Both the position numbers and the translations under genes were made by a program. This document shows positions 1-64,000 of a stretch of 64,000 nucleotides of DNA, piece by piece. The stretch covers positions 3,410,001 through 3,474,000 of the forward strand of contig NZ_CP092427.2 of NCBI RefSeq assembly GCF_022374875.2, given 5' to 3'. Every line of letters starts with the position of its first letter. Within the stretch, counting starts at the first letter, position 1. Source of the DNA: Mycolicibacterium rufum. Lineage in GTDB: Bacteria; Actinomycetota; Actinomycetes; Mycobacteriales; Mycobacteriaceae. The notes beneath the pieces are model-generated. The model searched no databases. It saw nothing but the letters and a program-made list of their open reading frames with translations, and was not told the origin of the DNA.

Positions 1-375
1 TTCGCCGTGTGGTTCGGCGGCTGGCACGCGGTGCGGCACTCCGCGCGGCTGCTGTCGGTCGAACCGGGGTGCGCGGCGCTGCTCGCCCGCGGACGCCGCC
101 GGGCGGCGGTCCACCGGCTGGCCGGGCTGGCGGCGTTGCCGTCGCTCGCCGTGCTCATGGCGGTCGGCGCGCTGGCCGGGGTGACCCTCGCCGCGCCGGA
201 CCCGACCGCGGCCGTGGCCGAGGCGCTGCGGGTACTGCTTGCGCTCACGGTGCCGCACATGGTCGTCGTGTTCTGGCTCGACCACGACTGTGATGCAGAA
301 CCCGGGGTCGGTCAGGCGGCCGCAGCGGCTCGTTCGACATCGAGCAACTGCTCACCGCGCCGTTCGTCCTCGTAG
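1..375 (+). CDS. blh: Brp/Blh-family beta-carotene 15,15'-dioxygenase, C-terminal part (cut by window edge)
   Basis: The frame is open from the first base, so this is the 3' end of a gene that starts outside the window. About 124 codons are visible. The segment WFGGWHAVRHSARLL near the beginning, with its His-x3-Arg-His pattern, and the later hydrophobic LTVPHMVVVFWLD are typical of the last helices of the Brp/Blh integral-membrane carotene-cleaving enzymes, which make retinal from beta-carotene. After that helix the reading continues for some 30 low-complexity residues that overlap the 3' end of the convergent gene by 64 bases. The natural end could therefore be altered by a small indel. Neighbouring carotenoid genes, if any, lie outside the window. 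Family assignment is by motif only. Confidence 0.6.
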   Translation, partial: FAVWFGGWHAVRHSARLLSVEPGCAALLARGRRRAAVHRLAGLAALPSLAVLMAVGALAGVTLAAPDPTAAVAEALRVLLALTVPHMVVVFWLDHDCDAEPGVGQAAAAARSTSSNCSPRRSSS

Positions 376-1067
376 GCCTTCCGGCCGCCGCGCAGACCGA
401 ACAGCCGTTTCGAGACCAGGAGATAGACGACAGCGGCCACGTTGATCAGGAACGCGCCGACACGCGTGACGGTGATGCCCTTGGTGACCAGGTCGTAGAC
501 CTCCAGTGGTAGAAAGACCGACGTCGCCACCACGGCGAAGTACTCGCCCCAGCGGACCATCAACCACAACCCCAGCCCCTCGACGAACTCGAGCAGGGCG
601 TACGCCACGAGCAGGCAGAAGATCAGGGCGAGTGTGGAGGGTCTGGCGGTCAGCGCCTTCTCCAACTCGTGCACCGCGGTCATCTGGTCGACCTTGATTC
701 CCGAGGCCCGCACCAGAGGCAGGTCCCGCTCGACGGCGGCCTGGATCGAGCCCTGGGCGCCGCGGAACGTCCACACCGCCCATGCGGCCAGACCGATCAG
801 CAGTGCGCGAAACCATCGCTCCACTGCGAGCACGCGCACGATGATCGCCTGCCGCAGCGCCTTCCCGCGCAGCACCAGCGGCGCCTGATCGGCCGGGCCC
901 CGGTCGTGCGGCGGTCCGACGACGAACGATCCGCAGCGCAGGCAGCGCCAGACCTCGCCCACGCCGGTCGTTCCGCTGAGCCGGCCGGCGAGCGCTGCGT
1001 CGTCGGGTGCGTACGTGGCGTGACCCTGCACCGCGCAGGCGACGAGTTCCCACTTCGATGCCGACAT
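312..1067 (-). CDS. DUF2127 family membrane protein
   Basis: 251 residues, starting at the ATG of MSASKWEL, with GA-rich sequence (GAGGATCGGGGA) just upstream. The N-terminal part has a Cys-x2-Cys pair (CLRCG, about residue 45) in a short soluble section. Four or so hydrophobic helices follow: around residues 95-110, 150-170, 175-200 and 210-225. This layout, with an LEFVEGLGLWL-type segment, is that of the DUF2127 family, whose function is unknown. The protein ends in a short charged and alanine-rich tail. A longer upstream reading is possible but has no good start signal. It runs divergently from the cytochrome oxidase gene. Confidence 0.65.
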   Translation of the reverse strand: MSASKWELVACAVQGHATYAPDDAALAGRLSGTTGVGEVWRCLRCGSFVVGPPHDRGPADQAPLVLRGKALRQAIIVRVLAVERWFRALLIGLAAWAVWTFRGAQGSIQAAVERDLPLVRASGIKVDQMTAVHELEKALTARPSTLALIFCLLVAYALLEFVEGLGLWLMVRWGEYFAVVATSVFLPLEVYDLVTKGITVTRVGAFLINVAAVVYLLVSKRLFGLRGGRKAYEDERRGEQLLDVERAAAAA

Positions 1068-1158
1068 TCCCCGATCCTCGCGCCCGGCGCCGTTCTCACG
1101 CGGTGAAACACTGGGGGACTCACTGAAGAGTCGCTGAGCGGGGCGGTCCAACTGCTGA

Positions 1159-2946
<1,788 letters not shown>

Positions 2947-2992
2947 AACTGGTGCGCCGGGGCCCGCCCGGGCGCGGCTAACATGGCCGGTG

Positions 2993-3874
2993 ATGTCGGA
3001 CACCGGGGGAGCGAGCGACGGGGCGGCGCTGGCCGCTGATCCACTGACGATGGCGTGGCGGACGGTCAGCGAGCACCCGCGGTCGCCGTTGGCGCACTAC
3101 ACCTACGCGAGCCTGCTGCGCGAGTGCGGCCACAACGATCAGGCGCTCGCGGTGGTCAACGAATCGCTGCGGCTGGATCCGGGGAACCCCGACGCCCTGG
3201 TGCTGCGCGGCGACCTCTACCGGTCGACCTGGGGCGCGGCGGCCGCCGAGGCGCAGTACCTCGAGGCGCTGCGGATCTCGCCGAATCATGCTCTGGCAAC
3301 GCACAATCTGGCGGTCAGCAGGTTGCGATGGGGGACGCTGACGCACGCGGTGCGCGGGCTGCTGACGGCGTCGCGTCTCGAACCCGCGTTGCGTCCGGTG
3401 GCGATCGACAACATCGGCCTGGCGCTGACCCGGGTGTTGCGGATGGCGACGGCGTCGCGTCTCGAACCCGCGTTGCGTCCGGTGGCGATCGACAACATCG
3501 GCCTGGCGCTGACCCGGGTGTTGCGGATGGCGACGGCGTCGGTGGTGTTCGTGGCGGTCGCGCTGATCGTGGTGATGGCGGCGCACGACGACGCGCTGCC
3601 GACGGTGCTCCCGCGGATCGCGGCCGGGGTGTTGGGGGTGGCGCTGGCGGTGCCGCTGGTGTGGGTGGTCCGCACGGTGCCCGGCGCGGTGCTGTCTTCG
3701 GTTGTGCGCCAGCGACTTCTACTCGCTGTGCGGCTCGCATTCGTGGCCCTGACGGTGGTGCTCGGGGTGGTGACGGCGGCGGTGGGAGCGAACCCGGTGT
3801 TTGATGTGGCGGGCACGCTGTTGCTGTTCGCGGTGTTCGGGCTGACGGTGCTCGGGTGGGTGACGGGTTCGTAG
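2993..3874 (+). CDS. Tetratricopeptide-repeat membrane protein with an internal duplication
   Basis: 293 residues from ATG 2993; a GTG directly before it at 2990 is the alternative. The N-terminal half (residues 20-110) reads as TPR helices (PLAHYTYASLLRECG; NPDALVLRGDLYRS; NHALATHNLAVSRLR). The C-terminal half has about four hydrophobic helices, roughly residues 183-200, 207-225, 245-262 and 270-290. Between the two lies a 28-residue unit present twice in perfect tandem, which lengthens the linker in frame. TPR domains bind protein partners. Here the domain would sit on the cytoplasmic face, anchored in the membrane. The specific function is unknown. Confidence 0.8.
   Translation: MSDTGGASDGAALAADPLTMAWRTVSEHPRSPLAHYTYASLLRECGHNDQALAVVNESLRLDPGNPDALVLRGDLYRSTWGAAAAEAQYLEALRISPNHALATHNLAVSRLRWGTLTHAVRGLLTASRLEPALRPVAIDNIGLALTRVLRMATASRLEPALRPVAIDNIGLALTRVLRMATASVVFVAVALIVVMAAHDDALPTVLPRIAAGVLGVALAVPLVWVVRTVPGAVLSSVVRQRLLLAVRLAFVALTVVLGVVTAAVGANPVFDVAGTLLLFAVFGLTVLGWVTGS
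3368..3535 (+). repeat. Perfect 84-bp in-frame tandem duplication inside the TPR gene
   Basis: Bases 3368-3451 and 3452-3535 are identical, and identity continues a few bases on either side (GACG before, GCGTCG after). The unit encodes 28 residues beginning ASRLEPALRP and ending LTRVLRMAT. Perfect nucleotide identity, including third positions, indicates a recent slippage or recombination event, or an assembly artefact. The reading frame is preserved. Confidence 0.95.
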
Positions 3875-3882
3875 CCGTCACC

Positions 3883-4398
3883 TCACACGGTGTACAGAGG
3901 GCGACCCCGTGGATCCTCGAAGGCGGCGAGGACCTCAGCCAGCGGAGGCGACACCAGGTGAGAGAGTTTCACCAGCTTCGTCACCGCGCTCATGTTGCCG
4001 AGGGCGGTAGCCACGACAACTCCCTCGTCGTCGGACAGCGTCCGGAAGCCCTCTGCGTCGGCATCTCCGACCCGGTATCCGGGGGCGATGGAGTCCACCG
4101 TCGTCGGGATCTTCAGTCGTGGAAGCCCTCGCCGTGAGCGGACTCTGGTCGCGAACTTCGACACGAGGTATCGCTCTATCGTCTCCATCGACGGAGCGAA
4201 CAGGTCGAATTGCTCGTCGGACGCTCGTTCTGCGGTCGTGATCGTGTAGCCGTCGGAGCTCGAACGAATGTAGGAGCGGATCTCCCCTCCTGGATCCGTC
4301 CAGAACACGGCGGCTCCTGAAGGGTCCTGGGGTGTCAGTGCGTAGCCGGCGCTCGCTGCCCACTGAACCAGCGCCGAGGAGAACTCCGGCGCTGTCAC
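3883..4398 (-). CDS. Immunity protein for the TNT toxin (IFT / Imm61-like)
   Basis: 171 residues. It overlaps the stop of the toxin gene by four bases (ATGA), the coupling expected of a toxin-immunity pair. The position matches M. tuberculosis Rv3902c (IFT), the cytosolic inhibitor that blocks the NAD-glycohydrolase domain of CpnT. The protein is soluble with no signal peptide. It begins MTAPEFSSALVQWAASAGYAL and has a central TVDSIAPGYRVGDADAEGFRTL segment. The Imm61-family label is from memory of that family and of the context. Inferred role: to protect the producing cell from its own TNT domain before secretion. Confidence 0.7.
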   Translation of the reverse strand: MTAPEFSSALVQWAASAGYALTPQDPSGAAVFWTDPGGEIRSYIRSSSDGYTITTAERASDEQFDLFAPSMETIERYLVSKFATRVRSRRGLPRLKIPTTVDSIAPGYRVGDADAEGFRTLSDDEGVVVATALGNMSAVTKLVKLSHLVSPPLAEVLAAFEDPRGRPLYTV

Positions 4399-6695
4399 TG
4401 CAGGACTCCGTTGTCGATCAATTCATCCACAGACATCGTGATTCCCCTGTCGTCGTAGACCAACACCTGCAGCGCTCCGCCGTCTCTGCCGAATGCCGGT
4501 GCGATCTGCGATACCTCGACCTTCCACCCTTCCGGCAGTTCAGCGAACGTGAACGCGTTGTACTCGAGTTCGAGCGAAGACACGGGGAGTCCGCGAGCTT
4601 CGAATGAAGGTGCAACACCGTCCGGCACAACGCCGAGGTATCTTCCGTCCGTACCACCGATCCGGTCAAGGTCTGCTCCGTAGTCCCGAAGGAAGGCCTC
4701 GCCAGAGTCGTACACCACTCGACTACCGGGCACTGCGCCGTCGTTCGGCGGATAGTTCTGCCACTGTTCGCCTTCCGGGCCGATCAGGTTGTACCGCTCG
4801 TCATACTGTTCCCTGGTGAGCGGATGCCCGAATTCGTCGTGCCCGTAGGGCTCGAGCGGGTTCTCCACGAGCGCCAGCGTCTCCCGATTGACGTCATTGG
4901 GTGTGGGGTAGTCACCCGACTCCCAAGAGTGGTCAAGGGGTTGACCGTGATTCGGGTCACCGGGCTTGTCGTCGATGCGGTGCCATCCCTCGCCGGACGA
5001 CTCCTGGGAATGCACTGGCGAGTGTCCGTTGTGGTCGGCGGGAGTCGCTTCGCTCGGCAGCGTCACCCCGTGCGGTGAGGCTGCCGGTGACGGCGCACCC
5101 CCGCTGCGTGCCGACTCCACCGGGGCCCTGGGGCCGGAGCCGCCCTCGGCGCCGGGACCCGGCGGGCGGCTGCTCGAAACCGACGGTTCGCCGGTCCGGG
5201 GGGACCCGCCACCGGGAGGGCCCGTGTTCGAAGCGGCACCACCCGGTGACGTCGAGCCGCCCGGAATCCCTCCGGGTGGCCGATACTCCGGAACATGCGG
5301 CGTGGCAATCGGACTCGGTGCATCCCGTGTCCAACTGCCGAGCTCGCGAACACCGGGGAGTCGACCCTCCTCGAGCACTCGTCGGCTCAGATTCAGGCCC
5401 TTCGCGACGCTGCCCGTCTTCGACAGCGCGCCGCCGGGGACGAACAGCGATCCGATGTTGAATGCTGCCTCCCCGGCGGCGCGGCCGGGGTGGTCACCGG
5501 ACCACGTGTCCCACGCCACGAACTCCTTGCCCATGTTCTCCAGCACTCCGGGCAGGGTCGACGGGTCCTTGGCGACCGCCAGGGCCATCTCGGCCATGCC
5601 CTTCCACGTGTCCGGGTCGGCCATCGCGACCACTCCGGACACGGTGCCGATCAGACCGGTGACCGCGCCCACCTGCACGTCGGTGGACAACGTGACCGCG
5701 TTGGCCAGCGCGTTGCCCGCCCGGTCGCCGAAGTGCTCCACCAGGATGGGGCGGATCCACTTCTGGAACGCCGTCGCCGCGTCACCGATCAACACGGTCA
5801 GTTCGTCGAGCAGCCCGACGATGCCTTTGACCTGCTGCTGGAAGTTGTGCAGCACCGTGCCGACGTCACGGGCGACCTCACGCAGGATGTCGTCGCCCTC
5901 GCCGGTGAGGAAGCCGGTCACCGTGTCCCACAGCCCGTCCAGCGACAGCCGGTCCAGGAGTCGCCGGATCGCATCCTGGGCCTCTTGGACGCCGGACGCG
6001 AAGTCCGAGATCGATTGCGCCACCGACGAACTCACGTCGGCCAGCGCGGAGATCGCCGTGCCGAGGCTCTCCAGGGCGGTCGTCATCGCCGCCCGCTCCG
6101 GGATCTGCTGGGCGTTGACCGCGGCCTTGATTCCGGTCAGCTGCGGCTCGATCAACGCGAATCCGGTGGCGAAGTTGCGCCATTGCGTCGCGGTCACGCC
6201 CATCATCGCCGCGTTGCCCGACGGCCACGTCAGCGCGATCCCCGCGACCGGACCGAGCCCCGGTAGCGCCTGCAGCAGCGGTTGGATCAGGTACCACGTC
6301 GAGGGCGGGGGCACGGTGACGCCGTTGGGTCCGGGGGGCACGTGTGCGGGCAAGGCCTTACCCGGGTCACCGCTGAGGCCGCCCGACGGGCCGGGACCGC
6401 CGATCGTGGAGGCGGCGTCGGCGTTGCGGTAGTTGACACCGCTCGCCTCCAACAGCATTCCCACCGACGTGAAGGCGTTGGCGGCATCGGCGACCGCGGA
6501 GGTGAACTCGCCGGCCTGATGCCCGTAGTTCATGCCGAAGTTCAGCCCGGCCGGATCCATCCCCGACGAGATGCCGCCGCCCAGCGCGGCGCCCAACGCA
6601 TCCGACAGCCGCGCCAGCTGGCCGCCCAGCGCCCCGGTCTGACGACCCGCGGCGATCAGCGCCTCCGGATCAACCTCGATGCGCACAGGTCGCAC
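4395..6695 (-). CDS. cpnT: CpnT-like channel protein with C-terminal TNT NAD+-glycohydrolase toxin domain
   Basis: 766 residues. The N-terminal 440 or so are helical and resemble the CpnT channel domain (MRPVRIEVDPEALIAAGRQTG, then the TWPSGNAAMMG region). A Pro/Gly/Ser-rich linker follows at about 440-590. The last 120 residues are a TNT (DUF4237) domain: YPPNDGAVPGSRV, LDRIGGTDGRYLG, FEARGLPVSSLELEYN and a final FGRDGGALQVLVYDD. The Arg, Tyr and Gln that correspond to the catalytic residues of M. tuberculosis TNT appear to be present in LDR, GRY and LQV. TNT hydrolyses NAD+ and kills host cells or competitors. The gene lies nine bases after the esxE-like gene and is followed by the immunity gene. 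The toxin tip looks less GC-rich than the rest. Confidence 0.85.
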   Translation of the reverse strand: MRPVRIEVDPEALIAAGRQTGALGGQLARLSDALGAALGGGISSGMDPAGLNFGMNYGHQAGEFTSAVADAANAFTSVGMLLEASGVNYRNADAASTIGGPGPSGGLSGDPGKALPAHVPPGPNGVTVPPPSTWYLIQPLLQALPGLGPVAGIALTWPSGNAAMMGVTATQWRNFATGFALIEPQLTGIKAAVNAQQIPERAAMTTALESLGTAISALADVSSSVAQSISDFASGVQEAQDAIRRLLDRLSLDGLWDTVTGFLTGEGDDILREVARDVGTVLHNFQQQVKGIVGLLDELTVLIGDAATAFQKWIRPILVEHFGDRAGNALANAVTLSTDVQVGAVTGLIGTVSGVVAMADPDTWKGMAEMALAVAKDPSTLPGVLENMGKEFVAWDTWSGDHPGRAAGEAAFNIGSLFVPGGALSKTGSVAKGLNLSRRVLEEGRLPGVRELGSWTRDAPSPIATPHVPEYRPPGGIPGGSTSPGGAASNTGPPGGGSPRTGEPSVSSSRPPGPGAEGGSGPRAPVESARSGGAPSPAASPHGVTLPSEATPADHNGHSPVHSQESSGEGWHRIDDKPGDPNHGQPLDHSWESGDYPTPNDVNRETLALVENPLEPYGHDEFGHPLTREQYDERYNLIGPEGEQWQNYPPNDGAVPGSRVVYDSGEAFLRDYGADLDRIGGTDGRYLGVVPDGVAPSFEARGLPVSSLELEYNAFTFAELPEGWKVEVSQIAPAFGRDGGALQVLVYDDRGITMSVDELIDNGVLQ

Positions 6696-6704
6696 CCCCA
6701 GCGG

Positions 6705-6995
6705 TCACGTCTGCCACATCTGTCCGTTCCTGGTGACCGCGTCGGTGTAGTTCCCGTGCGCCGCGTCGGCGACCTTCTGCAGCGCCGACAGTGCCTGCTT
6801 CATCTGCTCGGCGCCGTCGTCCCATTGCTGCTGGGCCTGCGCCTGCGCGTCGGACCCCTCGCCCTGCCACGACCCCCGCAGTGCCGCCATCGTGTGCTCG
6901 ACGTCGGCGAGGATCTCGGTGACGTCGCGACCGAAGTCCTCCATATGGGTGATCGCCGCACGCAACTGGGCGAGATCCACCACGAGTTCGCTCAT
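6705..6995 (-). CDS. esxE: WXG100 protein, EsxE-like
   Basis: 96 residues, ATG start at MSELVVDL, overlapping the stop of the preceding esxF-like gene by four bases. It has the helix-turn-helix hairpin layout of WXG100 proteins with a Trp-Gln-Gly turn (LRGSWQGEG, about residue 42). A late MEDFGRDVTEI...NYTDAVTRNGQMW pattern resembles M. tuberculosis EsxE (Rv3904c). EsxE and EsxF form a complex needed to export CpnT and to form outer-membrane pores. Its position directly before cpnT supports that role. It was chosen over longer upstream readings because they run through the esxF-like gene in another frame. Confidence 0.85.
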   Translation of the reverse strand: MSELVVDLAQLRAAITHMEDFGRDVTEILADVEHTMAALRGSWQGEGSDAQAQAQQQWDDGAEQMKQALSALQKVADAAHGNYTDAVTRNGQMWQT

Positions 6996-7600
6996 CGAGC
7001 TCGGTCTTCCGACGCGCGGTCCGGAGGCTCCGGCGGTTCCTGGCCGCTCTGGGCCGCGCCCTCGACCATCGACGTCACCTGCCCCGCCACCTCCCCGGCC
7101 ATCTGGGTGGCCTGCGCAAGGACACCGCTGAGCTGTCCGGGCACCGAGCCCGCCGCCTGGCCCGCCGACGACAGCCGGTCGAGGTCCATCTGCTGCGCGA
7201 GGTCGGCCACGGGAGCCGGCGGGGCGGAATTGGTGCCCCCGCCCGCGCCCGGAACGCTGCTGCCGCCGCCCCCGCCGCGCGGTGCACCGCCGCCGCCCCG
7301 CATCGTCGCGTTCAGTGCCTCGCCGGACTGCTCGTCGGTCTTGGCGTACTCCTTGCCGGCGAGGTTCAGCAGGTCGGCCATGGTCTGCAGACCGCGGATC
7401 ACCTGGCCCGCGCCGGTGTGCCACTGATCCCACGCCGGTCCGTACGCCGACGCCGCATCGCCCTTCCAGCCGGAGCCCAGCAGCTGCCGGGTCTCGAGGT
7501 CGACCCCGGACAGTCCGTCCTGCATCCGCTGACCGGCATCGCGCAGGCGCTCCGCCGCCGCCTGCAATTCCGACACCACCACCTCGACCGAACGCCCCAC
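6992..7600 (-). CDS. esxF: WXG100 protein with long Gly/Pro-rich tail, EsxF-like
   Basis: 202 residues from a GTG start. Residues 1-100 form a WXG100 hairpin with a Trp-Lys-Gly turn (LLGSGWKGDAASAYGPAWDQW), similar to EsxF (Rv3905c). Unlike the roughly 103-residue M. tuberculosis protein, it carries an extra 100 residues. These are a glycine-rich stretch (about 103-125), then a helical Gln/Ala region and a charged end (EPPEPPDRASEDRAR). First gene of a four-gene operon: esxF-like, esxE-like, cpnT, immunity. Substrate of a type VII secretion system by family; no ESX core genes are in the window. Confidence 0.8.
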   Translation of the reverse strand: MGRSVEVVVSELQAAAERLRDAGQRMQDGLSGVDLETRQLLGSGWKGDAASAYGPAWDQWHTGAGQVIRGLQTMADLLNLAGKEYAKTDEQSGEALNATMRGGGGAPRGGGGGSSVPGAGGGTNSAPPAPVADLAQQMDLDRLSSAGQAAGSVPGQLSGVLAQATQMAGEVAGQVTSMVEGAAQSGQEPPEPPDRASEDRAR

Positions 7601-7676
7601 GCGAAGCAGCCTATGGGCCGCAGCAGGGGGGTCCGTGCGCCAATTTCGTCCGGCGCGGACGCCCTAGTCTGGTGAC

Positions 7677-8180
7677 GTGCGCCTTCTGCTGATCGCCGAC
7701 ACGCACGTCCCGAAGCGGGCCCGCGACCTCCCGCCGCAGGTGTGGGACGCGGTCGATGCCGCGGACGTGGTGATCCACGCCGGGGACTGGGTGGAGCCCG
7801 GACTACTCGATGCGCTCGAAGCGCGATCCCGGCGTCTCGTGGCCTGCTGGGGCAACAACGACGGTGACGAACTGCGCCGCCGGCTGCCCGAACGGGCCGA
7901 CGTCGAACTCGGCGGCCTGCGCTTCACGGTGACCCACGAGACCGGGGGCGCCACCGGCCGTGACGCCAGGATGGCGGCGGCCTACCCGGACACCGACGTC
8001 CTGGTGTTCGGGCACAGCCACATCCCGTGGGACACCACCACGCACACCGGTCTGCGGCTGCTCAATCCGGGCTCGCCGACCGACCGGCGCCGGCAGCCGT
8101 ACTGCACCTACATGACCGCGACGGCCGCCGGCGGTGCGCTGACCGACGTGCACCTGCACCGGGTGCCCCGCCGTGAGTGA
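7677..8180 (+). CDS. YfcE/MJ0936-type metallophosphoesterase
   Basis: 167 residues from GTG 7677. All calcineurin-like motifs are visible: ADTHVPKR (D-x-H, residues 7-9), HAGDW (GD, about 37), GNND (about 60), THE (about 89) and GHSH (about 112). These bind two metal ions and hydrolyse phosphodiesters; the natural substrate is unknown. The next gene starts eight bases before this stop, so the two are probably co-translated. Confidence 0.85.
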   Translation: MRLLLIADTHVPKRARDLPPQVWDAVDAADVVIHAGDWVEPGLLDALEARSRRLVACWGNNDGDELRRRLPERADVELGGLRFTVTHETGGATGRDARMAAAYPDTDVLVFGHSHIPWDTTTHTGLRLLNPGSPTDRRRQPYCTYMTATAAGGALTDVHLHRVPRRE

Positions 8181-8586
8181 CCGGCCCGCCACCGTCGACG
8201 ACGTGCACGCGATCGCGGCGGGGATGCCGCACGTGACCACCATCGTCGGCCCGCGGGCGGGCAACCCCATCTACCAGGTGGGTGGCAAGTCGTTCGTGTT
8301 CTTCCGGACCCCGCGGCCGGATGCCGTCGATCCCGACACGGGGAAGAAGTATCCCGACGTCATCGTGATCTGGGTGGAGTCCGAGGCCGACAAGCTCGCG
8401 CTGACGCAGGACCCCGAGTCGCCGTTCTTCACCACGTCGCACTTCGACGGGCACCCGTCGGTGCTCGTGCGCGCGAGCCGGCTCGGTGAGATCGGGGTGG
8501 CCGAGCTGCGCGAGCTGATCCAGGACGCTTGGCTGTCCCGGGCGTCGAAACGGCGTGCCGCGCAGTGGCTCAGCCGGGACGGGTGA
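8173..8586 (+). CDS. MmcQ/YjbR family protein
   Basis: 137 residues, GTG start overlapping the upstream phosphoesterase gene. It matches the YjbR (PF04237) pattern: an N-terminal helix (VDDVHAIAAGMPHVT), a beta hairpin with GGKSFVFFRTPRPDA, and a late WLSRASKRRAAQWL helix. The fold is a CyaY-like double wing thought to bind DNA, but no defined function is established. The 3' end overlaps the convergent cupin gene by 17 bases. Confidence 0.8.
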   Translation: MSDRPATVDDVHAIAAGMPHVTTIVGPRAGNPIYQVGGKSFVFFRTPRPDAVDPDTGKKYPDVIVIWVESEADKLALTQDPESPFFTTSHFDGHPSVLVRASRLGEIGVAELRELIQDAWLSRASKRRAAQWLSRDG

Positions 8587-9121
8587 CGTTGTCGTGCTCG
8601 GCTCCGCACACGAACAGCGCGAGCCGAGCCGGGACGTCACCGGGGTTGCGCCACCGGTGCCGCGTGCCGTTCTGCACCACCGTGTCCCCGGGATGCAGCG
8701 TCACCTCGGCGCCGTCGTCGAGTTCGAGGATGACGCTGCCCTCGAGCACCACCTCGAAGTCGACGGTGTCGGTGGTGTGCATGCCGGGATCGTCGAGTTC
8801 CATGTAGCCCAGCAGCCCGGGCAGCTTCGCCTCCCCGTCGGCGATCGCCTCCTCGGTGGTGAGGTCGTCCGTCCTGGCCGTCGCGGTGCCGGGCGGCAGC
8901 GTGAACATCGAGAACCGGAACCCGCCGATCGGCGGAAAGTAGGTGTGCCAGTTCGGCATCGACCCGTCGTCGGGGAAGTGCGGCGTCTCGTCGCCGCCCC
9001 ACAGCATGGTGAATTCGGCTCCGGGCAGCAGCACCGGTGTCCGCGGCGCGACCGTCTCGTCGCTGACGAACACCGACTTGCCGGACGCGTCGTGGCCTGT
9101 GACGACTCGGCGGACATCCAT
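8570..9121 (-). CDS. Cupin-domain protein
   Basis: 183 residues from the ATG of MDVRRVVTG. The C-terminal half contains a double-stranded beta-helix cupin signature: DFEVVLEGSVILELDDGAEVTL, then HPGDTVVQNGTRHRWRNPGDVPARL. The usual second metal His is visible in TRHRW. The N-terminal half is a second, more diverged beta region (LPGAEFTMLWGGDETPHFP). The substrate is unknown. A longer reading upstream was rejected because it runs into the promoter of the divergent alkyl sulfatase, 49 bases away. A catabolic or sensing role beside that gene is only a possibility. Confidence 0.75.
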   Translation of the reverse strand: MDVRRVVTGHDASGKSVFVSDETVAPRTPVLLPGAEFTMLWGGDETPHFPDDGSMPNWHTYFPPIGGFRFSMFTLPPGTATARTDDLTTEEAIADGEAKLPGLLGYMELDDPGMHTTDTVDFEVVLEGSVILELDDGAEVTLHPGDTVVQNGTRHRWRNPGDVPARLALFVCGAEHDNVTRPG

Positions 9122-9170
9122 TGGCCCAGTCAACCACCAGAGGTGGTGTCGCCGTGGCAGTCTCTGCGGA

Positions 9171-11048
9171 ATGGAGCACAAGCCACCCACCGCGACGATC
9201 GAGGCGGCGCACCGCGCACATCTGAGCAGCCTGCCGTTCGACGACACCCGGGATTTCGAGGACGCCGACCGCGGCTTCATCGCCGCGCAGAAACCCTGCG
9301 TCATCACCGCCGCCGACGGCCGGGTGGTGTGGGACAACGACGTCTATGACTTCCTCCGTGGCGACGCCCCGAGCAGCGTGCATCCCAGCCTGTGGCGCCA
9401 GTCCCAGCTGGTCGCCAAGCAGGGGCTCTACGAGGTGGTCAAGGGCATCTACCAGGTGCGCGGGTTCGATCTGTCCAACATCACGTTCGTCGAGGGCGAC
9501 ACCGGCATCATCGTGATCGACCCGCTGGTGTCCACCGAGGTGGCCGCCGCGGCGTTGGCGCTGTACCGGCAGCACCGGGGCGACCGCGCCGTCACCGCCG
9601 TCATCTACACCCACAGTCACGTCGACCATTTCGGCGGTGTGCTCGGGGTGACCTCTCAGGCCGACGTCGATGCCGGCACGGTCGCGGTGCTGGCGCCGGA
9701 GGGCTTCACCCAGCACGCCGTGCAGGAGAACGTCTACGCCGGGACGGCCATGACCCGGCGCGCCGCCTACATGTACGGCGCGGTCCTCGACCGGGGTCCG
9801 CAGGGCCAGGTGGGCTGCGGTCTCGGCCAGACCCCGTCGCTCGGTGAGGTCGCGATCATCGTGCCGACGATCGACATCCGCGAGACCGGGGAGACCCACA
9901 CCATCGACGGCGTGGAGATCGAATTCCAGATGGCGCCGGGCACCGAGGCGCCGGCCGAGATGCACTTCTACTTCCCGCGGTTCCGGGCGCTGTGCATGGC
10001 CGAGAACGCGACGCACAACCTGCACAACCTGCTGACGCTGCGGGGCGCGCTGGTGCGCGATCCGCACGGCTGGGCCGGCTACCTCACCGAGGCCATCGAC
10101 ACCTTCGCCGACCGCGCCGACGTCGTGTTCGCCTCGCACCACTGGCCGACGTGGGGCAGGGAGCGCATCGTCGAATTCCTGTCGCTGCAACGCGACCTCT
10201 ACGCCTACCTGCACGACCAGACCCTGCGGCAGCTCAACCAGGGGTACACGGGCATCGAGATCGCCGAGACGTTCGCGATGCCGCCCGCGCTGGAGAAGGC
10301 CTGGCACGCCCACGGCTACTACGGCTCGGTGAGCCACAACGTCAAGGCGGTCTATCAGCGCTACATGGGTTGGTTCGACGGGAATCCCGGCCGGCTGTGG
10401 CCGCACCCGCCCGAAGCGATCGGACCCCGGTACGTCGCGGCGATGGGCGGCCTCGACCGCGTCGTCGAGATCGCCCAGCAGGCCTTCGACGACGGTGACT
10501 TCCGATGGGCAGCAACGCTTCTCGATCACGCGATCTTCACCGACGAGAACCATGCCGCGGCGCGGGCACTGTACGCCGACACCCTCGAGCAGCTGGCCTA
10601 CGGCGCGGAGACCGCGACCTGGCGCAATTTCTTCCTGGCCGGCGCCACCGAACTGCGCGAGGCCAACTTCGGCACCCCCACGCAGACCACGTCGCCGTCG
10701 ATGCTGTCCCAGCTCACGCCCGAGCAGATGTTCGACGTGCTGGCGATCAGCGTCAACGGGCCCCGGGCCTGGGACCTCGACCTGTCGATCGACGTCACGT
10801 TCCTCGACACCGCCACCAACTACCGGTTGACGCTGCGCAACGGCGTGCTGGTCTACCGCAGGACCGACGCCGACGAGAACACGGCCCAGGCGACGATCCG
10901 GCTGGCCACCAAGGTCCGGCTGCTCAGCCTGGCGGCCGGCGACGCGACGTCGCCGGGTGTCGAGATCACCGGGGACGCCGCCGTTCTCGAGAAGCTCGTC
11001 GGTGTCCTGGACAAGCCCGACCCCGGGTTCGACATCGTGACGCCGTGA
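9171..11048 (+). CDS. Alkyl sulfatase, SdsA1/BDS1 type (Rv3762c homologue)
   Basis: 625 residues from ATG 9171. Metallo-beta-lactamase-fold sulfatase that hydrolyses primary alkyl sulfates such as dodecyl sulfate by C-O cleavage. The zinc motif THSHVDHFGG has His148, His150, Asp152 and His153. The second metal region is AENATHNLHNLL (about 280), and SHNVKAVYQRYMGWFDGNP is the typical SdsA substrate loop. Residues from about 500 form the C-terminal SCP2-like domain that binds the alkyl chain. An upstream extension of 76 codons was rejected because ATG 9171 matches the family N-terminus. No signal peptide is seen. In M. tuberculosis the neighbour is the same kinase-fold gene, also found just downstream here. 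Confidence 0.92.
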   Translation: MEHKPPTATIEAAHRAHLSSLPFDDTRDFEDADRGFIAAQKPCVITAADGRVVWDNDVYDFLRGDAPSSVHPSLWRQSQLVAKQGLYEVVKGIYQVRGFDLSNITFVEGDTGIIVIDPLVSTEVAAAALALYRQHRGDRAVTAVIYTHSHVDHFGGVLGVTSQADVDAGTVAVLAPEGFTQHAVQENVYAGTAMTRRAAYMYGAVLDRGPQGQVGCGLGQTPSLGEVAIIVPTIDIRETGETHTIDGVEIEFQMAPGTEAPAEMHFYFPRFRALCMAENATHNLHNLLTLRGALVRDPHGWAGYLTEAIDTFADRADVVFASHHWPTWGRERIVEFLSLQRDLYAYLHDQTLRQLNQGYTGIEIAETFAMPPALEKAWHAHGYYGSVSHNVKAVYQRYMGWFDGNPGRLWPHPPEAIGPRYVAAMGGLDRVVEIAQQAFDDGDFRWAATLLDHAIFTDENHAAARALYADTLEQLAYGAETATWRNFFLAGATELREANFGTPTQTTSPSMLSQLTPEQMFDVLAISVNGPRAWDLDLSIDVTFLDTATNYRLTLRNGVLVYRRTDADENTAQATIRLATKVRLLSLAAGDATSPGVEITGDAAVLEKLVGVLDKPDPGFDIVTP

Positions 11049-11130
11049 TGCGCCGCGAGAGAGAAGCCATGGTCGTGAAAAGGCGGAATTTACGACCAGG
11101 AATAATATTTCGCGTGGAAATGCCCGACCC

Positions 11131-11892
11131 TCAGGGCATCCCGCCGTCGGCGCGCACGATCGATCCGGTGGTGAAGCTCGACGCATCCGACATCAGGAAC
11201 AGGGCGGCGCCGACGATCTCGGGGGGCTGGCCCGCCCGCTGCAGCGCGAAGTGCCGGAAGGGGTTGTCCCCGGGGAAGTTCCACGCGGCACTGATGTCGG
11301 TGAGGAACGGGCCCGGCATCAGTGTGTTCACCCGCACCGTGGGACCGAAGGCCTTCGCGAGTCCCTCGGTCATCGCGTTCAGCCCGGCCTTGGACGCCGC
11401 GTAGGGCAGGAACGACGGGTCGGGCCGCAGCGAGCCGTTCGTGCTGACGTTGATGATCGAGCCGCGGCCCGCGGCGACCATGCGCTCCCCGATCAGGGCC
11501 GACAACCGGAAGGGTCCCTTGAGGTTCAGGTTCATCACCGCGTCGAACAACTTCTCGCTGACATCGGTGAGCAAGTCGTAGAGCGGGGACATGCCGGCGT
11601 TGTTGACCAGCACGTCGACCCGGCCGAACCGGTCGTAGACGGCGTCGACCAGACCGTCGAGTTCGTCCCACCGGCCGATGTGCACCGCGTAGGGGAACGC
11701 GGACCGACCCGTCTCGGCGGCGATCTCGTCGGCGGCCGCCACGCACGCGTCGTACTTGCGGCTGGCGATGACGACGTCGGCGCCGCACCGCGCCGCCGCG
11801 AACGCCATCTCCCGCCCGAGACCGCGGCTGCCACCGGTGACGAGCACCACCCGGTCGGTCAGATCGAACAGCGAATCGGCGTAACCGGACAC
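11131..11892 (-). CDS. Short-chain dehydrogenase/reductase
   Basis: 253 residues if translation starts at the GTG giving MSGYADSLFDLTDR, which matches mycobacterial relatives. An ATG 42 bases upstream is possible but would overlap the divergent gene. Classical SDR features: TGGSRGLG cofactor loop (about residue 20), NNAG (about 95) and catalytic YAASK (about 165), with Ser in INVSTNGS and a C-terminal ADGG. The oxidised substrate cannot be told from sequence. The start regions of this gene and the histidine phosphatase are only 18 bases apart. Confidence 0.88.
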   Translation of the reverse strand: MSGYADSLFDLTDRVVLVTGGSRGLGREMAFAAARCGADVVIASRKYDACVAAADEIAAETGRSAFPYAVHIGRWDELDGLVDAVYDRFGRVDVLVNNAGMSPLYDLLTDVSEKLFDAVMNLNLKGPFRLSALIGERMVAAGRGSIINVSTNGSLRPDPSFLPYAASKAGLNAMTEGLAKAFGPTVRVNTLMPGPFLTDISAAWNFPGDNPFRHFALQRAGQPPEIVGAALFLMSDASSFTTGSIVRADGGMP

Positions 11893-11910
11893 GCGCCCTA
11901 TGGTGACACG

Positions 11911-12516
11911 GTGCAACTGCTTCTGGTCCGACATGCGTTACCCCTGCGCAGCGAGCCCGGGCAGGGTTCGGATCCACGCCTGTCCGACGAGGGCGTCGCG
12001 CAGGCGGCGCGGCTCCCCGACGCACTGGCGCGGTTCCCGATCACCCGCCTGGTCAGCAGTCCGCAGGTGCGGGCGATCGAGACCGGTCAGCCGCTGGCCG
12101 ACAAGCTGGGGCTGCCGCTGGAGGTCGACGACCGGCTCGCCGAGTACGACCGCGACCTGCCGCACTACATCCCGGTCGAGCAGATCGCCAAGGAGAATCC
12201 GCAGGAACTGCAGCGCCTGCTCGAGGGCCGCCTGCCCAGCGGGGTGGACGAAGCGGCCTTCCGCGCCCGGATCACAGCGGGCATCGACGACCTCGTCGAC
12301 GGCGCCGACCACGACGACACGGTCGCGGTGTTCAGCCACGGCGGCGTGATCAACGTGCTGCTGCACAGCATCCTCGGCACCGAACGGCTGCTGTCCTTCC
12401 ACGTCGACTATGCGTCGGTGACCCGGCTGCTGTCCTCGCGCAGCGGCCGGCTCTCGGTCGCGAGCGTCAACGGCACCGAACACGTATGGGATTTATTGCC
12501 CCGGAACCAGCGATGA
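11911..12516 (+). CDS. Histidine phosphatase (phosphoglycerate mutase-like) family protein
   Basis: 201 residues from GTG 11911. The N-terminal LVRHALPLRSEPGQG carries the phospho-accepting His (RHA in place of the usual RHG). SSPQVRAIETGQP is the second conserved Arg region, and VFSHGGVINVLL near residue 140 provides the second catalytic His. This branch acts as a broad phosphatase on small phospho-metabolites. It lies directly before the kinase-fold gene (gap 46 bases) and is probably co-transcribed with it. Confidence 0.85.
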   Translation: MQLLLVRHALPLRSEPGQGSDPRLSDEGVAQAARLPDALARFPITRLVSSPQVRAIETGQPLADKLGLPLEVDDRLAEYDRDLPHYIPVEQIAKENPQELQRLLEGRLPSGVDEAAFRARITAGIDDLVDGADHDDTVAVFSHGGVINVLLHSILGTERLLSFHVDYASVTRLLSSRSGRLSVASVNGTEHVWDLLPRNQR

Positions 12517-12562
12517 GCGCTTGCGCGAAGAGCAGGTGGCCGCAGGTGGTAGACAAGTTCCC

Positions 12563-13582
12563 GTGACTGACCTCGAGGGCCTGGACCTGGCCGCACTGGA
12601 CCGGCATCTGCGCGAGGCCGGCGTTCCGCGCGACGGCGAACTGCGCGCCGAACTGGTGTCCGGCGGCCGGTCGAACCTGACGTTCCTGGTCTCCGACGAC
12701 GCGTCGGCGTGGGTGCTGCGCCGGCCTCCGCTGCACGGGCTGACCCCGTCCGCGCACGACATGGCACGCGAGTACCGGGTGGTGGCGGCGCTCGCCGACA
12801 CCGCGGTGCCGGTGGCGCGTGCGGTGACGATGCGCAACGACGACTCGGTGCTGGGCGCGCCGTTCCAGATGGTGGAGTTCGTGCCCGGCCGGGTGGTGCG
12901 CCACACCGGCCAGCTCGAGGCCCTCGGCGGCCGGGACACCATCGAGGCGTGCGTCGACGCGCTGATCGCGGTGCTCGCCGACCTGCACGCCGTCGACCCC
13001 GACGCCGTCGGCCTCGGTGACTTCGGCAAGCCCACCGGGTACCTGGAGCGCCAGGTGCGGCGCTGGGGCTCACAGTGGGAGCTGGTCAAACGTCCCGACG
13101 ACGCCTGCGACGCCGACGTCAAGCGGCTGCACGCCAAGCTCGCCGAGGCCGTCCCCGCGCAGAGCCGGGCCGCCATCGTGCACGGGGACTACCGGATCGA
13201 CAACACCATCCTCGACGCCGACGACCCGACGAAGGTCGTGGCCGTGCTCGACTGGGAGATGTCCACACTCGGCGATCCGCTCAGCGACGCCGCGCTGATG
13301 TGCGTGTACCGGCACCCGACGTTCCACTACGTGCACGCCGACGCCGCCTGGGCGTCGGAGTTGATCCCCGATCCGGATGCGCTGGCCGAGAAGTACGCCC
13401 GCGCCTCGGGCCGGGATCTGCACGACTGGGACTTCTACATGGCGCTGGCCTACTTCAAGCTCGCGATCATCGGGGCCGGCATCGCCTATCGCTCCCGCGA
13501 GGCGGGTCTGACCGACGACACGGACAAGGTGGGCGAGGCCGTCGCTCCGTTGATCGCTGCAGGGTTGGCCGAGCTGTCTTAG
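12563..13582 (+). CDS. fadE36: Aminoglycoside phosphotransferase-fold protein (Rv3761c/FadE36 homologue)
   Basis: 339 residues from GTG 12563. Despite the historical acyl-CoA dehydrogenase name of Rv3761c, the sequence is a kinase of the APH/choline kinase fold. It has GGRSNLTFLV near residue 33 (nucleotide loop), IVHGDYRIDNTIL (catalytic loop, about 206) and VAVLDWEMSTLGDPLSD (metal-binding Asp, about 227). Relatives in this branch are ACAD10-like kinases linked to unusual acyl-CoA breakdown. The phosphate acceptor is unknown. Confidence 0.82.
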   Translation: MTDLEGLDLAALDRHLREAGVPRDGELRAELVSGGRSNLTFLVSDDASAWVLRRPPLHGLTPSAHDMAREYRVVAALADTAVPVARAVTMRNDDSVLGAPFQMVEFVPGRVVRHTGQLEALGGRDTIEACVDALIAVLADLHAVDPDAVGLGDFGKPTGYLERQVRRWGSQWELVKRPDDACDADVKRLHAKLAEAVPAQSRAAIVHGDYRIDNTILDADDPTKVVAVLDWEMSTLGDPLSDAALMCVYRHPTFHYVHADAAWASELIPDPDALAEKYARASGRDLHDWDFYMALAYFKLAIIGAGIAYRSREAGLTDDTDKVGEAVAPLIAAGLAELS

Positions 13583-13682
13583 GCTGGGGTTTCGTCGCAG
13601 CTCGCTTCGGGTAGAGAAGCGCGTGCCTCCAACGATCGCCCCGCCCGCTCCCCGTCCCGAATCGACAAGAAGGCCCACCGCG

Positions 13683-14495
13683 ATGAAACGTGATGTCGGC
13701 GCGGAACTGGACGTGGAGATCTCGGCGCCCACGACGCTCGAGTTCCAGATCGCCGTGGCCCCGCAGTCGGGCGTCGAGGTCACCGAGTCGCTGTCATTCG
13801 TGTTGGACGGCAAGGAGATTCCGGCGGCCGACATCACGGAGATCTCGGGTGAGCACGGCAACCGGATCCACACGCTCGAGGTCGCGCAGGGCAATCTGAA
13901 GGTCAGTTACTCCGCCAGCGTGCTCGGCCAGGCCGATCCGCCGCCGGTCCGCGACATCGACATGTCGACCTATCTGCGGCCCAGCCGCTACGCCGAGGCC
14001 GACAAGTTCTTCGGCTTCGCGGCCACCGAATTCGGTGATCTCGCCGACACCGCGACGATTCTGGAGAAGGTGTCGTCCTGGGTCGGCTCCCGGCTGAGCT
14101 ACGTTCCCGGCTCCAGCGATCCGATCGACGGGGCGGCCGACACGCTGCTCGCCGGCGAGGGCGTCTGCCGCGATTACGCGCATCTGGTGATCGCCCTGCT
14201 GCGTGCGGTCAACGTGCCTGCGCGGCTGGTGTCGGTGTACGCGCCGGGCTGCCAGCCGATGGACTTCCACGCCGTCGCCGAGGCGTTCGTCGACGGTCAG
14301 TGGCGCGTGGTCGACGCGACGCTGCTGGCGCCGCGCCAGTCCCTGGTCCGCATCGCCACCGGACGCGACGCCGCCGACACCGCATGGCTCGACAATCACA
14401 AGGGTGCGATCACGGTGAACACCATGACGGTCACCGCGACGGTCGACGGCGAACTGCCCCGCGACACGATCGACCAGCTGGTGTCGATCCAGTGA
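13683..14495 (+). CDS. Transglutaminase-like domain protein
   Basis: 270 residues from ATG 13683 (MKRDVGAELDV). The N-terminal beta-rich region (residues 1-90) is followed by a transglutaminase/protease-like core. The catalytic Cys is in EGVCRDYAHL (about residue 161), the His in MDFHAVAEAF (about 197) and the Asp in WRVVDAT (about 210), so the triad is complete. Bacterial members are mostly cysteine proteases or amidases; no partner is evident. There is no signal peptide. An upstream in-frame extension looks proline-rich and untranslated. Confidence 0.82.
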   Translation: MKRDVGAELDVEISAPTTLEFQIAVAPQSGVEVTESLSFVLDGKEIPAADITEISGEHGNRIHTLEVAQGNLKVSYSASVLGQADPPPVRDIDMSTYLRPSRYAEADKFFGFAATEFGDLADTATILEKVSSWVGSRLSYVPGSSDPIDGAADTLLAGEGVCRDYAHLVIALLRAVNVPARLVSVYAPGCQPMDFHAVAEAFVDGQWRVVDATLLAPRQSLVRIATGRDAADTAWLDNHKGAITVNTMTVTATVDGELPRDTIDQLVSIQ

Positions 14496-14500
14496 GCCGG

Positions 14501-14866
14501 CTAGACACCGCCCTTGAGGTTCTTCTTCGCCGCGCGGCGTAGCTGGAAGATGCGTACCGCGCCGACGGCCACCGTCAGCAGCCCGCCGGCCACGGCCGCG
14601 AACAGGATGGCCACGCCCAGGGGCAGGCTCCACTGCCAACCGAGGAACTGGAACTCCGTGGATTCGGTGTTCTGCGCGATGAAGATCAGCAGGACGATCA
14701 GAACGAGGAAGCCCAGCGTGAGCGCCGTCCACAACGCCGCGGCGCGGGTGCGGTGGACGGCCGACTGCGCGGGTGTGGCGGTGCCCGTCGTCGAGGTGGC
14801 GGGCGCGTCGAGCGGCGGCGGCGGTGGGGGTGGCGGCTCGGCCGACGCGTACGGATCGCTGGACAT
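14501..14866 (-). CDS. LapA-domain membrane protein (Rv3760 homologue)
   Basis: 121 residues from the ATG of MSSDPYASAEP. A proline-rich cytoplasmic head (PPPPPPPLDAP) is followed by two membrane helices: about residues 45-65 (ALWTALTLGFLVLIVLLIFIA) and 80-105. The NTESTEFQFLGW loop between them is diagnostic of the LapA (DUF1049) domain. It ends with a basic tail (RRAAKKNLKGG). It is convergent with the transglutaminase gene and divergent from proX, the same arrangement as Rv3760 in M. tuberculosis. Confidence 0.8.
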   Translation of the reverse strand: MSSDPYASAEPPPPPPPPLDAPATSTTGTATPAQSAVHRTRAAALWTALTLGFLVLIVLLIFIAQNTESTEFQFLGWQWSLPLGVAILFAAVAGGLLTVAVGAVRIFQLRRAAKKNLKGGV

Positions 14867-14961
14867 GGGTCCATCTTTGCCCTTTCGCGCTTCGAATGAA
14901 ACATGCACGGTGATCGCGTTAGGGTCACGAAAGCTTCCGCGACCTGGAAAGGACGTTCGGC

Positions 14962-15927
14962 GTGACTAGCTCCCGCAAGCCAGCCCGAGAGTTCCGGTGG
15001 TTCCCGCTGCGCGTCCTGGCGGCGCTCGTCCTGGCAGTGACCGTCGCGGCCTGTGGCAGCTCCAATCCGCTCGGCGGCGGCGAGATCTCCGGAGACCTGA
15101 AGTCCATCAAGGTGGGCTCGGCGGACTTCACCGAGTCGAAGATCATCGCCGAGATCTACGCCCAGGCGCTGGAGGCGAACGGTTTCACGGTGTCGCGCCA
15201 ATTCGGCATCGGCAGCCGCGAGACCTACATCCCCGCGGTGCAGGACCACTCGATCGACCTGATCCCCGAGTACACCGGCAACCTGCTGCAGTACTTCGAC
15301 GCCAAGAGCACGGCGACGACCCCGGACGCCGTGCTGCTGGCGCTGTTCAAGGCGCTGCCCGGCGAGCTGTCCATCCTGTACCCGTCACCCGCAGAGGACA
15401 AGGACACCCTCGCGGTGTCCGAGCCGACCGCGCAGCGCTGGAACCTGAAGTCGATCGCCGACCTCGCGCAGCACTCCGCGGAGGTGAAAGTCGGTGCACC
15501 GTCGGAGTTCCAGACCCGGCAGACGGGTTTGGTGGGACTGAAGGAGAAGTACGGACTGGACATCGCCCCGGCCAACTTCGTCGCGATCAGCGACGGCGGC
15601 GGACCCGCGACGGTGAAGGCGCTGACCGACGGCACCGTCACCGCGGCGAACATCTTCTCCACCTCACCGGCGATCGAGCAGAGCAAGCTGGTGGTGCTCG
15701 AGGACCCGAAGAACGTGTTCCTGGCCGCCAACGTCGTTCCGCTGGTCGCGTCGCAGAAGATGTCGAACGAACTCAAGACAGTGCTCGACGCGGTCAGCGC
15801 GAAACTCACCACCGAGGCCCTCATCCAGATGAACACCGCGGTGGAAGGCAACCAGGGCATCGACCCCGACGAGGCGGCGGGAAAGTGGATCGCCGACAAC
15901 GGCTTCGACAAGCCCGTACAGAAATAG
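14962..15927 (+). CDS. proX: Osmoprotectant ABC transporter substrate-binding lipoprotein ProX
   Basis: 321 residues from GTG 14962 with AAAGG seven bases upstream. A type II signal ends in a lipobox, VTVAACGSS, with Cys at about residue 33, so the mature protein is lipid-anchored outside the membrane. The rest is an OpuAC-type binding domain: KVGSADFTESKIIAEIYAQ, DLIPEYTGNLLQYF and the C-terminal GIDPDEAAGKWIADNGF. It binds glycine betaine, proline betaine or related compatible solutes. First gene of a tightly packed five-gene operon. Confidence 0.92.
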   Translation: MTSSRKPAREFRWFPLRVLAALVLAVTVAACGSSNPLGGGEISGDLKSIKVGSADFTESKIIAEIYAQALEANGFTVSRQFGIGSRETYIPAVQDHSIDLIPEYTGNLLQYFDAKSTATTPDAVLLALFKALPGELSILYPSPAEDKDTLAVSEPTAQRWNLKSIADLAQHSAEVKVGAPSEFQTRQTGLVGLKEKYGLDIAPANFVAISDGGGPATVKALTDGTVTAANIFSTSPAIEQSKLVVLEDPKNVFLAANVVPLVASQKMSNELKTVLDAVSAKLTTEALIQMNTAVEGNQGIDPDEAAGKWIADNGFDKPVQK

Positions 15928-15933
15928 GCAACC

Positions 15934-17046
15934 GTGATCACCTTCACCAACGTCACGAAGACGTACCCGGACGGCACCGTCGCGGTCGATGACCTGACGC
16001 TGGAGGTGCCCGACGGCACGCTCACCGTGTTCGTCGGTCCCTCGGGCTGCGGCAAGACCACGTCGATGCGGATGATCAACCGGATGATCGAGCCCACCTC
16101 GGGCACGCTGACGGTCGACGGCGCCGACGTCACCAAGGTCGACCCGGTCAAGCTGCGGCTGGGCATCGGCTACGTCATCCAGAGCGCGGGTCTGATGCCG
16201 CATCTGCGGGTGATCGACAACGTGGCCACCGTCCCGGTGCTGCGCGGCGAATCCCGGCGCAGCGCACGCAAATCCGCGCTCGCGGTGCTCGAGCGGGTGG
16301 GTCTGGACCCTGCGCTGGCCAACCGGTACCCGGCGCAGCTGTCGGGCGGTCAGCAGCAGCGCGTCGGCGTGGCACGGGCCCTGGCGGCCGACCCGCCGAT
16401 CCTGCTCATGGACGAGCCCTTCAGCGCCGTCGACCCGGTGGTCCGCGACGATCTGCAGGCTGAGATCCTGCGCCTGCAAAGCGAATTGCGGAAGACGATC
16501 GTGTTCGTCACCCACGACATCGACGAGGCGATCAAGCTCGGTGACCGGGTCGCGGTGTTCGGCCGCGGAGGTGTTCTGCAGCAGTACGACGCTCCTGCCC
16601 GGCTGCTGTCCAACCCCGCCAACGACGACGTCGCCGGCTTCGTCGGCGCCGACCGCGGGTACCGGGGTCTGCAGTTCTTCCACGCCACCGGCCTGCCGCT
16701 GCACGACATCCGCCACGTCGGCGAACCCGAGATCGACGCACTGACACTGGCACCCGGGGACTGGGTGCTGGTCACCCGGCCCGACGGCACCCCGTACGCA
16801 TGGATCAACGCCGACGGCGTGGACCTGCACCGGGCGGGCCGCTCGCTCTACGACAGCACAATCGCCGGCGGCTCGCTGTTCCGCCCCGACGGCACGCTGC
16901 GGCTCGCGCTCGACGCGGCACTGTCCTCTCCGGCCGGTCTCGGCGTCGCCGTCGACGACGGCGGCCAGGTGATTGGCGGTGTGCGCGCCGACGACGTCCT
17001 CGACGCCCTGGAGACCCAGCGCACCGCCCAGCAGGCGCACGAGTAA
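15934..17046 (+). CDS. proV: Osmoprotectant ABC transporter ATP-binding protein ProV
   Basis: 370 residues from GTG 15934, six bases after proX. Walker A GPSGCGKTT (about residue 37), ABC signature LSGGQQQRVGVARAL (about 135), Walker B ILLMDEPFSAVD (about 155) and switch His (THDIDEA). The C-terminal 120 residues form a regulatory section (FVGADRGYRGLQFF; GGQVIGGVRADDVLDAL) resembling a single degenerate CBS region, as in OpuA-type ATPases that sense ionic strength. It drives solute import through ProW and ProZ. Confidence 0.93.
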   Translation: MITFTNVTKTYPDGTVAVDDLTLEVPDGTLTVFVGPSGCGKTTSMRMINRMIEPTSGTLTVDGADVTKVDPVKLRLGIGYVIQSAGLMPHLRVIDNVATVPVLRGESRRSARKSALAVLERVGLDPALANRYPAQLSGGQQQRVGVARALAADPPILLMDEPFSAVDPVVRDDLQAEILRLQSELRKTIVFVTHDIDEAIKLGDRVAVFGRGGVLQQYDAPARLLSNPANDDVAGFVGADRGYRGLQFFHATGLPLHDIRHVGEPEIDALTLAPGDWVLVTRPDGTPYAWINADGVDLHRAGRSLYDSTIAGGSLFRPDGTLRLALDAALSSPAGLGVAVDDGGQVIGGVRADDVLDALETQRTAQQAHE

Positions 17047-17714
17047 TGCGGTATCTGTTCACCCACCTCGACGATCTGTGGGCGCTGACGGTCATCCACC
17101 TGCGGCTCTCGCTCATCCCGATCGTGCTGGGTCTGGTGATCGCGGTGCCGCTGGGCGCCCTGGTGCAGCGCACCACCGCGCTGCGTCGGCTCACCACCGT
17201 GACCGCGAGCATCATCTTCACGATCCCGTCGCTGGCGCTGTTCGTGGTGCTGCCGCTGATCATCCCCACCCGCATCCTCGACGAGGCCAACGTCATCGTC
17301 GCGCTGACGCTCTACACCGTGGCGCTGCTCGTGCGCGCCGTGCCCGAGGCGCTCGACGCGGTGTCGCCCGCGGTGCTCGACGCCGCCACCGCCGTCGGCT
17401 ACAAGCCGCTCACCCGGATGCTCAAAGTCGAACTGCCGCTGGCGGTTCCGGTGTTGATCGCGAGCCTGCGGGTGGTCGCCGTCACCAACATCTCGATGGT
17501 GTCGGTGGGCTCGGTGATCGGCATCGGCGGTCTGGGCACCTGGTTCACCGAGGGCTACCAGTCCAACAAGAGCGACCAGATCGTGGCCGGCATCATCGCG
17601 ATCTTCGTGCTCGCGATCGTCATCGACACGCTGATCATGCTGGCGGGCAAGGCCCTGACGCCGTGGACCCGCGCCCAGCGAGGGGCCCGCGCGACGAAGG
17701 GGGCGCCGGCGTGA
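17046..17714 (+). CDS. proW: Osmoprotectant ABC transporter permease ProW
   Basis: 222 residues. The ATG shares one base with the proV stop (TAATG). About five or six membrane helices, with the permease coupling motif around DAATAVGYKPLTRMLKVELPLAVPVLIASLR (the EAA loop). This binds the ATPase. It pairs with ProZ to form the membrane channel. Confidence 0.92.
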   Translation: MRYLFTHLDDLWALTVIHLRLSLIPIVLGLVIAVPLGALVQRTTALRRLTTVTASIIFTIPSLALFVVLPLIIPTRILDEANVIVALTLYTVALLVRAVPEALDAVSPAVLDAATAVGYKPLTRMLKVELPLAVPVLIASLRVVAVTNISMVSVGSVIGIGGLGTWFTEGYQSNKSDQIVAGIIAIFVLAIVIDTLIMLAGKALTPWTRAQRGARATKGAPA

Positions 17715-18487
17715 ACTTCCTGCAGCAGGCACTGTCTTTCATCTTCACCGCGGCCAACTGGGCGGGCCCGGCCGGGCTGGCCACCCGCATCCTCGAACAT
17801 CTGCAGTACACCGCCGTCGCGACGCTGTTCTCGGCGCTCATCGCGATCCCCATCGGCATGCTGATCGGGCACACCGGCCGCGGCACCTTCCTGGTCGTCA
17901 CCGGCGTCAACGCGCTACGGGCGCTGCCCACGCTGGGGGTGCTGCTGCTCGGCGTGCTGCTGTGGGGACTCGGGCTGGTGCCGCCGACGGTGGCGCTGAT
18001 GCTGCTCGGCATCCCGCCGCTGCTGGCAGGCACCTATGCCGGTATCGCCAACGTGGACCGGTCGGTGGTGGACGCGGCCCGGTCGATGGGGATGACGGAG
18101 TCGAGGATCCTGCTGCGCGTCGAGACGCCCATCGCGATGCCGCTGATCCTGGGCGGGCTGCGCACCGCGACACTGCAGATCGTGGCGACGGCGACCGTCG
18201 CGGCGTACGCCAGCCTCGGCGGGCTGGGCCGCTATCTGATCGACGGCATCAAGGTGCGCGAGTTCCACATCGCCCTGGTCGGCGCGCTGATGGTGACCGC
18301 CTTGGCGCTGATCCTCGACGCCGTGCTGGCCTTCGCGGTCTGGGCGTCGGTACCCGGCAGCGGGCGGCTGCGGGGCCGCCGGACGATGCCGCAGCCGTTC
18401 CTGTCCGACGAGGTGGCGCTCGAATCGCGGCCCACTTCCGGAGCCCGCCACGAGCGGGGAGACCCGTCGCTTACGGTAGAGCCATGA
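17711..18487 (+). CDS. proZ: Osmoprotectant ABC transporter permease ProZ
   Basis: 258 residues from GTG 17711, overlapping the proW stop by four bases. Six hydrophobic segments, with the EAA loop DAARSMGMTESRILLRVETPIAMPLILGGLR near residue 120. The C-terminal 45 residues are hydrophilic (RLRGRRTMPQPFLSDEV) and face the cytoplasm. Second half of the transport channel. Confidence 0.92.
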   Translation: MNFLQQALSFIFTAANWAGPAGLATRILEHLQYTAVATLFSALIAIPIGMLIGHTGRGTFLVVTGVNALRALPTLGVLLLGVLLWGLGLVPPTVALMLLGIPPLLAGTYAGIANVDRSVVDAARSMGMTESRILLRVETPIAMPLILGGLRTATLQIVATATVAAYASLGGLGRYLIDGIKVREFHIALVGALMVTALALILDAVLAFAVWASVPGSGRLRGRRTMPQPFLSDEVALESRPTSGARHERGDPSLTVEP

Positions 18488-19080
18488 GTGAAGCCGATCG
18501 CTCTGACGCGACTCCCTTTCCCGCCGTCCTGACGTGGCGGGCGCCCGACGAACCGCGGATGGAGTCGGTGCGCGTGCAGCTGTCGGGCAAACGCATCAAG
18601 GCCTACGGCCGGGTGGTTGCGGCTGCCACCGCCGCGCACCCCGCGTTCAGCGCCTCCTACGACCTGGTCACCGACGAGGTCGGCGCCACCAAGCGTCTGT
18701 CGATGACCGTCACGCTGGCCGAGCGTGAGCGGCAGCTCTCGATCGCCCGCGACGAGGAGAACATGTGGCTGGTGCAGGAGCACTCCGGGCAGACCAGCCG
18801 CTCGGCCTACGAGGGCGCGCTCGACGTCGACGTCATCTTCAGCCCGTTCTTCAACGCGCTGCCCATCCGGCGCACCGGGGTGATGCCCGGCAGCGGTGAT
18901 TCCGTCACCGTGCCGGTGGTCTATCTGCGGGTTCCCGACCTGTCGGTCGACGTCGCGCACATCAGCTACACCGCCGCCGACGACGGCATCAAGCTGCATT
19001 CCCCCGTCGCGCAGACCACCGTCACGGTCGATGCGAACGGCTTCATCCGCGACTATCCCGGCTTGGCAGAGCGGATCTGA
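18484..19080 (+). CDS. Putative glycolipid-binding family protein (Rv3755c homologue)
   Basis: 198 residues from ATG 18484, overlapping proZ by four bases, so it is translationally coupled to the osmoprotectant transporter. It is mostly beta-strand with no signal peptide or membrane segment. The order [29 protein letters not shown], then [18 protein letters not shown] and [12 protein letters not shown] fits the PF06475 glycolipid-binding family known from Pseudomonas PA1994-like structures. The role in osmoprotection is unknown. The end overlaps the convergent tyrA by 38 bases. Confidence 0.8.
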
Positions 19081-20002
19081 TCACCCCGCCGGCCCGTCCG
19101 GCGGCGGCCAACTCGTCGCGCCAGCCCGGTGCGCCGACCACGACGCCCACGATGTCGGGCCGGTTGAAGCTGTCGTAGCGCACCCGGGCGGCGTGCCCGG
19201 CCTCCACGAGTTCGGCCACCGACCGGTGCTCGGCCAGCTGATCGCGGGCGTCGGACAGTAGCCGCAGGCTCTCGTCCAGGACGGGCAGCAGCTCGTCGGC
19301 GTTGGCCTCGCACATCGCGCGCACCAGATCCGGGGCCGTGCCCGCGACCCGGGTGCCGTCCCGAAAGGAGCCCGCCGCCAACGCGAACGCCAGCGGGATC
19401 TGCCCCGCGGTCACCGCGAGCGCCTCGGCGAGCAGGTGGGGGAGATGGGAGATCGTCGCCGCGGCGCGGTCGTGTTCGTCGGAGCGCGCCGGAACGACGA
19501 CGGCGTGGCAGTCCAGCGCCAGCGCGGTCACCTCGGTCCAGACGTCCGGTTCGACGTGGTCGTCGACGCTGACGACCCACGGGGCGCCGGCGAACAGCCC
19601 GGCGTCCCCGGCGGTCCAGCCGGAATGGGCGGTGCCCGTCATCGGATGCCCGCCGACGAACCGGTCGAGCAGCCCGGCTTCGGTGACCGCGTCGAGCACG
19701 GCGCCCTTGACACTGGTGACGTCGGTCAGCGGGCAGTGCGGGGCGGTGGCGCGCACGTGCGTCAGCATCATCGGCAGGGCGGGCATGGGCACCGCCAGCA
19801 CGATCAGCGCACCGGTTTCGGCGGCCCGCGTCAGCGCCTCGTCGAGACGGGTGGTGGCGTCGTAGCCGTCGAAGCGGGCGGCCTCGACACCCTCGACCGA
19901 ACGGTTGTAGCCGAACACGTCGCGGCCGGCGGACTGCGCCGCGCGCATCAGCGAGCCGCCGATCAAGCCGAGACCGACGACGCAGACCGGTGTCTTTCTC
20001 AC
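19043..20002 (-). CDS. tyrA: Prephenate dehydrogenase
   Basis: 319 residues from a GTG ([10 protein letters not shown]). Catalyses NAD(P)-dependent oxidative decarboxylation of prephenate to 4-hydroxyphenylpyruvate in tyrosine synthesis. Rossmann motif GLGLIGGSL at residue 10, the conserved TDVTSVKG segment (about 117), [15 protein letters not shown] (about 135, with the catalytic His) and an all-alpha C-terminal dimerisation part. Same place as Rv3754. There is no chorismate mutase or ACT domain. Confidence 0.92.
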
Positions 20003-20061
20003 CCGTCCAGGTTGGCATATGACATGGTCAAGGCCTTGGCAGGGGACTACGGTTACCTGTC

Positions 20062-20586
20062 ATGGCGGCGCAGCGTGCACAGGCTCAGGAGCGGTCGGCC
20101 GATGTTCCGGACGGCTTCGGGGTGGCGGTGGTGCGCGAGGACGGCACCTGGCGCTGCACCGCACTGCGGCCCGACGCCCTCACGAGCCTCTCCGCCGCGG
20201 AGACCGAACTGCGCGAATTACGAAGCGCCGGAGCGGTATTCGGGCTGCTCGACATCGATGACGAGTTCTTCGTGATCGTCCGGCCTGCCCCGTCGGGTAC
20301 GCGGCTGCTGCTGTCGGACGCGACCGCCGCGCTGGACTACGACATCGCGGCCGAGGTGCTCGAGAAACTCGACGCCGACTTCGACGACGACGAGCTGGAG
20401 AGCGCCGATCCGTTCGAGGAGGGTGATCTGGGGGTGCTGTCGGACATCGGGCTGTCCGAGGCGGTGCTCGGGGTGATCCTCGACGAAAGCGACGATCTGT
20501 ACGCCGACGAGCAGGTGGGACGCATCGCGCGAGAGATGGGCTTCGCCGACGAATTGGCCGCGGTGCTCGATCGATTGGGCCGGTGA
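20062..20586 (+). CDS. tRNA adenosine deaminase-associated protein (Rv3753c homologue)
   Basis: 174 residues from ATG 20062. Very acidic in the middle (DADFDDDELESADPFEEGDLG). It has the fixed actinobacterial association with TadA: its stop overlaps the tadA start by four bases. The start MAAQRAQAQERSADVPDGFGVAVVREDGTW and the LSDIGLSEAVLGVILDE segment match the family. Biochemical role not established; probably a partner of TadA. Confidence 0.85.
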   Translation: MAAQRAQAQERSADVPDGFGVAVVREDGTWRCTALRPDALTSLSAAETELRELRSAGAVFGLLDIDDEFFVIVRPAPSGTRLLLSDATAALDYDIAAEVLEKLDADFDDDELESADPFEEGDLGVLSDIGLSEAVLGVILDESDDLYADEQVGRIAREMGFADELAAVLDRLGR

Positions 20587-21032
20587 CCGACGAGGACCTG
20601 ATCCGCGCCGCACTGGCGGCCGCCGCCACCGCGGGGCCGCGCGACGTGCCGATCGGCGCGGTGGTCGTCGGCGCCGACGGCAGGGTGCTGGCGCGGGCGG
20701 CCAACGCGCGCGAGGAACTGGGCGACCCGACCGCACACGCGGAGATGCTGGCGTTGCGCGCGGCGGCCGGTGTGCTGGGCGACGGCTGGCGGCTGGAAGG
20801 CGCAACGCTGGCCGTGACCGTGGAACCGTGCACGATGTGCGCGGGCGCGCTGGTGATGGCCCGGGTGGCCCGCGTGGTGTTCGGGGCGTGGGAACCCAAG
20901 ACCGGCGCGGTGGGATCGCTGTGGGATGTGGTGCGCGATCGGCGGCTGACGCACCGGCCGCAGGTGCGCGGCGGGGTGCTGGCCGAGCAGTGTGCCGCGC
21001 CGCTGGAGGAGTTCTTCGCCCGCCAGCGGTGA
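20583..21032 (+). CDS. tadA: tRNA-specific adenosine-34 deaminase TadA
   Basis: 149 residues from GTG 20583. Zinc deaminase motifs HAEML (about residue 53, catalytic Glu) and PCTMCAGAL (about 83, two Cys) are intact. The enzyme converts the wobble adenosine of tRNA-Arg(ACG) to inosine. Annotated in M. tuberculosis Rv3752c simply as a deaminase; length and the adjacent associated gene support TadA. Confidence 0.9.
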   Translation: MTDEDLIRAALAAAATAGPRDVPIGAVVVGADGRVLARAANAREELGDPTAHAEMLALRAAAGVLGDGWRLEGATLAVTVEPCTMCAGALVMARVARVVFGAWEPKTGAVGSLWDVVRDRRLTHRPQVRGGVLAEQCAAPLEEFFARQR

Positions 21033-21144
21033 GCGTGGCGCCCAGCGCGCACTTCTTGTACGGATTCCGCGTCGGAGCGTGCTGAAGGTGCACGCTCGAC
21101 GGCCGGTTTGGGTTCGCGTGGCCCCGCTCGGTAAGCTGCCACAC

Positions 21145-21235
21145 GGTGGCGTGTCCGAGCGGCCTAAGGAGCACGCCTCGAAAGCGTGTGACGGGTAACC
21201 CCCGTCCGAGGGTTCAAATCCCTCCGCCACCGCCA
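21145..21235 (+). tRNA. tRNA-Ser (anticodon CGA)
   Basis: Acceptor GGTGGCG (21145-21151) pairs with CGCCACC (21225-21231), followed by discriminator G and an encoded CCA at 21233-21235. The anticodon loop CTCGAAA gives CGA and reads UCG codons. A long variable arm (GTGACGGGTAACCCCCGTCC region) is typical of serine tRNAs. The T loop is GGTTCAAATCC. The 3' 27 bases form the left attachment repeat of an inserted element. Confidence 0.95.
21209..21235 (+). repeat. attL: tRNA-Ser 3' end, 27-bp direct repeat (copy 1)
   Basis: The last 27 bases of the tRNA gene including CCA (begins AGGGTTCAAATCC, ends CCACCGCCA) recur exactly at 23620-23646. Flanking bases differ, so identity ends sharply. This is the usual product of tyrosine-integrase insertion at a tRNA 3' end. 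Confidence 0.92.
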
Positions 21236-21242
21236 AAGCCCG

Positions 21243-21635
21243 TCAGGCGTTGACACTGGTCAGCGCCCTGGCGGGCGTTTTACTTCCTGGCTCTGGGCAC
21301 CGTCTGGGCACACTTTGGGCACACCTCAAATCCAATGCCTCGGCGACGGCATCGAGATCGGAGTCGAATAGGTCGGCGTAGACCCGGAGCGTCACTGACG
21401 GGTCGGAGTGTCCGAGCATGCGCGCGAGCGCCAGAACGTTGACTCCGGAGCTGATCGCCAGCGAGGCGCACGTGTGCCGTAGGTCGTGCGGGGTGACCCT
21501 CTGTACCTTGGCCCGCTTCACCGCCCCGGCGAACCATCCGCCGGTCGATTTGGGCCGTGGCAAGTAGCGATGTCCGTCGCCGAACACAAGCGCTTCGGAG
21601 TCTCGGCCTCGGCACTGCACCAACAGTTCGTTCAA
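21243..21635 (-). pseudogene. Tyrosine-family integrase, C-terminal fragment
   Basis: 130 readable residues ending seven bases from the tRNA CCA. They cover the C-terminal catalytic core: VTPHDLRHTCASLAISSG (His-x2-Arg), MLGHSDPSVTLRVYADLF (His and the nucleophilic Tyr). The N-terminal arm-binding and core-binding domains and the first catalytic Arg are missing. Upstream sequence does not continue the protein in any frame. It is therefore a truncated gene and is unlikely to be active. Its orientation, reading toward the tRNA, fits the enzyme that inserted the element. Confidence 0.8.
21264..21281 (+). terminator. Intrinsic terminator after tRNA-Ser
   Basis: CGCCC (21264-21268), loop TGGC, GGGCG (21273-21277), then four T. 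An extra A-T and G-T pair can extend the stem. It is 28 bases beyond the tRNA end. A T tract is uncommon among mycobacterial terminators. It lies antisense within the integrase fragment. Confidence 0.6.
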
Positions 21636-22077
21636 TACGCTGCTCTATCCGACGCCAGCCTCCACGGGGTCGCTGACAATTTTCTTTCCGCAAGGGTTTC
21701 GCGCCTTCGCCTCCCCATTGGCCAGCGCTGTGGTCACCGACCCCAAGGACGGGTCGATGACGTTCGGGCAGTGGCAGTTCTACGGGATGGGCAACGCGCT
21801 TGTCGGGGCCGCGATCACCATCGTCACCGGCGGGTCATAGGCGTCCCCAGATCGAGCGCCATGCGTTTTTCTTTTGTTGTATCGCGGCGCGAGGCCTAGT
21901 CGGGGATGAGGATACATACAGCAATTTGCCGTTGTGTTCTAAGGGCCGAGATCTGGGACGCGCACTTCGAAAAGCGCTGAGAATCCATTGCGGTCGTACT
22001 CCCACCGTTTATGATTCCGCCGACAAGTGGACCGAACATCGATGGACCGAACATCGCCCCGGGGGGAGCCGACTCTT
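21636..22077. other. Scrambled region of the element with a short protein remnant
   Basis: No intact gene is seen in these 442 bases. On the plus strand, bases 21691-21840 read as QGFRAFASPLASAVVTDPKD, then GSMTFGQWQFYGMGN and a hydrophobic ending before TAG. This looks like the tail of a membrane protein with no start of its own. From about 21850 composition falls toward the lower G+C of the cargo. The last 60 bases form the leader of the repeat-protein gene, with a GGGGGGAG ribosome site near 22060-22067. Confidence 0.5.
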
Positions 22078-22533
22078 ATGGTTGCCAAGAAGAGGCCCGC
22101 GAAGAAGGCGGCGCCCGCAAAGAAGGCAGCGCCCGCGAAGAAGGCAGCGCCCGCGAAGAAGGCAGCGCCCGCGAAGAAGGCAGCGCCCGCGAAGAAGGCA
22201 GCGCCCGCGAAGAAGGCAGCGCCCGCGAAGAAGGCAGCGCCCGCGAAGAAGGCAGCGCCCGCGAAGAAGGCAGCGCCCGCGAAGAAGGCGGCACCAGCAA
22301 AGAAGGCAGCGCCCGCGAAGAAGGCAGCGCCCGCGAAGAAAGCGCCCGCGAAGAAAGCGCCCGCGAAGAAAGCAGCGGTTGCCGGGAAGAAGGCGGCGGC
22401 TGACGCGCAGAAGAGCGTGATTAAATATCGTAGAGTTAGGCGGCGGGGAAGTGCCTTCTCTAGGGAGAAAAGCGTTAACCCAAAGAGCGGCTACAAAATC
22501 GAGATTGGCAAAGGCAAGAAAAAAGCCCCCTAG
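22078..22533 (+). CDS. Lys/Ala-rich histone H1-like repeat protein
   Basis: 151 residues from ATG 22078 with a strong GGGGGGAG ribosome site. After MVAKKR come 13 tandem PAKKAA units, then shorter PAKKA units. A unique basic C-terminus follows (KSVIKYRRVRRRGSAFSREK and KSGYKIEIGKGKKKAP). The tail resembles the PAKKA repeats of mycobacterial HupB and eukaryotic H1 tails, so it should bind DNA through charge. No HU core is present. A nucleoid or mobile-element role is inferred only. It lies inside the tRNA-Ser element. Confidence 0.7.
   Translation: MVAKKRPAKKAAPAKKAAPAKKAAPAKKAAPAKKAAPAKKAAPAKKAAPAKKAAPAKKAAPAKKAAPAKKAAPAKKAAPAKKAAPAKKAPAKKAPAKKAAVAGKKAAADAQKSVIKYRRVRRRGSAFSREKSVNPKSGYKIEIGKGKKKAP
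22096..22329 (+). repeat. 18-bp minisatellite, 13 copies, coding for PAKKAA
   Basis: 234 bases made of 13 consecutive 18-bp units (CCCGCGAAGAAGGCAGCG with rare third-position changes near both ends). Most central copies are identical, as expected for a tract that changes length by slippage. Every copy keeps the frame. Unit number may vary between strains. Confidence 0.95.
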
Positions 22534-22608
22534 CCAGAATGGTGTCCAAATCGGCAGTTTTAACACCGCGCAGGTTCGGGGGAGACTGTTTTGCATAGAT
22601 GGTTCAGG

Positions 22609-23418
22609 ATGGCTAGATCACTTAGCACGCGCAGGTCTGTAGACGTAGACGTGAGTGATCAGGGCAAAGAGTTTTCAAGTTATATTGAGAAGCAACTCCA
22701 ATCGGAAGAAACGCGTCGTTCGTCAGTAGTGAACCGAGGCGGAGCAGCAGTCGCGAGCGCGGCTGGATTGGTGACACTCGTGCTTGCCGTGTTCGCCGTC
22801 TTCTTGGGCAAAGATTTCCTAGTACAAGGGCCAATAGCAATCTTCCTCGGAGTAGCGGTTTTGGCCCTTCTAGTGTCTGCGATCTGCGGAGTAGTAATTG
22901 TCTCTCCGTGGAGGTACGGCTACGCGGAGGACGCAAGCCTTCGTCCTCTAACGGACGCTGAGTGGGGTACTTCGGAAGTTGAAGCTCGCCAGATAACGGC
23001 GAATGCAAACCTCGACGCCCTCAAGGAATTGAGGGAGGGGACCGACACACAGGTCAAGTGGCTTACCGCAGCTGGTGTGTCACAGGGTACTGCGGTGGCT
23101 GCGCTCGCGATTGCTACCGTGTTGGCTCTTGCAAACCCCATCTCTGAAATTGAGCAGGCGCGAAAGGCTTTCGAAAACCAAGAAGGCATGTCAAAGTTTC
23201 TCGACGCCCTTGAGGGCGAAGGGCTTACAACTAGCAGAGACGACGTCGTTAAACTTGCTTCGTTCTTCCGCTTGAGCTGTGATTCGTTCGATCCCACGCT
23301 GACGGTATCGCCCGATGCTATGAGAGACCATCTGGTGAAGGAACTGAACATCGAGGTTTCCGTCGATCAACTGAAGGCTCTGGAGCCCGCGCGTGTAGCG
23401 CTTTGCAAAAACCCTTAG
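22609..23418 (+). CDS. Unrecognised membrane protein carried by the element
   Basis: About 269 residues from ATG 22609; GTG 22651 (MSDQGKEFSSYIEKQL) or TTG 22591 are alternatives. A short charged N-terminal helix (YIEKQLQSEETRRSS) precedes two strong membrane helices: about residues 46-64 (ASAAGLVTLVLAVFAVFLG) and 73-97 (GPIAIFLGVAVLALLVSAI). A third hydrophobic stretch lies near residues 160-180. The remaining C-terminal 90 residues are soluble and acidic. Lower G+C and different codon choice from the flanks indicate horizontal origin. The RRSSVVNRGGAAVASAAG start resembles small two-helix actinobacterial proteins of unknown function. A membrane-acting defence effector is one possibility, not shown. 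Confidence 0.65.
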   Translation: MARSLSTRRSVDVDVSDQGKEFSSYIEKQLQSEETRRSSVVNRGGAAVASAAGLVTLVLAVFAVFLGKDFLVQGPIAIFLGVAVLALLVSAICGVVIVSPWRYGYAEDASLRPLTDAEWGTSEVEARQITANANLDALKELREGTDTQVKWLTAAGVSQGTAVAALAIATVLALANPISEIEQARKAFENQEGMSKFLDALEGEGLTTSRDDVVKLASFFRLSCDSFDPTLTVSPDAMRDHLVKELNIEVSVDQLKALEPARVALCKNP

Positions 23419-23768
23419 CCAAGGTGACCCGGCGACGTGGCCGTGAGGGCGCTAGCGGCAGGTCCTTTCAACTCCCTTCAGACAACTCTGACGCGCGCGG
23501 GGCCCACGTGGGCACAGATTGGGCACACTCGGGCACGAATCATCCGTATTCAGCGCTGTGCCAGACTATGCGAAAAGCCTGATCAGAGCCGTTCCGGGAT
23601 TTCGACCTGCACCGCGAATAGGGTTCAAATCCCTCCGCCACCGCCACACCTCTCCTGCCTTCTGTGCAGTGGAGGCTGTCACCGTATCGGCACGATTCGG
23701 GAACAGGTGCCCGAACCGCGGGGCTCGGATGTCACGCTCGGAGGCAACAGCCGATCCGACGGAGGACG
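23419..23768. other. Gene-free right end of the element and aquaporin leader
   Basis: 350 bases with no supported gene. They hold three short GGGCACA/GGGCAC blocks near 23510-23535 that resemble sequence at the integrase 3' end (CTGGGCACACTTTGGGCACA around 21300-21320). The attR repeat at 23620-23646 and the leader of the aquaporin gene follow, with a GGAGG ribosome site at 23761-23765. Confidence 0.55.
23620..23646 (+). repeat. attR: 27-bp direct repeat (copy 2)
   Basis: Exact copy of 21209-21235, marking the right boundary of the insertion. It lacks the rest of a tRNA and is not a gene. The aquaporin gene begins 122 bases beyond it, where ordinary high-G+C chromosome resumes. Confidence 0.92.
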
Positions 23769-24557
23769 ATGGTGATAGCTCCCACGATGCCGCAGCGACT
23801 CGCGGCGGAGATGTTCGGCACGTTCTGGCTCGTGTTCGGCGGCTGCGGCAGCGCCGTGTTCGCCGCCACCGTCCAGACCAGTGACGGCTCCTTGGTGGGC
23901 ATCGGATTCCTCGGCGTCGCACTGGCTTTCGGGCTGACGGTGCTGACCGGCGTCTATGCCGTCGGCACGGTCTCCGGCGGCCACTTCAATCCTGCCGTCA
24001 CCCTGGGTGCCGCCATCGCACGCCGGGTGGAATGGAAGGCGTTACCGCTCTATTGGTTGGTGCAGGTGATCGGCGGGTTGATCGCCGGCCTGCTGATCTT
24101 CGTGGTCGCCCGCGGCCGACCGGGATTCGAAGCGGCCGGCCACATGGCTGCTAACGGCTACGGCGAGCACTCGCCGACCGGTTACTCGTTGTGGGCGGTT
24201 CTCATCACGGAGGTCGTGCTGACCGCGGTGTTCCTCTTCGTCATCCTGGGCGCCACCGAGGAGCGCGCGCCGAAGGGCTTCGCCGGTCTGGCCATCGGGC
24301 TCACGTTGACGCTGATTCACCTGATCTCGATCCCGATCTCGAACACGTCGGTGAACCCGGCGCGGTCCACCGCAGTGGCGTTCTTCAACGGCAGCGGGGC
24401 GCCCGCCCAGTTGTGGCTGTTCTGGGTGGCGCCGCTGGCGGGCGCGGCGATCGCGGGAGTCGCCTACCCGTTACTGTTCGGCATCCGGGAACAGTTGGCC
24501 GACCGTCCCGTCCGCGAGGAAGTGCTCGATGCCGAGGAGCGGCGCCGGCGCAGCTGA
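23769..24557 (+). CDS. aqpZ: Aquaporin (MIP family, AqpZ-like)
   Basis: 262 residues from ATG 23769, three bases after a GGAGG site. Six membrane helices and both pore signatures: HFNPAVT (about residue 78) and SVNPARS (about 203). The N-terminal [17 protein letters not shown] is typical of AqpZ water channels. The Cys-bearing GGCGSAV segment and narrow-filter residues are consistent with water rather than glycerol, but this is inferred. It lies just outside the element boundary. Confidence 0.92.
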
Positions 24558-24564
24558 GCCCGGG

Positions 24565-24999
24565 TCAGCTCCGAACGGTCGGCAGCCGGAAGTCGCGCTG
24601 CATGAAGGTGGCGTCGGGCGCGGTGAAGCCGAACGTGGCGTAGAGCGGGTGGGCGTCGTTGGTGTGGAGCATCCACCGGAAGTCGCGGCCGGGGCCCTCC
24701 TCGATCATCACGCGGAGGATCCCACTGGCGATGCCCCGGCCGCGTTCGCCACGGTGCACGTACACGTCGGCCAGGTAGGCCATCGTGACGCCGTCGGAGA
24801 ACGCGCGAGCGAACCCCAGCATCCGGCCCTGCGAGGCGTCGTACGCGCCGACCAGTCGCCAGGCGGTGTCGAGTTGCCGGTCGAACATCTCCCGAGTCCG
24901 GTACTTGGCCCAGTACGCATGGTCGACCAGCTCCTGCCAGATCCACTCGCGATCCACCCGGTCGACGCTCGTGTCGAACTCGACGGGGGCGGGAGTCAC
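24565..24999 (-). CDS. GNAT family N-acetyltransferase
   Basis: 144 residues from GTG, overlapping the VWA gene by four bases. The acetyl-CoA loop is HRGERGRGIASGILRVMIEE (about residues 82-101; Q/R-x-x-G-x-G/A pattern). A terminal HPLYATFGF motif is typical of GCN5 acetyltransferases. The substrate is unknown. Coupled translation with the VWA protein suggests a shared process. Confidence 0.85.
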   Translation of the reverse strand: MTPAPVEFDTSVDRVDREWIWQELVDHAYWAKYRTREMFDRQLDTAWRLVGAYDASQGRMLGFARAFSDGVTMAYLADVYVHRGERGRGIASGILRVMIEEGPGRDFRWMLHTNDAHPLYATFGFTAPDATFMQRDFRLPTVRS

Positions 25000-25643
25000 C
25001 GGGATCGCTCCGATCCGCCCATCGCGCCGGCGCGGTCCTCGGACGAGAAGGCGGCATCCTCACCGCCGCGTGTCCTTCGCACCATTTCCCGCGCCGACGC
25101 CATCACCGCGACCGTGGATTCGTATTGCGAGTCGTCGTAGGTGATCGAGTCGCCCGCGGCGAACCCCATCTGGGCGCCGACCTGGACCGCGTCGATGTTG
25201 GCGCCGATGAACAGGAACTTCCAATTCCATTGGCTCCGTTGCGTGGTGATCAGCTCTTTGACCGCATCCCAGCTCCACTCGCGGCTGGCGTTCTCCATGC
25301 CGTCGGTCATGATGACGCAGATGACCTGGCCGGGCCGCTGTTCCTCGGGCAGCGCGGCGAGGTGGCGGCCGACCTCGGTGACGAATCGGCCGACCGCGTC
25401 GAGCAGCGCGGTCATGCCCCGCGGCCGCACCACCAGATCGGGGACGTCGGCGATCGGCGTCGGCGGGTAGAGCACCTCGTAGTCGGTGTCGAACTGCGCG
25501 AGCGTCATCTCGCACTGTCCGGGCAGCTGGCGCTGCTCGTTGATGAGTTCTCGCCAGCCGTCCTCGGTGGCCTCCTTGGAGGTCTGCATGGAGCCGGAGC
25601 GGTCGAGCAGCGCAGCAATCAGGGTCTTGTCGGGGTCGGTCAT
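24996..25643 (-). CDS. VWA-domain protein
   Basis: 215 residues from ATG. A single von Willebrand factor A domain with the MIDAS sequence DRSGSM at residues 14-19. Further metal-site positions are visible as Thr/Asp in PRGMTALLDAV (about 79) and MTDGMEN (about 112). No signal or membrane segment, so it is cytoplasmic. The C-terminal 35 residues are charged and probably disordered. First gene of a two-gene unit with the acetyltransferase. Confidence 0.85.
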   Translation of the reverse strand: MTDPDKTLIAALLDRSGSMQTSKEATEDGWRELINEQRQLPGQCEMTLAQFDTDYEVLYPPTPIADVPDLVVRPRGMTALLDAVGRFVTEVGRHLAALPEEQRPGQVICVIMTDGMENASREWSWDAVKELITTQRSQWNWKFLFIGANIDAVQVGAQMGFAAGDSITYDDSQYESTVAVMASAREMVRRTRGGEDAAFSSEDRAGAMGGSERSR

Positions 25644-25824
25644 GGAACGCCTCTCATCCGGGAGTGAGTGTCCGGCGTTCGTGTGCGCATCGACGGGCCA
25701 GGGCCGCGTGTCGCCACCGGCATCGAGGGTCGATCGACCTCTCGATGTGGGTCGGCCGGGGCAGCTGTCATGCGCCCGAACCAGTCTCGATTATAGCCCG
25801 TGATCAGCGGTTATGGCGCGCAGA

Positions 25825-25857
25825 ACAGCCCGCCACCCAGGGAGGGCGACGGGCTGT
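25825..25857 (-). terminator. Stem-loop after the CsbD gene
   Basis: ACAGCCCG (25825-25832) and CGGGCTGT (25850-25857) are perfect complements, with further partial pairing inside (CCACCC / GGGAGG). It is 13 bases beyond the CsbD stop on the minus strand. No T tract, as usual in mycobacteria. Confidence 0.6.
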
Positions 25858-25869
25858 CTGCGGGGGTCT

Positions 25870-26043
25870 CTACTTCTTGAAAGCGTCTTTGACGTTCTCG
25901 ACCGCGTCCTTGAGGCTGGACTTGGCCTGGTCGGCCTTGCCCTCGTTCTCGGTGCTCTTGTCGCCGGTCACCTTGCCGAGGCCCTCTTTGGCCTTGCCGC
26001 CGAGGTCTTCGATCTTGTTGCTGGCCTTGTCGTCGGCGCCCAT
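25870..26043 (-). CDS. CsbD-like stress protein
   Basis: 57 residues from ATG with GAAGGGA about ten bases upstream. The sequence MGADDKASNKIEDLGGKAKE and the Lys/Asp-rich amphipathic helix pattern are diagnostic of the small CsbD family. In other bacteria these are induced by general stress (sigma B regulon in Bacillus). The molecular role is unknown. Monocistronic, with a hairpin directly after it. Confidence 0.88.
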   Translation of the reverse strand: MGADDKASNKIEDLGGKAKEGLGKVTGDKSTENEGKADQAKSSLKDAVENVKDAFKK

Positions 26044-26134
26044 GTGCGTGGTCCCTTCGCTCTCTCGCATCCGGCCCGGGGGGTCGAGCCGTTGGGAGGG
26101 GAGTACCTGAACGCCCGACATCTGAAACACGCCG

Positions 26135-26341
26135 TCATTCCTCGACCCATTCGAGCAGGTCGCCCGGCTGGCAGTCCAGAACACGGCACATCGCCTCCAG
26201 GGTGCTGAACCGCACCGCCTTGGCGCGGCCGTTCTTCAACACGGCGACGTTCGCCGGCGTGAGGCCGACCCGCTCGGCGAAGTCGCCGACGCTCATCTTT
26301 CGCCTGGCGAGTTCCACGTCGATCCGCACGACGATCGGCAT
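26135..26341 (-). CDS. XRE-type helix-turn-helix regulator
   Basis: 68 residues; the ATG shares one base with the stop of the upstream DUF2975 gene. The whole protein is one HTH_3/Cro-like domain: MSVGDFAERVGLTPANVAVLKNGR with the recognition helix, then FSTLEAMCRVLDCQPGDLLEW. It is of the YozG-like class commonly paired with DUF2975 membrane proteins. Probably regulates its own operon with the membrane partner as sensor. Confidence 0.88.
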   Translation of the reverse strand: MPIVVRIDVELARRKMSVGDFAERVGLTPANVAVLKNGRAKAVRFSTLEAMCRVLDCQPGDLLEWVEE

Positions 26342-26820
26342 CAGATCACCGCGTCCATCTCACTGCGCAGAGTGACGGCCTGACGCAGCAACTCTCGCAA
26401 CACCACGATCAACAGACCCAGCACTGCGCCGCAGACCAGGAGGAGAAACATCAACAGCGGCAGGCCCGGATCGGTCGCATGGACGCCGACGTACACGAAG
26501 AGTCCGAGGAACACCGACCAACCCGCGAACATGGCCCCGGCGATGACGTCGACCCAGACCAGCGAGGCGATGGTGAAGATGCGGTCCTCGCGCACCAGGG
26601 TCAACAGTCTCCAGGTGCACACCACGACGATCTGCACGCACAGCACCAGAGAAGCGGCCACCGCGGTCATCGGCCAGCGAAGGTGGGCCTGCTCTGGGGT
26701 CTCCTGAGCCATGTGGGCGAATTGACCCGGCAGCGAGAACCACTGGAGGAGCACCAGCACGGCGAAGAGCGCCACCAAGAACGCCTTCGCGACGGGCACC
26801 ACTCGTCTCAGCGCAGTCAT
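26341..26820 (-). CDS. DUF2975 family membrane protein
   Basis: 159 residues from ATG. Four membrane helices, about residues 10-30, 50-72, 90-112 and 122-145. The LVREDRIFTIASLVWVDVIAG segment between helices two and three is the DUF2975 signature. Forms an operon with the XRE regulator (one-base overlap). Function unknown; a membrane signal input to the regulator is inferred from this conserved pairing. Confidence 0.82.
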   Translation of the reverse strand: MTALRRVVPVAKAFLVALFAVLVLLQWFSLPGQFAHMAQETPEQAHLRWPMTAVAASLVLCVQIVVVCTWRLLTLVREDRIFTIASLVWVDVIAGAMFAGWSVFLGLFVYVGVHATDPGLPLLMFLLLVCGAVLGLLIVVLRELLRQAVTLRSEMDAVI

Positions 26821-26942
26821 AGCAGGAGTGTCGACAGATATCTATCGAAAGTCAATAGAATGGCAGACCCCGCCGATGTGCAGTAGTGGACTACTGCAGC
26901 CGTCCCCAGGCCCGGCCGGAAAGCTTGACACCGCGCGGACCT

Positions 26943-26975
26943 GGTGCGCAGCCGCGGAGGGGACGGCTGCGCACC
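26943..26975 (-). terminator. Strong stem-loop after the zinc alcohol dehydrogenase gene
   Basis: GGTGCGCAGCCG (26943-26954) and CGGCTGCGCACC (26964-26975) form a perfect 12-bp stem with a nine-base loop. It lies 16 bases beyond the dehydrogenase stop on the minus strand, with no T tract. Confidence 0.75.
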
Positions 26976-26991
26976 GGGTTCGGCAGATGCC

Positions 26992-28077
26992 CTAGACCCC
27001 GGCGGGCACGTCGGCGGGTGCCGGCTCCACCGTCACCTTGATGGCCTCGCCTTTCTTGACGATCTGGAAGGCGTCGAGCACGTCGTCGAGCGGGATGTGC
27101 CGGGTGATCAGATCCTTGACCGGCACCTGGCCCGTGGAGATGTACTCCAGTGCCCGCTTGTTGTGCTCGGGGGCCGAGCCGTTGGCGCCGTGGATGTGCA
27201 ACTGGCGGTAGTGCACCAGGTTCGAGTCGCAGGTGATCGTCGGGTCGGTCTTCGGCAGGCCGCCGAAGAACGAGATCCGCCCGTTCCGTGCGGCCATCGA
27301 AATCGCCTGCTCCTGAGCAACATTCGCGGCCGTTGCGGTGATCACGACATCGGCGCCGCGGCCACCGGTCAGCTCCATCACGCGCTGCACGACGTCCACC
27401 TCGGCGCCGTTGATGATCTCGTCGGGGGCCACAGCGTCGGCCGACATCTGCAGCCGTGCGGCGTTCACGTCGACCAGGTACACCGGACCGCACTTGTGCA
27501 CGCCGCGCGCGATCCGGATGTGCATGCACCCGATCGGCCCGGCGCCGAACACCACGACGGTGTCGCCCTCTTCGATGCCCAGCAGTTCCTGGGCGTTGAT
27601 CGCACACGCGAACGGCTCCGCGGCCGACGCCTCGTCGAACCCGACGTTCTCCGGAATACGGTTCAGTCCATCGACTTTGAGCACCTGGCGGGGAACGATC
27701 ATGTACTCGGCGAAGCCGCCGTCGTACTGGTATCCCATCGAGGTCTGGTTCTGGCACACCGCCATCCAGCCCTTGCGGCACTCGTAACACTCGCCGCACG
27801 GCACCGCGGCGATGACCTGCACCCGGTCGCCCACCGCCCAGTTGCTTCCGTAGGTCGCATTGACGTCGGCGCCGACCTCGACGATTTCGCCGGCGATCTC
27901 GTGCCCGATCGTGCGCGGGGGCGTCAGGTTCTGGTGACCGTTGTAGAAGATCTTCACGTCGGTGCCGCAGGTCGAACAGTTACGCACCCGCAGCTTCACC
28001 TCGTCGGGCGCGCAGGTCGGCTCGGGAACGTCCTCGAGCCGAACGTCCTCGGGTGCGTAGAAGCGCAGTGCCTTCAT
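26992..28077 (-). CDS. Zinc-dependent polyol/alcohol dehydrogenase (MDR family)
   Basis: 361 residues from the ATG of MKALRFYAPEDV. Medium-chain dehydrogenase with catalytic-zinc ligands in CGTDV (about residue 37) and GHE (about 58). Four structural-zinc Cys lie in CGECYECRKGWMAVC (about 92-106), and the NAD-binding loop is VFGAGPIG (about 175). Sorbitol/threonine dehydrogenase-like subgroup. Divergent from the mannitol PTS gene with a shared 196-base control region, so oxidation of a hexitol or related polyol is likely but not proven. A longer N-terminal reading is rejected because it crosses that promoter. Confidence 0.85.
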   Translation of the reverse strand: MKALRFYAPEDVRLEDVPEPTCAPDEVKLRVRNCSTCGTDVKIFYNGHQNLTPPRTIGHEIAGEIVEVGADVNATYGSNWAVGDRVQVIAAVPCGECYECRKGWMAVCQNQTSMGYQYDGGFAEYMIVPRQVLKVDGLNRIPENVGFDEASAAEPFACAINAQELLGIEEGDTVVVFGAGPIGCMHIRIARGVHKCGPVYLVDVNAARLQMSADAVAPDEIINGAEVDVVQRVMELTGGRGADVVITATAANVAQEQAISMAARNGRISFFGGLPKTDPTITCDSNLVHYRQLHIHGANGSAPEHNKRALEYISTGQVPVKDLITRHIPLDDVLDAFQIVKKGEAIKVTVEPAPADVPAGV

Positions 28078-28137
28078 GGTTGATCGTCCTCTCGAGTCGA
28101 CGGCGCCGAGTGTGCTCTCCAGCACTCTAGTCGCGAT

Positions 28138-28205
28138 ACGGGCATAAAACCACCGGTTCTGCTGACCATTTTTGCCCGAATGCTTGCGCTCATGCCCGTT
28201 TATGC
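28138..28205. promoter_or_regulatory. Divergent control region with repeated TGCCCG/CGGGCA motifs
   Basis: Between the dehydrogenase and mtlA genes. ACGGGCATAAAA (28138-28149), TTTTTGCCCG (28169-28178) and CATGCCCGTTTATGC (28191-28205) share a (T)TTATGCCCGT-like core in both orientations. The region is AT-rich compared with its surroundings. It is a plausible operator set for the DeoR-family regulator encoded downstream of mtlA. Confidence 0.55.
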
Positions 28206-28273
28206 GGTGTACTGGTCTTATGTGACCGGTGTCACCCGCCAGGGCCGGCCGCCACCACCGAGGGAGGACTTGA

Positions 28274-30253
28274 ATGTCGCAAGCAGTAGTCGCCGACGCC
28301 CCGCCGCGGGCCGGCATGCGGGTGCGTGTGCAGAAGTTCGGCACCGCGCTGTCGAACATGGTGATGCCCAACATCGGCGCCTTCATCGCCTGGGGTCTGA
28401 TCACCGCGCTGTTCATCAAGGCCGGCTGGCTGCAGGCCATCTTCCCCGCGCTGCAGAACCCCGACGGCTGGGTCGCGAAGATCGGCGGCTGGGGGAGCTA
28501 CGACGGCGCCGGCATCGTCGGCCCGATGATCACCTATCTGCTGCCGCTGCTCATCGGCTACACCGGTGGCCGGATGGTGCACGGTAACCGCGGCGCCGTG
28601 GTGGGCGCGATCGCGACCATGGGCGTGGTCACCGGCGCCGATGTCCCGATGTTCATGGGCGCGATGATCATGGGTCCGCTGGGCGGATATCTGATGAAGA
28701 AGCTCGACGCGCTGTGGGAGGGCAAGATCCGGCCCGGCTTCGAGATGCTGGTCGACAACTTCTCCGCGGGCATCCTGGGCATGCTGCTGGCGATCTTCGG
28801 CTTCTTCGGGATCGGACCGATCGTCTCGGCGTTCACCCGCGGGGCGGGCAACGCGGTGAACTTCCTGGTGGACAACGACCTGTTGCCGCTGACCTCGATC
28901 CTGATCGAGCCGGCCAAAGTGCTGTTCCTCAACAACGCGATCAACCACGGGGTGCTGACCCCGCTTGGCACCACCCAGGCCCTGGAGACGGGCAAGTCGA
29001 TCCTGTTCCTGCTGGAAGCCAACCCCGGCCCCGGTCTGGGACTCCTGCTGGCCTACATGGCGTTCGGCAAGGGCGTCGCCCGCGCCTCGGCGCCCGGCGC
29101 GGCGATCATCCAGTTCTTCGGCGGCATCCACGAGATCTACTTCCCCTACGTGCTGATGAAGCCGAAGCTGATCATCGCCACCATCCTGGGCGGTATGACC
29201 GGCGTCTTCATGAACGTGCTGTTCGGCTCCGGGCTGCGGGCGCCCGCCGCACCGGGATCGATCATCGCGGTCTACGCGCAGACCGCCAGCGGCAGCTTCC
29301 TCGGGGTCACCGTGTCGGTGGTCGCCGCGGCCGCGGTGTCCTTCGCCGTCGCCTCGCTGCTGCTCAAGACCGACCGCGGTGACGACGAGCAGGACCTGGC
29401 CGCCGCGACCGCCGAGATGGAGTCGATGAAGGGCAAGAAGTCCAGCGTGGCCTCGATGCTGACCGGGGGCACGGCCACCAAGACCATCCACTCCATCGTG
29501 TTCGCCTGCGACGCCGGCATGGGGTCCTCGGCGATGGGCGCCTCGGTGCTGCGCAGGAAGATCCAGAAGGCGGGCTTCGGCGACGTCAAGGTCACCAACT
29601 CGGCGATCTCGAACCTCACCGACACCTACGATCTGGTGGTCTCGCACCGCGACCTCACCGATCGGGCCCGGCAGAAGACGCCGTCGGCCGCGCACGTCTC
29701 GGTCGAGGACTTCATGAGCAGCCCCCGTTACGACGAGATCGTCGAGCAGCTGGAGCGCACGAACGGGGGCGGCAGTGGCGCCGAAACCGTTGCGGACGAG
29801 CAGGTCTCGGCAGGTTCCCCGGGTGACGACGTGCTGGCGCTGGATTCGATCGTGCTGCACGGGTCGGCCACCAGCGCCGCGGACGCGATCGACGAGGCGG
29901 GGCAGCTTCTCGTCGCGGCGGGCGCGGTGGACCCGGCGTACGTGCGGGCCATGCACGACCGGGAGAGCTCGGTCTCGACGTACATGGGCAACGGGCTCGC
30001 CATCCCGCACGGCACCAATGAGGCCAAGGACGCGATCCGGCGCACCGGGCTGTCCTTCGTGCGCTATCCCGAGCCGATCGACTGGAACGGCAAGCCGGCC
30101 GAGTTCGTCGTCGGGATCGCGGGCGCCGGCAAGGACCACATGGCGCTGCTCACCAAGATCGCGCAGGTCTTCCTGAAGTCCGAGGACGTCGCCCGGCTGC
30201 GTCAGGCCACGACCTCGGAGGAGGTCAAGGCCATCCTCACCGCAGCCGACTAG
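28274..30253 (+). CDS. mtlA: Mannitol-type PTS enzyme IICBA
   Basis: 659 residues from ATG 28274 with AGGGAGGA at 28261-28268. Imports and phosphorylates mannitol or a similar hexitol using phosphate from HPr. Domains in order: EIIC, residues 15-360, with about eight membrane helices and FFGGIHEIYFPYVLM; EIIB, about 410-490, with phospho-Cys412 in FACDAGMGSSAMG; EIIA, about 520-655, with phospho-His579 in GLAIPHGT. The full three-domain fusion equals E. coli MtlA in layout. General PTS enzymes EI and HPr are not in the window. The product would be mannitol-1-phosphate, yet no mannitol-1-phosphate dehydrogenase of the usual type is adjacent. Confidence 0.92.
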   Translation: MSQAVVADAPPRAGMRVRVQKFGTALSNMVMPNIGAFIAWGLITALFIKAGWLQAIFPALQNPDGWVAKIGGWGSYDGAGIVGPMITYLLPLLIGYTGGRMVHGNRGAVVGAIATMGVVTGADVPMFMGAMIMGPLGGYLMKKLDALWEGKIRPGFEMLVDNFSAGILGMLLAIFGFFGIGPIVSAFTRGAGNAVNFLVDNDLLPLTSILIEPAKVLFLNNAINHGVLTPLGTTQALETGKSILFLLEANPGPGLGLLLAYMAFGKGVARASAPGAAIIQFFGGIHEIYFPYVLMKPKLIIATILGGMTGVFMNVLFGSGLRAPAAPGSIIAVYAQTASGSFLGVTVSVVAAAAVSFAVASLLLKTDRGDDEQDLAAATAEMESMKGKKSSVASMLTGGTATKTIHSIVFACDAGMGSSAMGASVLRRKIQKAGFGDVKVTNSAISNLTDTYDLVVSHRDLTDRARQKTPSAAHVSVEDFMSSPRYDEIVEQLERTNGGGSGAETVADEQVSAGSPGDDVLALDSIVLHGSATSAADAIDEAGQLLVAAGAVDPAYVRAMHDRESSVSTYMGNGLAIPHGTNEAKDAIRRTGLSFVRYPEPIDWNGKPAEFVVGIAGAGKDHMALLTKIAQVFLKSEDVARLRQATTSEEVKAILTAAD

Positions 30254-30254
30254 C

Positions 30255-31022
30255 GTGACGTCGGTGGATTCGGACACCCGCCAGAGCAGGATCGTCGAGT
30301 TCGCCCGGACTCGCGGGCGGGTGGAGGTCGCCTCGCTCGCGACCGAACTGGATGTCGCGAGCGAGACGATCCGCCGTGATCTCAAGGTGCTGGCCGGTCG
30401 CCGGCTGCTCAAGCGCGTGCACGGCGGTGCTGTGCCGCTGGAGACGGCGGCGTTCGAATCCGGGGTCGAGTACCGCAGCCAGGTCGACCTCGCCCAGAAG
30501 CACCGCATCGCGGCGGCGGCCACCGACCTTCTGCACGGGGCCGAAACCGTCTATCTGGACGAGGGATTCACGCCGCGGCTGATCGCCGAACGGCTGGCCG
30601 AGGAAGAGTTGACGGTCGTGACGTCCTCTCTGCTGGCGGCCGAGGCGCTGGCGCACAGCCGCACGGTGACGGTGCTGCTTCTCGGTGGCCGGATGCGCGG
30701 CAGGACACTGGCCACCGTCGACCACTGGGCCGTCGACATGCTCGCCGGCCTGGTGATCGACGTGGCCTACCTCGGCACCAACGGCATCTCGCTCGAGCAC
30801 GGCCTGACCACCCCGGATCCCGCGGTGGCCGCGGTGAAGAACACCGCGGTGCGGGTGGCCCGCCGGCCCATCCTGGTCGCCGCGCACTCGAAGTTCGGCG
30901 AGAGCAGCTTCTGCCGCTTCGCGAAGGTGTCCGATTTCGAGTCGATCGTCACCGGGTCCGAACTCGACGCCGCGCAGGCGCGCCGCTACGAGGCGCTCGG
31001 CCCGGTGGTGATCCGCGCCTAG
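30255..31022 (+). CDS. DeoR/GlpR-family transcriptional regulator
   Basis: 255 residues from GTG 30255, one base after mtlA. N-terminal winged helix with the DeoR signature (ELDVASETIRRDLKVLAGRRLLKRVHGGAV, residues 27-58). The C-terminal sugar-phosphate sensor domain includes VYLDEGFTPRLIAERL, LGGRMRGRTL and DVAYLGTNGIS. DeoR proteins usually repress sugar uptake genes until a phosphorylated sugar binds. Likely controls mtlA and the divergent dehydrogenase through the repeated motifs at 28138-28205. The end overlaps the convergent esterase gene by four bases. Confidence 0.9.
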   Translation: MTSVDSDTRQSRIVEFARTRGRVEVASLATELDVASETIRRDLKVLAGRRLLKRVHGGAVPLETAAFESGVEYRSQVDLAQKHRIAAAATDLLHGAETVYLDEGFTPRLIAERLAEEELTVVTSSLLAAEALAHSRTVTVLLLGGRMRGRTLATVDHWAVDMLAGLVIDVAYLGTNGISLEHGLTTPDPAVAAVKNTAVRVARRPILVAAHSKFGESSFCRFAKVSDFESIVTGSELDAAQARRYEALGPVVIRA

Positions 31023-31672
31023 AGCAGCCCGCGGACCTGCTCGGCGAGCGCGACGCCGAGATCGCGATTGTTCTGCTCGGTGAAGTGCACCCCGTCGACG
31101 CCCTCGGTGGCGATCGCCGACCCGGCGTCGAAGAACGGCACCTTCACGAAACTGGCCATCGCGCGGTACACCTGCGCCAGCTGCGCCGTCTTCTCCTGGC
31201 TGCCCCCGAAGATCAGCTGGAACCACGGATGCGGGGTCGGCGCCAGCGGCGGTGGCGCCATCACCAGCACCTGCGGCGCGGGGTAGGTCGTGCCGACCCC
31301 GCCCCCGCTGGTGAGCACCTGCGTCACCAGCAGCGACATCCCCAGCGCGATGTCGAGCGGCGAGCGGTCGAAGTAGGCCTTGGTGTCGTTGGTGCCCAGC
31401 ATCAGGATCACCAGGTCCAGCGGCAGATGGCTCGCCAGACAGGACGGCAGGTACGCCGCCCCGTTCAGCCGGGGATCGAGCGGGTCGTCGAGGTTGGTGG
31501 TGCGGGCCGACAACCCCTCCTCGATCACCACATGGCCGGCGCCCAGCTGATCGGCGAGCACACCCGTCCAGCGCACCTCACGCGGGAAGCGCTCGGTGGG
31601 CATCCCGTCGGCGACGGGCACCCAACCCCAGGTCAACGAGTCGCCGAAGCACAGAATCCTCTTGTCCAGCAT
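31019..31672 (-). CDS. SGNH/GDSL esterase-acyltransferase, MsAcT-like
   Basis: 217 residues from ATG. Very close to the M. smegmatis arylesterase/acyltransferase MsAcT, as I recall its sequence: KRILCFGDSLTWGWVPV, GLSARTTN, MLGTNDTKAYF and EGVDGVHFTEQNNRDLGVALAEQV. Catalytic Ser12 is in GDSL; Asp and His lie in DGVHF near residue 193-196. MsAcT is an octamer that transfers acyl groups to alcohols even in water. No signal peptide. The natural role is unknown. Confidence 0.92.
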   Translation of the reverse strand: MLDKRILCFGDSLTWGWVPVADGMPTERFPREVRWTGVLADQLGAGHVVIEEGLSARTTNLDDPLDPRLNGAAYLPSCLASHLPLDLVILMLGTNDTKAYFDRSPLDIALGMSLLVTQVLTSGGGVGTTYPAPQVLVMAPPPLAPTPHPWFQLIFGGSQEKTAQLAQVYRAMASFVKVPFFDAGSAIATEGVDGVHFTEQNNRDLGVALAEQVRGLL

Positions 31673-31678
31673 GGCAAC

Positions 31679-31978
31679 TCACTCGTCGTCGTCGAGCACG
31701 GTGTAGAACGACTCGCCGTCCTCGGGTGTCCCGTCGATCTGGCCGCGGGTGCGGCGGTCGGGCCGCGCCTCGTCGGGGGCGGCGGGCGGCAGCACGTCGG
31801 GGACCTCGGCGGCCAGCTTTTCGTCGAGGGTCTCGTCCTCCTCGGCGTCGATCCACTCGTCGGGCGGGTCGACGACGGAGTCGCCGTCGTCGTTGCGCAC
31901 CTCGTCGGAGTCGAGCGACTCGCTCGGTCCGAGTGTGTCGTCGGGGCCTGCGTCGTCGTAGTCGCCGTTACGGTCCAT
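31679..31978 (-). CDS. Small acidic protein (DUF5709-like)
   Basis: 99 residues from ATG, with about one third Asp or Glu, hence probably disordered. The DDTLGPSESLDSDEVRNDDG opening and the later DEKLAAEVPD resemble DUF5709 proteins of Actinobacteria, which have no known function. It lies seven bases upstream of the esterase gene on the same strand, so the two are probably co-transcribed. Confidence 0.7.
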   Translation of the reverse strand: MDRNGDYDDAGPDDTLGPSESLDSDEVRNDDGDSVVDPPDEWIDAEEDETLDEKLAAEVPDVLPPAAPDEARPDRRTRGQIDGTPEDGESFYTVLDDDE

Positions 31979-31993
31979 GGCCGAAAGTCTGCC

Positions 31994-33769
31994 CTATGCG
32001 GGGGAACTGCGGTGGTCGGATCTCAGGTGTGTGACCACCCCGCGACCGGCCTGTTTGGCCCGGTACATCGCGCGGTCGGCGGAGGTCATCAGATGGCGGC
32101 GGTCGTCGCCGCTGCCGGTGGTCACCCCGACGCTGGCGGAGATGGTGAGGGTCACGGTCCCGACCGCGAACGGGGTGGACAGCGCTTCGACGATGCGTTC
32201 GGCGATGCCGACGGCCGTCTCGTGATCCGGCAGCCGCAGGCAGAGCACCACGAACTCGTCGCCGCCCATCCGCGCCGCGAAGTCCTGCGGGCGGATCGAA
32301 CCGCGGATGCGGTCGGCGACCAGCGTCAGCACTTCGTCGCCGACCTCGTGGCCGTGGTTGTCGTTGACGGCCTTGAAGTCGTCGAGATCGATGAACAGCA
32401 GACCGCTGCACTCCTCGGCGGCACCACTGTCGCGGGTGTCCGTCAGGTGCGCGTCGAACGCGACCCGGTTGGCCAGCCCGGTCAGGGCGTCGTGGGTCGC
32501 GGCGTGGCGCAGTTCGTCGTAGGCCTGGCGACGGGCGGTGACGTCCTGCAGGTGGATCAGCAGACGCGCACCGGCGTCGTTCTCACCGCCGCGCAGCACC
32601 ATCGTGGTGCGGTGCCCCCAGATCGACGAGCCGTCCTCGCGCAGATACCGGCATTCCGACTCGTCCGCCATCAGCACACCGGCCAGCAGCGGCGCATCGT
32701 CGTGGGGACACGTGTCGTCGGGATGGACGAACTCGTCGACACGGTGACCGAGCAGCTGGTCGGCTCCGCGGCCGAGCATCGTGCACAGCGCCTCGTTGAC
32801 CTGTTCGAGCACCCCGGTGCCGTCCGACACCGCGATGCCGATCGGCGAGTGCGCCACCACCGACTGCACCAGCTGCAGCGCGGCGTCCCGGTCCCGCTCG
32901 GCGTCCACCCGGGCCGTCACGTCGCGCCACGAGGTCCGCAGCTGCGCCGGTGCCCCGTCGGCGTCGCGGACCAGTTGTCCCGCGACCTCCATCCACCGGT
33001 ACCGGCCGTCGCGATGCCGCATCCGCACCAGCATCGGTGTGGGCGCCGTCGCGGCGGCGGGGTCGAACCAGCCGGTGGTCCGTGCGCTCACCTCGTCGTC
33101 GGGGTGCATGAACGCATAGGCGGTCCGCCCCACGACGTCCTCGGGCAGATGACCCAGGACCGTCTGCACGGCCGGTGACACCCACAGGAAGGTGGTGTCG
33201 ACGAGCTGCCAGGCGACCACGTCGGGTGCGTTGTCGATCAGGAACCGGTACAGCCGTTCGGATTCGGCCAGCCGCAGCTCGGCGGCGTGCTGGCCGGTCA
33301 CCACCGCGAAGCGCACCACGACGTCGCGGGCGACGCCGTCGACGACGTTGAACGGCACGCTGTCCACGCGGAGCCACACGTGCTCGCCGGCACGGTCGCG
33401 GCCCGGACGGTGCACGCCGAGCACCGCGTCCCGCACCGGTCGGCCGGTCGCCAGCGCCTGGAGGGCGGGATGGTCCCGGGGCCGCAGCGCCACCCCGTGG
33501 ACGTCGACCGCGGCCCACCGCGGATCCCCCGAGGCGCGCCCGAGCATCTGCTGCAGCGACAGGCCGAGGATGTCCTCGGCGGCAGGGGTGGCCGCCTCGA
33601 TGACGCCCTCGGCCGACTGCACGACCAGGCCGGCGACCTCGCCGGGACCGACCGTCAGTCCCGCCGCTGCTGCCGCCGCCAGTGCGCGCGCCGCCTCGTC
33701 CGTCACCACCGTTCCTGCGTACACCCCGCCGTCGTGGCCGACGTCCGTGACGACGCGAACACCCAGCAT
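31994..33769 (-). CDS. Diguanylate cyclase with PAS sensor domains
   Basis: About 591 residues. Three PAS-like regions: about residues 35-165, 168-295 (LYRFLIDNAPDVVAW, then WRDVTARVDAERD) and 300-420 (VVAHSPIGIAVSDGTGVLEQVN). A GGDEF domain at 425-585 follows. The active-site motif GGDEF is intact (RMGGDEFVVL). The inhibitory RxxD site is present exactly five residues before it (RPQD), so the enzyme should make cyclic di-GMP with product feedback. No EAL domain, signal peptide or membrane helix; it is a soluble sensor. The input ligand is unknown. The start is uncertain because the first 30 residues are poorly conserved. Confidence 0.88.
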   Translation of the reverse strand: MLGVRVVTDVGHDGGVYAGTVVTDEAARALAAAAAAGLTVGPGEVAGLVVQSAEGVIEAATPAAEDILGLSLQQMLGRASGDPRWAAVDVHGVALRPRDHPALQALATGRPVRDAVLGVHRPGRDRAGEHVWLRVDSVPFNVVDGVARDVVVRFAVVTGQHAAELRLAESERLYRFLIDNAPDVVAWQLVDTTFLWVSPAVQTVLGHLPEDVVGRTAYAFMHPDDEVSARTTGWFDPAAATAPTPMLVRMRHRDGRYRWMEVAGQLVRDADGAPAQLRTSWRDVTARVDAERDRDAALQLVQSVVAHSPIGIAVSDGTGVLEQVNEALCTMLGRGADQLLGHRVDEFVHPDDTCPHDDAPLLAGVLMADESECRYLREDGSSIWGHRTTMVLRGGENDAGARLLIHLQDVTARRQAYDELRHAATHDALTGLANRVAFDAHLTDTRDSGAAEECSGLLFIDLDDFKAVNDNHGHEVGDEVLTLVADRIRGSIRPQDFAARMGGDEFVVLCLRLPDHETAVGIAERIVEALSTPFAVGTVTLTISASVGVTTGSGDDRRHLMTSADRAMYRAKQAGRGVVTHLRSDHRSSPA

Positions 33770-33840
33770 CGGCGGCGAATCGTCATCGGCGCGTAAGAAT
33801 CACCTCGGGGGAGACCCGCGGTGCTGCTAGCGTCCGCTGG

Positions 33841-34911
33841 GTGTATCGGGTGATCCAGTGGGGCACAGGCGCTGTCGGGACCGAGATGCTGACCGCGATC
33901 CTCGATCACCACCGTGACGATCTGCGCCTCGTCGGAGCGCGCGTGTATTCCGAGGACAAGTGCGGGGTCGACGTCGGCACGTTGGCCGGCCGGGATCCGA
34001 TCGGTGTCGCGGCCACCACCGACGTCGACGAGATCCTGGCCCTGGAGGCCGACTGCGTGCTCTACACTCCGCGCACCGCACGCGTCGACGACGTGTGCGC
34101 GGTGCTCGCCAGCGGCAAGAACGTCGCGACGACGGCGTTCCTGTTCCATCCCCGCCGCATGGCGGCGGCCGACCGGGACCGGGTGCTGGCGGCGTGCGAG
34201 CGGGGCGGCACCTCGGTGCACGGCAGCGGGTTGAACCCGGGGAACCTGTCCGGGGTGCTCCCGCTGGCGTTGTCGGGCATGAGCCGGCGCATCGAGAAGG
34301 TCACGCTGTGCGAGCGGGCCGACTGGTCGGTCTACGAGAGCACCGGGATCACGTTCGACAACATGGCATTCGGGCAGCCCGTCGCCTCGATCAGCCCGAC
34401 GGCCACGCAATTCCTGGCGTTCAACAGCTCGATCTTCGTCGAGCAGGTCTGGATGATCGGCGACGCGCTGGGCGCCGACCTCGACGAGGTCACGGCCAAT
34501 GTCGAAGCCGTTGCCGCACAGGAGGATCACCAGATCTTCGACCATCTTCTCGAGGCCGGCACCACCGCCGGGCAGCGCTGGAACTGGGTCGGGCGCCGCG
34601 CCGGTGTGCCGCGCGTGGAGATCGAGACGCTGTGGACCGTCCGCGGTGAATACCCGAAACACTGGCCCAGCCCCCGGCACGGGTGGACCCTGACGGTCGA
34701 GGGCGATCCGTCGATGCAGGCGCACTTCGTGTCCCTGGCGAGCTTCGAGCGCTCGGCGAGTATGGCCGAGCACGTGCAATCGGCGAACGTGGCCACCGCG
34801 ATGCAGGTGCTCAACGCCGTGCCCGAGATCTGCCGGGCGCCGGTCGGTTTCGCGACGACGGCGACGCTGCCGCTGATTCGCAACGCTCGGGCCTTCGATC
34901 CTCAGCCGTAG
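33841..34911 (+). CDS. Dihydrodipicolinate reductase-like NAD(P)-binding protein
   Basis: 356 residues from GTG 33841. N-terminal Rossmann loop WGTGAVGTEML (residues 7-17). The central section has GKNVATTAFLFHP and a conserved HGSGLNPGNLSGVLPLALS segment. It belongs to the large mycobacterial DapB-like family related to amine dehydrogenases, not to true DapB, which is much shorter. The substrate is unknown. The tail overlaps the convergent small secreted protein gene by ten bases. Confidence 0.75.
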   Translation: MYRVIQWGTGAVGTEMLTAILDHHRDDLRLVGARVYSEDKCGVDVGTLAGRDPIGVAATTDVDEILALEADCVLYTPRTARVDDVCAVLASGKNVATTAFLFHPRRMAAADRDRVLAACERGGTSVHGSGLNPGNLSGVLPLALSGMSRRIEKVTLCERADWSVYESTGITFDNMAFGQPVASISPTATQFLAFNSSIFVEQVWMIGDALGADLDEVTANVEAVAAQEDHQIFDHLLEAGTTAGQRWNWVGRRAGVPRVEIETLWTVRGEYPKHWPSPRHGWTLTVEGDPSMQAHFVSLASFERSASMAEHVQSANVATAMQVLNAVPEICRAPVGFATTATLPLIRNARAFDPQP

Positions 34912-35279
34912 AACATCACCCAGTAGTCGGCAGTCCACGCGCCGCCGGCGCACTTGAGCGGAACGCCGTCGGGCGACTGCGCCACGCCCGTCGCGTCGCC
35001 GCAGGGGGAGCGCAGCAGACGCACCCCGGCCAGCGGCGGCGAGGACACCCATGCCCCCTTGGAGCTGCACGCCAGGGTGTTGCCGCCGGCGTCCAACCCG
35101 AAGTTGTACCGGGTGCCCTGCGCGCACTCACCGCCCGCGTGCACGCCCCTGTCCACATAGGGAACGCAGCCCGCGTCGTCGCAAGCGCCGGGCGACGCCG
35201 CGGCGGCACCCGCGCCGAGTCCCAGCAACGGAGCGACGAGCAGACCACCGGCGAACGCGACCACACCACTGCGCTTCAT
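34902..35279 (-). CDS. Small secreted Cys-containing protein
   Basis: 125 residues from the ATG of MKRSGVVAF. A Sec signal peptide (residues 1-28, cleavage after AAAASP or nearby) leads into a short mature domain with six Cys, probably three disulfides (CDDAGC, GGECAQG, LACSS, SPCGD, LKCAGG). It is a mycobacterial hypothetical with no recognised family. The exported, disulfide-rich design suggests an extracellular or cell-wall role. Confidence 0.7.
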   Translation of the reverse strand: MKRSGVVAFAGGLLVAPLLGLGAGAAAASPGACDDAGCVPYVDRGVHAGGECAQGTRYNFGLDAGGNTLACSSKGAWVSSPPLAGVRLLRSPCGDATGVAQSPDGVPLKCAGGAWTADYWVMFYG

Positions 35280-35369
35280 GGCACGAGCCTAGATCGTCGC
35301 GCCGCGATCGTGAACGGCGTTTGCCGGCATTGCCCCGACAACGCAGCAGAGCGCGTAGGGTGTCCGAGC

Positions 35370-35714
35370 ATGAAGGCGCTGGTGAGTGCGGTGGCGAGTG
35401 TGCTGCTGGCGGGGGGTGCGGTGATCGGTGCGGCCCCGGCCGGCGCCGACGTGGTGGCCTATCTGGTCAACGTCACGGTGCGGCCGGGTTACAACTTCCC
35501 CAACGCCGACGCCGCACTCGGCTACGGGCACAGCATCTGCGATCGGGTCGCGGCCAAGATGAGCTACGCCGACCTGGTCAACCAGGTGAAGGCCGACTTC
35601 CGCACCGCCGATTACTACCAGGGCGCCTACCTGATCAATCAGGCCGTCAACGAACTGTGCCCCGCGCAGATCTGGCAACTGCGGCAGTCGGCCGCCGGCT
35701 ACATTCCCACCTGA
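35370..35714 (+). CDS. DUF732 secreted protein
   Basis: 114 residues from ATG 35370. A signal peptide ends around AGA (residues 26-28). The mature part is the DUF732 helical domain: FPNADAALGYGHSICDRV, SYADLVNQVKADF and YLINQAVNELCPAQI, with two conserved Cys likely bridged. DUF732 proteins are numerous in mycobacteria and uncharacterised. It stands alone between two minus-strand genes. Confidence 0.85.
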   Translation: MKALVSAVASVLLAGGAVIGAAPAGADVVAYLVNVTVRPGYNFPNADAALGYGHSICDRVAAKMSYADLVNQVKADFRTADYYQGAYLINQAVNELCPAQIWQLRQSAAGYIPT

Positions 35715-35733
35715 GTCCTCACCTGATCAGCCG

Positions 35734-36198
35734 TCAGGGGCAGCTCACCTCGATCTCGAACGGCTTGTTGACCGGCTGCATCGGGTTGGCCATGTCGACG
35801 CCCGTGGCGGTGCCGGAGATCTTGTAGGTCTTGTCGTCCTTCTCGACCTTGGCTTCGCCCTGGCCGGCGCCGCTCTGGTAGCCCAGCGTGATGCCGTTGA
35901 CGTTGCCCAGGCCTACCGAGACCACCGAGGGGTTGTCACCGCTGCTGACGACGGCGCCGATCCCGGTGCTGGCGTTGCCGATCGCGATGTTGGTGTTGCC
36001 GCCCATGTCCGAGCAGACGACGTTGCCTTGGATCTCCTGATCTTTGCCGTCGATGGTGACGGTGGTCTTGCCTTCGGCCGCGGCGGCCGACGAGGTCTCC
36101 CCGGAGGTCTCGGACTTCTTCTCCGAGGAACAGCCCGACAGCCCGGCGATGAGGATCGCTGCGCCGCCGACGGCGACCAGGATTTCACGCTTCACCAC
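35734..36198 (-). CDS. lpqH: LpqH-family 19-kDa lipoprotein (copy 1)
   Basis: 154 residues; GTG 36198 or the adjacent GTG 36195, both after an AAGGAG site. Lipobox LSGCSSE (Cys about residue 23). A Ser/Thr/Ala-rich spacer of likely glycosylation ([20 protein letters not shown]) precedes the LpqH domain ([20 protein letters not shown], then [11 protein letters not shown] and a final Cys). LpqH is a surface lipoprotein and TLR2 agonist in pathogenic species. A second family member lies 1 kb away. Confidence 0.87.
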
Positions 36199-36319
36199 GG
36201 TTCTCCTTCTCAGTCGTGTGATCCGTCAACACCGGCGGATCATCTCCAGCAGTATGGGTGGCGCCCTCGCCCGGGTTGTCCGAATTACGAAAATGTGACG
36301 AGCGTGGAAGGTTGCCGAG

Positions 36320-38918
<2,599 letters not shown>

Positions 38919-38922
38919 GGAG

Positions 38923-40137
38923 ATGACCACCCCCACGGCGCGGGCGCTGCTGATGCAGCTGCTCGACCCGGCTCACCGCGCCGATCCCTACCCCCTCTAC
39001 CGGGCGATCCGCGAGCGAGGTCCGCTGCAATTGCCCGACAACAACCTGACGGTGTTCTCCTCCTACGCCGACTGCGACGACGTGTTGCGCCATCCGGCGG
39101 CGTGCAGCGACCGGCTGAAGTCGACGGTCGCGCAGCGCGCGATCGCCGAGGGCGCCGCGCCGCGGCCCTTCGGACCGCCCGGCTTCCTGTTCCTCGACCC
39201 GCCCGACCACACCCGGCTGCGGCGCCTGGTCAGCAAGGCGTTCGTGCCGAAGGTGGTCAAGGCGCTCGAACCCGACATCGCCGCCCTCGTCGACGGCCTG
39301 CTCGACGGGGCGCAGAGTCCGTTCGATGCGATCGCCGGGCTGGCCTATCCGCTGCCGGTCGCGGTGATCTGCCGCCTGCTGGGGGTGCCGGTCGAGGACG
39401 AACCACGCTTCCGCGCCGCGTCGGGCCTGCTCGCCCAGTCGCTCGACCCGTTCCTGACGATCACCGGGGCGCCCGGCGACGGCGTCGAAGAGCGGTTGCA
39501 GGCGGGCCTGTGGCTGCGGGACTACCTGCGGGAGTTGATCGCCGAGCGGCGCCGCGCCCCGGGGGAGGATCTGATGTCGGCGCTGGTCGGCGTCGAGGAA
39601 TCCGGTGACGTCCTCACCGAGGACGAGATCGTCGCGACGTGCAACCTGCTTCTGGTCGCGGGCCACGAGACGACGGTGAACCTGATCGCCAACGCGATCC
39701 TGGCACTGCTGCGCCACCCGGCGCAGTGGGCGGCGCTGGGCGCCGACCCGGGCCGCGCCGCCGTGGTGATCGAGGAGACGCTGCGCTACGACCCACCCGT
39801 GCAGCTGATCGGCCGGGTGGCGGGGAAGGACATGACGATCGGTGCGGTGACCATCCCCCAGGGCGACAACATGTTGCTGCTGCTGGCCGCGGCGCACCGC
39901 GACCCCGCGGCGGTCGAGCGGCCGGACGACTTCGATCCCGACCGGGACGTCATCCGCCACCTCGGCTTCGGCAAGGGCCCGCACTTCTGCCTCGGCGCGC
40001 CGCTGGCCCGGTTGGAGGCCACCGTGGCGCTGACCGCGCTGACCGCGCGCTTCCCGGACGCCACCCTGGCGGCCGAGCCCGGGTACAAACCCAACGTCAC
40101 ATTGCGCGGGATGAGCGAACTGCCGATCACGCTGTGA
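38923..40137 (+). CDS. Cytochrome P450
   Basis: 404 residues from ATG 38923, four bases after tgt, with AGGGAG overlapping the tgt stop. I-helix oxygen-binding AGHETT (about residue 246), K-helix EETLR (about 283), and haem-binding FGKGPHFCLGAPLAR with Cys356. Soluble bacterial class I type that needs a separate ferredoxin and reductase, neither of which is adjacent. The N-terminal LLDPAHRADPYPLYRAIRE matches actinobacterial CYPs. Substrate unknown. Confidence 0.92.
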   Translation: MTTPTARALLMQLLDPAHRADPYPLYRAIRERGPLQLPDNNLTVFSSYADCDDVLRHPAACSDRLKSTVAQRAIAEGAAPRPFGPPGFLFLDPPDHTRLRRLVSKAFVPKVVKALEPDIAALVDGLLDGAQSPFDAIAGLAYPLPVAVICRLLGVPVEDEPRFRAASGLLAQSLDPFLTITGAPGDGVEERLQAGLWLRDYLRELIAERRRAPGEDLMSALVGVEESGDVLTEDEIVATCNLLLVAGHETTVNLIANAILALLRHPAQWAALGADPGRAAVVIEETLRYDPPVQLIGRVAGKDMTIGAVTIPQGDNMLLLLAAAHRDPAAVERPDDFDPDRDVIRHLGFGKGPHFCLGAPLARLEATVALTALTARFPDATLAAEPGYKPNVTLRGMSELPITL

Positions 40138-40143
40138 GACAGG

Positions 40144-41505
40144 CTATCCCAGCGCCTCGATGACCTCGCGGGCAGCGCGCTCGCCGGACTCCACGGCACC
40201 TTCCATGTACGCGCTCCACTGCGTCGCGGTGTCGGTCGACGCCCAGTGGATGACGCCGATCGGCTCGGCGAGCGCGGGGCCGTAGGTCGTCCACACCAGC
40301 GGGCCGCAGTTGGCGTTGTAGCAGCCCCTGGTCCACTGGCGACTACCCCACTCGCCGTCGACGTAGGCCACCGGATGGGCGGCCTTGTCGCCGTAGTGGC
40401 GCACCAGTTCCGCGGTCAGGGCCGCCTGCCGTTCCTCCTGTGACCAGTGACCGTGGGTGCGCGCCTGCTCACCCTCGAGGAACATCAGGATCACCCCGTG
40501 ATCGTCGCCGGGGATGCAGGTGTCGTTGGACATCCGCGCCGGACCGACGTCGGAGATCAGCTGACCGTTGAATCCGTCTGCGCGCCAGAAGGGTTCGTCG
40601 TAGACGAAGAACGCCTTCATCGCCGCCGAGTTCGGCATCCGCTGGGTGAGCTGGTCACGATAGCCCGACAGCGGCGGGTCGTACATCAGGCGGCCGGCCA
40701 GCATCGGGGAGATCGCGACGATGACGCGCCGCCCGCGCGCGCTCCGTCCGCCGCGGCAGTGCACGGTGACGCTGTCGGTGGCGTGCTCGATCAGCAGCGC
40801 GGGCGCGTCGAGCACCAGGTGGCTCTCGACCAGCGTCGCCAACCGGTTCGGGATCTCGGCGGTGCCGCCGACGAAGCGGGTGGTCTGCGCGCCGCCTTCG
40901 GACTCGGCGAACAGTTCGGCCGTCACGCCACAGGTCTGGATCGTGAACAGCAGGTGCAGGAACGACACCTCCACGGTCGGCACCGCGAGGATCCCGACCG
41001 TGCAGATCTCGAGCAGCGTCCGGGCAACCGGGGACAGACCCTGACCGTCGTACCAGGCGCCCGCGGTGATCGCGTCCCACTCCTGGGCGCGCGGCGCGCG
41101 CCACGGCGCCTCGGGCGGGACCTCGGCGGCCAGTTCGTCGAGCAGCCGCAGCACTGTCGTCAGTTCGGCCAGTTCGCCGCCGAACCGGCGGTGGAACTCG
41201 TCGCCCCGCAGCACCGGCGACCCGGCCAGCTCGTAGGTGGTCTCGCCCTCGTCGTACTGCGGGAAGGTCTCGACCCCGAGTTCGTCGGCCAGCGCGAACA
41301 TCCGGTGATGGGTGTCGCCGATCCACTGGGCGCCGATCTCGACGGGCAGCCCGGGCAGCACCTCCTCGGTGAGGATGCGCCCGCCCACCCGCTCGTCGGC
41401 CTCGAGGATCAGCGGGGTCAGCCCTGCCGCGAGCACCGTGCGCGCCGCGAACAGCCCGGAGAGTCCTGCGCCGACGATGATGACGTCGGCCTCGTGTCCT
41501 GCCAT
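40144..41505 (-). CDS. Flavin monoamine oxidase family protein
   Basis: 453 residues from ATG (MAGHEADVIIVG); a GTG nine bases upstream is possible. FAD-binding GAGLSGLFAAR at about residue 13, RVGGRILTEE (about 42), and a C-terminal FAD segment GVIHWASTDTATQWSAYMEGAVESGERAA. Resembles MAO/putrescine oxidase enzymes that convert amines to aldehydes with hydrogen peroxide. It follows an amino acid-type ABC transporter by 25 bases on the same strand, which suggests that an imported amine is the substrate. Confidence 0.87.
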   Translation of the reverse strand: MAGHEADVIIVGAGLSGLFAARTVLAAGLTPLILEADERVGGRILTEEVLPGLPVEIGAQWIGDTHHRMFALADELGVETFPQYDEGETTYELAGSPVLRGDEFHRRFGGELAELTTVLRLLDELAAEVPPEAPWRAPRAQEWDAITAGAWYDGQGLSPVARTLLEICTVGILAVPTVEVSFLHLLFTIQTCGVTAELFAESEGGAQTTRFVGGTAEIPNRLATLVESHLVLDAPALLIEHATDSVTVHCRGGRSARGRRVIVAISPMLAGRLMYDPPLSGYRDQLTQRMPNSAAMKAFFVYDEPFWRADGFNGQLISDVGPARMSNDTCIPGDDHGVILMFLEGEQARTHGHWSQEERQAALTAELVRHYGDKAAHPVAYVDGEWGSRQWTRGCYNANCGPLVWTTYGPALAEPIGVIHWASTDTATQWSAYMEGAVESGERAAREVIEALG

Positions 41506-41530
41506 GCCGCACACTGTCTCACGGTGCCCA

Positions 41531-42310
41531 CTAGAGCGGGTTGAGAATCCTCTGCAGGAACTGCCGGGTGCGCTCGTGCTGCGGATCTCCGATCACCGCG
41601 GCGGGCGGGCCCTGCTCGAGGATCACGCCGGCGTCGGTGAACAGCACCTGGTCGGAAACGCCTCGGGCGAACTGGATCTCGTGGGTGACGATGACCAGGG
41701 TCCAGCCCTCGACGGCCAGGTCGCGGATGACCGCGAGGACCTCGCCGACGAGTTCGGGGTCGAGCGCGGAGGTCGGCTCGTCGAACAGCACCACCTTGGG
41801 TTTCATCGCCAGTGCCCGGGCGATGCCGACGCGCTGCTGCTGGCCGCCGGACAGCTGGAACGGGTACTGGTCGCGCTTGTCGGCCAACCCGACCTGCTCG
41901 AGCAGTTGCGTGGCCTCGGCCTCGGCCTCCTCGCGGGGCCGCTTCTGTGCGACGACCGGGCCCTCGGTGACGTTCTGCAGGACCGTCTTGTGGGGGAACA
42001 GGTTGTGCGACTGGAACACGAAGCCGCTCTGGGCCCGGTAGCGCCGGAGTTGGTCTTTGGTGACGGGGCCGGAGAAGTCGATCTCGACGTCACCGACCGT
42101 GATCACTCCCGCGTCCGGGGTGTCGAGAGCGTTCAGGGCCCGCAGCAGCGTCGTCTTGCCCGAACCCGAGGGCCCGATGATCGTCGTCGCGGACCCGCGT
42201 GGCACGGTGAACGAGACGCCCTTGAGCACCTCGAGCGGGCCGAACGACTTCGTCACGCCCTCGGCGACGATCCGGTTCTCCGTGCGGTTCTGGTCGGGCT
42301 GCTCGGTCAT
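41531..42310 (-). CDS. Polar amino acid ABC transporter ATP-binding protein
   Basis: 259 residues from ATG, overlapping the upstream permease gene by four bases. Walker A GPSGSGKTT (about 47), Q loop FQSHNLFPHKTV, signature LSGGQQQRVGIARAL (about 155), Walker B VVLFDEPTSALDPE and switch His in VTHEIQFA. GlnQ/HisP-type. Works with the fused binding protein-permease encoded directly upstream. Confidence 0.92.
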   Translation of the reverse strand: MTEQPDQNRTENRIVAEGVTKSFGPLEVLKGVSFTVPRGSATTIIGPSGSGKTTLLRALNALDTPDAGVITVGDVEIDFSGPVTKDQLRRYRAQSGFVFQSHNLFPHKTVLQNVTEGPVVAQKRPREEAEAEATQLLEQVGLADKRDQYPFQLSGGQQQRVGIARALAMKPKVVLFDEPTSALDPELVGEVLAVIRDLAVEGWTLVIVTHEIQFARGVSDQVLFTDAGVILEQGPPAAVIGDPQHERTRQFLQRILNPL

Positions 42311-43788
42311 TTCGCGACGTACCTCTCCAGTCGGCGTTCGATCCGGGCCTGACCGAACGACAGCACCAGGCAGATCACCCAGTAGTACACGGCGGCGGTG
42401 CCGTAGAGGGCGAAGAACTCGAAGGTGGGCGCCGCGATGATCTGCGCTTGCCGCAGTAGTTCGGTCACCAAGATGGTGGAGGCCAGCGACGTGTCCTTGA
42501 CCAGCGAGATCAGCGTGTTCGACAGCGGCGGCACGGCCACCCGGGTGGCCTGGGGCAGGATGATGCGGCGCAGCGTGCCCGTGTAGTCCAACCCGATGGT
42601 CTGTGCGGCCTCCCACTGCCCCTTCGGGATGCTCTGGATCGCCGAGCGGATGATCTCGGCGGCGTAGCCACCGACGTTGAGGGAGAATGCGATCACCGCA
42701 GCCGGGAACGGGTCGATCTTGACGCCGAACTGCGGCAGCGCGAAGAACACGATGAACAGCTGCACCAGCAACGGCGTTCCGCGGATCACCGAGATGTAGA
42801 ACCGGGCGACGTTGCTGGCCACGACGTTCGACGACAGTCGGGCCAGCGCCACGGCCAGCGCGATGACGAGGCCCAGGGCGAAGCTGATGATCGTCAGCGG
42901 GATCGTCATGGTCAGCGCGGCCCGCGCCAGCGGCCAGAGGTTCTCGGCGATCAGCTGCCACGTCGACCGCGTGGGCGTGGCGTCGGCCGCCTCCGGGGCG
43001 CCGGAAGCGTTGGCGTTGAGGTACTTCTGCGAGATGGCCGCGAGCGTGCCGTCGGCGCGCAGTTCGTCGAGTGCGCTGTTCAGTTCGGGCAGCAGTCCAC
43101 TGTCCTTGCGGGCGGCGAAGCCCTGCTCACTCTTCTCCCCGACGGTGCCGGCGATCTTGACCGAGGTGTCCTTGGTCTCGGCGAGATAGGCGTACACCGC
43201 GATGCTGTCGTTGATCACGACGTCGACGCGGCCCTGGCTGAGCAGGGTGATCGCCTGGGTGAAGCCCTCGACCGACTCCACCCGGGCGCCGGCCTTGCGG
43301 GCGACCTCCGACCAGTTGCTGGTGGCGTTCTCGGCGGCGACCTTGCCTTTGAGGTCATCCAGCGAGGTGATGGAGTTGTCGTCCGCGCGGGTGACGATGA
43401 CGCCCTCGCCGATCGAATACGGCTGTGACAGATCGTATTTGGCTTTGCGCTCGTCGTTGATGGTGACCTCGTTGGCGACCACGTCGAACCGGTTGGCCTC
43501 CAGCGCGGCGAACATCGAATCCCACGGCGTCTCGACGAACTCCACCGTGACGCCGAGCTTGTCGGCGACCGCGCGGGCGACGTCGACGTCGTAGCCGACC
43601 AGCTGTCCGGTCGCGGCGTCGTGGTAGGAGAACGGGGAGTACACCCCCTCGGTGCCCACCCGCAGCACTCCGGCGGACCGGATGGGGGTGTCTCCGCCGC
43701 CGGTGGAACCGGCGCAACCCGCGAGGATCAGCGCCGCGATGAGGAGGATCGCCGGCAGGGCGCGCAGTGATCGGTGCACCGGGCGCAC
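42307..43788 (-). CDS. Fused substrate-binding protein and permease of a polar amino acid ABC transporter
   Basis: 493 residues from GTG. Residues 1-24 form a lipoprotein signal with lipobox LAGCAGS. Residues 35-265 are a type-3 binding domain (GVLRVGTEGVYSPFSYHD; GYDVDVARAVADKLGV; FDVVANEVTINDERK). Residues 275-490 are a HisM/GlnP-type permease with about five helices and the EAA loop EAAQTIGLDYTGTLRRIILPQA. Such binding-protein-permease fusions are known in GlnPQ systems of Gram-positive bacteria. First gene of an operon with the ATPase and the amine oxidase. The ligand is an amino acid or amine, not further defined. Confidence 0.9.
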   Translation of the reverse strand: MRPVHRSLRALPAILLIAALILAGCAGSTGGGDTPIRSAGVLRVGTEGVYSPFSYHDAATGQLVGYDVDVARAVADKLGVTVEFVETPWDSMFAALEANRFDVVANEVTINDERKAKYDLSQPYSIGEGVIVTRADDNSITSLDDLKGKVAAENATSNWSEVARKAGARVESVEGFTQAITLLSQGRVDVVINDSIAVYAYLAETKDTSVKIAGTVGEKSEQGFAARKDSGLLPELNSALDELRADGTLAAISQKYLNANASGAPEAADATPTRSTWQLIAENLWPLARAALTMTIPLTIISFALGLVIALAVALARLSSNVVASNVARFYISVIRGTPLLVQLFIVFFALPQFGVKIDPFPAAVIAFSLNVGGYAAEIIRSAIQSIPKGQWEAAQTIGLDYTGTLRRIILPQATRVAVPPLSNTLISLVKDTSLASTILVTELLRQAQIIAAPTFEFFALYGTAAVYYWVICLVLSFGQARIERRLERYVAK

Positions 43789-43824
43789 GCTAGCAACACC
43801 GGCCGTCGTTCAGAAGGGTTCTGC

Positions 43825-44709
43825 TCACCCGGGCAGGTATACCCACGGGGTGCGGGGCAGACGCGCCGGATCGAATTCCGTCAGCATCCCGTCCACCGTG
43901 TGCGCGGTGAACCCCAGCGAGTCCGCGATCTGGGCCAGCGCCCGGTCCACCCCGATCTCGGCCAGCGTCACCGCCCCGTCCCGCTTGGCCAGCCGCGCGC
44001 CGTCGGCGTTGAGCACCAGCGGCACGTGCGCGTATACCGGCTCCGGGTGCCCGAGCAGCCGGGCGAGGTAGGCCTGGCGCGGCGACGAGGACAGCAGGTC
44101 GTCGCCGCGCACCACCTGGTCGATGCCCGAGGCGGCGTCGTCGACGACCACCGCGAGGTTGTAGGCGGGCACGCCGTCGCCGCGGCGCACCACGAAGTCG
44201 TCGACCAGACCGGTGTAGTCCCCGTGCAGCACGTCGTGCACCGTGTGGGTCGTGGCGTCGGTGCGCAACCGCAGGGCCGGCGGTCGCCCCGTGTCGGCGC
44301 GTCGGCGCGCACGCTCGGCGTCGGTCAGGTCGCGGCACGTGCCCGGATAGGCGCCCTCCGGGGCATGTGGCGCGCGCGGCGCCTGCGCGATGTCCCTTCT
44401 GGTGCAATAGCATTCGTAGAGAAGCCCGCGGCTGCTCAACGTGTCGACGACGGCGTCGTAGCGCTGCGGGTGCGCGGTCTGGCGGGTGGCCGGTCCGTCC
44501 CAGGTGATGCCCAGCGCGGCCAGATCGGCGAGTTGGCGATCGGCGATGTCGGTGTGGGTCCGGTCGTCGAGGTCCTCCACACGCATCAGGAAACGCCGCC
44601 CCGTCGAGCGGGCGAACAGCCACGCCAGCACCGCGGTGCGCAGATTACCGATGTGCAGATCCGCCGACGGGCTCGGGGCGAACCTGCCTGCGCCGCCTGC
44701 GATCGTCAC
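43825..44709 (-). CDS. gluQ: Glutamyl-Q tRNA(Asp) synthetase
   Basis: 294 residues from GTG. A truncated glutamyl-tRNA synthetase: the class I HIGH motif is HIGN in [22 protein letters not shown]. The KMSKS-equivalent is AKRDGAVTL (about 237), and YCTRRDI plus a missing anticodon-binding domain mark it as GluQRS. It attaches glutamate to the queuosine base of tRNA-Asp. A Cys/Tyr zinc site appears as [12 protein letters not shown]...YPGTC. It implies that this organism makes or salvages queuosine, in line with tgt at 37677. Confidence 0.9.
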
Positions 44710-44721
44710 CGTCCCACTGTG

Positions 44722-45495
44722 TCAGACCGCTCGGCGACCCTGACTCTGCAGCGCGACCGAGGCCTCCGCCACCGACGCGACGCCGATGCCGCGGCCCTGG
44801 GCGGTGACGGCCAGCCGGGTGCGATCGCCGCGGAACAGGTCGCGGGAGAACTCGCACGGGGTGTCGTGCTGGTCGTAGGTGATCCGGGTGATCAGCAGCA
44901 GCGCGGACTTGGGCTTGATGCCCAGCAGGTTCGCTTCCTCGGACGTCGCGTTGACCGCCTCGATGCGTTCGTCGGCGCGGGCCGCGACCAGGCCGTACTG
45001 CGTTTCCAGGATTTCGTAGAGCGACCCGCCGAGTTGCTGCTCGAGCAGACCGGGGAAGGCGTCGGCGGGGAACTGCGCCAGCTCCAGCGAGATCGGCGAT
45101 CCGTCGGCGAGCCGGACGCGCTGGATCTCGATGACGAAGTCGTCGGCCGCGATGCCGAGCGCCTTACAGGTGGTGGCGTCGGGTGCGCCGATCCTGGTCG
45201 ACAGCACCCGGGTTCCGGCCACGTAGCCCTGGCTGGCCAGGAACGCCGGCACCCCGACCACGTCGGTGAGGCTGCGCTGCACCTGCGCATGGCTGATGAA
45301 GATCCCGCCCGAGCGGCCGATCACCCGGTCGACGAGGCCGGCCTCCTCCAGGGCGGCCAGAACCTGGCGCAGGCTCGACCGGCTGGTCCGGTACCGCTCG
45401 GCCAGTTCCCGCTCGCTGCCCAGCTTGGCGCCGGGAACGCCCGCGTTGATGTCGGCCACGATGCGGCGCCGAAGGTCCTCGGTCTGGGTGGCCAC
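44722..45495 (-). CDS. GntR-family (UTRA) regulator of the microcompartment locus
   Basis: 257 residues from GTG with a GGAGG site just upstream. N-terminal GntR winged helix (GSERELAERYRTSRSSLRQVLAALEEAGLVDRVIGRSGGIFI, about residues 26-67). The rest is a UTRA/HutC ligand-binding domain (LEQQLGGSLYEILETQYGLVAARADERIEAV). Last gene of the minus-strand RMM operon. A TTGGT-ACG-ACCAA palindrome lies 22 bases before its start, and the same core recurs at the head of the operon, so autoregulation and control of both arms are likely. The inducer is probably an amino alcohol or its metabolite. Confidence 0.87.
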   Translation of the reverse strand: MATQTEDLRRRIVADINAGVPGAKLGSERELAERYRTSRSSLRQVLAALEEAGLVDRVIGRSGGIFISHAQVQRSLTDVVGVPAFLASQGYVAGTRVLSTRIGAPDATTCKALGIAADDFVIEIQRVRLADGSPISLELAQFPADAFPGLLEQQLGGSLYEILETQYGLVAARADERIEAVNATSEEANLLGIKPKSALLLITRITYDQHDTPCEFSRDLFRGDRTRLAVTAQGRGIGVASVAEASVALQSQGRRAV

Positions 45496-45516
45496 CGCAC
45501 CTCCTCAGCTCATCAA

Positions 45517-45529
45517 TTGGTACGACCAA
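45517..45529. promoter_or_regulatory. Putative GntR operator, 13-bp palindrome
   Basis: TTGGTACGACCAA: five-base arms TTGGT/ACCAA around ACG. It sits between the SDR stop and the GntR start. The inner GGTACGACCA recurs at 52571-52580 in the divergent promoter region. Confidence 0.65.
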
Positions 45530-45547
45530 AACCAGGGTACGTGGCCG

Positions 45548-46327
45548 TCACAGGTCGGCCAGCGCCTCCGCCGATTCGGGCAGGATCTGGCCACCGTCGA
45601 CGATCAGCGATTGGCCGGTGATGTAGGCGGCCTCGTCGGTGGCGAAGAACAGCGCCGCGTTGCCGATGTCGGCGACCGTGCCGAGGGTGCCGGTGGGGAT
45701 CGCCGCCTTCATCTGATCCATGTACTGCTCGCCCATCTCGACGAGCCCCTCGGTGAGGATGTTGCCCGGCAGGACCGCGTTGACGGTGATCTTCTTGCGG
45801 GCCAGTTCGATCGCCGCGGTCCGCAGGAAGCCCAGTTGGGCGGCCTTGCTGGCGCCGTAGTGCGACCAGCCGGGAAAGCCGGTGACGGGCCCGGTGATCG
45901 AGGACGTGATGATGACGCGGCCGTGACCGCTGGCCGTCAGCGGCTCCACGGCGGCCTGCACGATGTAGAAGGTTCCCTTGACGTTCGTGCCCAGGACCTG
46001 GTCGAGATCCTCGGGAGTCATCTCGGCCAGCGACGCCGACGGGAAGATGCCCGCGTTGGCGCACACGATGTCGAGTCCGCCGTGGCGCTCGACCGCGGTG
46101 GCCACCGCGCGGCGGCAGTCCTCGGGGCTGGCCACGTCGGCGGTCACGCCGGTGACGGTGCCGGGCAGCCCCGCGAGGTCCGCGACCGTGCGGTCGATGT
46201 CCGCCCCGGTGCGCCCGGTGATGACGACGTTGACGCCGGCCCGCGCGAAGGTCTCGGCGATCCCGCGCCCGATGCCCTTGCTGCCGCCGGTGACGATGGC
46301 CGAACGGCCCTGCAACGAAGTGAACAT
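45548..46327 (-). CDS. SDR, likely 1-amino-2-propanol/aminoacetone dehydrogenase
   Basis: 259 residues from ATG. Classical [11 protein letters not shown] (residue 13), ANAG (about 92), catalytic Ser in ITSSITG and YGASK (about 156). Within the RMM locus the SDR is reported as an amino-alcohol dehydrogenase interconverting aminoacetone and 1-amino-2-propanol (Rhodococcus and Mycobacterium work, from memory). There is no encapsulation peptide at either end, so it is probably cytosolic. 28 bases downstream of the kinase gene. Confidence 0.85.
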
Positions 46328-46355
46328 AGTGAGGATGGCCCTTTCAGTGCGGAGA

Positions 46356-47354
46356 TCAGGCGGTCAGCGAGTGACCGTCGGAGGACAGGTACCGCTCGGC
46401 AAGTGTGCAGCTGCCCGCGGCGTAGGTGACGGAGATGGCCTGCGATTCCCGGGAATGGCTGTGCGTGCCCATCCAGGCCAGCAGCAGCAGCCGGCGCAGC
46501 AGCACGAACGAGGCCAGCATGTCCTCGTCGGCGGCGGCCAGCTCCCGGCGGGTGCGGTATCCGCTGACCCAGGCGTCCTGCCATTCCGGCACCGACGGAT
46601 GATCCTCGAAGAACGACACCGCTGTTCCGAAATCGTAGAAATACCAACCGAATCCGCAGTCGTCGAAGTCGATCACCGTGATGGTGTCGCCGTCGACCAG
46701 CAGGTTGGCCAGCCGCAGGTCGGCGTGCACCAGGCCGAACGTGTCACTGCCCGTGCCGTATTCGCCGAGGCGGCGGGCCAGCAGCTGCTCGGCGCGGCCC
46801 AGCACGTGGGCTTCGTGCTCACCGACGCCGATCGCGTCGCGCCAGCGTCCCCACCGCGGTGACGCCCCCAGGCTGTGCTCCCAGTCCCAGGCGAACCGGC
46901 TGAACTCCGGCGGGCGCTGCCAGCTGCGGGCGTGGTCGTGCAGCGCGGCGGTGATGCACCCGAGGGTGTGGAAATCCGTGCTCGTGAGCGAGTTCTCGTC
47001 CGGTTCGGCGCCGGGCACCATCTCGAAGTGCACGACATACCGCTCGGTCCCGCCGTGGTCGACGGTGACCACCCGGCGGCCGTCGTGCGCCGGGATCACG
47101 GTCGGCACGGTGATGTCGCTGTCGCGCCGGAGCGCGTCGAGCCACATCAACTCCGATTCGATCTGGTCCACCCGGTGATAGTCCTTGCGGTGCACCCGCA
47201 GGATGGACCGGTGCCCGCAGCCGGGCTCCTCGACGGCGTAGGTGGCGTTCTCGGACAGGTTGAGCAGCCGCAGCGCCGAACCCTGCGGCAGGTCGAACGC
47301 CTCGAGTGCCTTCTCGGCGACCAGTTGGTCGTCACCGAAGTCGCCGTCGCTCAA
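46356..47354 (-). CDS. Amino-alcohol kinase, likely (S)-1-amino-2-propanol kinase
   Basis: 332 residues. APH/choline-kinase fold: [14 protein letters not shown] (nucleotide loop), catalytic [13 protein letters not shown] (about 204) and [16 protein letters not shown] (metal Asp). The orthologous M. smegmatis RMM enzyme was characterised as an (S)-1-amino-2-propanol kinase, as I recall. Its product, the amino alcohol O-phosphate, is the substrate for the phospholyase in this operon. It overlaps the preceding shell gene by four bases. Confidence 0.87.
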
Positions 47355-48004
47355 TGGTCCCGCCCCTCGATCGCCTCCAGCACGCCGGTGATCGCGTCGC
47401 GGGCGGTCGTCACGTCGGCGGTGCTGCCGCTGATGTAGAGACGGCCCGCGGCACCGATCATCTGCACGTCGACCAGCGTCAGCCCCGGTGCGGCGCGTTC
47501 GGCCTCGTTGGCCGCCACTGCCGCGAACAGCGCCGGTGTCATCTCGTACACCAGCAGCGACTGGCCCGGCAGCACCATCGACGCCTGCCGGTTGCGGTTG
47601 AGGATCACCGCGTGCTGGTCGGTGATGTCGGTGATGACGTCGTGGTAGAGCACCCGCGGCCGCAGCTGGTCGGCCGCCGCGTTCTTCGTACCGCTCAGAA
47701 TCGCCTCACCGGCCCGGCGCACGTCGTCGAGATCCCCGGAATGGATCTCGAGCACGCCGAACTGGCGCTCCACGTACAGGATTCCGGGCTGGATGCCCGG
47801 CACCTCCCGCAGCGCCAGGTCGATGACCCGCTCGATCGCCAGCGCCGGGGACACCTCGACGATGAGCGCGTGCTCCCCGGCGTACGGCGGGTAACCCCGT
47901 GCCCGGGTGGGCGTGCCGAGGTAGGCGGCGAACTGCTGCTGCAGGTCCTCGACGAGCAGGTAGACGCGGATGTCGGTCCGTGTCGGTGCGTCCGTGACGG
48001 CCAT
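47351..48004 (-). CDS. Tandem-domain microcompartment shell protein BMC-T (copy 2)
   Basis: 217 residues from ATG. Two BMC domains in one chain: residues 10-105 (LREVPGIQPGILYVERQFGVLEIHSG) and 110-215 (YLLV/VLYHDVITDITDQHAVILNRN, then MVLPGQSLLVYEMTPALFAAVAANEAERA). BMC-T trimers form pseudohexameric shell tiles, often with a larger gated pore for bulky substrates or cofactors. About half identical by eye to the other BMC-T in this operon. Lies between the BMC-H and kinase genes. Confidence 0.88.
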   Translation of the reverse strand: MAVTDAPTRTDIRVYLLVEDLQQQFAAYLGTPTRARGYPPYAGEHALIVEVSPALAIERVIDLALREVPGIQPGILYVERQFGVLEIHSGDLDDVRRAGEAILSGTKNAAADQLRPRVLYHDVITDITDQHAVILNRNRQASMVLPGQSLLVYEMTPALFAAVAANEAERAAPGLTLVDVQMIGAAGRLYISGSTADVTTARDAITGVLEAIEGRDH

Positions 48005-48013
48005 CTCGCGAGA

Positions 48014-48295
48014 CTACTGGGCGGAGACGGAGAAGTGCGCGCCGAGCTCGCTGTGCGGGCGGGGGATCACGTGCACGCTGATGAGTTCCCCGACCTGCGA
48101 AGCGGATTCGGCACCCGCCTCGGTCGCGGCCTTGACGGCGCCGACCTCGCCGGTGACGATGACGGCCACCAGACCGTCACCGACCTGCTGGCGGTCGGTG
48201 ATCGTCACGTTGGCGGCCTTCACCATCGCGTCGGCAGCGGCGAGCGCCGCGACGTATCCTTTGGTCTCGATCATTCCGATCGCGTTGCTGGCCAT
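48014..48295 (-). CDS. Hexameric shell protein BMC-H
   Basis: 93 residues from ATG after an AAGGAG site. Canonical single BMC domain: [26 protein letters not shown], then the pore-lining [24 protein letters not shown] and [11 protein letters not shown]. This should be the major tile of the shell facets. The only BMC-H gene in the operon, so one hexamer type suffices. 61 bases after the BMC-P gene. Confidence 0.95.
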
Positions 48296-48356
48296 GGTTT
48301 CTCCTTGTGTATCGGTGGTGTGTCGGTTCGAACTTCTCGGGCCGGATGCCGGGCGG

Positions 48357-48602
48357 CTAACCGGTGGGGTCGATGGAGCCGATGATCAGCGCGTCGACCG
48401 GTGGCGGGGTGCCGGTGAACCAGCTCGCCGCCACCGAGCCCTGCGTGACCAGGACGTGTTCGCCGACGCCGCTGCCCAGCACGTCGAACGCGACGAGCCG
48501 GGATCCGGAGCCGTCGACCTCTACCTCGAGGAAGGCCCCCGCCGGGAGGCCGTCGATGCGGCGGGTCGACCAGACCTGGCCGACGACGGTGCCACGGATC
48601 AT
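48357..48602 (-). CDS. Pentameric shell vertex protein BMC-P (EutN/CcmL)
   Basis: 81 residues from ATG. A beta-barrel EutN/CcmL protein: [43 protein letters not shown] and [13 protein letters not shown]. Five copies cap each icosahedral vertex. Its start overlaps the stop of the encapsulation-peptide protein gene by four bases. Confidence 0.93.
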
Positions 48603-49087
48603 GTTCGCTCCTTGTGGATCGTCACGCCCAGGGCGCGGGCGCGCTCGCGGGCCAGGGGGGTCAGCACGGCCCGGGGGCCGAGGACCAGGGCAGCGCCGGA
48701 CGCGGCGATGTCGGCGATCTGACGTTCGGTGACCGCGCCGCGCTCGATGCGGCGGCTCGCGCCGGGGCCAGGCCGGTCGGTGCCGGCGAGCCGGAACGAC
48801 AGCCTTCCCTGCCGCAGGTCGGCGCGGGTCTTGGGATTCTCGAACAGCCGCAAGAGATTCCGCACGAACACATCGAGATCCCGGTCGGAGGTGATCCGGA
48901 CCGTGTCGACCCGTGTCCTCTCGTCGGCGGCCAGCGGCCCGGTCGCCACGGGACCCGCCTGCGCCGGCGGAGGGGGAGCGGGCGCAGGGGGGACCGGTGC
49001 GACCGGGCCGGGCCTCGCGAGGTCACCCACGGCCTCGCGGATCACCTCGCGGACCATCTGCCGCAGCGCGTCGCGGTCGATGCTCAC
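48599..49087 (-). CDS. Microcompartment-associated protein with N-terminal encapsulation peptide
   Basis: 162 residues from ATG. Residues 3-24 (DRDALRQMVREVIREAVGD) form an amphipathic helix of the type that targets cargo into microcompartments. A Pro/Ala linker (about 25-52) follows, then a compact domain with TSDRDLDVFVRNLLRLFEN and a terminal ITERQIADIAASGAALVLGP-like module (here VTERQIADIAASGA) found in several BMC-associated proteins. No catalytic motif is recognised. It lies between the BMC-T and BMC-P genes with four-base overlaps on both sides. A core scaffold or adaptor is plausible. Its function is not known to me. Confidence 0.75.
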   Translation of the reverse strand: MSIDRDALRQMVREVIREAVGDLARPGPVAPVPPAPAPPPPAQAGPVATGPLAADERTRVDTVRITSDRDLDVFVRNLLRLFENPKTRADLRQGRLSFRLAGTDRPGPGASRRIERGAVTERQIADIAASGAALVLGPRAVLTPLARERARALGVTIHKERT

Positions 49088-49689
49088 GGCACGCTCCGGG
49101 CCAGTGCTTCCTCGGCCGCGGAGGCGGCCTGGCGGATGTCGGATTCGCTGCCAGACAGGTAGACCCGGCCGGTCGCTCCGATCATCCGGAAGTCGACGAC
49201 CTTGATGTCGGCGGCCTTCTCGGCCTCGTTGGTCGCCAGGATCGCATAGGACGCCGGGGACACCTCGAGCACGTAGAGGGTCTCGCCGGCCAGCACCATC
49301 GACCCGATCTTGTTGCGGTTGATCAGGAACGCGTGCTGGGCGTCGATGCTGGAGATGATGCGCGAGGCCAGGATCTGCGGCGTGGTGGCGGCGCCGGAGT
49401 CCCGGTGGAGTTCGGCCAGCGCGGCGTCGGCGGCGGCCTGCACCGCGTCGGTGTCGCCGTGGAACTCCAGGTAGCCGAACTGGCGCTCGACCACGAGGAC
49501 ACCGGCCTGCACCTGCGCATGCTTGAGCGCGACGTCGGTGATGCCCTCGATGTCCAGACCGGGGGCCACCTCGATGATCTGGGCGGCGACGCCCGCGCGC
49601 GGCAGCGCACCCTTGATCCAGGTGCCCAGATACGACATCGTCTGCGGCTGGAGCCGATCGATGAAGATGAACGAACGCAGTTCAGCCAC
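49084..49689 (-). CDS. Tandem-domain microcompartment shell protein BMC-T (copy 1)
   Basis: 201 residues from GTG. Two BMC domains: residues 1-95 (RLQPQTMSYLGTWIKGALPRAG; GVLVVERQFGYLEFHG) and 105-200 (HAFLINRNKIGSMVLAGETLYVLEVSPASYAILATNEAEKA; GATGRVYLSGSESDIRQAA). Three bases after the aldehyde dehydrogenase stop. Two different BMC-T proteins in one operon allow mixed or stacked pores. Confidence 0.88.
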   Translation of the reverse strand: MAELRSFIFIDRLQPQTMSYLGTWIKGALPRAGVAAQIIEVAPGLDIEGITDVALKHAQVQAGVLVVERQFGYLEFHGDTDAVQAAADAALAELHRDSGAATTPQILASRIISSIDAQHAFLINRNKIGSMVLAGETLYVLEVSPASYAILATNEAEKAADIKVVDFRMIGATGRVYLSGSESDIRQAASAAEEALARSVP

Positions 49690-49692
49690 GAG

Positions 49693-51246
49693 TCACCGCC
49701 TGATCAGTTGTGCGAGTTCTTCGGCCACCAGCGCGCGCAGTTCGGCGCGCAGCGCCTCGATGCCCGGATCGGCGGCGCGGTGGGCGGTGCGCCTGCCGAC
49801 GGGTGCCGGCGGCGCGGTCGCGGAGTCGTTGGACGCCCGCGGGTAGGCGGGTACCGGACCGTCGGGTGAGCGCCACGGTGACAGGCCGGCGAAGTTCGGC
49901 ATCGTCACCCCGGCGTCGGCGTTGTAGGCGATCCTGGTCCAGTTCATCAGGTTCTCGGGCTGCAGGTTCTCGCCGATCGAGCTCCGTCCCACGAAGCCGG
50001 TGCCGACCGTCATCGACGGCGCCAGGTTGGTCTCCAGACCCGAACTGCCGGTGCTGTTGCCGACGTTGACCGACACCCGCAGCACCGGGACGGTGGCCGC
50101 GAATTCGGTGATCACTGCGGCGTCCTCGCTGTGGATGGCCGCCGAGTGCCCGGCGCCCGCGATGCGCACCACCGCGCGGGCGGCGCGGATGCCGCGCCGC
50201 GCGTCGGCGACGGTGGTCATCCCCAGCACCGGGCTGAGCTTCTCGTGCGTCAGGGGCTCCTCACCGACGACGTCGGTGAACGGGGCGACGAGCACCTTGG
50301 TCTTGGGCGTGACGCGCACACCGATGCGCTCGGCGATCCACGCCGCGTCGCGGCCCACGACATCGGTGTTGAGCTGCCCGTCGGGGAACATGAACTCCCG
50401 CAGGCGCTGTGTCGCGTCGGCGTCCAGCAGGTGCGCGCCGTGCCGGGTCAGGGCGGTGGTCAGTTTCGCGGCGATGGCGTCCTCGGCGATCAGCACCGAT
50501 TCGTTGGTGCACAGCACCGAGTTGTCGAACGCCTTGCTGCCGACGATGCGCCGGGCGGCGGCGTCGACGTCGGCGGTCGCGTCGACGAGCACCGGCACGT
50601 TGCCGGGTCCGACGCCCAGGGCCGGGTTTCCCGAGGAGTAGGCGGCGCGCACCACCGCGGTGCCGCCGGTGGCGACGATGACGTCGGTGCGCTCGTCGGA
50701 CATCATCGCCTCGATCAGCGGCAGCGTCGGGTCCTCGATCACCGACACCACACCCTCGGGCGCGCCGGCGGCGACGGCGGCGTCGGCCAGCACCCGAACC
50801 GCGTCGGCCGAGCACTGCCGCGCCCGCGGGTGCGGGGCGACGACGACCGCGTTGCGGGTCATCAGCGCGAGGATCACCTTGAAGTACACGGTGGCAACGG
50901 GATTGGTGGTCGGGCACAGTGCGAGGACGACACCGGCCGGGCGGGGGATCTCGACGATCTTGCGGGCGGTGTCGATCCGCGGCGTCACGAAGTCCTGACC
51001 GCGGTAGAACTCGACGATGCCGCGCGAGCAGGCGCGGTTCTTGACCACCTTGTCCTCGACCACGCCCATCTGCGTCTCGGCGACGGCGGCCGCGGCGAAG
51101 CGTTCGGCATGGCGGTAGCCGGCCTCGGCCACCGCGTCGACGATGCGGGCGACGGACGCCTGGTCGTACTCGCCGTAGGCCGCGGCGGCGAAGTGCGCGC
51201 GTTCGAGCATCTGTCCGGCGTGGGGTATCGCGCTACTGCTGGTCAC
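49693..51246 (-). CDS. Microcompartment aldehyde dehydrogenase (CoA-acylating, PduP/EutE-like) with C-terminal encapsulation peptide
   Basis: 517 residues. Oxidises an aldehyde, probably propionaldehyde, to its CoA ester or acid inside the shell. Catalytic Cys in NSVLCTNESVL (about residue 245), and PRPAGVVLALCPTTNPVATVYFK is typical of EutE/PduP-like enzymes. The last 24 residues, after a Pro/Ala linker, form an amphipathic helix (GIEALRAELRALVAEELAQL), the usual cargo-targeting tag. In PduP and EutE the tag is N-terminal, so C-terminal placement is a feature of this class. Preceded by the aminotransferase gene at two bases. Confidence 0.9.
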   Translation of the reverse strand: MTSSSAIPHAGQMLERAHFAAAAYGEYDQASVARIVDAVAEAGYRHAERFAAAAVAETQMGVVEDKVVKNRACSRGIVEFYRGQDFVTPRIDTARKIVEIPRPAGVVLALCPTTNPVATVYFKVILALMTRNAVVVAPHPRARQCSADAVRVLADAAVAAGAPEGVVSVIEDPTLPLIEAMMSDERTDVIVATGGTAVVRAAYSSGNPALGVGPGNVPVLVDATADVDAAARRIVGSKAFDNSVLCTNESVLIAEDAIAAKLTTALTRHGAHLLDADATQRLREFMFPDGQLNTDVVGRDAAWIAERIGVRVTPKTKVLVAPFTDVVGEEPLTHEKLSPVLGMTTVADARRGIRAARAVVRIAGAGHSAAIHSEDAAVITEFAATVPVLRVSVNVGNSTGSSGLETNLAPSMTVGTGFVGRSSIGENLQPENLMNWTRIAYNADAGVTMPNFAGLSPWRSPDGPVPAYPRASNDSATAPPAPVGRRTAHRAADPGIEALRAELRALVAEELAQLIRR

Positions 51247-51248
51247 TG

Positions 51249-52523
51249 CTATCTCCGTCCGGTCGCGGCCAGCTTCGCCCGCCCCACCGCGACCTCGACG
51301 CGGTCCAGCACGTCCTCGCAGAGGTCACGGTTGAGCAGCAGGCCCGGTTTGAATTGCAGGACACGAGGATCCAGCGTCGAGAAGATCGCCCACACCCCGT
51401 TCTGGTAGAGCTCGCGCATCACGAACTTCGCGCCCTCGGGGTGGTCGAACTCCAAACCGATCACCACCCCGTTCTGGCGGATGCCGACGAACCACTCGGG
51501 GTGGTCGGCCTGGATGCGGGACAGGCCGCGGGCGAAGATGTCGGCGATGTAGTGCACCGACGAGCGGACCTCGGGCCTGCTGGTGATCTCGAGCGTCTTG
51601 ATGGCGGCGACGCAACCGAGCTCGGCGCCGCCGAAGGTGGAGATGTGGCCGAAACCGTCCTGGTCGAGCCACTGCGCGGCGCGATCGCTGAGCAGCGCCG
51701 CCGTGATCGGGTACATCCCGCCCGAGAGTCCCTTGCCGGTGACCATGATGTCGGGTTCGATGCCGTGCTTGGTGATCGCCCACATCTCGCCGGTGCGCAT
51801 CAGGCCGGTCTGTACTTCGTCGGCGATGTAGAGCGCGTCGTAGCGCACGCACAGATCCTTGACCGCCTCGAGGTAACCGATGGGGGGAAGCGGGAATCCG
51901 TAGGTGGCCGGGATCGTCTCCATGATCACCGCCGCGACATCGCGGCCACGCAGCGCCTGCTCCATCGCGTCGGTGTCGCCGAAGGGAACCTGCACGAACT
52001 CGTCGGGCCGGTCGGCCAGGAACAGTTTGGCGAACCGGTCGTCGCCGGTGGCCACGGCCAGGCCGGTGTGCCCGTGGTAGGCCTTGACGATCGAGACGAT
52101 CTTGCGCCGCTGCATGGCGTGGCGGGCGCTCTTGAGCGCGATGTCGATGGCCTCGCCGCCGCCGGACCCGAACGCGACCTTCGTCAGCGACGCGGGGGCG
52201 GACTCGATGAGCTTCTGCGCCAGCGCGGTGCGCGCGACCGAGGGGAAGTGGTGGTTGCCGACGTCGAAGTACTGCATGCCCTCCGAAATCGCCGCCACGA
52301 GTTCGGGATTGCGATGCCCGAGGTTGTAGGTGCCACCGTTGAGATGCATGTCGATCAGCCGGCGACCGCTCATGTCCCACAGGAAGTAGTCCTGCCTGCG
52401 GTCGATCACCAGGTCGACGCCGCTATCGGTCCAGAACTGCGTCTTGTCCGGGTTCCAGTACTCTTTGGCACGTTCGAGCACCTGCGCCTTGGAATCGAAC
52501 GAGAACGTGCCGTAGTCGTACAC
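51249..52523 (-). CDS. Class III aminotransferase-fold phospholyase
   Basis: 424 residues. PLP-dependent fold type I: GSGGGEAIDIALKSARHA (phosphate cup), ADEVQTGLMRTG (Asp to pyridine N) and VTGKGLSGGMYPITAALL with the Schiff-base Lys at about residue 268. In RMM loci this enzyme is thought to remove ammonia and phosphate from 1-amino-2-propanol O-phosphate, giving propionaldehyde. This resembles ethanolamine-phosphate phospholyase, a class III relative. No obvious targeting peptide. First gene of the minus-strand operon. Confidence 0.87.
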   Translation of the reverse strand: MYDYGTFSFDSKAQVLERAKEYWNPDKTQFWTDSGVDLVIDRRQDYFLWDMSGRRLIDMHLNGGTYNLGHRNPELVAAISEGMQYFDVGNHHFPSVARTALAQKLIESAPASLTKVAFGSGGGEAIDIALKSARHAMQRRKIVSIVKAYHGHTGLAVATGDDRFAKLFLADRPDEFVQVPFGDTDAMEQALRGRDVAAVIMETIPATYGFPLPPIGYLEAVKDLCVRYDALYIADEVQTGLMRTGEMWAITKHGIEPDIMVTGKGLSGGMYPITAALLSDRAAQWLDQDGFGHISTFGGAELGCVAAIKTLEITSRPEVRSSVHYIADIFARGLSRIQADHPEWFVGIRQNGVVIGLEFDHPEGAKFVMRELYQNGVWAIFSTLDPRVLQFKPGLLLNRDLCEDVLDRVEVAVGRAKLAATGRR

Positions 52524-52569
52524 GGGACTCCCTAGTCGTGAGCTCGGCCGGGTGTGACCAAAAGCTAAA

Positions 52570-52669
52570 CGGTACGACCATTTATGTCAACAGTGGCCGG
52601 TTGGGTCTTGCGTCATCGAATTGGTAGTGCCAATATGACTGAGGTTTGGCCAGTGTGGTCTAGACCACA
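52570..52669. promoter_or_regulatory. Divergent control region of the microcompartment locus with three palindromes
   Basis: Lies between the aminotransferase (minus) and permease (plus) starts. GGTACGACCA (52571-52580) repeats the core of the site before the GntR gene. ATTGGTAGTGCCAAT (52620-52634) has five-base arms ATTGG/CCAAT. TGTGGTCTAGACCACA (52654-52669) is a perfect 16-bp palindrome 47 bases before the permease ATG. Together they suggest coordinated GntR control of both arms, with the last site possibly for a second factor. Confidence 0.65.
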
Positions 52670-52716
52670 GCGACCGGCCCCCTCGGCTCCGCCCTTCGCC
52701 AGGAAGGTATTCGTCC

Positions 52717-54261
52717 ATGACAGAAGATGTCGTGCCCCGCTCGACCTCCAACAATTCCGTTCAATTGCTCAAGCGAAACGCCGTCGGCACGTTCGGCGTG
52801 ATCTTCATGGCCGTCGCGACGGCCGCACCGATCACCGCGATGGTCGGCAACGTGCCGATCGCGGTCGGCTTCGGCAACGGCGCCCACGCGCCCGCGGGCT
52901 ACCTCGTCGCCACCATCGTGCTGGGGCTGTTCGCGATCGGCTACGCGACGATGGCCAAGCACATCACCTCGACGGGTGCCTTCTACGGCTACATCTCCCA
53001 CGGCCTGGGCCGCGTCATCGGCATGGCCAGCGGGCTGATCATCACGATGGCCTACGTGGTGTTCGAGGGCTCGCTGATCGGCATCTTCGCGTTCTTCTTC
53101 CAGAACCTCTTCGACAGCCAGTTCGGCATCCAGATCCACTGGCTGATCCCGGCCCTGCTGATGCTCGCGCTGAACTGCATCCTCACCTACTTCGACGTCA
53201 ACCTGACCGCCAAGGTGCTGGGCGTCTTCCTGATCACCGAGATCGTCATGCTGTCTCTCGGTGCGCTCGCCGTCGCCGTGAAGGGCGGCGGCCCCGACGG
53301 TTTCGCCGTCGGCCAGATCCTCAACCCGGTCGGCGCGTTCCAGCCCGCCGCGATCGCCGGCGCCAGCGCGGGCCTCGGTCTGTTCTTCGCGTTCTGGTCC
53401 TGGGTCGGCTTCGAGTCCACCGCGATGTACGGCGAGGAGTCCAAGGACCCGAAGAAGATCATCCCGCGCGCCACGATGATCGCGGTGCTCGGCGTCGGCA
53501 TCTTCTACATCTTCGTGTCCTGGATGGCGATCGCGGGCACCGGCCCGCAGAAGTCGATCGAGCTCGCGCAGAGCGCCGACACCAGCTCGGAGATCTTCTT
53601 CGGCCCGGTGCGCAGCACCTACGGCGAGTGGGCCATCACGCTGTTCAACATCCTGCTGGTGACCGGATCGTTCGCCTGCGGCATGGCGTTCCACAATTGC
53701 GCGTCGCGCTACCTGTACGCGATGGGCCGTGAAGGGCTGCACGAAGGCCTGCAGAAGACGCTGGGCGCCACGCACAAGCACCACGGATCGCCGCACATCG
53801 CGTCGTTCGTGCAGACCGGCATCACGCTGGTGCTGATCCTGGCGTTCTTCTTCGCCGGCATGGACCCGTACGTGCACATGTACACGCTGCTGGCGATCCT
53901 CGGCACGATGGCGATCCTGATCGTGCAGTCGCTGTGCGCCTTCTCCGTGGTCGCGTACTTCCACTTCCACAAGAACCACCCGTCGAGCGCGCACTGGTTC
54001 AAGACGTTCCTGGCCCCGCTGCTCGGCGGCATCGGGATGCTCTACGTGGTGTACCTGCTGTGGGAGCACAAGGATGCGGCGGCCGGCGCTGCGTCGGGCA
54101 CTCTGCTGTTCAAGCTGACACCATGGATCGTGGTCGGACTGTTCGCGTTCGGGGCGGCGATGGCGCTGTACTTCAAGTTCAGGGACCCGGGCCGCTACGA
54201 GCTGATCGGCCGGATCGTGTACGAGGACAACGAAGTCCGGGATCAGCAACCCACCAAGTAG
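52717..54261 (+). CDS. APC-superfamily amino acid/amine permease
   Basis: 514 residues from ATG 52717 with AGGAAGG about eight bases upstream. About 12 membrane helices. The start NSVQLLKRNAVGTFGVIFMAVATAAPITAMVGN is typical of APC permeases found with amine-utilisation microcompartments, including ethanolamine-permease relatives. Likely imports aminoacetone, 1-amino-2-propanol or a precursor. First gene of the plus-strand arm; the dehydratase gene follows after nine bases. Confidence 0.9.
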   Translation: MTEDVVPRSTSNNSVQLLKRNAVGTFGVIFMAVATAAPITAMVGNVPIAVGFGNGAHAPAGYLVATIVLGLFAIGYATMAKHITSTGAFYGYISHGLGRVIGMASGLIITMAYVVFEGSLIGIFAFFFQNLFDSQFGIQIHWLIPALLMLALNCILTYFDVNLTAKVLGVFLITEIVMLSLGALAVAVKGGGPDGFAVGQILNPVGAFQPAAIAGASAGLGLFFAFWSWVGFESTAMYGEESKDPKKIIPRATMIAVLGVGIFYIFVSWMAIAGTGPQKSIELAQSADTSSEIFFGPVRSTYGEWAITLFNILLVTGSFACGMAFHNCASRYLYAMGREGLHEGLQKTLGATHKHHGSPHIASFVQTGITLVLILAFFFAGMDPYVHMYTLLAILGTMAILIVQSLCAFSVVAYFHFHKNHPSSAHWFKTFLAPLLGGIGMLYVVYLLWEHKDAAAGAASGTLLFKLTPWIVVGLFAFGAAMALYFKFRDPGRYELIGRIVYEDNEVRDQQPTK

Positions 54262-54270
54262 GAGGCCGTC

Positions 54271-56511
54271 GTGGCAGACGAGTTGGGCCGGTTCCGGGTA
54301 CTGAATTCCAAACCCGTCAACCTCGACGGGTTCAGCGTCCCGGACGCCCGGCTCGGTCTGGTCGCGATGAGCAGCCCCCAGGACCCCTCCCCGTCACTGG
54401 TCATCCGGGACGGGGAGGTCGTCGAGCTCGATGGCAAAGGCGCCAGCGAGTTCGACGTGATCGACGAGTTCATCGCCCGCTACGGCATCGACCTCGCGGT
54501 CGCCGAGGAGGCGATGGCCCTCGACGACGTGACGTTGGCGCGGATGGCCGTGGACATCAACGTCCCGCGGGCCGAGGTGGTGCGGCTGATCGGCGGCACC
54601 ACCCCAGCCAAACTCGCCCGCGTGATCGCGCTGATGTCCCCGGTCGAGATGCAGATGGCGATGGCCAAGATGCGCGCCCGCCGGACCCCCAGCAACCAGG
54701 CGCACGTCACCAACCAGCTCGACGACCCGCTGCTGATCGCCGCGGACGCGGCCAGCGCCGTCGCGTACGGGTTCCGTGAGGTCGAGACCACGGTGCCGGT
54801 GCTCGGCGACGCACCCTCCAACGCGGTCGCCCTGCTGATCGGCTCGCAGGTCGGCACCCCGGGCGCGATGGCCCAGTGCTCGATCGAGGAGGCCCTCGAG
54901 CTGCGGCTGGGCCTGCGTGGGCTGACCAGTTACGCCGAGACCATCTCGATCTACGGCACCGAGCAGGTGTTCGTCGACGGCGACGACACCCCGTTCAGCA
55001 AGGCGATCCTGACGTCGGCCTACGCCTCGCGCGGGCTGAAGATGCGCGTCACCAGCGGCGGCGGTGCCGAGGTGCTGATGGGCGCCGCGGAGGAGTGCTC
55101 GATCCTCTACCTCGAGTCGCGCTGCGTGTCGCTGGCCCGGGCACTCGGGTCCCAGGGGGTGCAGAACGGCGGCATCGACGGGGTCGGCGTGGTGGCCTCG
55201 GTGCCGGAGGGCATGAAGGAACTGCTCGCCGAGAACCTGATGGTCATGATGCGCGATCTCGAGTCGTGCGCGGGCAACGACAACCTGATCTCCGAATCCG
55301 ACATTCGCCGCAGCGCCCACACCCTGCCGGTGCTGCTGGCCGGCGCCGACTTCATCTTCTCGGGGTTCGGGTCGATACCGCGCTACGACAACGCGTTCGC
55401 GCTGTCGAACTTCAACTCCGACGACATGGACGACTTCCTGGTGCTGCAGCGCGACTGGGGCGCCGACGGCGGCCTGCGCACCGTCTCGCCGGAGCATCTC
55501 GAGGCGGTGCGCCGGCGCGCGGCCACCGCCGTGCAGGCCGTCTACCGTGACCTCGGCCTCGCCGACTACGACGACGCGCGGGTCGACGAGGTGGTGGCGG
55601 CCAACGGTTCCCGCGACCTGCCTGCCGGTCACCCCAAGATGGTGGCCGAGGCCGCGGCGTCGATCGAGGCCAAACAGCTCACGGTGTTCGACGTCATCGC
55701 GTCGCTGCACCGCACGGGCTTCACCGATGAGGCCGAGGCCATCACCACGCTGACGCGGGAACGGCTCAAGGGCGATCAGCTGCAGACGTCGGCGATCTTC
55801 GACGAGCAGTTCCGGGTACTCTCCAAGCTCACCGATCCCAACGACTACACCGGTCCGGCAACGGGATACGCGCTGAGCGACGCGCGCCGCACCGAGATCG
55901 ACGCGATCCGGCAGGCGCGCAGCAGCGCCGAGTTGACCGCCGACCAGGAGGAGCACCGCGGTCATCTCGTCGTCACCGACGTCGAACCGGCACGGCAGGG
56001 CAGCGACCCGCGCGAGGTGTGCATCGGGCTGTCGCCGGCCTGGGGTCGCAGCGTCTGGTTGAGCCTGTGCGGTCTGACCATCGGCGAGGTGCTGCGGCAG
56101 ATCTCGGCGGGTCTGGAGGAGGAGGGGTGCGTCGCGCGCACGGTGCGGGTGCGCTCCACCATCGACGTCGGCCTCATCGGCCTGACCGCGGCGCGGCTGT
56201 CCGGGTCTGGTATCGGAATCGGATTGCAGGGCAAGGGCACCGCGCTCATCCACCGGCGTGACCTGGCCCCGCTGGCGAACCTCGAGTTGTTCAGCGTGGC
56301 GCCGCTGCTGACCGCCGCGCAGTACCGCGAACTGGGCAAGAACGCGGCCCGGCACGCGAAGGGAATGGCGCCGGTGCCGATCTTCACCGGCGGCACCGAC
56401 GAGTCGATCTCCGCCCGGTATCACGCGCGCGCCGTCGCCCTGGTGGCACTGGAACGGCAGGCGTGCCAACCCGGCGAAGCCCCGATGACGGTGAAGGTGG
56501 GACGGCCGTGA
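54271..56511 (+). CDS. B12-dependent diol/glycerol dehydratase, fused large and medium subunits
   Basis: 746 residues from GTG 54271. Residues 1-555 or so correspond to the PduC/DhaB catalytic large subunit: FSVPDARLGLVAMSSPQDPSPS, TSGGGAEVLMGAAEE, GSQGVQNGGIDGVG and NFNSDDMDDFLVLQRDWGADGG. Residues 580-746 correspond to the medium subunit PduD: VCIGLSPAWGRSVWLSLCGL, GLQGKGTALIHRRDL. The enzyme uses adenosylcobalamin radical chemistry to turn 1,2-propanediol into propionaldehyde, or glycerol into 3-hydroxypropionaldehyde. The medium part lacks the N-terminal extension that targets Salmonella PduD into its compartment. Neighbours are the permease, small subunit and reactivase. Confidence 0.92.
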   Translation: MADELGRFRVLNSKPVNLDGFSVPDARLGLVAMSSPQDPSPSLVIRDGEVVELDGKGASEFDVIDEFIARYGIDLAVAEEAMALDDVTLARMAVDINVPRAEVVRLIGGTTPAKLARVIALMSPVEMQMAMAKMRARRTPSNQAHVTNQLDDPLLIAADAASAVAYGFREVETTVPVLGDAPSNAVALLIGSQVGTPGAMAQCSIEEALELRLGLRGLTSYAETISIYGTEQVFVDGDDTPFSKAILTSAYASRGLKMRVTSGGGAEVLMGAAEECSILYLESRCVSLARALGSQGVQNGGIDGVGVVASVPEGMKELLAENLMVMMRDLESCAGNDNLISESDIRRSAHTLPVLLAGADFIFSGFGSIPRYDNAFALSNFNSDDMDDFLVLQRDWGADGGLRTVSPEHLEAVRRRAATAVQAVYRDLGLADYDDARVDEVVAANGSRDLPAGHPKMVAEAAASIEAKQLTVFDVIASLHRTGFTDEAEAITTLTRERLKGDQLQTSAIFDEQFRVLSKLTDPNDYTGPATGYALSDARRTEIDAIRQARSSAELTADQEEHRGHLVVTDVEPARQGSDPREVCIGLSPAWGRSVWLSLCGLTIGEVLRQISAGLEEEGCVARTVRVRSTIDVGLIGLTAARLSGSGIGIGLQGKGTALIHRRDLAPLANLELFSVAPLLTAAQYRELGKNAARHAKGMAPVPIFTGGTDESISARYHARAVALVALERQACQPGEAPMTVKVGRP

Positions 56512-56837
56512 ACGAGATCACCGTGGGCAACGCCGTCGACGGCAAGCTCGGACTGGCCGATCTACGGATGGACCCGGCCGCGCTGGATCAGCAGGCGGCC
56601 GTCGCCGAGCGGGGCGGCAACCCGCAGCTCGCCGAGAACTTCCGGCGTGCAGCAGAACTCGCGGTGATCGACGACGAAGAGGTGATGGCCCTCTACGAGG
56701 CGCTGCGCCCCTACCGGTCGACGGCCGCGGAGCTGGAGCAGCTGCGCGCCTCGCTGCTCGACCGCGGCGCGCCGCGCTGCGCGGCGCTGGTGGAGCAGGC
56801 CGCCGCCGCCTACGCCCGCCGCGGCCTGCTGCGTTGA
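56508..56837 (+). CDS. Diol/glycerol dehydratase small subunit
   Basis: 109 residues from GTG 56508, overlapping the large-subunit gene by four bases. Matches the conserved core of PduE/DhaB3: LGLADLRMDPAALDQQAAVAERGGNPQLAENFRRAAELAVI and the final LRPYRSTAAELEQLRASL. Salmonella PduE is about 173 residues; this one lacks the long N-terminal part, again removing a possible targeting or solubility segment. Completes the dehydratase heterodimer. Confidence 0.9.
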   Translation: MNEITVGNAVDGKLGLADLRMDPAALDQQAAVAERGGNPQLAENFRRAAELAVIDDEEVMALYEALRPYRSTAAELEQLRASLLDRGAPRCAALVEQAAAAYARRGLLR

Positions 56838-58534
56838 GCCGCACGGTCGCCGGTATCGACGTCGGCAACCACACCACCGAGATCCTGCTGGCACGGGTGG
56901 ACGACGGCGTCGTCGAGGCCGTCGCCCATGGGCAGGCGCCCACCCGCGGACGCAAGGGCAGCACGGAGTCGCTGCACGGAGCGGCCGTGCTGTTGCACCG
57001 GATCGAGGTCGACGCCGGGGTGCGCGCCGACGATTTGCTGCTGTCGGCGCTACGGCCCGTGGACACCGCAACAGCGCCCATTCCGCCGGCGTACTCGCCG
57101 TCGTCCCCGGTGCGCAGCCTGCGTCGGCCGGATGCCAGCACCCCGGCGGGCGCGGGGCACGGTGTCGGACGGCACGTGCGTCTCGCGGACCTGGATGATG
57201 CGCCGGCCGAGGGTCCCGTCGTCGTGTCCGTCGACGCGGTCACCGACTTCGAAGTGGCGGCGCGGGAGATCAGCGGGGCGGTCGAACGCGGATGGCGGAT
57301 CGTCGGGGTGATCGCAGCCCAGGACGATGCGGTGTTGATCCGCAACCGGATTCCGATCGACGTGCCCGTGGTCGACGAGGCCGAGGTGGACGGGCTCGCC
57401 CCGGGCGCGCTGATCGCGGTGGAAGTGGTCGAGGAGGGCCGGGCCTACCGCGCGCTGGCCGATCCGATCGCGCTGTCGGCGGCGCTGCGGCTGCCCGTCG
57501 AGAGTCTGCGCGAGGTCGCCGACTTCTGTCGTGAGCTGGCCGATTCGGCGGCGATCGCGGTGACGCCCCGCACCGGGGCGGTCGCATCGCCCGACCCCGA
57601 CGGCGACCACGTCGACGTCCGCTCCGGCAGCGGCACCGTGCGGTACACGCCTGCGCAGGCGCACGCGGTGCTGCGCCGCTCGGCGCCGGGAGTCGTCGAA
57701 CACGTTCGGCTGCAAGCGGTTCCGACCGCGGCGCAGGGGCTGGCGGTGCACGACGCGTTCTTCACGAACCTGGCGTCGATCGACAGCGGGGCGTGGCTGC
57801 GGCGCGGTGTCGCCGACGCGCAGGGCACGGTCGTCGCGCTGCTGGCCGCCGAGGAGGCCGCCGACGCGGCGGACACGTTGAGTGCGCTGACCGGCCGTCC
57901 CGCGCGCACGCTGAGCTCCGAACCCCGGGCCGCGGCGTGGGGTGCCCGCACCACGCCGGGCTTTCCGCCGGGCGCGATGGTGTGCGACATCGGCGGCGGC
58001 ACTGTCGATCTGATCGGCGAGGAGCAGACCGTGGTGGCCGCGGGGGCGGGGGAGTCCATCACCGTCGCGATCGCCCGTGTGCTCGGCATCCCGCACGCCC
58101 TGGCCGAGGCGGTGAAACGCACCCCGGCGGTGCGGGTGGAGGGGCCGCACGTCGCGCACGAGGAGGACGGACGCCGGGTGTTCCTCAACGCGCCCGCGCC
58201 GTCGGAGGCGATCGGCCGGTTGTGTACGCGCGGCAGCGCGGGGCTGGTGCCGTTCTCCCACCGGCTGGCCGCCGAGGAGTGGCGCAGCCTGCGGCTGGCG
58301 ATCAAGCAGGAGACCGTCGCCGCGAACATCGCGCGGTGCCTGACCGCGTTCGACGAACCACCGACGGCTCTGGTGCTGGCCGGCGGTGGCGCGCTGGACG
58401 ACGAGTTGATGCGTACGGTGTCCGAGGCGCTGCGTCCGCTGCGGGTGGTGGTGGGACGCGCCGACATCGACGGGGTGCACGGTCCGCGGTTCGCGGTGGC
58501 CCGCGGCCTGGTCGCTATGTTCGCGCAGCAGTAG
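56834..58534 (+). CDS. Diol dehydratase reactivase large subunit (DdrA/PduG-like)
   Basis: 566 residues from TTG, overlapping the small-subunit gene by four bases. ASKHA ATPase-like: AGIDVGNHTTEILLAR at the start (phosphate 1 region), VCDIGGGTVDLI (phosphate 2, about 390) and LVLAGGGALDDELM (about 515). Exchanges damaged cobalamin from the inactivated dehydratase at the cost of ATP. Family members are about 605-610 residues, so this is slightly short. No gene for the small reactivase subunit (DdrB/PduH) is seen here. Confidence 0.9.
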   Translation: MSRTVAGIDVGNHTTEILLARVDDGVVEAVAHGQAPTRGRKGSTESLHGAAVLLHRIEVDAGVRADDLLLSALRPVDTATAPIPPAYSPSSPVRSLRRPDASTPAGAGHGVGRHVRLADLDDAPAEGPVVVSVDAVTDFEVAAREISGAVERGWRIVGVIAAQDDAVLIRNRIPIDVPVVDEAEVDGLAPGALIAVEVVEEGRAYRALADPIALSAALRLPVESLREVADFCRELADSAAIAVTPRTGAVASPDPDGDHVDVRSGSGTVRYTPAQAHAVLRRSAPGVVEHVRLQAVPTAAQGLAVHDAFFTNLASIDSGAWLRRGVADAQGTVVALLAAEEAADAADTLSALTGRPARTLSSEPRAAAWGARTTPGFPPGAMVCDIGGGTVDLIGEEQTVVAAGAGESITVAIARVLGIPHALAEAVKRTPAVRVEGPHVAHEEDGRRVFLNAPAPSEAIGRLCTRGSAGLVPFSHRLAAEEWRSLRLAIKQETVAANIARCLTAFDEPPTALVLAGGGALDDELMRTVSEALRPLRVVVGRADIDGVHGPRFAVARGLVAMFAQQ

Positions 58535-59156
58535 GCAGGCCCGCGATGGCGTGCGCGATGTGGCCGCGCCAGTGGCCGGGCTCGACGCGGTGCACCGCCT
58601 CGCCGTGGAAGGCGCTGGAGATCACCACATCCGGGGACAGCTCGGCGAGGGTGCGCAGACTCTCGGCGATCGTCGCGGCGTCCGCAGGAGTGTGGAAGCT
58701 CTCGATGTAGCCGGCGCGCCAGTGCCCCTCGATGCGAAACAGTGTGTCGCCGGTGAACAGGTACCGGCCCTCGGCGCCGGGCACCAGGTAGCACACGCTT
58801 CCCGGGGAATGGCCCGGCGTCGGGATGATCTCGATGCCGTTGGCGTCGGTGTAGCGCCCCGTCACCGGGACGTCGACGTGGTGGTGCCTGCTGACGTCGG
58901 CGACGTCCCCGGCCGGCGCGTGCAGCGTCGACCCGAACCGCGCGGCGATGCGCGCGAGCATCGGGCCCGCCTCGTCGCGATGGCTGAGGTACTGGTGGGA
59001 GACCCCGCCGAGCGTGTCGAGCGTGTCGAAGTCGGCGTCGGTGGCCGGCGAGTAGAACAGGACGCCGGCCGGCGTCCAGAGATAGGCGTGGGTGGTCAGG
59101 CCCGGAAAGGGTGAGTCGGTGCGGGTTTCGTGGAGATCGCTCAGTACCTGTTTCAT
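58515..59156 (-). CDS. MBL-fold metallo-hydrolase with degenerate first zinc motif
   Basis: 213 residues from ATG (MKQVLSDLHETR). Metallo-beta-lactamase fold shown by TPGHSPGSVCYLV (third motif His, about 115), FTGDTLF (Asp, about 138) and FHGEAVH (final His). In place of HxHxDH the chain has YLSHRDEAGP, so zinc binding must differ or be weak. This HRDE subfamily is known but little studied. It is convergent with the reactivase gene, sharing 20 bases at the 3' ends. Confidence 0.78.
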   Translation of the reverse strand: MKQVLSDLHETRTDSPFPGLTTHAYLWTPAGVLFYSPATDADFDTLDTLGGVSHQYLSHRDEAGPMLARIAARFGSTLHAPAGDVADVSRHHHVDVPVTGRYTDANGIEIIPTPGHSPGSVCYLVPGAEGRYLFTGDTLFRIEGHWRAGYIESFHTPADAATIAESLRTLAELSPDVVISSAFHGEAVHRVEPGHWRGHIAHAIAGLPTAART

Positions 59157-59201
59157 GTGCCCAGGCTGCAACCTCAACGATGCTTGAGGTCAAGACCCCC
59201 C

Positions 59202-59261
59202 GCGAGCAGACGCAAACTCCTGCGATTCTCGGCCAAATCGCCCGAGTTTGCGTCTGCTCGC
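59202..59261. terminator. Perfect 18-bp inverted repeat (large hairpin)
   Basis: GCGAGCAGACGCAAACTC (59202-59219) and GAGTTTGCGTCTGCTCGC (59244-59261) are perfect complements around a 24-base spacer. It lies 14 bases beyond the stop of the LLM oxidoreductase gene and before the MBL gene start (both minus). The CAGACGCAAA motif recurs between mycobacterial genes, so this may be a terminator or a dispersed repeat of REP type. Confidence 0.7.
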
Positions 59262-59275
59262 CGGGTTTGGTCAGC

Positions 59276-60148
59276 TCAGAGTTCGGCGAGTTGGCGCACC
59301 GCGGGTGCCATGGCGTCGATCCACGCCGCGGGTGACCCGTCGGTCGGCGTCACGATCACCGTGTCGACGCCCAGGGCGGCGTAATCGGCCATCGCGCGGA
59401 CGAATTCGTCGCGGGTGTCCGGGGTGGGCCGCGGGTTGTTGGCCATGATGGTCTTGCGGATCGACCCGTAGTCGCGGCCGGCGTCCTCGCAGTGCCGGCG
59501 CAACACGTCGAGCTTGTGCGCGATGTCCTCCGGCGAGCTCGCGAACAGGTTGCACGCATCGCCGTACTGGGCGACCAGCCGCAGCGTCTTGCGCTCCCCG
59601 CCGCCACCGATCATCACCTTCGGCTTGCTGATCGGCTGCGGCGAACACAGCGTCTCCGCGAGCTGGTAGTGCTTGCCGCGGTACGCCCCGTTGTCGTCGG
59701 GATCCCACATCTGGTCGCAGATCTGCAGGGCCTCCTCGAGGCGCTCGAAGCGCTCGGCGATCGGCGGGAACGGGACCCCGAGGCCCTGGTGTTCGCGCTC
59801 GAACCAGGCCGCCCCGATCCCGAGCACCGCCCGGCCGCCGGACAGCACGTCGAGGGTCGTGACGGTCTTGGCGAGCAGACCGGGATGGCGGTAGGTCACC
59901 CCGGTGACGAGCAGCCCGAGGCTGACGGTCGAGGTGTGCGCAGCGAGATAGCCCAGCGTCGTGTAACCCTCCAGCATGTGCGCCTCGGCGGGCAGGCCGG
60001 TCGGCTCGATCTGGAAGAAGTGATCCATGAACGACAGCCAGGTGGCGCCGGACTCCTCCGCCGCGGCGCCCACCCGGGCCAGCTCAGGGGCGATCGCGGT
60101 GGTGCCGCCGTCGATGTCGAAGATCGGTACGTGAATTCCGAGGTCCAT
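59276..60148 (-). CDS. LLM-class F420-dependent oxidoreductase
   Basis: 290 residues from ATG. Luciferase-like TIM barrel: MDLGIHVPIFD start, WLSFMDHFFQI, LLVTGVTYRHPGLLAKTVTTLDVLSGGRAVLGIGAAWFEREH (the cofactor-loop hallmark of mycobacterial F420 enzymes) and PKVMIGGGGERKTLRLVAQYGDACN. Substrate unknown; mycobacteria have dozens of these. Confidence 0.87.
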   Translation of the reverse strand: MDLGIHVPIFDIDGGTTAIAPELARVGAAAEESGATWLSFMDHFFQIEPTGLPAEAHMLEGYTTLGYLAAHTSTVSLGLLVTGVTYRHPGLLAKTVTTLDVLSGGRAVLGIGAAWFEREHQGLGVPFPPIAERFERLEEALQICDQMWDPDDNGAYRGKHYQLAETLCSPQPISKPKVMIGGGGERKTLRLVAQYGDACNLFASSPEDIAHKLDVLRRHCEDAGRDYGSIRKTIMANNPRPTPDTRDEFVRAMADYAALGVDTVIVTPTDGSPAAWIDAMAPAVRQLAEL

Positions 60149-60197
60149 ACCCGGCTACAAGGGTGTGCCGGGGGTCACCATTCCCGGTTGGCGGCAA

Positions 60198-60215
60198 CTC
60201 GGCGGTGACGCCGAG
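60198..60215 (-). terminator. Stem-loop after the arylsulfatase gene
   Basis: CTCGGCG (60198-60204), loop GTGA, CGCCGAG (60209-60215), with flanking GGCAA / ACTGCC adding weak pairing. Twelve bases beyond the sulfatase stop on the minus strand. Confidence 0.6.
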
Positions 60216-60226
60216 AACTGCCACCC

Positions 60227-62587
60227 CTACTGCCGCGCCATCGCCACCCGCACCGCCTCCTCGGCGGACACCCGGTGATCCTGGGCGACAGCGGCCTCGG
60301 CGATCGCCAGTTGCACCCCTTTGACCCGCCCGGTGAACGCCGTCTGCCCGGCGCGGTAGTCGGGGGAGACGGCCGACCCTGAGTCGAGCCCGACGTCGCA
60401 GCCGTCGTCGGCGGAGAAGATCATCGGCAGCGTCGCCTCCACCTCGCCGGTGCCGACCTCTGAGCCGTCGACGTAGAGCCGCACCGTCCCGCCGCCACCC
60501 AGACCCTCGCCGCGGTAGTCGAACTCCATCCGCACCTGGTGGTCACCGGCGGGCAGCGGGTCCGCGGCGGTGGCGAAGAAGTGCCGGACACCCCCGAGGT
60601 TGTAGCAGTACTTGAGCCGGCCCTCGTGGACGTACAGACTCCAGCCCCCGATGCTCGCGCCCTGGGTGATGATCACCCCCGCCGCCCCGTCGTCGGGCAC
60701 CTCGATCTCCGCGGTCACCGAATGGGACTTGTTCTTCACGTTCAGCACACAGTTCTCCGACAGATGCCCCATGCCGCCAAACAGCACCTGGGTGTTGCCC
60801 CGGATCAGCACGGGACGGCCGGCCACGTCGGGATTCATCCGCCGCGCCACGTCGTCGTCGAGCGGCAACACGTTGTAGCGCGTCGCCTCGATCAACCAGA
60901 GGCGTTGCAGCTCATGGAGTTTGTCCGGCATCTCGGCGGCCAGGTTGCGGGCCTGACTCCAGTCGACGGTGGTGTCGTAGAGCTCCCAGACATCGTCGTC
61001 GAACGCCGGCACATCGTCCTGGACCAGCAACCACGGGGTCTTGTGTTTGGTGACCGCCGTCCAGCCCTTGTGATAGATGCCGCGATTTCCGAACATCTCG
61101 AAGTACTGGGTCTCGTGGCGGTCCGCCGCGTCGGCGTCGTCGAACGAGTACAGCATGCTCACACCCTCGATGGGATGCTGCTGCACACCGTTGACGAACA
61201 ACGGCTGCGGCAGACCGGCCGCCTCCAGGATCGTCGGCGCCACATCGATGACATGGTGGAATTGCCAACGCATTTCGCCTCGGGCGGCGATCGCGTTCGG
61301 CCACGACACGATCGTGCCGTTTCGGGTGCCGCCCCAGTGCGAGGCCACCTGTTTGGTCCACTGATACGGCGTGTCCATCGCGTGCGCCCAGCCGACGGCG
61401 TAGTGGTTGTAGGAGTCGGGTCCACCGAACTGGTCGAGGCGCTCGGTCATGAACTGCGGCGTCTCGATCGCGGCCATGCCGTTGAAGTTCAGCATCTCGT
61501 TGTAGGTGCCGTTGAGCGTGCCCTCGGCCGATGCCCCGTTGTCGCCGATGATGTAGTAGATCAGCGTGTCGTCGAGGACGCCGAGGCGCTGCAGGCTGTC
61601 GACGAGCCGACCGACGTGGTGGTCGGTGTACTCGAGGAATCCGGCGTAGACCTCCATCTGCCGGCGCAGCACCGGCTTGAGATCGTCGGGCATGTCGTCC
61701 CACGCCGGGATCTCGGCGTGTCGCGGGGTCAGCTCGCACTCCGGCGGGATCACGCCGAGCTCCTTCTGGCGCGCGAAGGTGCGCTCCCGCAGCGCATCCC
61801 AGCCGTCGTCGAAGCGGCCGCGGTACTTGTCGGCCCACTCCTTGGGGACGTGGTGCGGCGCGTGGGTGGCGCCCGGGGCGAAGTAGACGAAGAACGGCTT
61901 GTCCGCGGCGAGCGCCTTCTGCTGACCGATCCACGCGATCGCCTTGTCGGTCATGTCGGCCATGAAGTGGTAACCGTCCTCGGGGGTGCCGGTCACCTCG
62001 ATCGGGTTCGTGCCCTCGAACAGGGTCGGATACCACTGGTTGGCCTCGCCACCGATGAACCCGTAGAAGTACTCGAACCCGCCGCCGCCGGTGGGCCACG
62101 CGTCGAACGGGCCGACCGGGCTGGTCTCCCACACCGGCACCTCGTGGCACTTGCCGAACTGGGCGGTGTTGTAGCCGTTGAGCTTCAGCGTGCGCGCGAT
62201 CGGCGACATCGTGTTGGGCAGCACCGAGCTGTAGCCGGGGGCGCCGGTGGCGAGTTCGGTGATGCCGCCCATTCCCACCGAGTGGTGGTTACGGCCGGTC
62301 AGCAGGGCCTGCCGCGTCGGCGAGCACAGTGCGGTGGTGTGGAACCGGTTGTACCGCAACCCGTTCGAGGCCAACCGTTCCGCAACAGGAGTCGAGCACG
62401 GGCCGCCGAAGGCGCTCGACGCGCCGAACCCGACGTCGTCGAGCAGGATCAGCAGGACGTTCGGGGCGCCGTCGGGCGGCCGCACCGGCTGGATCGGCGG
62501 ATAGGTGGTGTCGGGGTCTTTGGCGTCGTAGGTGATCAGGCCCGTGCGGGAGGGGGTGGGGATGGGCAGGTGGGTCCGCTGGGTCAC
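60227..62587 (-). CDS. atsD: Arylsulfatase (AtsD-like)
   Basis: 786 residues if started at the GTG giving MTQRTHLPIPTPS, preceded by GAGG; another in-frame GTG lies at 62623. Type I sulfatase with metal Asp pair in LLILLDDVGFG (about 50) and the formylglycine motif CSPTRQALLTGR (Cys about 88). Further metal ligands are in IIGDNGASAEG. It needs formylglycine-generating enzyme for activation. The C-terminal 180 residues form a beta-sandwich extension. Length and start match M. tuberculosis Rv0663 (787). No signal peptide, so it is cytoplasmic. Releases sulfate from organic sulfate esters. Confidence 0.9.
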   Translation of the reverse strand: MTQRTHLPIPTPSRTGLITYDAKDPDTTYPPIQPVRPPDGAPNVLLILLDDVGFGASSAFGGPCSTPVAERLASNGLRYNRFHTTALCSPTRQALLTGRNHHSVGMGGITELATGAPGYSSVLPNTMSPIARTLKLNGYNTAQFGKCHEVPVWETSPVGPFDAWPTGGGGFEYFYGFIGGEANQWYPTLFEGTNPIEVTGTPEDGYHFMADMTDKAIAWIGQQKALAADKPFFVYFAPGATHAPHHVPKEWADKYRGRFDDGWDALRERTFARQKELGVIPPECELTPRHAEIPAWDDMPDDLKPVLRRQMEVYAGFLEYTDHHVGRLVDSLQRLGVLDDTLIYYIIGDNGASAEGTLNGTYNEMLNFNGMAAIETPQFMTERLDQFGGPDSYNHYAVGWAHAMDTPYQWTKQVASHWGGTRNGTIVSWPNAIAARGEMRWQFHHVIDVAPTILEAAGLPQPLFVNGVQQHPIEGVSMLYSFDDADAADRHETQYFEMFGNRGIYHKGWTAVTKHKTPWLLVQDDVPAFDDDVWELYDTTVDWSQARNLAAEMPDKLHELQRLWLIEATRYNVLPLDDDVARRMNPDVAGRPVLIRGNTQVLFGGMGHLSENCVLNVKNKSHSVTAEIEVPDDGAAGVIITQGASIGGWSLYVHEGRLKYCYNLGGVRHFFATAADPLPAGDHQVRMEFDYRGEGLGGGGTVRLYVDGSEVGTGEVEATLPMIFSADDGCDVGLDSGSAVSPDYRAGQTAFTGRVKGVQLAIAEAAVAQDHRVSAEEAVRVAMARQ

Positions 62588-62633
62588 GTTGGCCTCGCTT
62601 GTCCTCGCCGGCGACGTCTTCACCGGTCTCGAT

Positions 62634-63704
62634 TCACGCAGACCCTAAACCGGGAACGATGTCGGTGAGACGGAAAGTGATGGGCCGGTCGAGCTGGTCA
62701 TAGGTGCATGAGCGCGGATCCCGGTCTGGCCGCCACCGATTGAACTGCGCGGTGTGGCGGAAGCGTGTTCCCTCCATGTTGTCGTAGCGCACCTCGACGA
62801 CGCGCTCGGGCCGCAGCGGCACGAACGACAGGTCTTTGCCGGCGTTCCACCGCGACCCGCCGCCGTAGCGGCGCACCACGTCCGGGTCGACGTAAGCCGC
62901 CCAGTTCCACGGGTGCTCCTCGAAGGTCGTCACCAGCGGCTGCAACTCGGTGAACAGGGCGCGCCGGCGCGCCATCGGGAAGGCGCCGATCACGCCGACC
63001 GAGGCCAGCGATCCGTCGTCGGCGTAGAGGCCGAGCAGCAGCGACCCGATCGCGTCCGGGCCGGACTTGTGCAGCCGGTAGCCGGCGACGACGCAGTCCG
63101 CGGTGCGTTGATGCTTGATCTTGAACATCACGCGTTTGTCGGGCTGGTAGGTCAGCGCCGGCGGTTTGGCGATGACGCCGTCCAGCCCCGCTCCCTCGAA
63201 CTCGTCGAACCAGCGGCGGGCGGTGGGCAGGTCGGTGGTCGCCGGGGTGACATGGAACGTCGGCCCACATCCGGCAAGAGCCGCGACGAGCGCGGCCCGC
63301 CGCTCGGCGAACGGACGCGCCGTCAGGTCCTCGTCGTCCAGCGCCAACAGGTCGAACGCGATGAACGCCGCCGGCGTCTGCTCGGCGAGCATCTTCACCC
63401 GCGACGCGGCCGGGTGCAGCCGCAGTTGCAGCGCCTCGAAGTCCAACCCCGCGCCGCCGGCGATGACGATCTCGCCGTCGAGCACGCAGCGCGGCGGCAG
63501 CTCGGTCCGTGCGGCGTCGGCGATCTCCGGGAAGTACCGCGTCATCGGCCGCTCGTTGCGGCTGCCGAGTTCCACCTCGTCGCCGTCGCGGAACAGGATC
63601 GACCGGAACCCGTCCCACTTCGGCTCGTACCAGGCGTCCGCAGGGATCTCGGTCACCGACTTCGCCAACATCGGCGACACCGGCGGCATCACGGGAAGTC
63701 TCAT
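62634..63704 (-). CDS. ligC: ATP-dependent DNA ligase LigC
   Basis: 356 residues from ATG. Nucleotidyltransferase core with the AMP-accepting Lys29 in EPKWDGFR (motif I). Further motifs: CVLDGEIVI (motif III/IIIa), AFDLLAL, LDGVIAKPPALTYQP (motif IV) and VMFKIKHQRTADCVV (motif V). The OB-fold C-terminus ends in FRHTAQFNRWRPDRDP. Size and sequence match mycobacterial LigC (Rv3731), a repair ligase with a role in back-up base-excision or end-joining repair. An internal ATG at codon 6 is an alternative start. Confidence 0.92.
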   Translation of the reverse strand: MRLPVMPPVSPMLAKSVTEIPADAWYEPKWDGFRSILFRDGDEVELGSRNERPMTRYFPEIADAARTELPPRCVLDGEIVIAGGAGLDFEALQLRLHPAASRVKMLAEQTPAAFIAFDLLALDDEDLTARPFAERRAALVAALAGCGPTFHVTPATTDLPTARRWFDEFEGAGLDGVIAKPPALTYQPDKRVMFKIKHQRTADCVVAGYRLHKSGPDAIGSLLLGLYADDGSLASVGVIGAFPMARRRALFTELQPLVTTFEEHPWNWAAYVDPDVVRRYGGGSRWNAGKDLSFVPLRPERVVEVRYDNMEGTRFRHTAQFNRWRPDRDPRSCTYDQLDRPITFRLTDIVPGLGSA

Positions 63705-63731
63705 CGACTCCCATTCTGACCGGGACGGGTG

Positions 63732-64000
63732 TCAGCCCTTTCTGCCGACCAGCGCGTCGACGGGCTCCGGCGCGCCGTCACGGTCTCGGACCACGCGGTA
63801 GGCCACATAGCCGACGACGAGCGTCAGCACCACGAAGATGACCGCGAAGTACTGCAGGAACAGCGAGTCCCCTGCCGGGTTGTAGACCTCCTGCCGCGGC
63901 CAGCCGATGTTGACCACCAGCAGCCCGCCCATCACGACGGCGATCAGGTTGACCGGGATGCCCCACCGGCCCAGGTCCATGATCGGTCTGCCGTAGGACA
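63732..64000 (-). CDS. APC-type permease, C-terminal part (cut by window edge)
   Basis: The frame is open to the last base of the window. The visible 89 residues include SYGRPIMDLGRWGIPVNL, two membrane helices (PVNLIAVVMGGLLVVNIGW and YFAVIFVVLTLVVGYVAYR) and a short charged tail. The DLGRWG-x-PVN segment is typical of the last helices of amino acid/polyamine/choline permeases. 27 bases upstream of ligC on the same strand. Confidence 0.65.
   Translation of the reverse strand, partial: SYGRPIMDLGRWGIPVNLIAVVMGGLLVVNIGWPRQEVYNPAGDSLFLQYFAVIFVVLTLVVGYVAYRVVRDRDGAPEPVDALVGRKG

Follow-up and report, generated by a model that had tools for sequence, protein, structure and literature searches.

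An RMM2-type microcompartment locus in Mycolicibacterium rufum, and shell-less siblings that suggest repeated loss of the shell with retention of a B12-dependent dehydratase

The window analysed here is a stretch of 64,000 nucleotides from Mycolicibacterium rufum. Its open reading frames and profile matches place a microcompartment arm on the minus strand and, divergent from it, an arm of permease, dehydratase and reactivase on the plus strand. Every gene that a sequence-only reading of this DNA had named was confirmed at its place, and since the same gene arrangement is found in relatives, it is not due to chance.

The minus-strand arm contains a GntR/UTRA regulator (44722-45495; Pfam UTRA 1.4e-43, GntR 8.6e-10), an SDR of the 1-amino-2-propanol dehydrogenase type (45548-46327; best solved match 6ci8, 4.5e-130) and an APH-family kinase of the (S)-1-amino-2-propanol kinase type (46356-47354; best solved match 6ef6, 3.5e-144); we take 6ci8 and 6ef6 to be the M. 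smegmatis RMM enzymes. The shell genes follow. One BMC-T protein (47351-48004) matches no Pfam family at E <= 0.001 and is assigned from where it lies and from its resemblance to the second BMC-T, the BMC-H protein (48014-48295) matches PF00936 (9.9e-27) and the BMC-P vertex protein (48357-48602) matches PF03319 (2.3e-19). The second BMC-T (49084-49689, MSM0275 type; PF00936 1.9e-11) matches the solved RMM shell proteins MSM0275 (5l39, 9.5e-104) and MSM0271 (5suh). As read from the genes, this shell set is complete for RMM2. Between the shell genes lies an unnamed protein of 162 amino acids (48599-49087; predicted model, mean pLDDT 64.9) with an N-terminal helix (xELRALVREVVREAV), a proline-rich linker and a small alpha/beta part. 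PF15953 is weakly present in seven of 26 members of its family (best E 0.04) and does not match the window's copy, and a fold search with the model returned nothing at E <= 0.001; the protein is a candidate for a core scaffold, perhaps one of the PduM type. The arm ends with a CoA-acylating-type aldehyde dehydrogenase (AldDH, 49693-51246; NF010378 4.5e-133 and TIGR02518 7.9e-116, both below the curated cut-offs), whose C-terminal tail, judged by eye, resembles an encapsulation peptide, and a class-III PLP aminotransferase/phospholyase (51249-52523).

On the plus strand, an amino-acid/amine permease (52717-54261; PF13520 1.8e-27) stops nine bases before a B12 diol dehydratase with large and medium subunits in one ORF (54271-56511; PF02286 4.4e-237, PF02288 1.3e-29). 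The small subunit (56508-56837; PF02287 1.6e-31 on the ORF 56463-56837) has a probable GTG start at 56508 that overlaps the stop of the fused ORF, and the large subunit of the dehydratase reactivase follows (56834-58534; PF08841 2.5e-65, PF18427 3.6e-27). A further plus-strand frame, orf187 (58551-59114), is probably no gene.

Judged by its gene content, which comprises SDR, APH kinase, class-III aminotransferase, AldDH, permease and GntR with diol dehydratase genes adjacent on the opposite strand, this is a microcompartment locus of the RMM2 type. The sequence-only reading had taken the combination of RMM genes and dehydratase to be undescribed, which is ruled out by the passages of Axen et al, 2014 (PMC4207490) that deal with this arrangement: there it is named RMM2, a bifunctional microcompartment is offered as an alternative reading, and preference is given to a microcompartment that does not use the neighbouring, functionally separate dehydratase.

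Both arms share the palindrome TTGGN5CCAA, which is present in the divergent promoter region of 69 of 72 loci and before GntR in 74 of 82, marks both promoters in every locus class and occurs in six copies across the 6.1-Mb genome. The operator-like copies in the window are TTGGTACGACCAA upstream of GntR (45517-45529) and TTGGTAGTGCCAA in the divergent region (52621-52633). A second operator-like site, GGTACGACC (52571-52579), lies close behind the TTGACA of what is presumably the phospholyase promoter, and a related pattern is found in 55 of 72 loci. The divergent region also carries a palindrome, TGTGGTCTAGACCACA (52654-52669), of a type that we take to be CRP/GlxR-like; a looser pattern occurs in 61 of 72 loci, and the chance level is 0.07 expected in the window, with one present in 6 of 100 shuffles. 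We infer that GntR binds the TTGGN5CCAA copies as putative operators, and we propose that it controls both arms. Separate regulation of the two arms, which the sequence-only reading had named as evidence against a joint function, thus finds no support, since one palindrome marks both promoters. The strict palindrome is absent before GntR in seven of the 23 shell-less loci with a dehydratase described below.

These palindromes bear on the reading preferred by Axen et al, 2014 (PMC4207490), in which the compartment makes no use of the adjacent dehydratase. Its position on the opposite strand, as given in the passages on RMM2, speaks for such independence, as do 36 of 83 arm loci with a shell and without an adjacent dehydratase, and solo operons of this dehydratase whose neighbours have no clear pathway link (10 neighbour proteins scanned). 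The palindrome at both promoters argues against it, the strict form preceding 4 of 20 unlinked dehydratases, and so does the arm tree, on which the dehydratase state changes twice and the shell state eight times. We consider a fully separate neighbour improbable.

Twenty-four of the 82 loci of known shell state are shell-less: their enzymes are those of the other loci, except that the block of AldDH and shell genes is lacking. The dehydratase is retained in 23 of them. No BMC domain was found in any of the 11 named shell-less genomes searched, and no RMM-type AldDH in any of the 14 searched for one. At three shell-less junctions a remnant of BMC-T persists, in each case from about residues 164-190, which indicates loss of the shell. 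On the trees of flanking genes the shell state changes eight times, and a single shell-less clade is rejected (p = 8e-8). Together these sequence comparisons suggest repeated loss of the shell at one chromosomal site with retention of the enzymes, including the B12-dependent dehydratase, so that the pathway apparently operates in some relatives with the organelle and in others without it. To our knowledge, shell-less RMM siblings have not been reported in print.

Several candidates were set aside. L152, whose contig begins inside the kinase so that its shell state is unseen, was dropped as a shell-less locus and left out of the 82; it was entered as shell-less in the arm-tree count of eight changes, where it adjoins the shell-less L121 and adds none, and in one test of shell-tied residues, and it stood among the shell-bearing rows of another, simpler test (kinase, SDR and GntR only). 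A rule that each arm has either shell or dehydratase fails at L108 (Mycobacterium sp. NAZ190054), which has neither next to the arm and whose genome contains, as the sole dehydratase found, one of another type. Two "M. iranicum" records of differing shell state are only 75-86% alike in DNA and hence no case of presence and absence within one species, and the solo kinases G028, G166 and G175 have no neighbouring arm genes mapped and were not accepted as shell-less loci.

Whereas the flanking trees need eight shell-state changes, the phospholyase tree needs one; the phospholyase therefore segregates with the shell, although its single shell-less clade is weakly supported (66/88). Three residues, S321, Y325 and E403, are invariant in all 55 shell-bearing phospholyases and scattered when the shell is absent. 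No residues of this kind were found in kinase, SDR, GntR or permease, and the simpler test likewise gave none for the dehydratase subunits and for gluQ; the reactivase, with six columns lost in shell-less loci and seven shell-bearing rows, is not comparable. The reverse pattern is seen at A331 and A335 of the phospholyase, on the same helix, and at G222 of the kinase. The phospholyase has no obvious encapsulation peptide, and its model is moderate (pLDDT 65.8); S321/Y325 and E403, on two C-terminal helices, may form a patch with a putative docking role. Kinase, SDR and dehydratase might still be encapsulated with no dedicated contacts.

If the shell was deleted several times independently, convergence or a relaxation of selection might have produced the same pattern with no recombination. 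Third codon positions, which need four changes and not one, fit such an origin, and the replacement of Y325 by seven different residues fits relaxation. Separate parts of the phospholyase, also with the marked columns removed, nevertheless need only one or two changes each, and all six mixed groupings, picked after the trees were seen, were rejected. Between L101 and L098, moreover, phospholyase DNA is 84% alike as against 88-91% for SBP, gluQ, GntR, SDR, permease and dehydratase, though kinase and reactivase also stand at 84%. We consider convergence or relaxation less likely than not.

In the dehydratase, Q141, H143, E170, E221, Q296, D335 and S362, the catalytic residues in K. oxytoca numbers, are present in all 82 rows (some genomes twice). 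At Ser301 and Gln336, which are substrate-pocket positions in Klebsiella numbering, all 74 rows of the window's dehydratase type have Asp/Asn instead. With the encapsulation peptides of PduD/PduE assumed as the standard, none was seen by eye on the medium or small subunit; the fusion leaves the medium subunit no free N-terminus, and the small subunit, about 109 amino acids from its probable start, shows no N-terminal targeting helix. A dehydratase of the same type lies elsewhere in 15 of 24 sampled genomes that have a shell but no adjacent dehydratase. The sequences point to a dehydratase that is co-regulated with the shell arm yet cytosolic.

In the sequence-only reading one AldDH could serve both arms, with the dehydratase as cargo or closely coupled and 1,2-propanediol converted to propionaldehyde. 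This agrees with the shared palindrome and divergent promoter and with the nine bases between permease and dehydratase, it corresponds to the alternative in the RMM2 passages of Axen et al, 2014 (PMC4207490), and Paracoccus yeei TT13, in the relevant part of PMC8156839, has RMM2 and is said to grow on 1,2-propanediol. A plasmid search did not find the Paracoccus RMM2 locus among the 30 of 62 records listed, where the Paracoccus match was a 40% kinase from P. versutus. The idea is weakened by the shell-less loci, which keep the dehydratase and whose genomes lacked an RMM-type AldDH, by the want of encapsulation peptide and shell-tied residues, and by the two changed pocket residues, and we regard it as unlikely.

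The explanation that we favour, by a modest measure, is that the shell encloses phospholyase and AldDH, that the dehydratase is co-regulated but works outside, and that the shell block is dispensable. The chemistry of the amino-alcohol route is taken as background, in part from published work. An amino alcohol would relieve GntR and open the two divergent operons, and the permease would import the substrate. In the cytosol, 1-amino-2-propanol would be processed by SDR and kinase. The S321/Y325 and E403 patch on two C-terminal helices would tether the phospholyase to the shell or core, so that the enzyme would release propionaldehyde inside the shell for conversion to propionyl-CoA by the AldDH, with the 162-amino-acid protein as core scaffold. 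The B12 dehydratase would answer the same signal outside the shell. At a single chromosomal site, the shell and AldDH block would have been lost repeatedly, and possibly regained by recombination, together with the phospholyase allele that matches it. A bolder version, which we offer tentatively, is that the organelle is swapped on and off at this site: shell, acylating AldDH and their own phospholyase allele would pass from one related species to another through homologous recombination, with vertical inheritance of kinase, SDR, GntR, permease and dehydratase. S321/Y325/E403 would form the docking site, and the acidic-pocket dehydratase would take an amine-bearing diol, not propanediol.

The window locus is of a known type; among its siblings, related species can be matched into natural pairs that share the gene neighbourhood and differ in having a shell or, as in M. 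sediminis, lacking one. Such pairs make testable the long-standing question of what enclosing an aldehyde pathway gains and which enzymes need enclosure, and S321, Y325 and E403 are specific residues for testing cargo docking in RMM compartments.

With the PDU metabolosome the window locus has in common a B12 diol dehydratase with reactivase, an AldDH and a shell. It differs in the fused large and medium subunits, the replaced Ser301 and Gln336 and the absence of a visible encapsulation peptide at the PduD/PduE equivalents, and no PduL- or PduQ-like gene is among the locus proteins scanned. RMM1/AAUM loci (M. smegmatis, Rhodococcus) likewise have GntR, SDR, kinase, shell, AldDH, phospholyase, permease and the same palindrome but, unlike the window locus, no adjacent dehydratase; gluQ/transporter genes adjoin RMM2, whereas none were seen next to RMM1 loci. 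RMM2, in the passages of Axen et al, 2014 (PMC4207490) that describe it, has the same kinds of genes with the dehydratase on the opposite strand and a permease-to-GntR stretch syntenic with RMM1, and from that description no difference in gene content to the window locus could be named. What the present analysis adds to it are the palindromes, the shell-less siblings and the residue pattern.

Each gene that the sequence-only reading had listed for the RMM2 locus of the window was recovered at its position. On the minus arm the order is phospholyase, AldDH, BMC-T, a 162-aa protein, BMC-P, BMC-H, BMC-T, APH kinase, SDR and GntR, and the plus arm comprises a permease, a dehydratase with large and medium subunits in a single ORF, the small subunit and a reactivase. 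Among solved structures, the SDR matches 6ci8 best, the kinase 6ef6 and one BMC-T the RMM shell protein MSM0275 (5l39). The 162-aa protein between BMC-T and BMC-P was missing from the earlier list; its N-terminus, modelled with low confidence as a helix at residues 5-21, looks like an encapsulation peptide, as does the C-terminal tail of the AldDH. That this protein is a PduM relative is only a lead from profile matching, PF15953 being matched by 7 of 26 family members (best E 0.04) and not by the window's own copy. At the reactivase (56834-58534), the large subunit alone was recognised, and no gene for a small (PduH-type) subunit was seen adjoining it at the locus. On the minus strand, a 220-aa ORF (58515-59177) that matches the metallo-beta-lactamase fold (PF00753, E 1.8e-6) runs antisense to orf187 (58551-59114, plus strand), which is probably not a real gene. 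The locus is also adjoined at 40144-43788 (minus strand) by genes for a flavin amine oxidase (PF01593), an ABC ATPase and an amino-acid-type binding protein/permease, found again beside many RMM2 and shell-less loci; they may be part of amine catabolism.

Among 198 genomes of the GTDB genus, BMC-P was present in 38 and the dehydratase large subunit in 60. Once fetched and mapped, the loci sorted into three classes: RMM2, in 14 genomes (in one of them spread over two contigs); a shell with no dehydratase adjoining it, in 24 genomes; and "shell-less", with the amino-alcohol arm genes (GntR, SDR, kinase, phospholyase) retained (14 loci mapped plus one fragmented genome, L092/L093). The second class includes a divergent RMM-like locus (L021 in genome G056; shell proteins 58-77%, phospholyase 66%, kinase 42%), at which SDR and permease were not mapped. 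Because the shell-less set had first been found through the dehydratase, a possible bias, a kinase search of the 198 genomes was run to counter it, which at ≥60% identity added just three lone kinases (G028, G166, G175) and a second copy in G012. A second sample, from a kinase scan of named genomes, comprised 58 loci. Removal of duplicates by kinase sequence left 84 loci, one of them a lone kinase, and hence 83 arm loci. After seven truncated loci had been re-labelled by hand, 20 of the 83 carried shell and dehydratase, 36 shell only, two a shell with the dehydratase unseen, 23 a dehydratase without shell (in L116 on another contig, adjacency unseen) and one (L108) neither. L152, whose contig starts inside the kinase with the shell unseen, was left out of the known-state count, so that 24 of 82 loci of known shell state are shell-less.

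Shell-less loci are without six RMM2 genes (AldDH, BMC-T, 162-aa protein, BMC-P, BMC-H, BMC-T), and the kinase directly follows the phospholyase wherever both share a contig; after GntR come gluQ and, contig permitting, the transporter genes, as in the window. BMC-P was found in none of the 15 shell-less genomes of the 198 (G008 and G070 being just 70-73% complete), a BMC domain in none of 11 named shell-less genomes searched and an RMM-type AldDH in none of 14, of which 12 gave no match and two gave 38-39% matches similar to those in shell-bearing genomes. PF09290, another acylating aldehyde dehydrogenase family, occurs in 13 of these 14 and therefore offers another possible exit for the aldehyde. 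At three of 22 junctions searched, the stretch at the phospholyase end matches BMC-T of shell-bearing loci (L120, E 1.3e-8; L116, 9.5e-7; L113, a weak 5.8e-4), each time at about residues 164-190 of the kinase-adjoining BMC-T; the other 19 had no BMC-T match as best hit. These sequence remnants suggest that the ancestor had a shell, since lost.

The gene trees give different histories of shell state. The GntR+SDR+kinase tree (83 rows, L152 entered as shell-less) needs eight shell-state changes, at least five of them forced by starred branches, and two changes of dehydratase state. Eight are likewise needed on the gluQ+GntR+SDR tree of 45 loci at the window's site, where a single shell-less clade was rejected (p 8e-8). 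The phospholyase tree needs one (80 rows, and also with 41), although the branch dividing shell states is weakly supported (66/88). Six mixed-shell groupings that follow the flank genes (support there 47/83 to 100/100), chosen after the trees had been seen, were all rejected on the phospholyase data (p 0.022 to 5e-46). Judged by these change counts and rejections, the phospholyase tends to segregate with the shell. Parts of the gene, with marked columns removed too, need one to two changes, and third codon positions alone need four for the phospholyase, eight for GntR+SDR, six for the permease and seven for the N-terminal half of the kinase. Recombination with allelic exchange is the likeliest cause, convergence being less probable. 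The AldDH and shell-protein tree (56 rows) needs three changes, not one, between the labels gluQ-site and RMM1 (shell locus without adjacent dehydratase), and the gluQ-site cassettes are therefore not one clean clade.

We then scored columns invariant in shell-bearing rows and lost in shell-less rows. Among genes comparable by this test, such columns were found only in the phospholyase: S321, Y325 and E403 are present in 55/55 rows with shell and in 7/22, 0/22 and 2/22 without, and seven different residues occur at the Y325 position. No column was lost in more than 50% of shell-less rows in kinase, SDR, GntR, permease, dehydratase large+medium, small subunit or gluQ; the reactivase has six at this mark, but just seven shell-bearing rows. 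At the 30% mark, the counts are phospholyase five, permease three, dehydratase two, gluQ two, GntR one and small subunit one. Two control splits by locus type over five genes gave no lost column with at least five residue types, and those with fewer were two in the kinase and one in GntR. The reverse pattern at phospholyase A331 and A335 and kinase G222 counts against a simple story of shell constraint. The phospholyase model (mean pLDDT 65.8) places S321, Y325, A331 and A335 on helix 317-340 and E403 on another helix, 399-421; in fold it matches class-III aminotransferases as well as human O-phosphoethanolamine phospho-lyase.

The window contains two copies of the operator-like palindrome TTGGN5CCAA, where 0.31 would be expected and only 3 of 100 shuffled sequences had as many; the genome has six, against 38 of the reversed control pattern. 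The stretch separating permease from phospholyase carries the palindrome in 69 of 72 loci (all but L148, L125 and L069), and 74 of 82 loci have it ahead of GntR; of the eight without it there, seven are shell-less. Of 20 unlinked copies of the window's type of dehydratase, four are preceded by the strict palindrome, at 53-65 bases from the start, and four more, from the same clade, by a one-letter variant at 53-54 bases; the remaining 12, among them all five from RMM-free genomes, have neither. As 203 of 4,000 random 400-base stretches contain one-letter variants, these by themselves are weak. A TGTGGN6CCACA-like palindrome is found in 61 of 72 divergent regions.

Catalytic residues of the dehydratase are conserved in 82/82 rows (some genomes counted twice). 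The Ser301/Gln336 positions, which we take to face the substrate's third carbon, are Asp/Asn in 74/74 rows of the window's type, Ser/Gln in 3/3 canonical rows and Asp with Ser or Thr in 5/5 rows of a third type. An acidic residue here might accommodate an amine, in keeping with the amine permease and the amino-alcohol regulator. Solo copies of the window's type away from RMM have neighbours without a clear pathway link: of 10 families scanned, one matched nothing and nine matched Pfam (transpeptidase, lipoprotein, wax-ester synthase, PE-PPE, hydrolase, deaminase, porin, glycosyltransferase, DUF2237). In L047 and L052, with a shell locus elsewhere in the genome, the solo dehydratase lies near the amine oxidase and transporter genes of the RMM2 site, an arrangement that might result if the amino-alcohol arm had been relocated without it.

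Taking shell-less siblings, palindromes, phospholyase residues and dehydratase pocket together, we favour a model in which the compartment is organised around phospholyase and AldDH, and the dehydratase, though part of the common response, stays outside it. The sequence-only reading had proposed a possible dual-substrate organelle; the reported growth of Paracoccus yeei TT13, which has RMM2, on 1,2-propanediol (PMC8156839) speaks for such chemistry. It had also known of no description of the combination, a point answered by Axen et al (2014; PMC4207490), which sets RMM1 and RMM2 apart by absence or presence of diol dehydratase genes, places these on the opposite strand in RMM2, and prefers a dehydratase unused by the microcompartment, with a bifunctional microcompartment as the alternative. 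Both types are used by Sutter et al (2021; PMC8217296). The RMM2 locus of the window is real and of this known kind; new here are the shell-less siblings, the palindromes common to both arms, the phospholyase residues tied to the shell and the changed pocket of the dehydratase.
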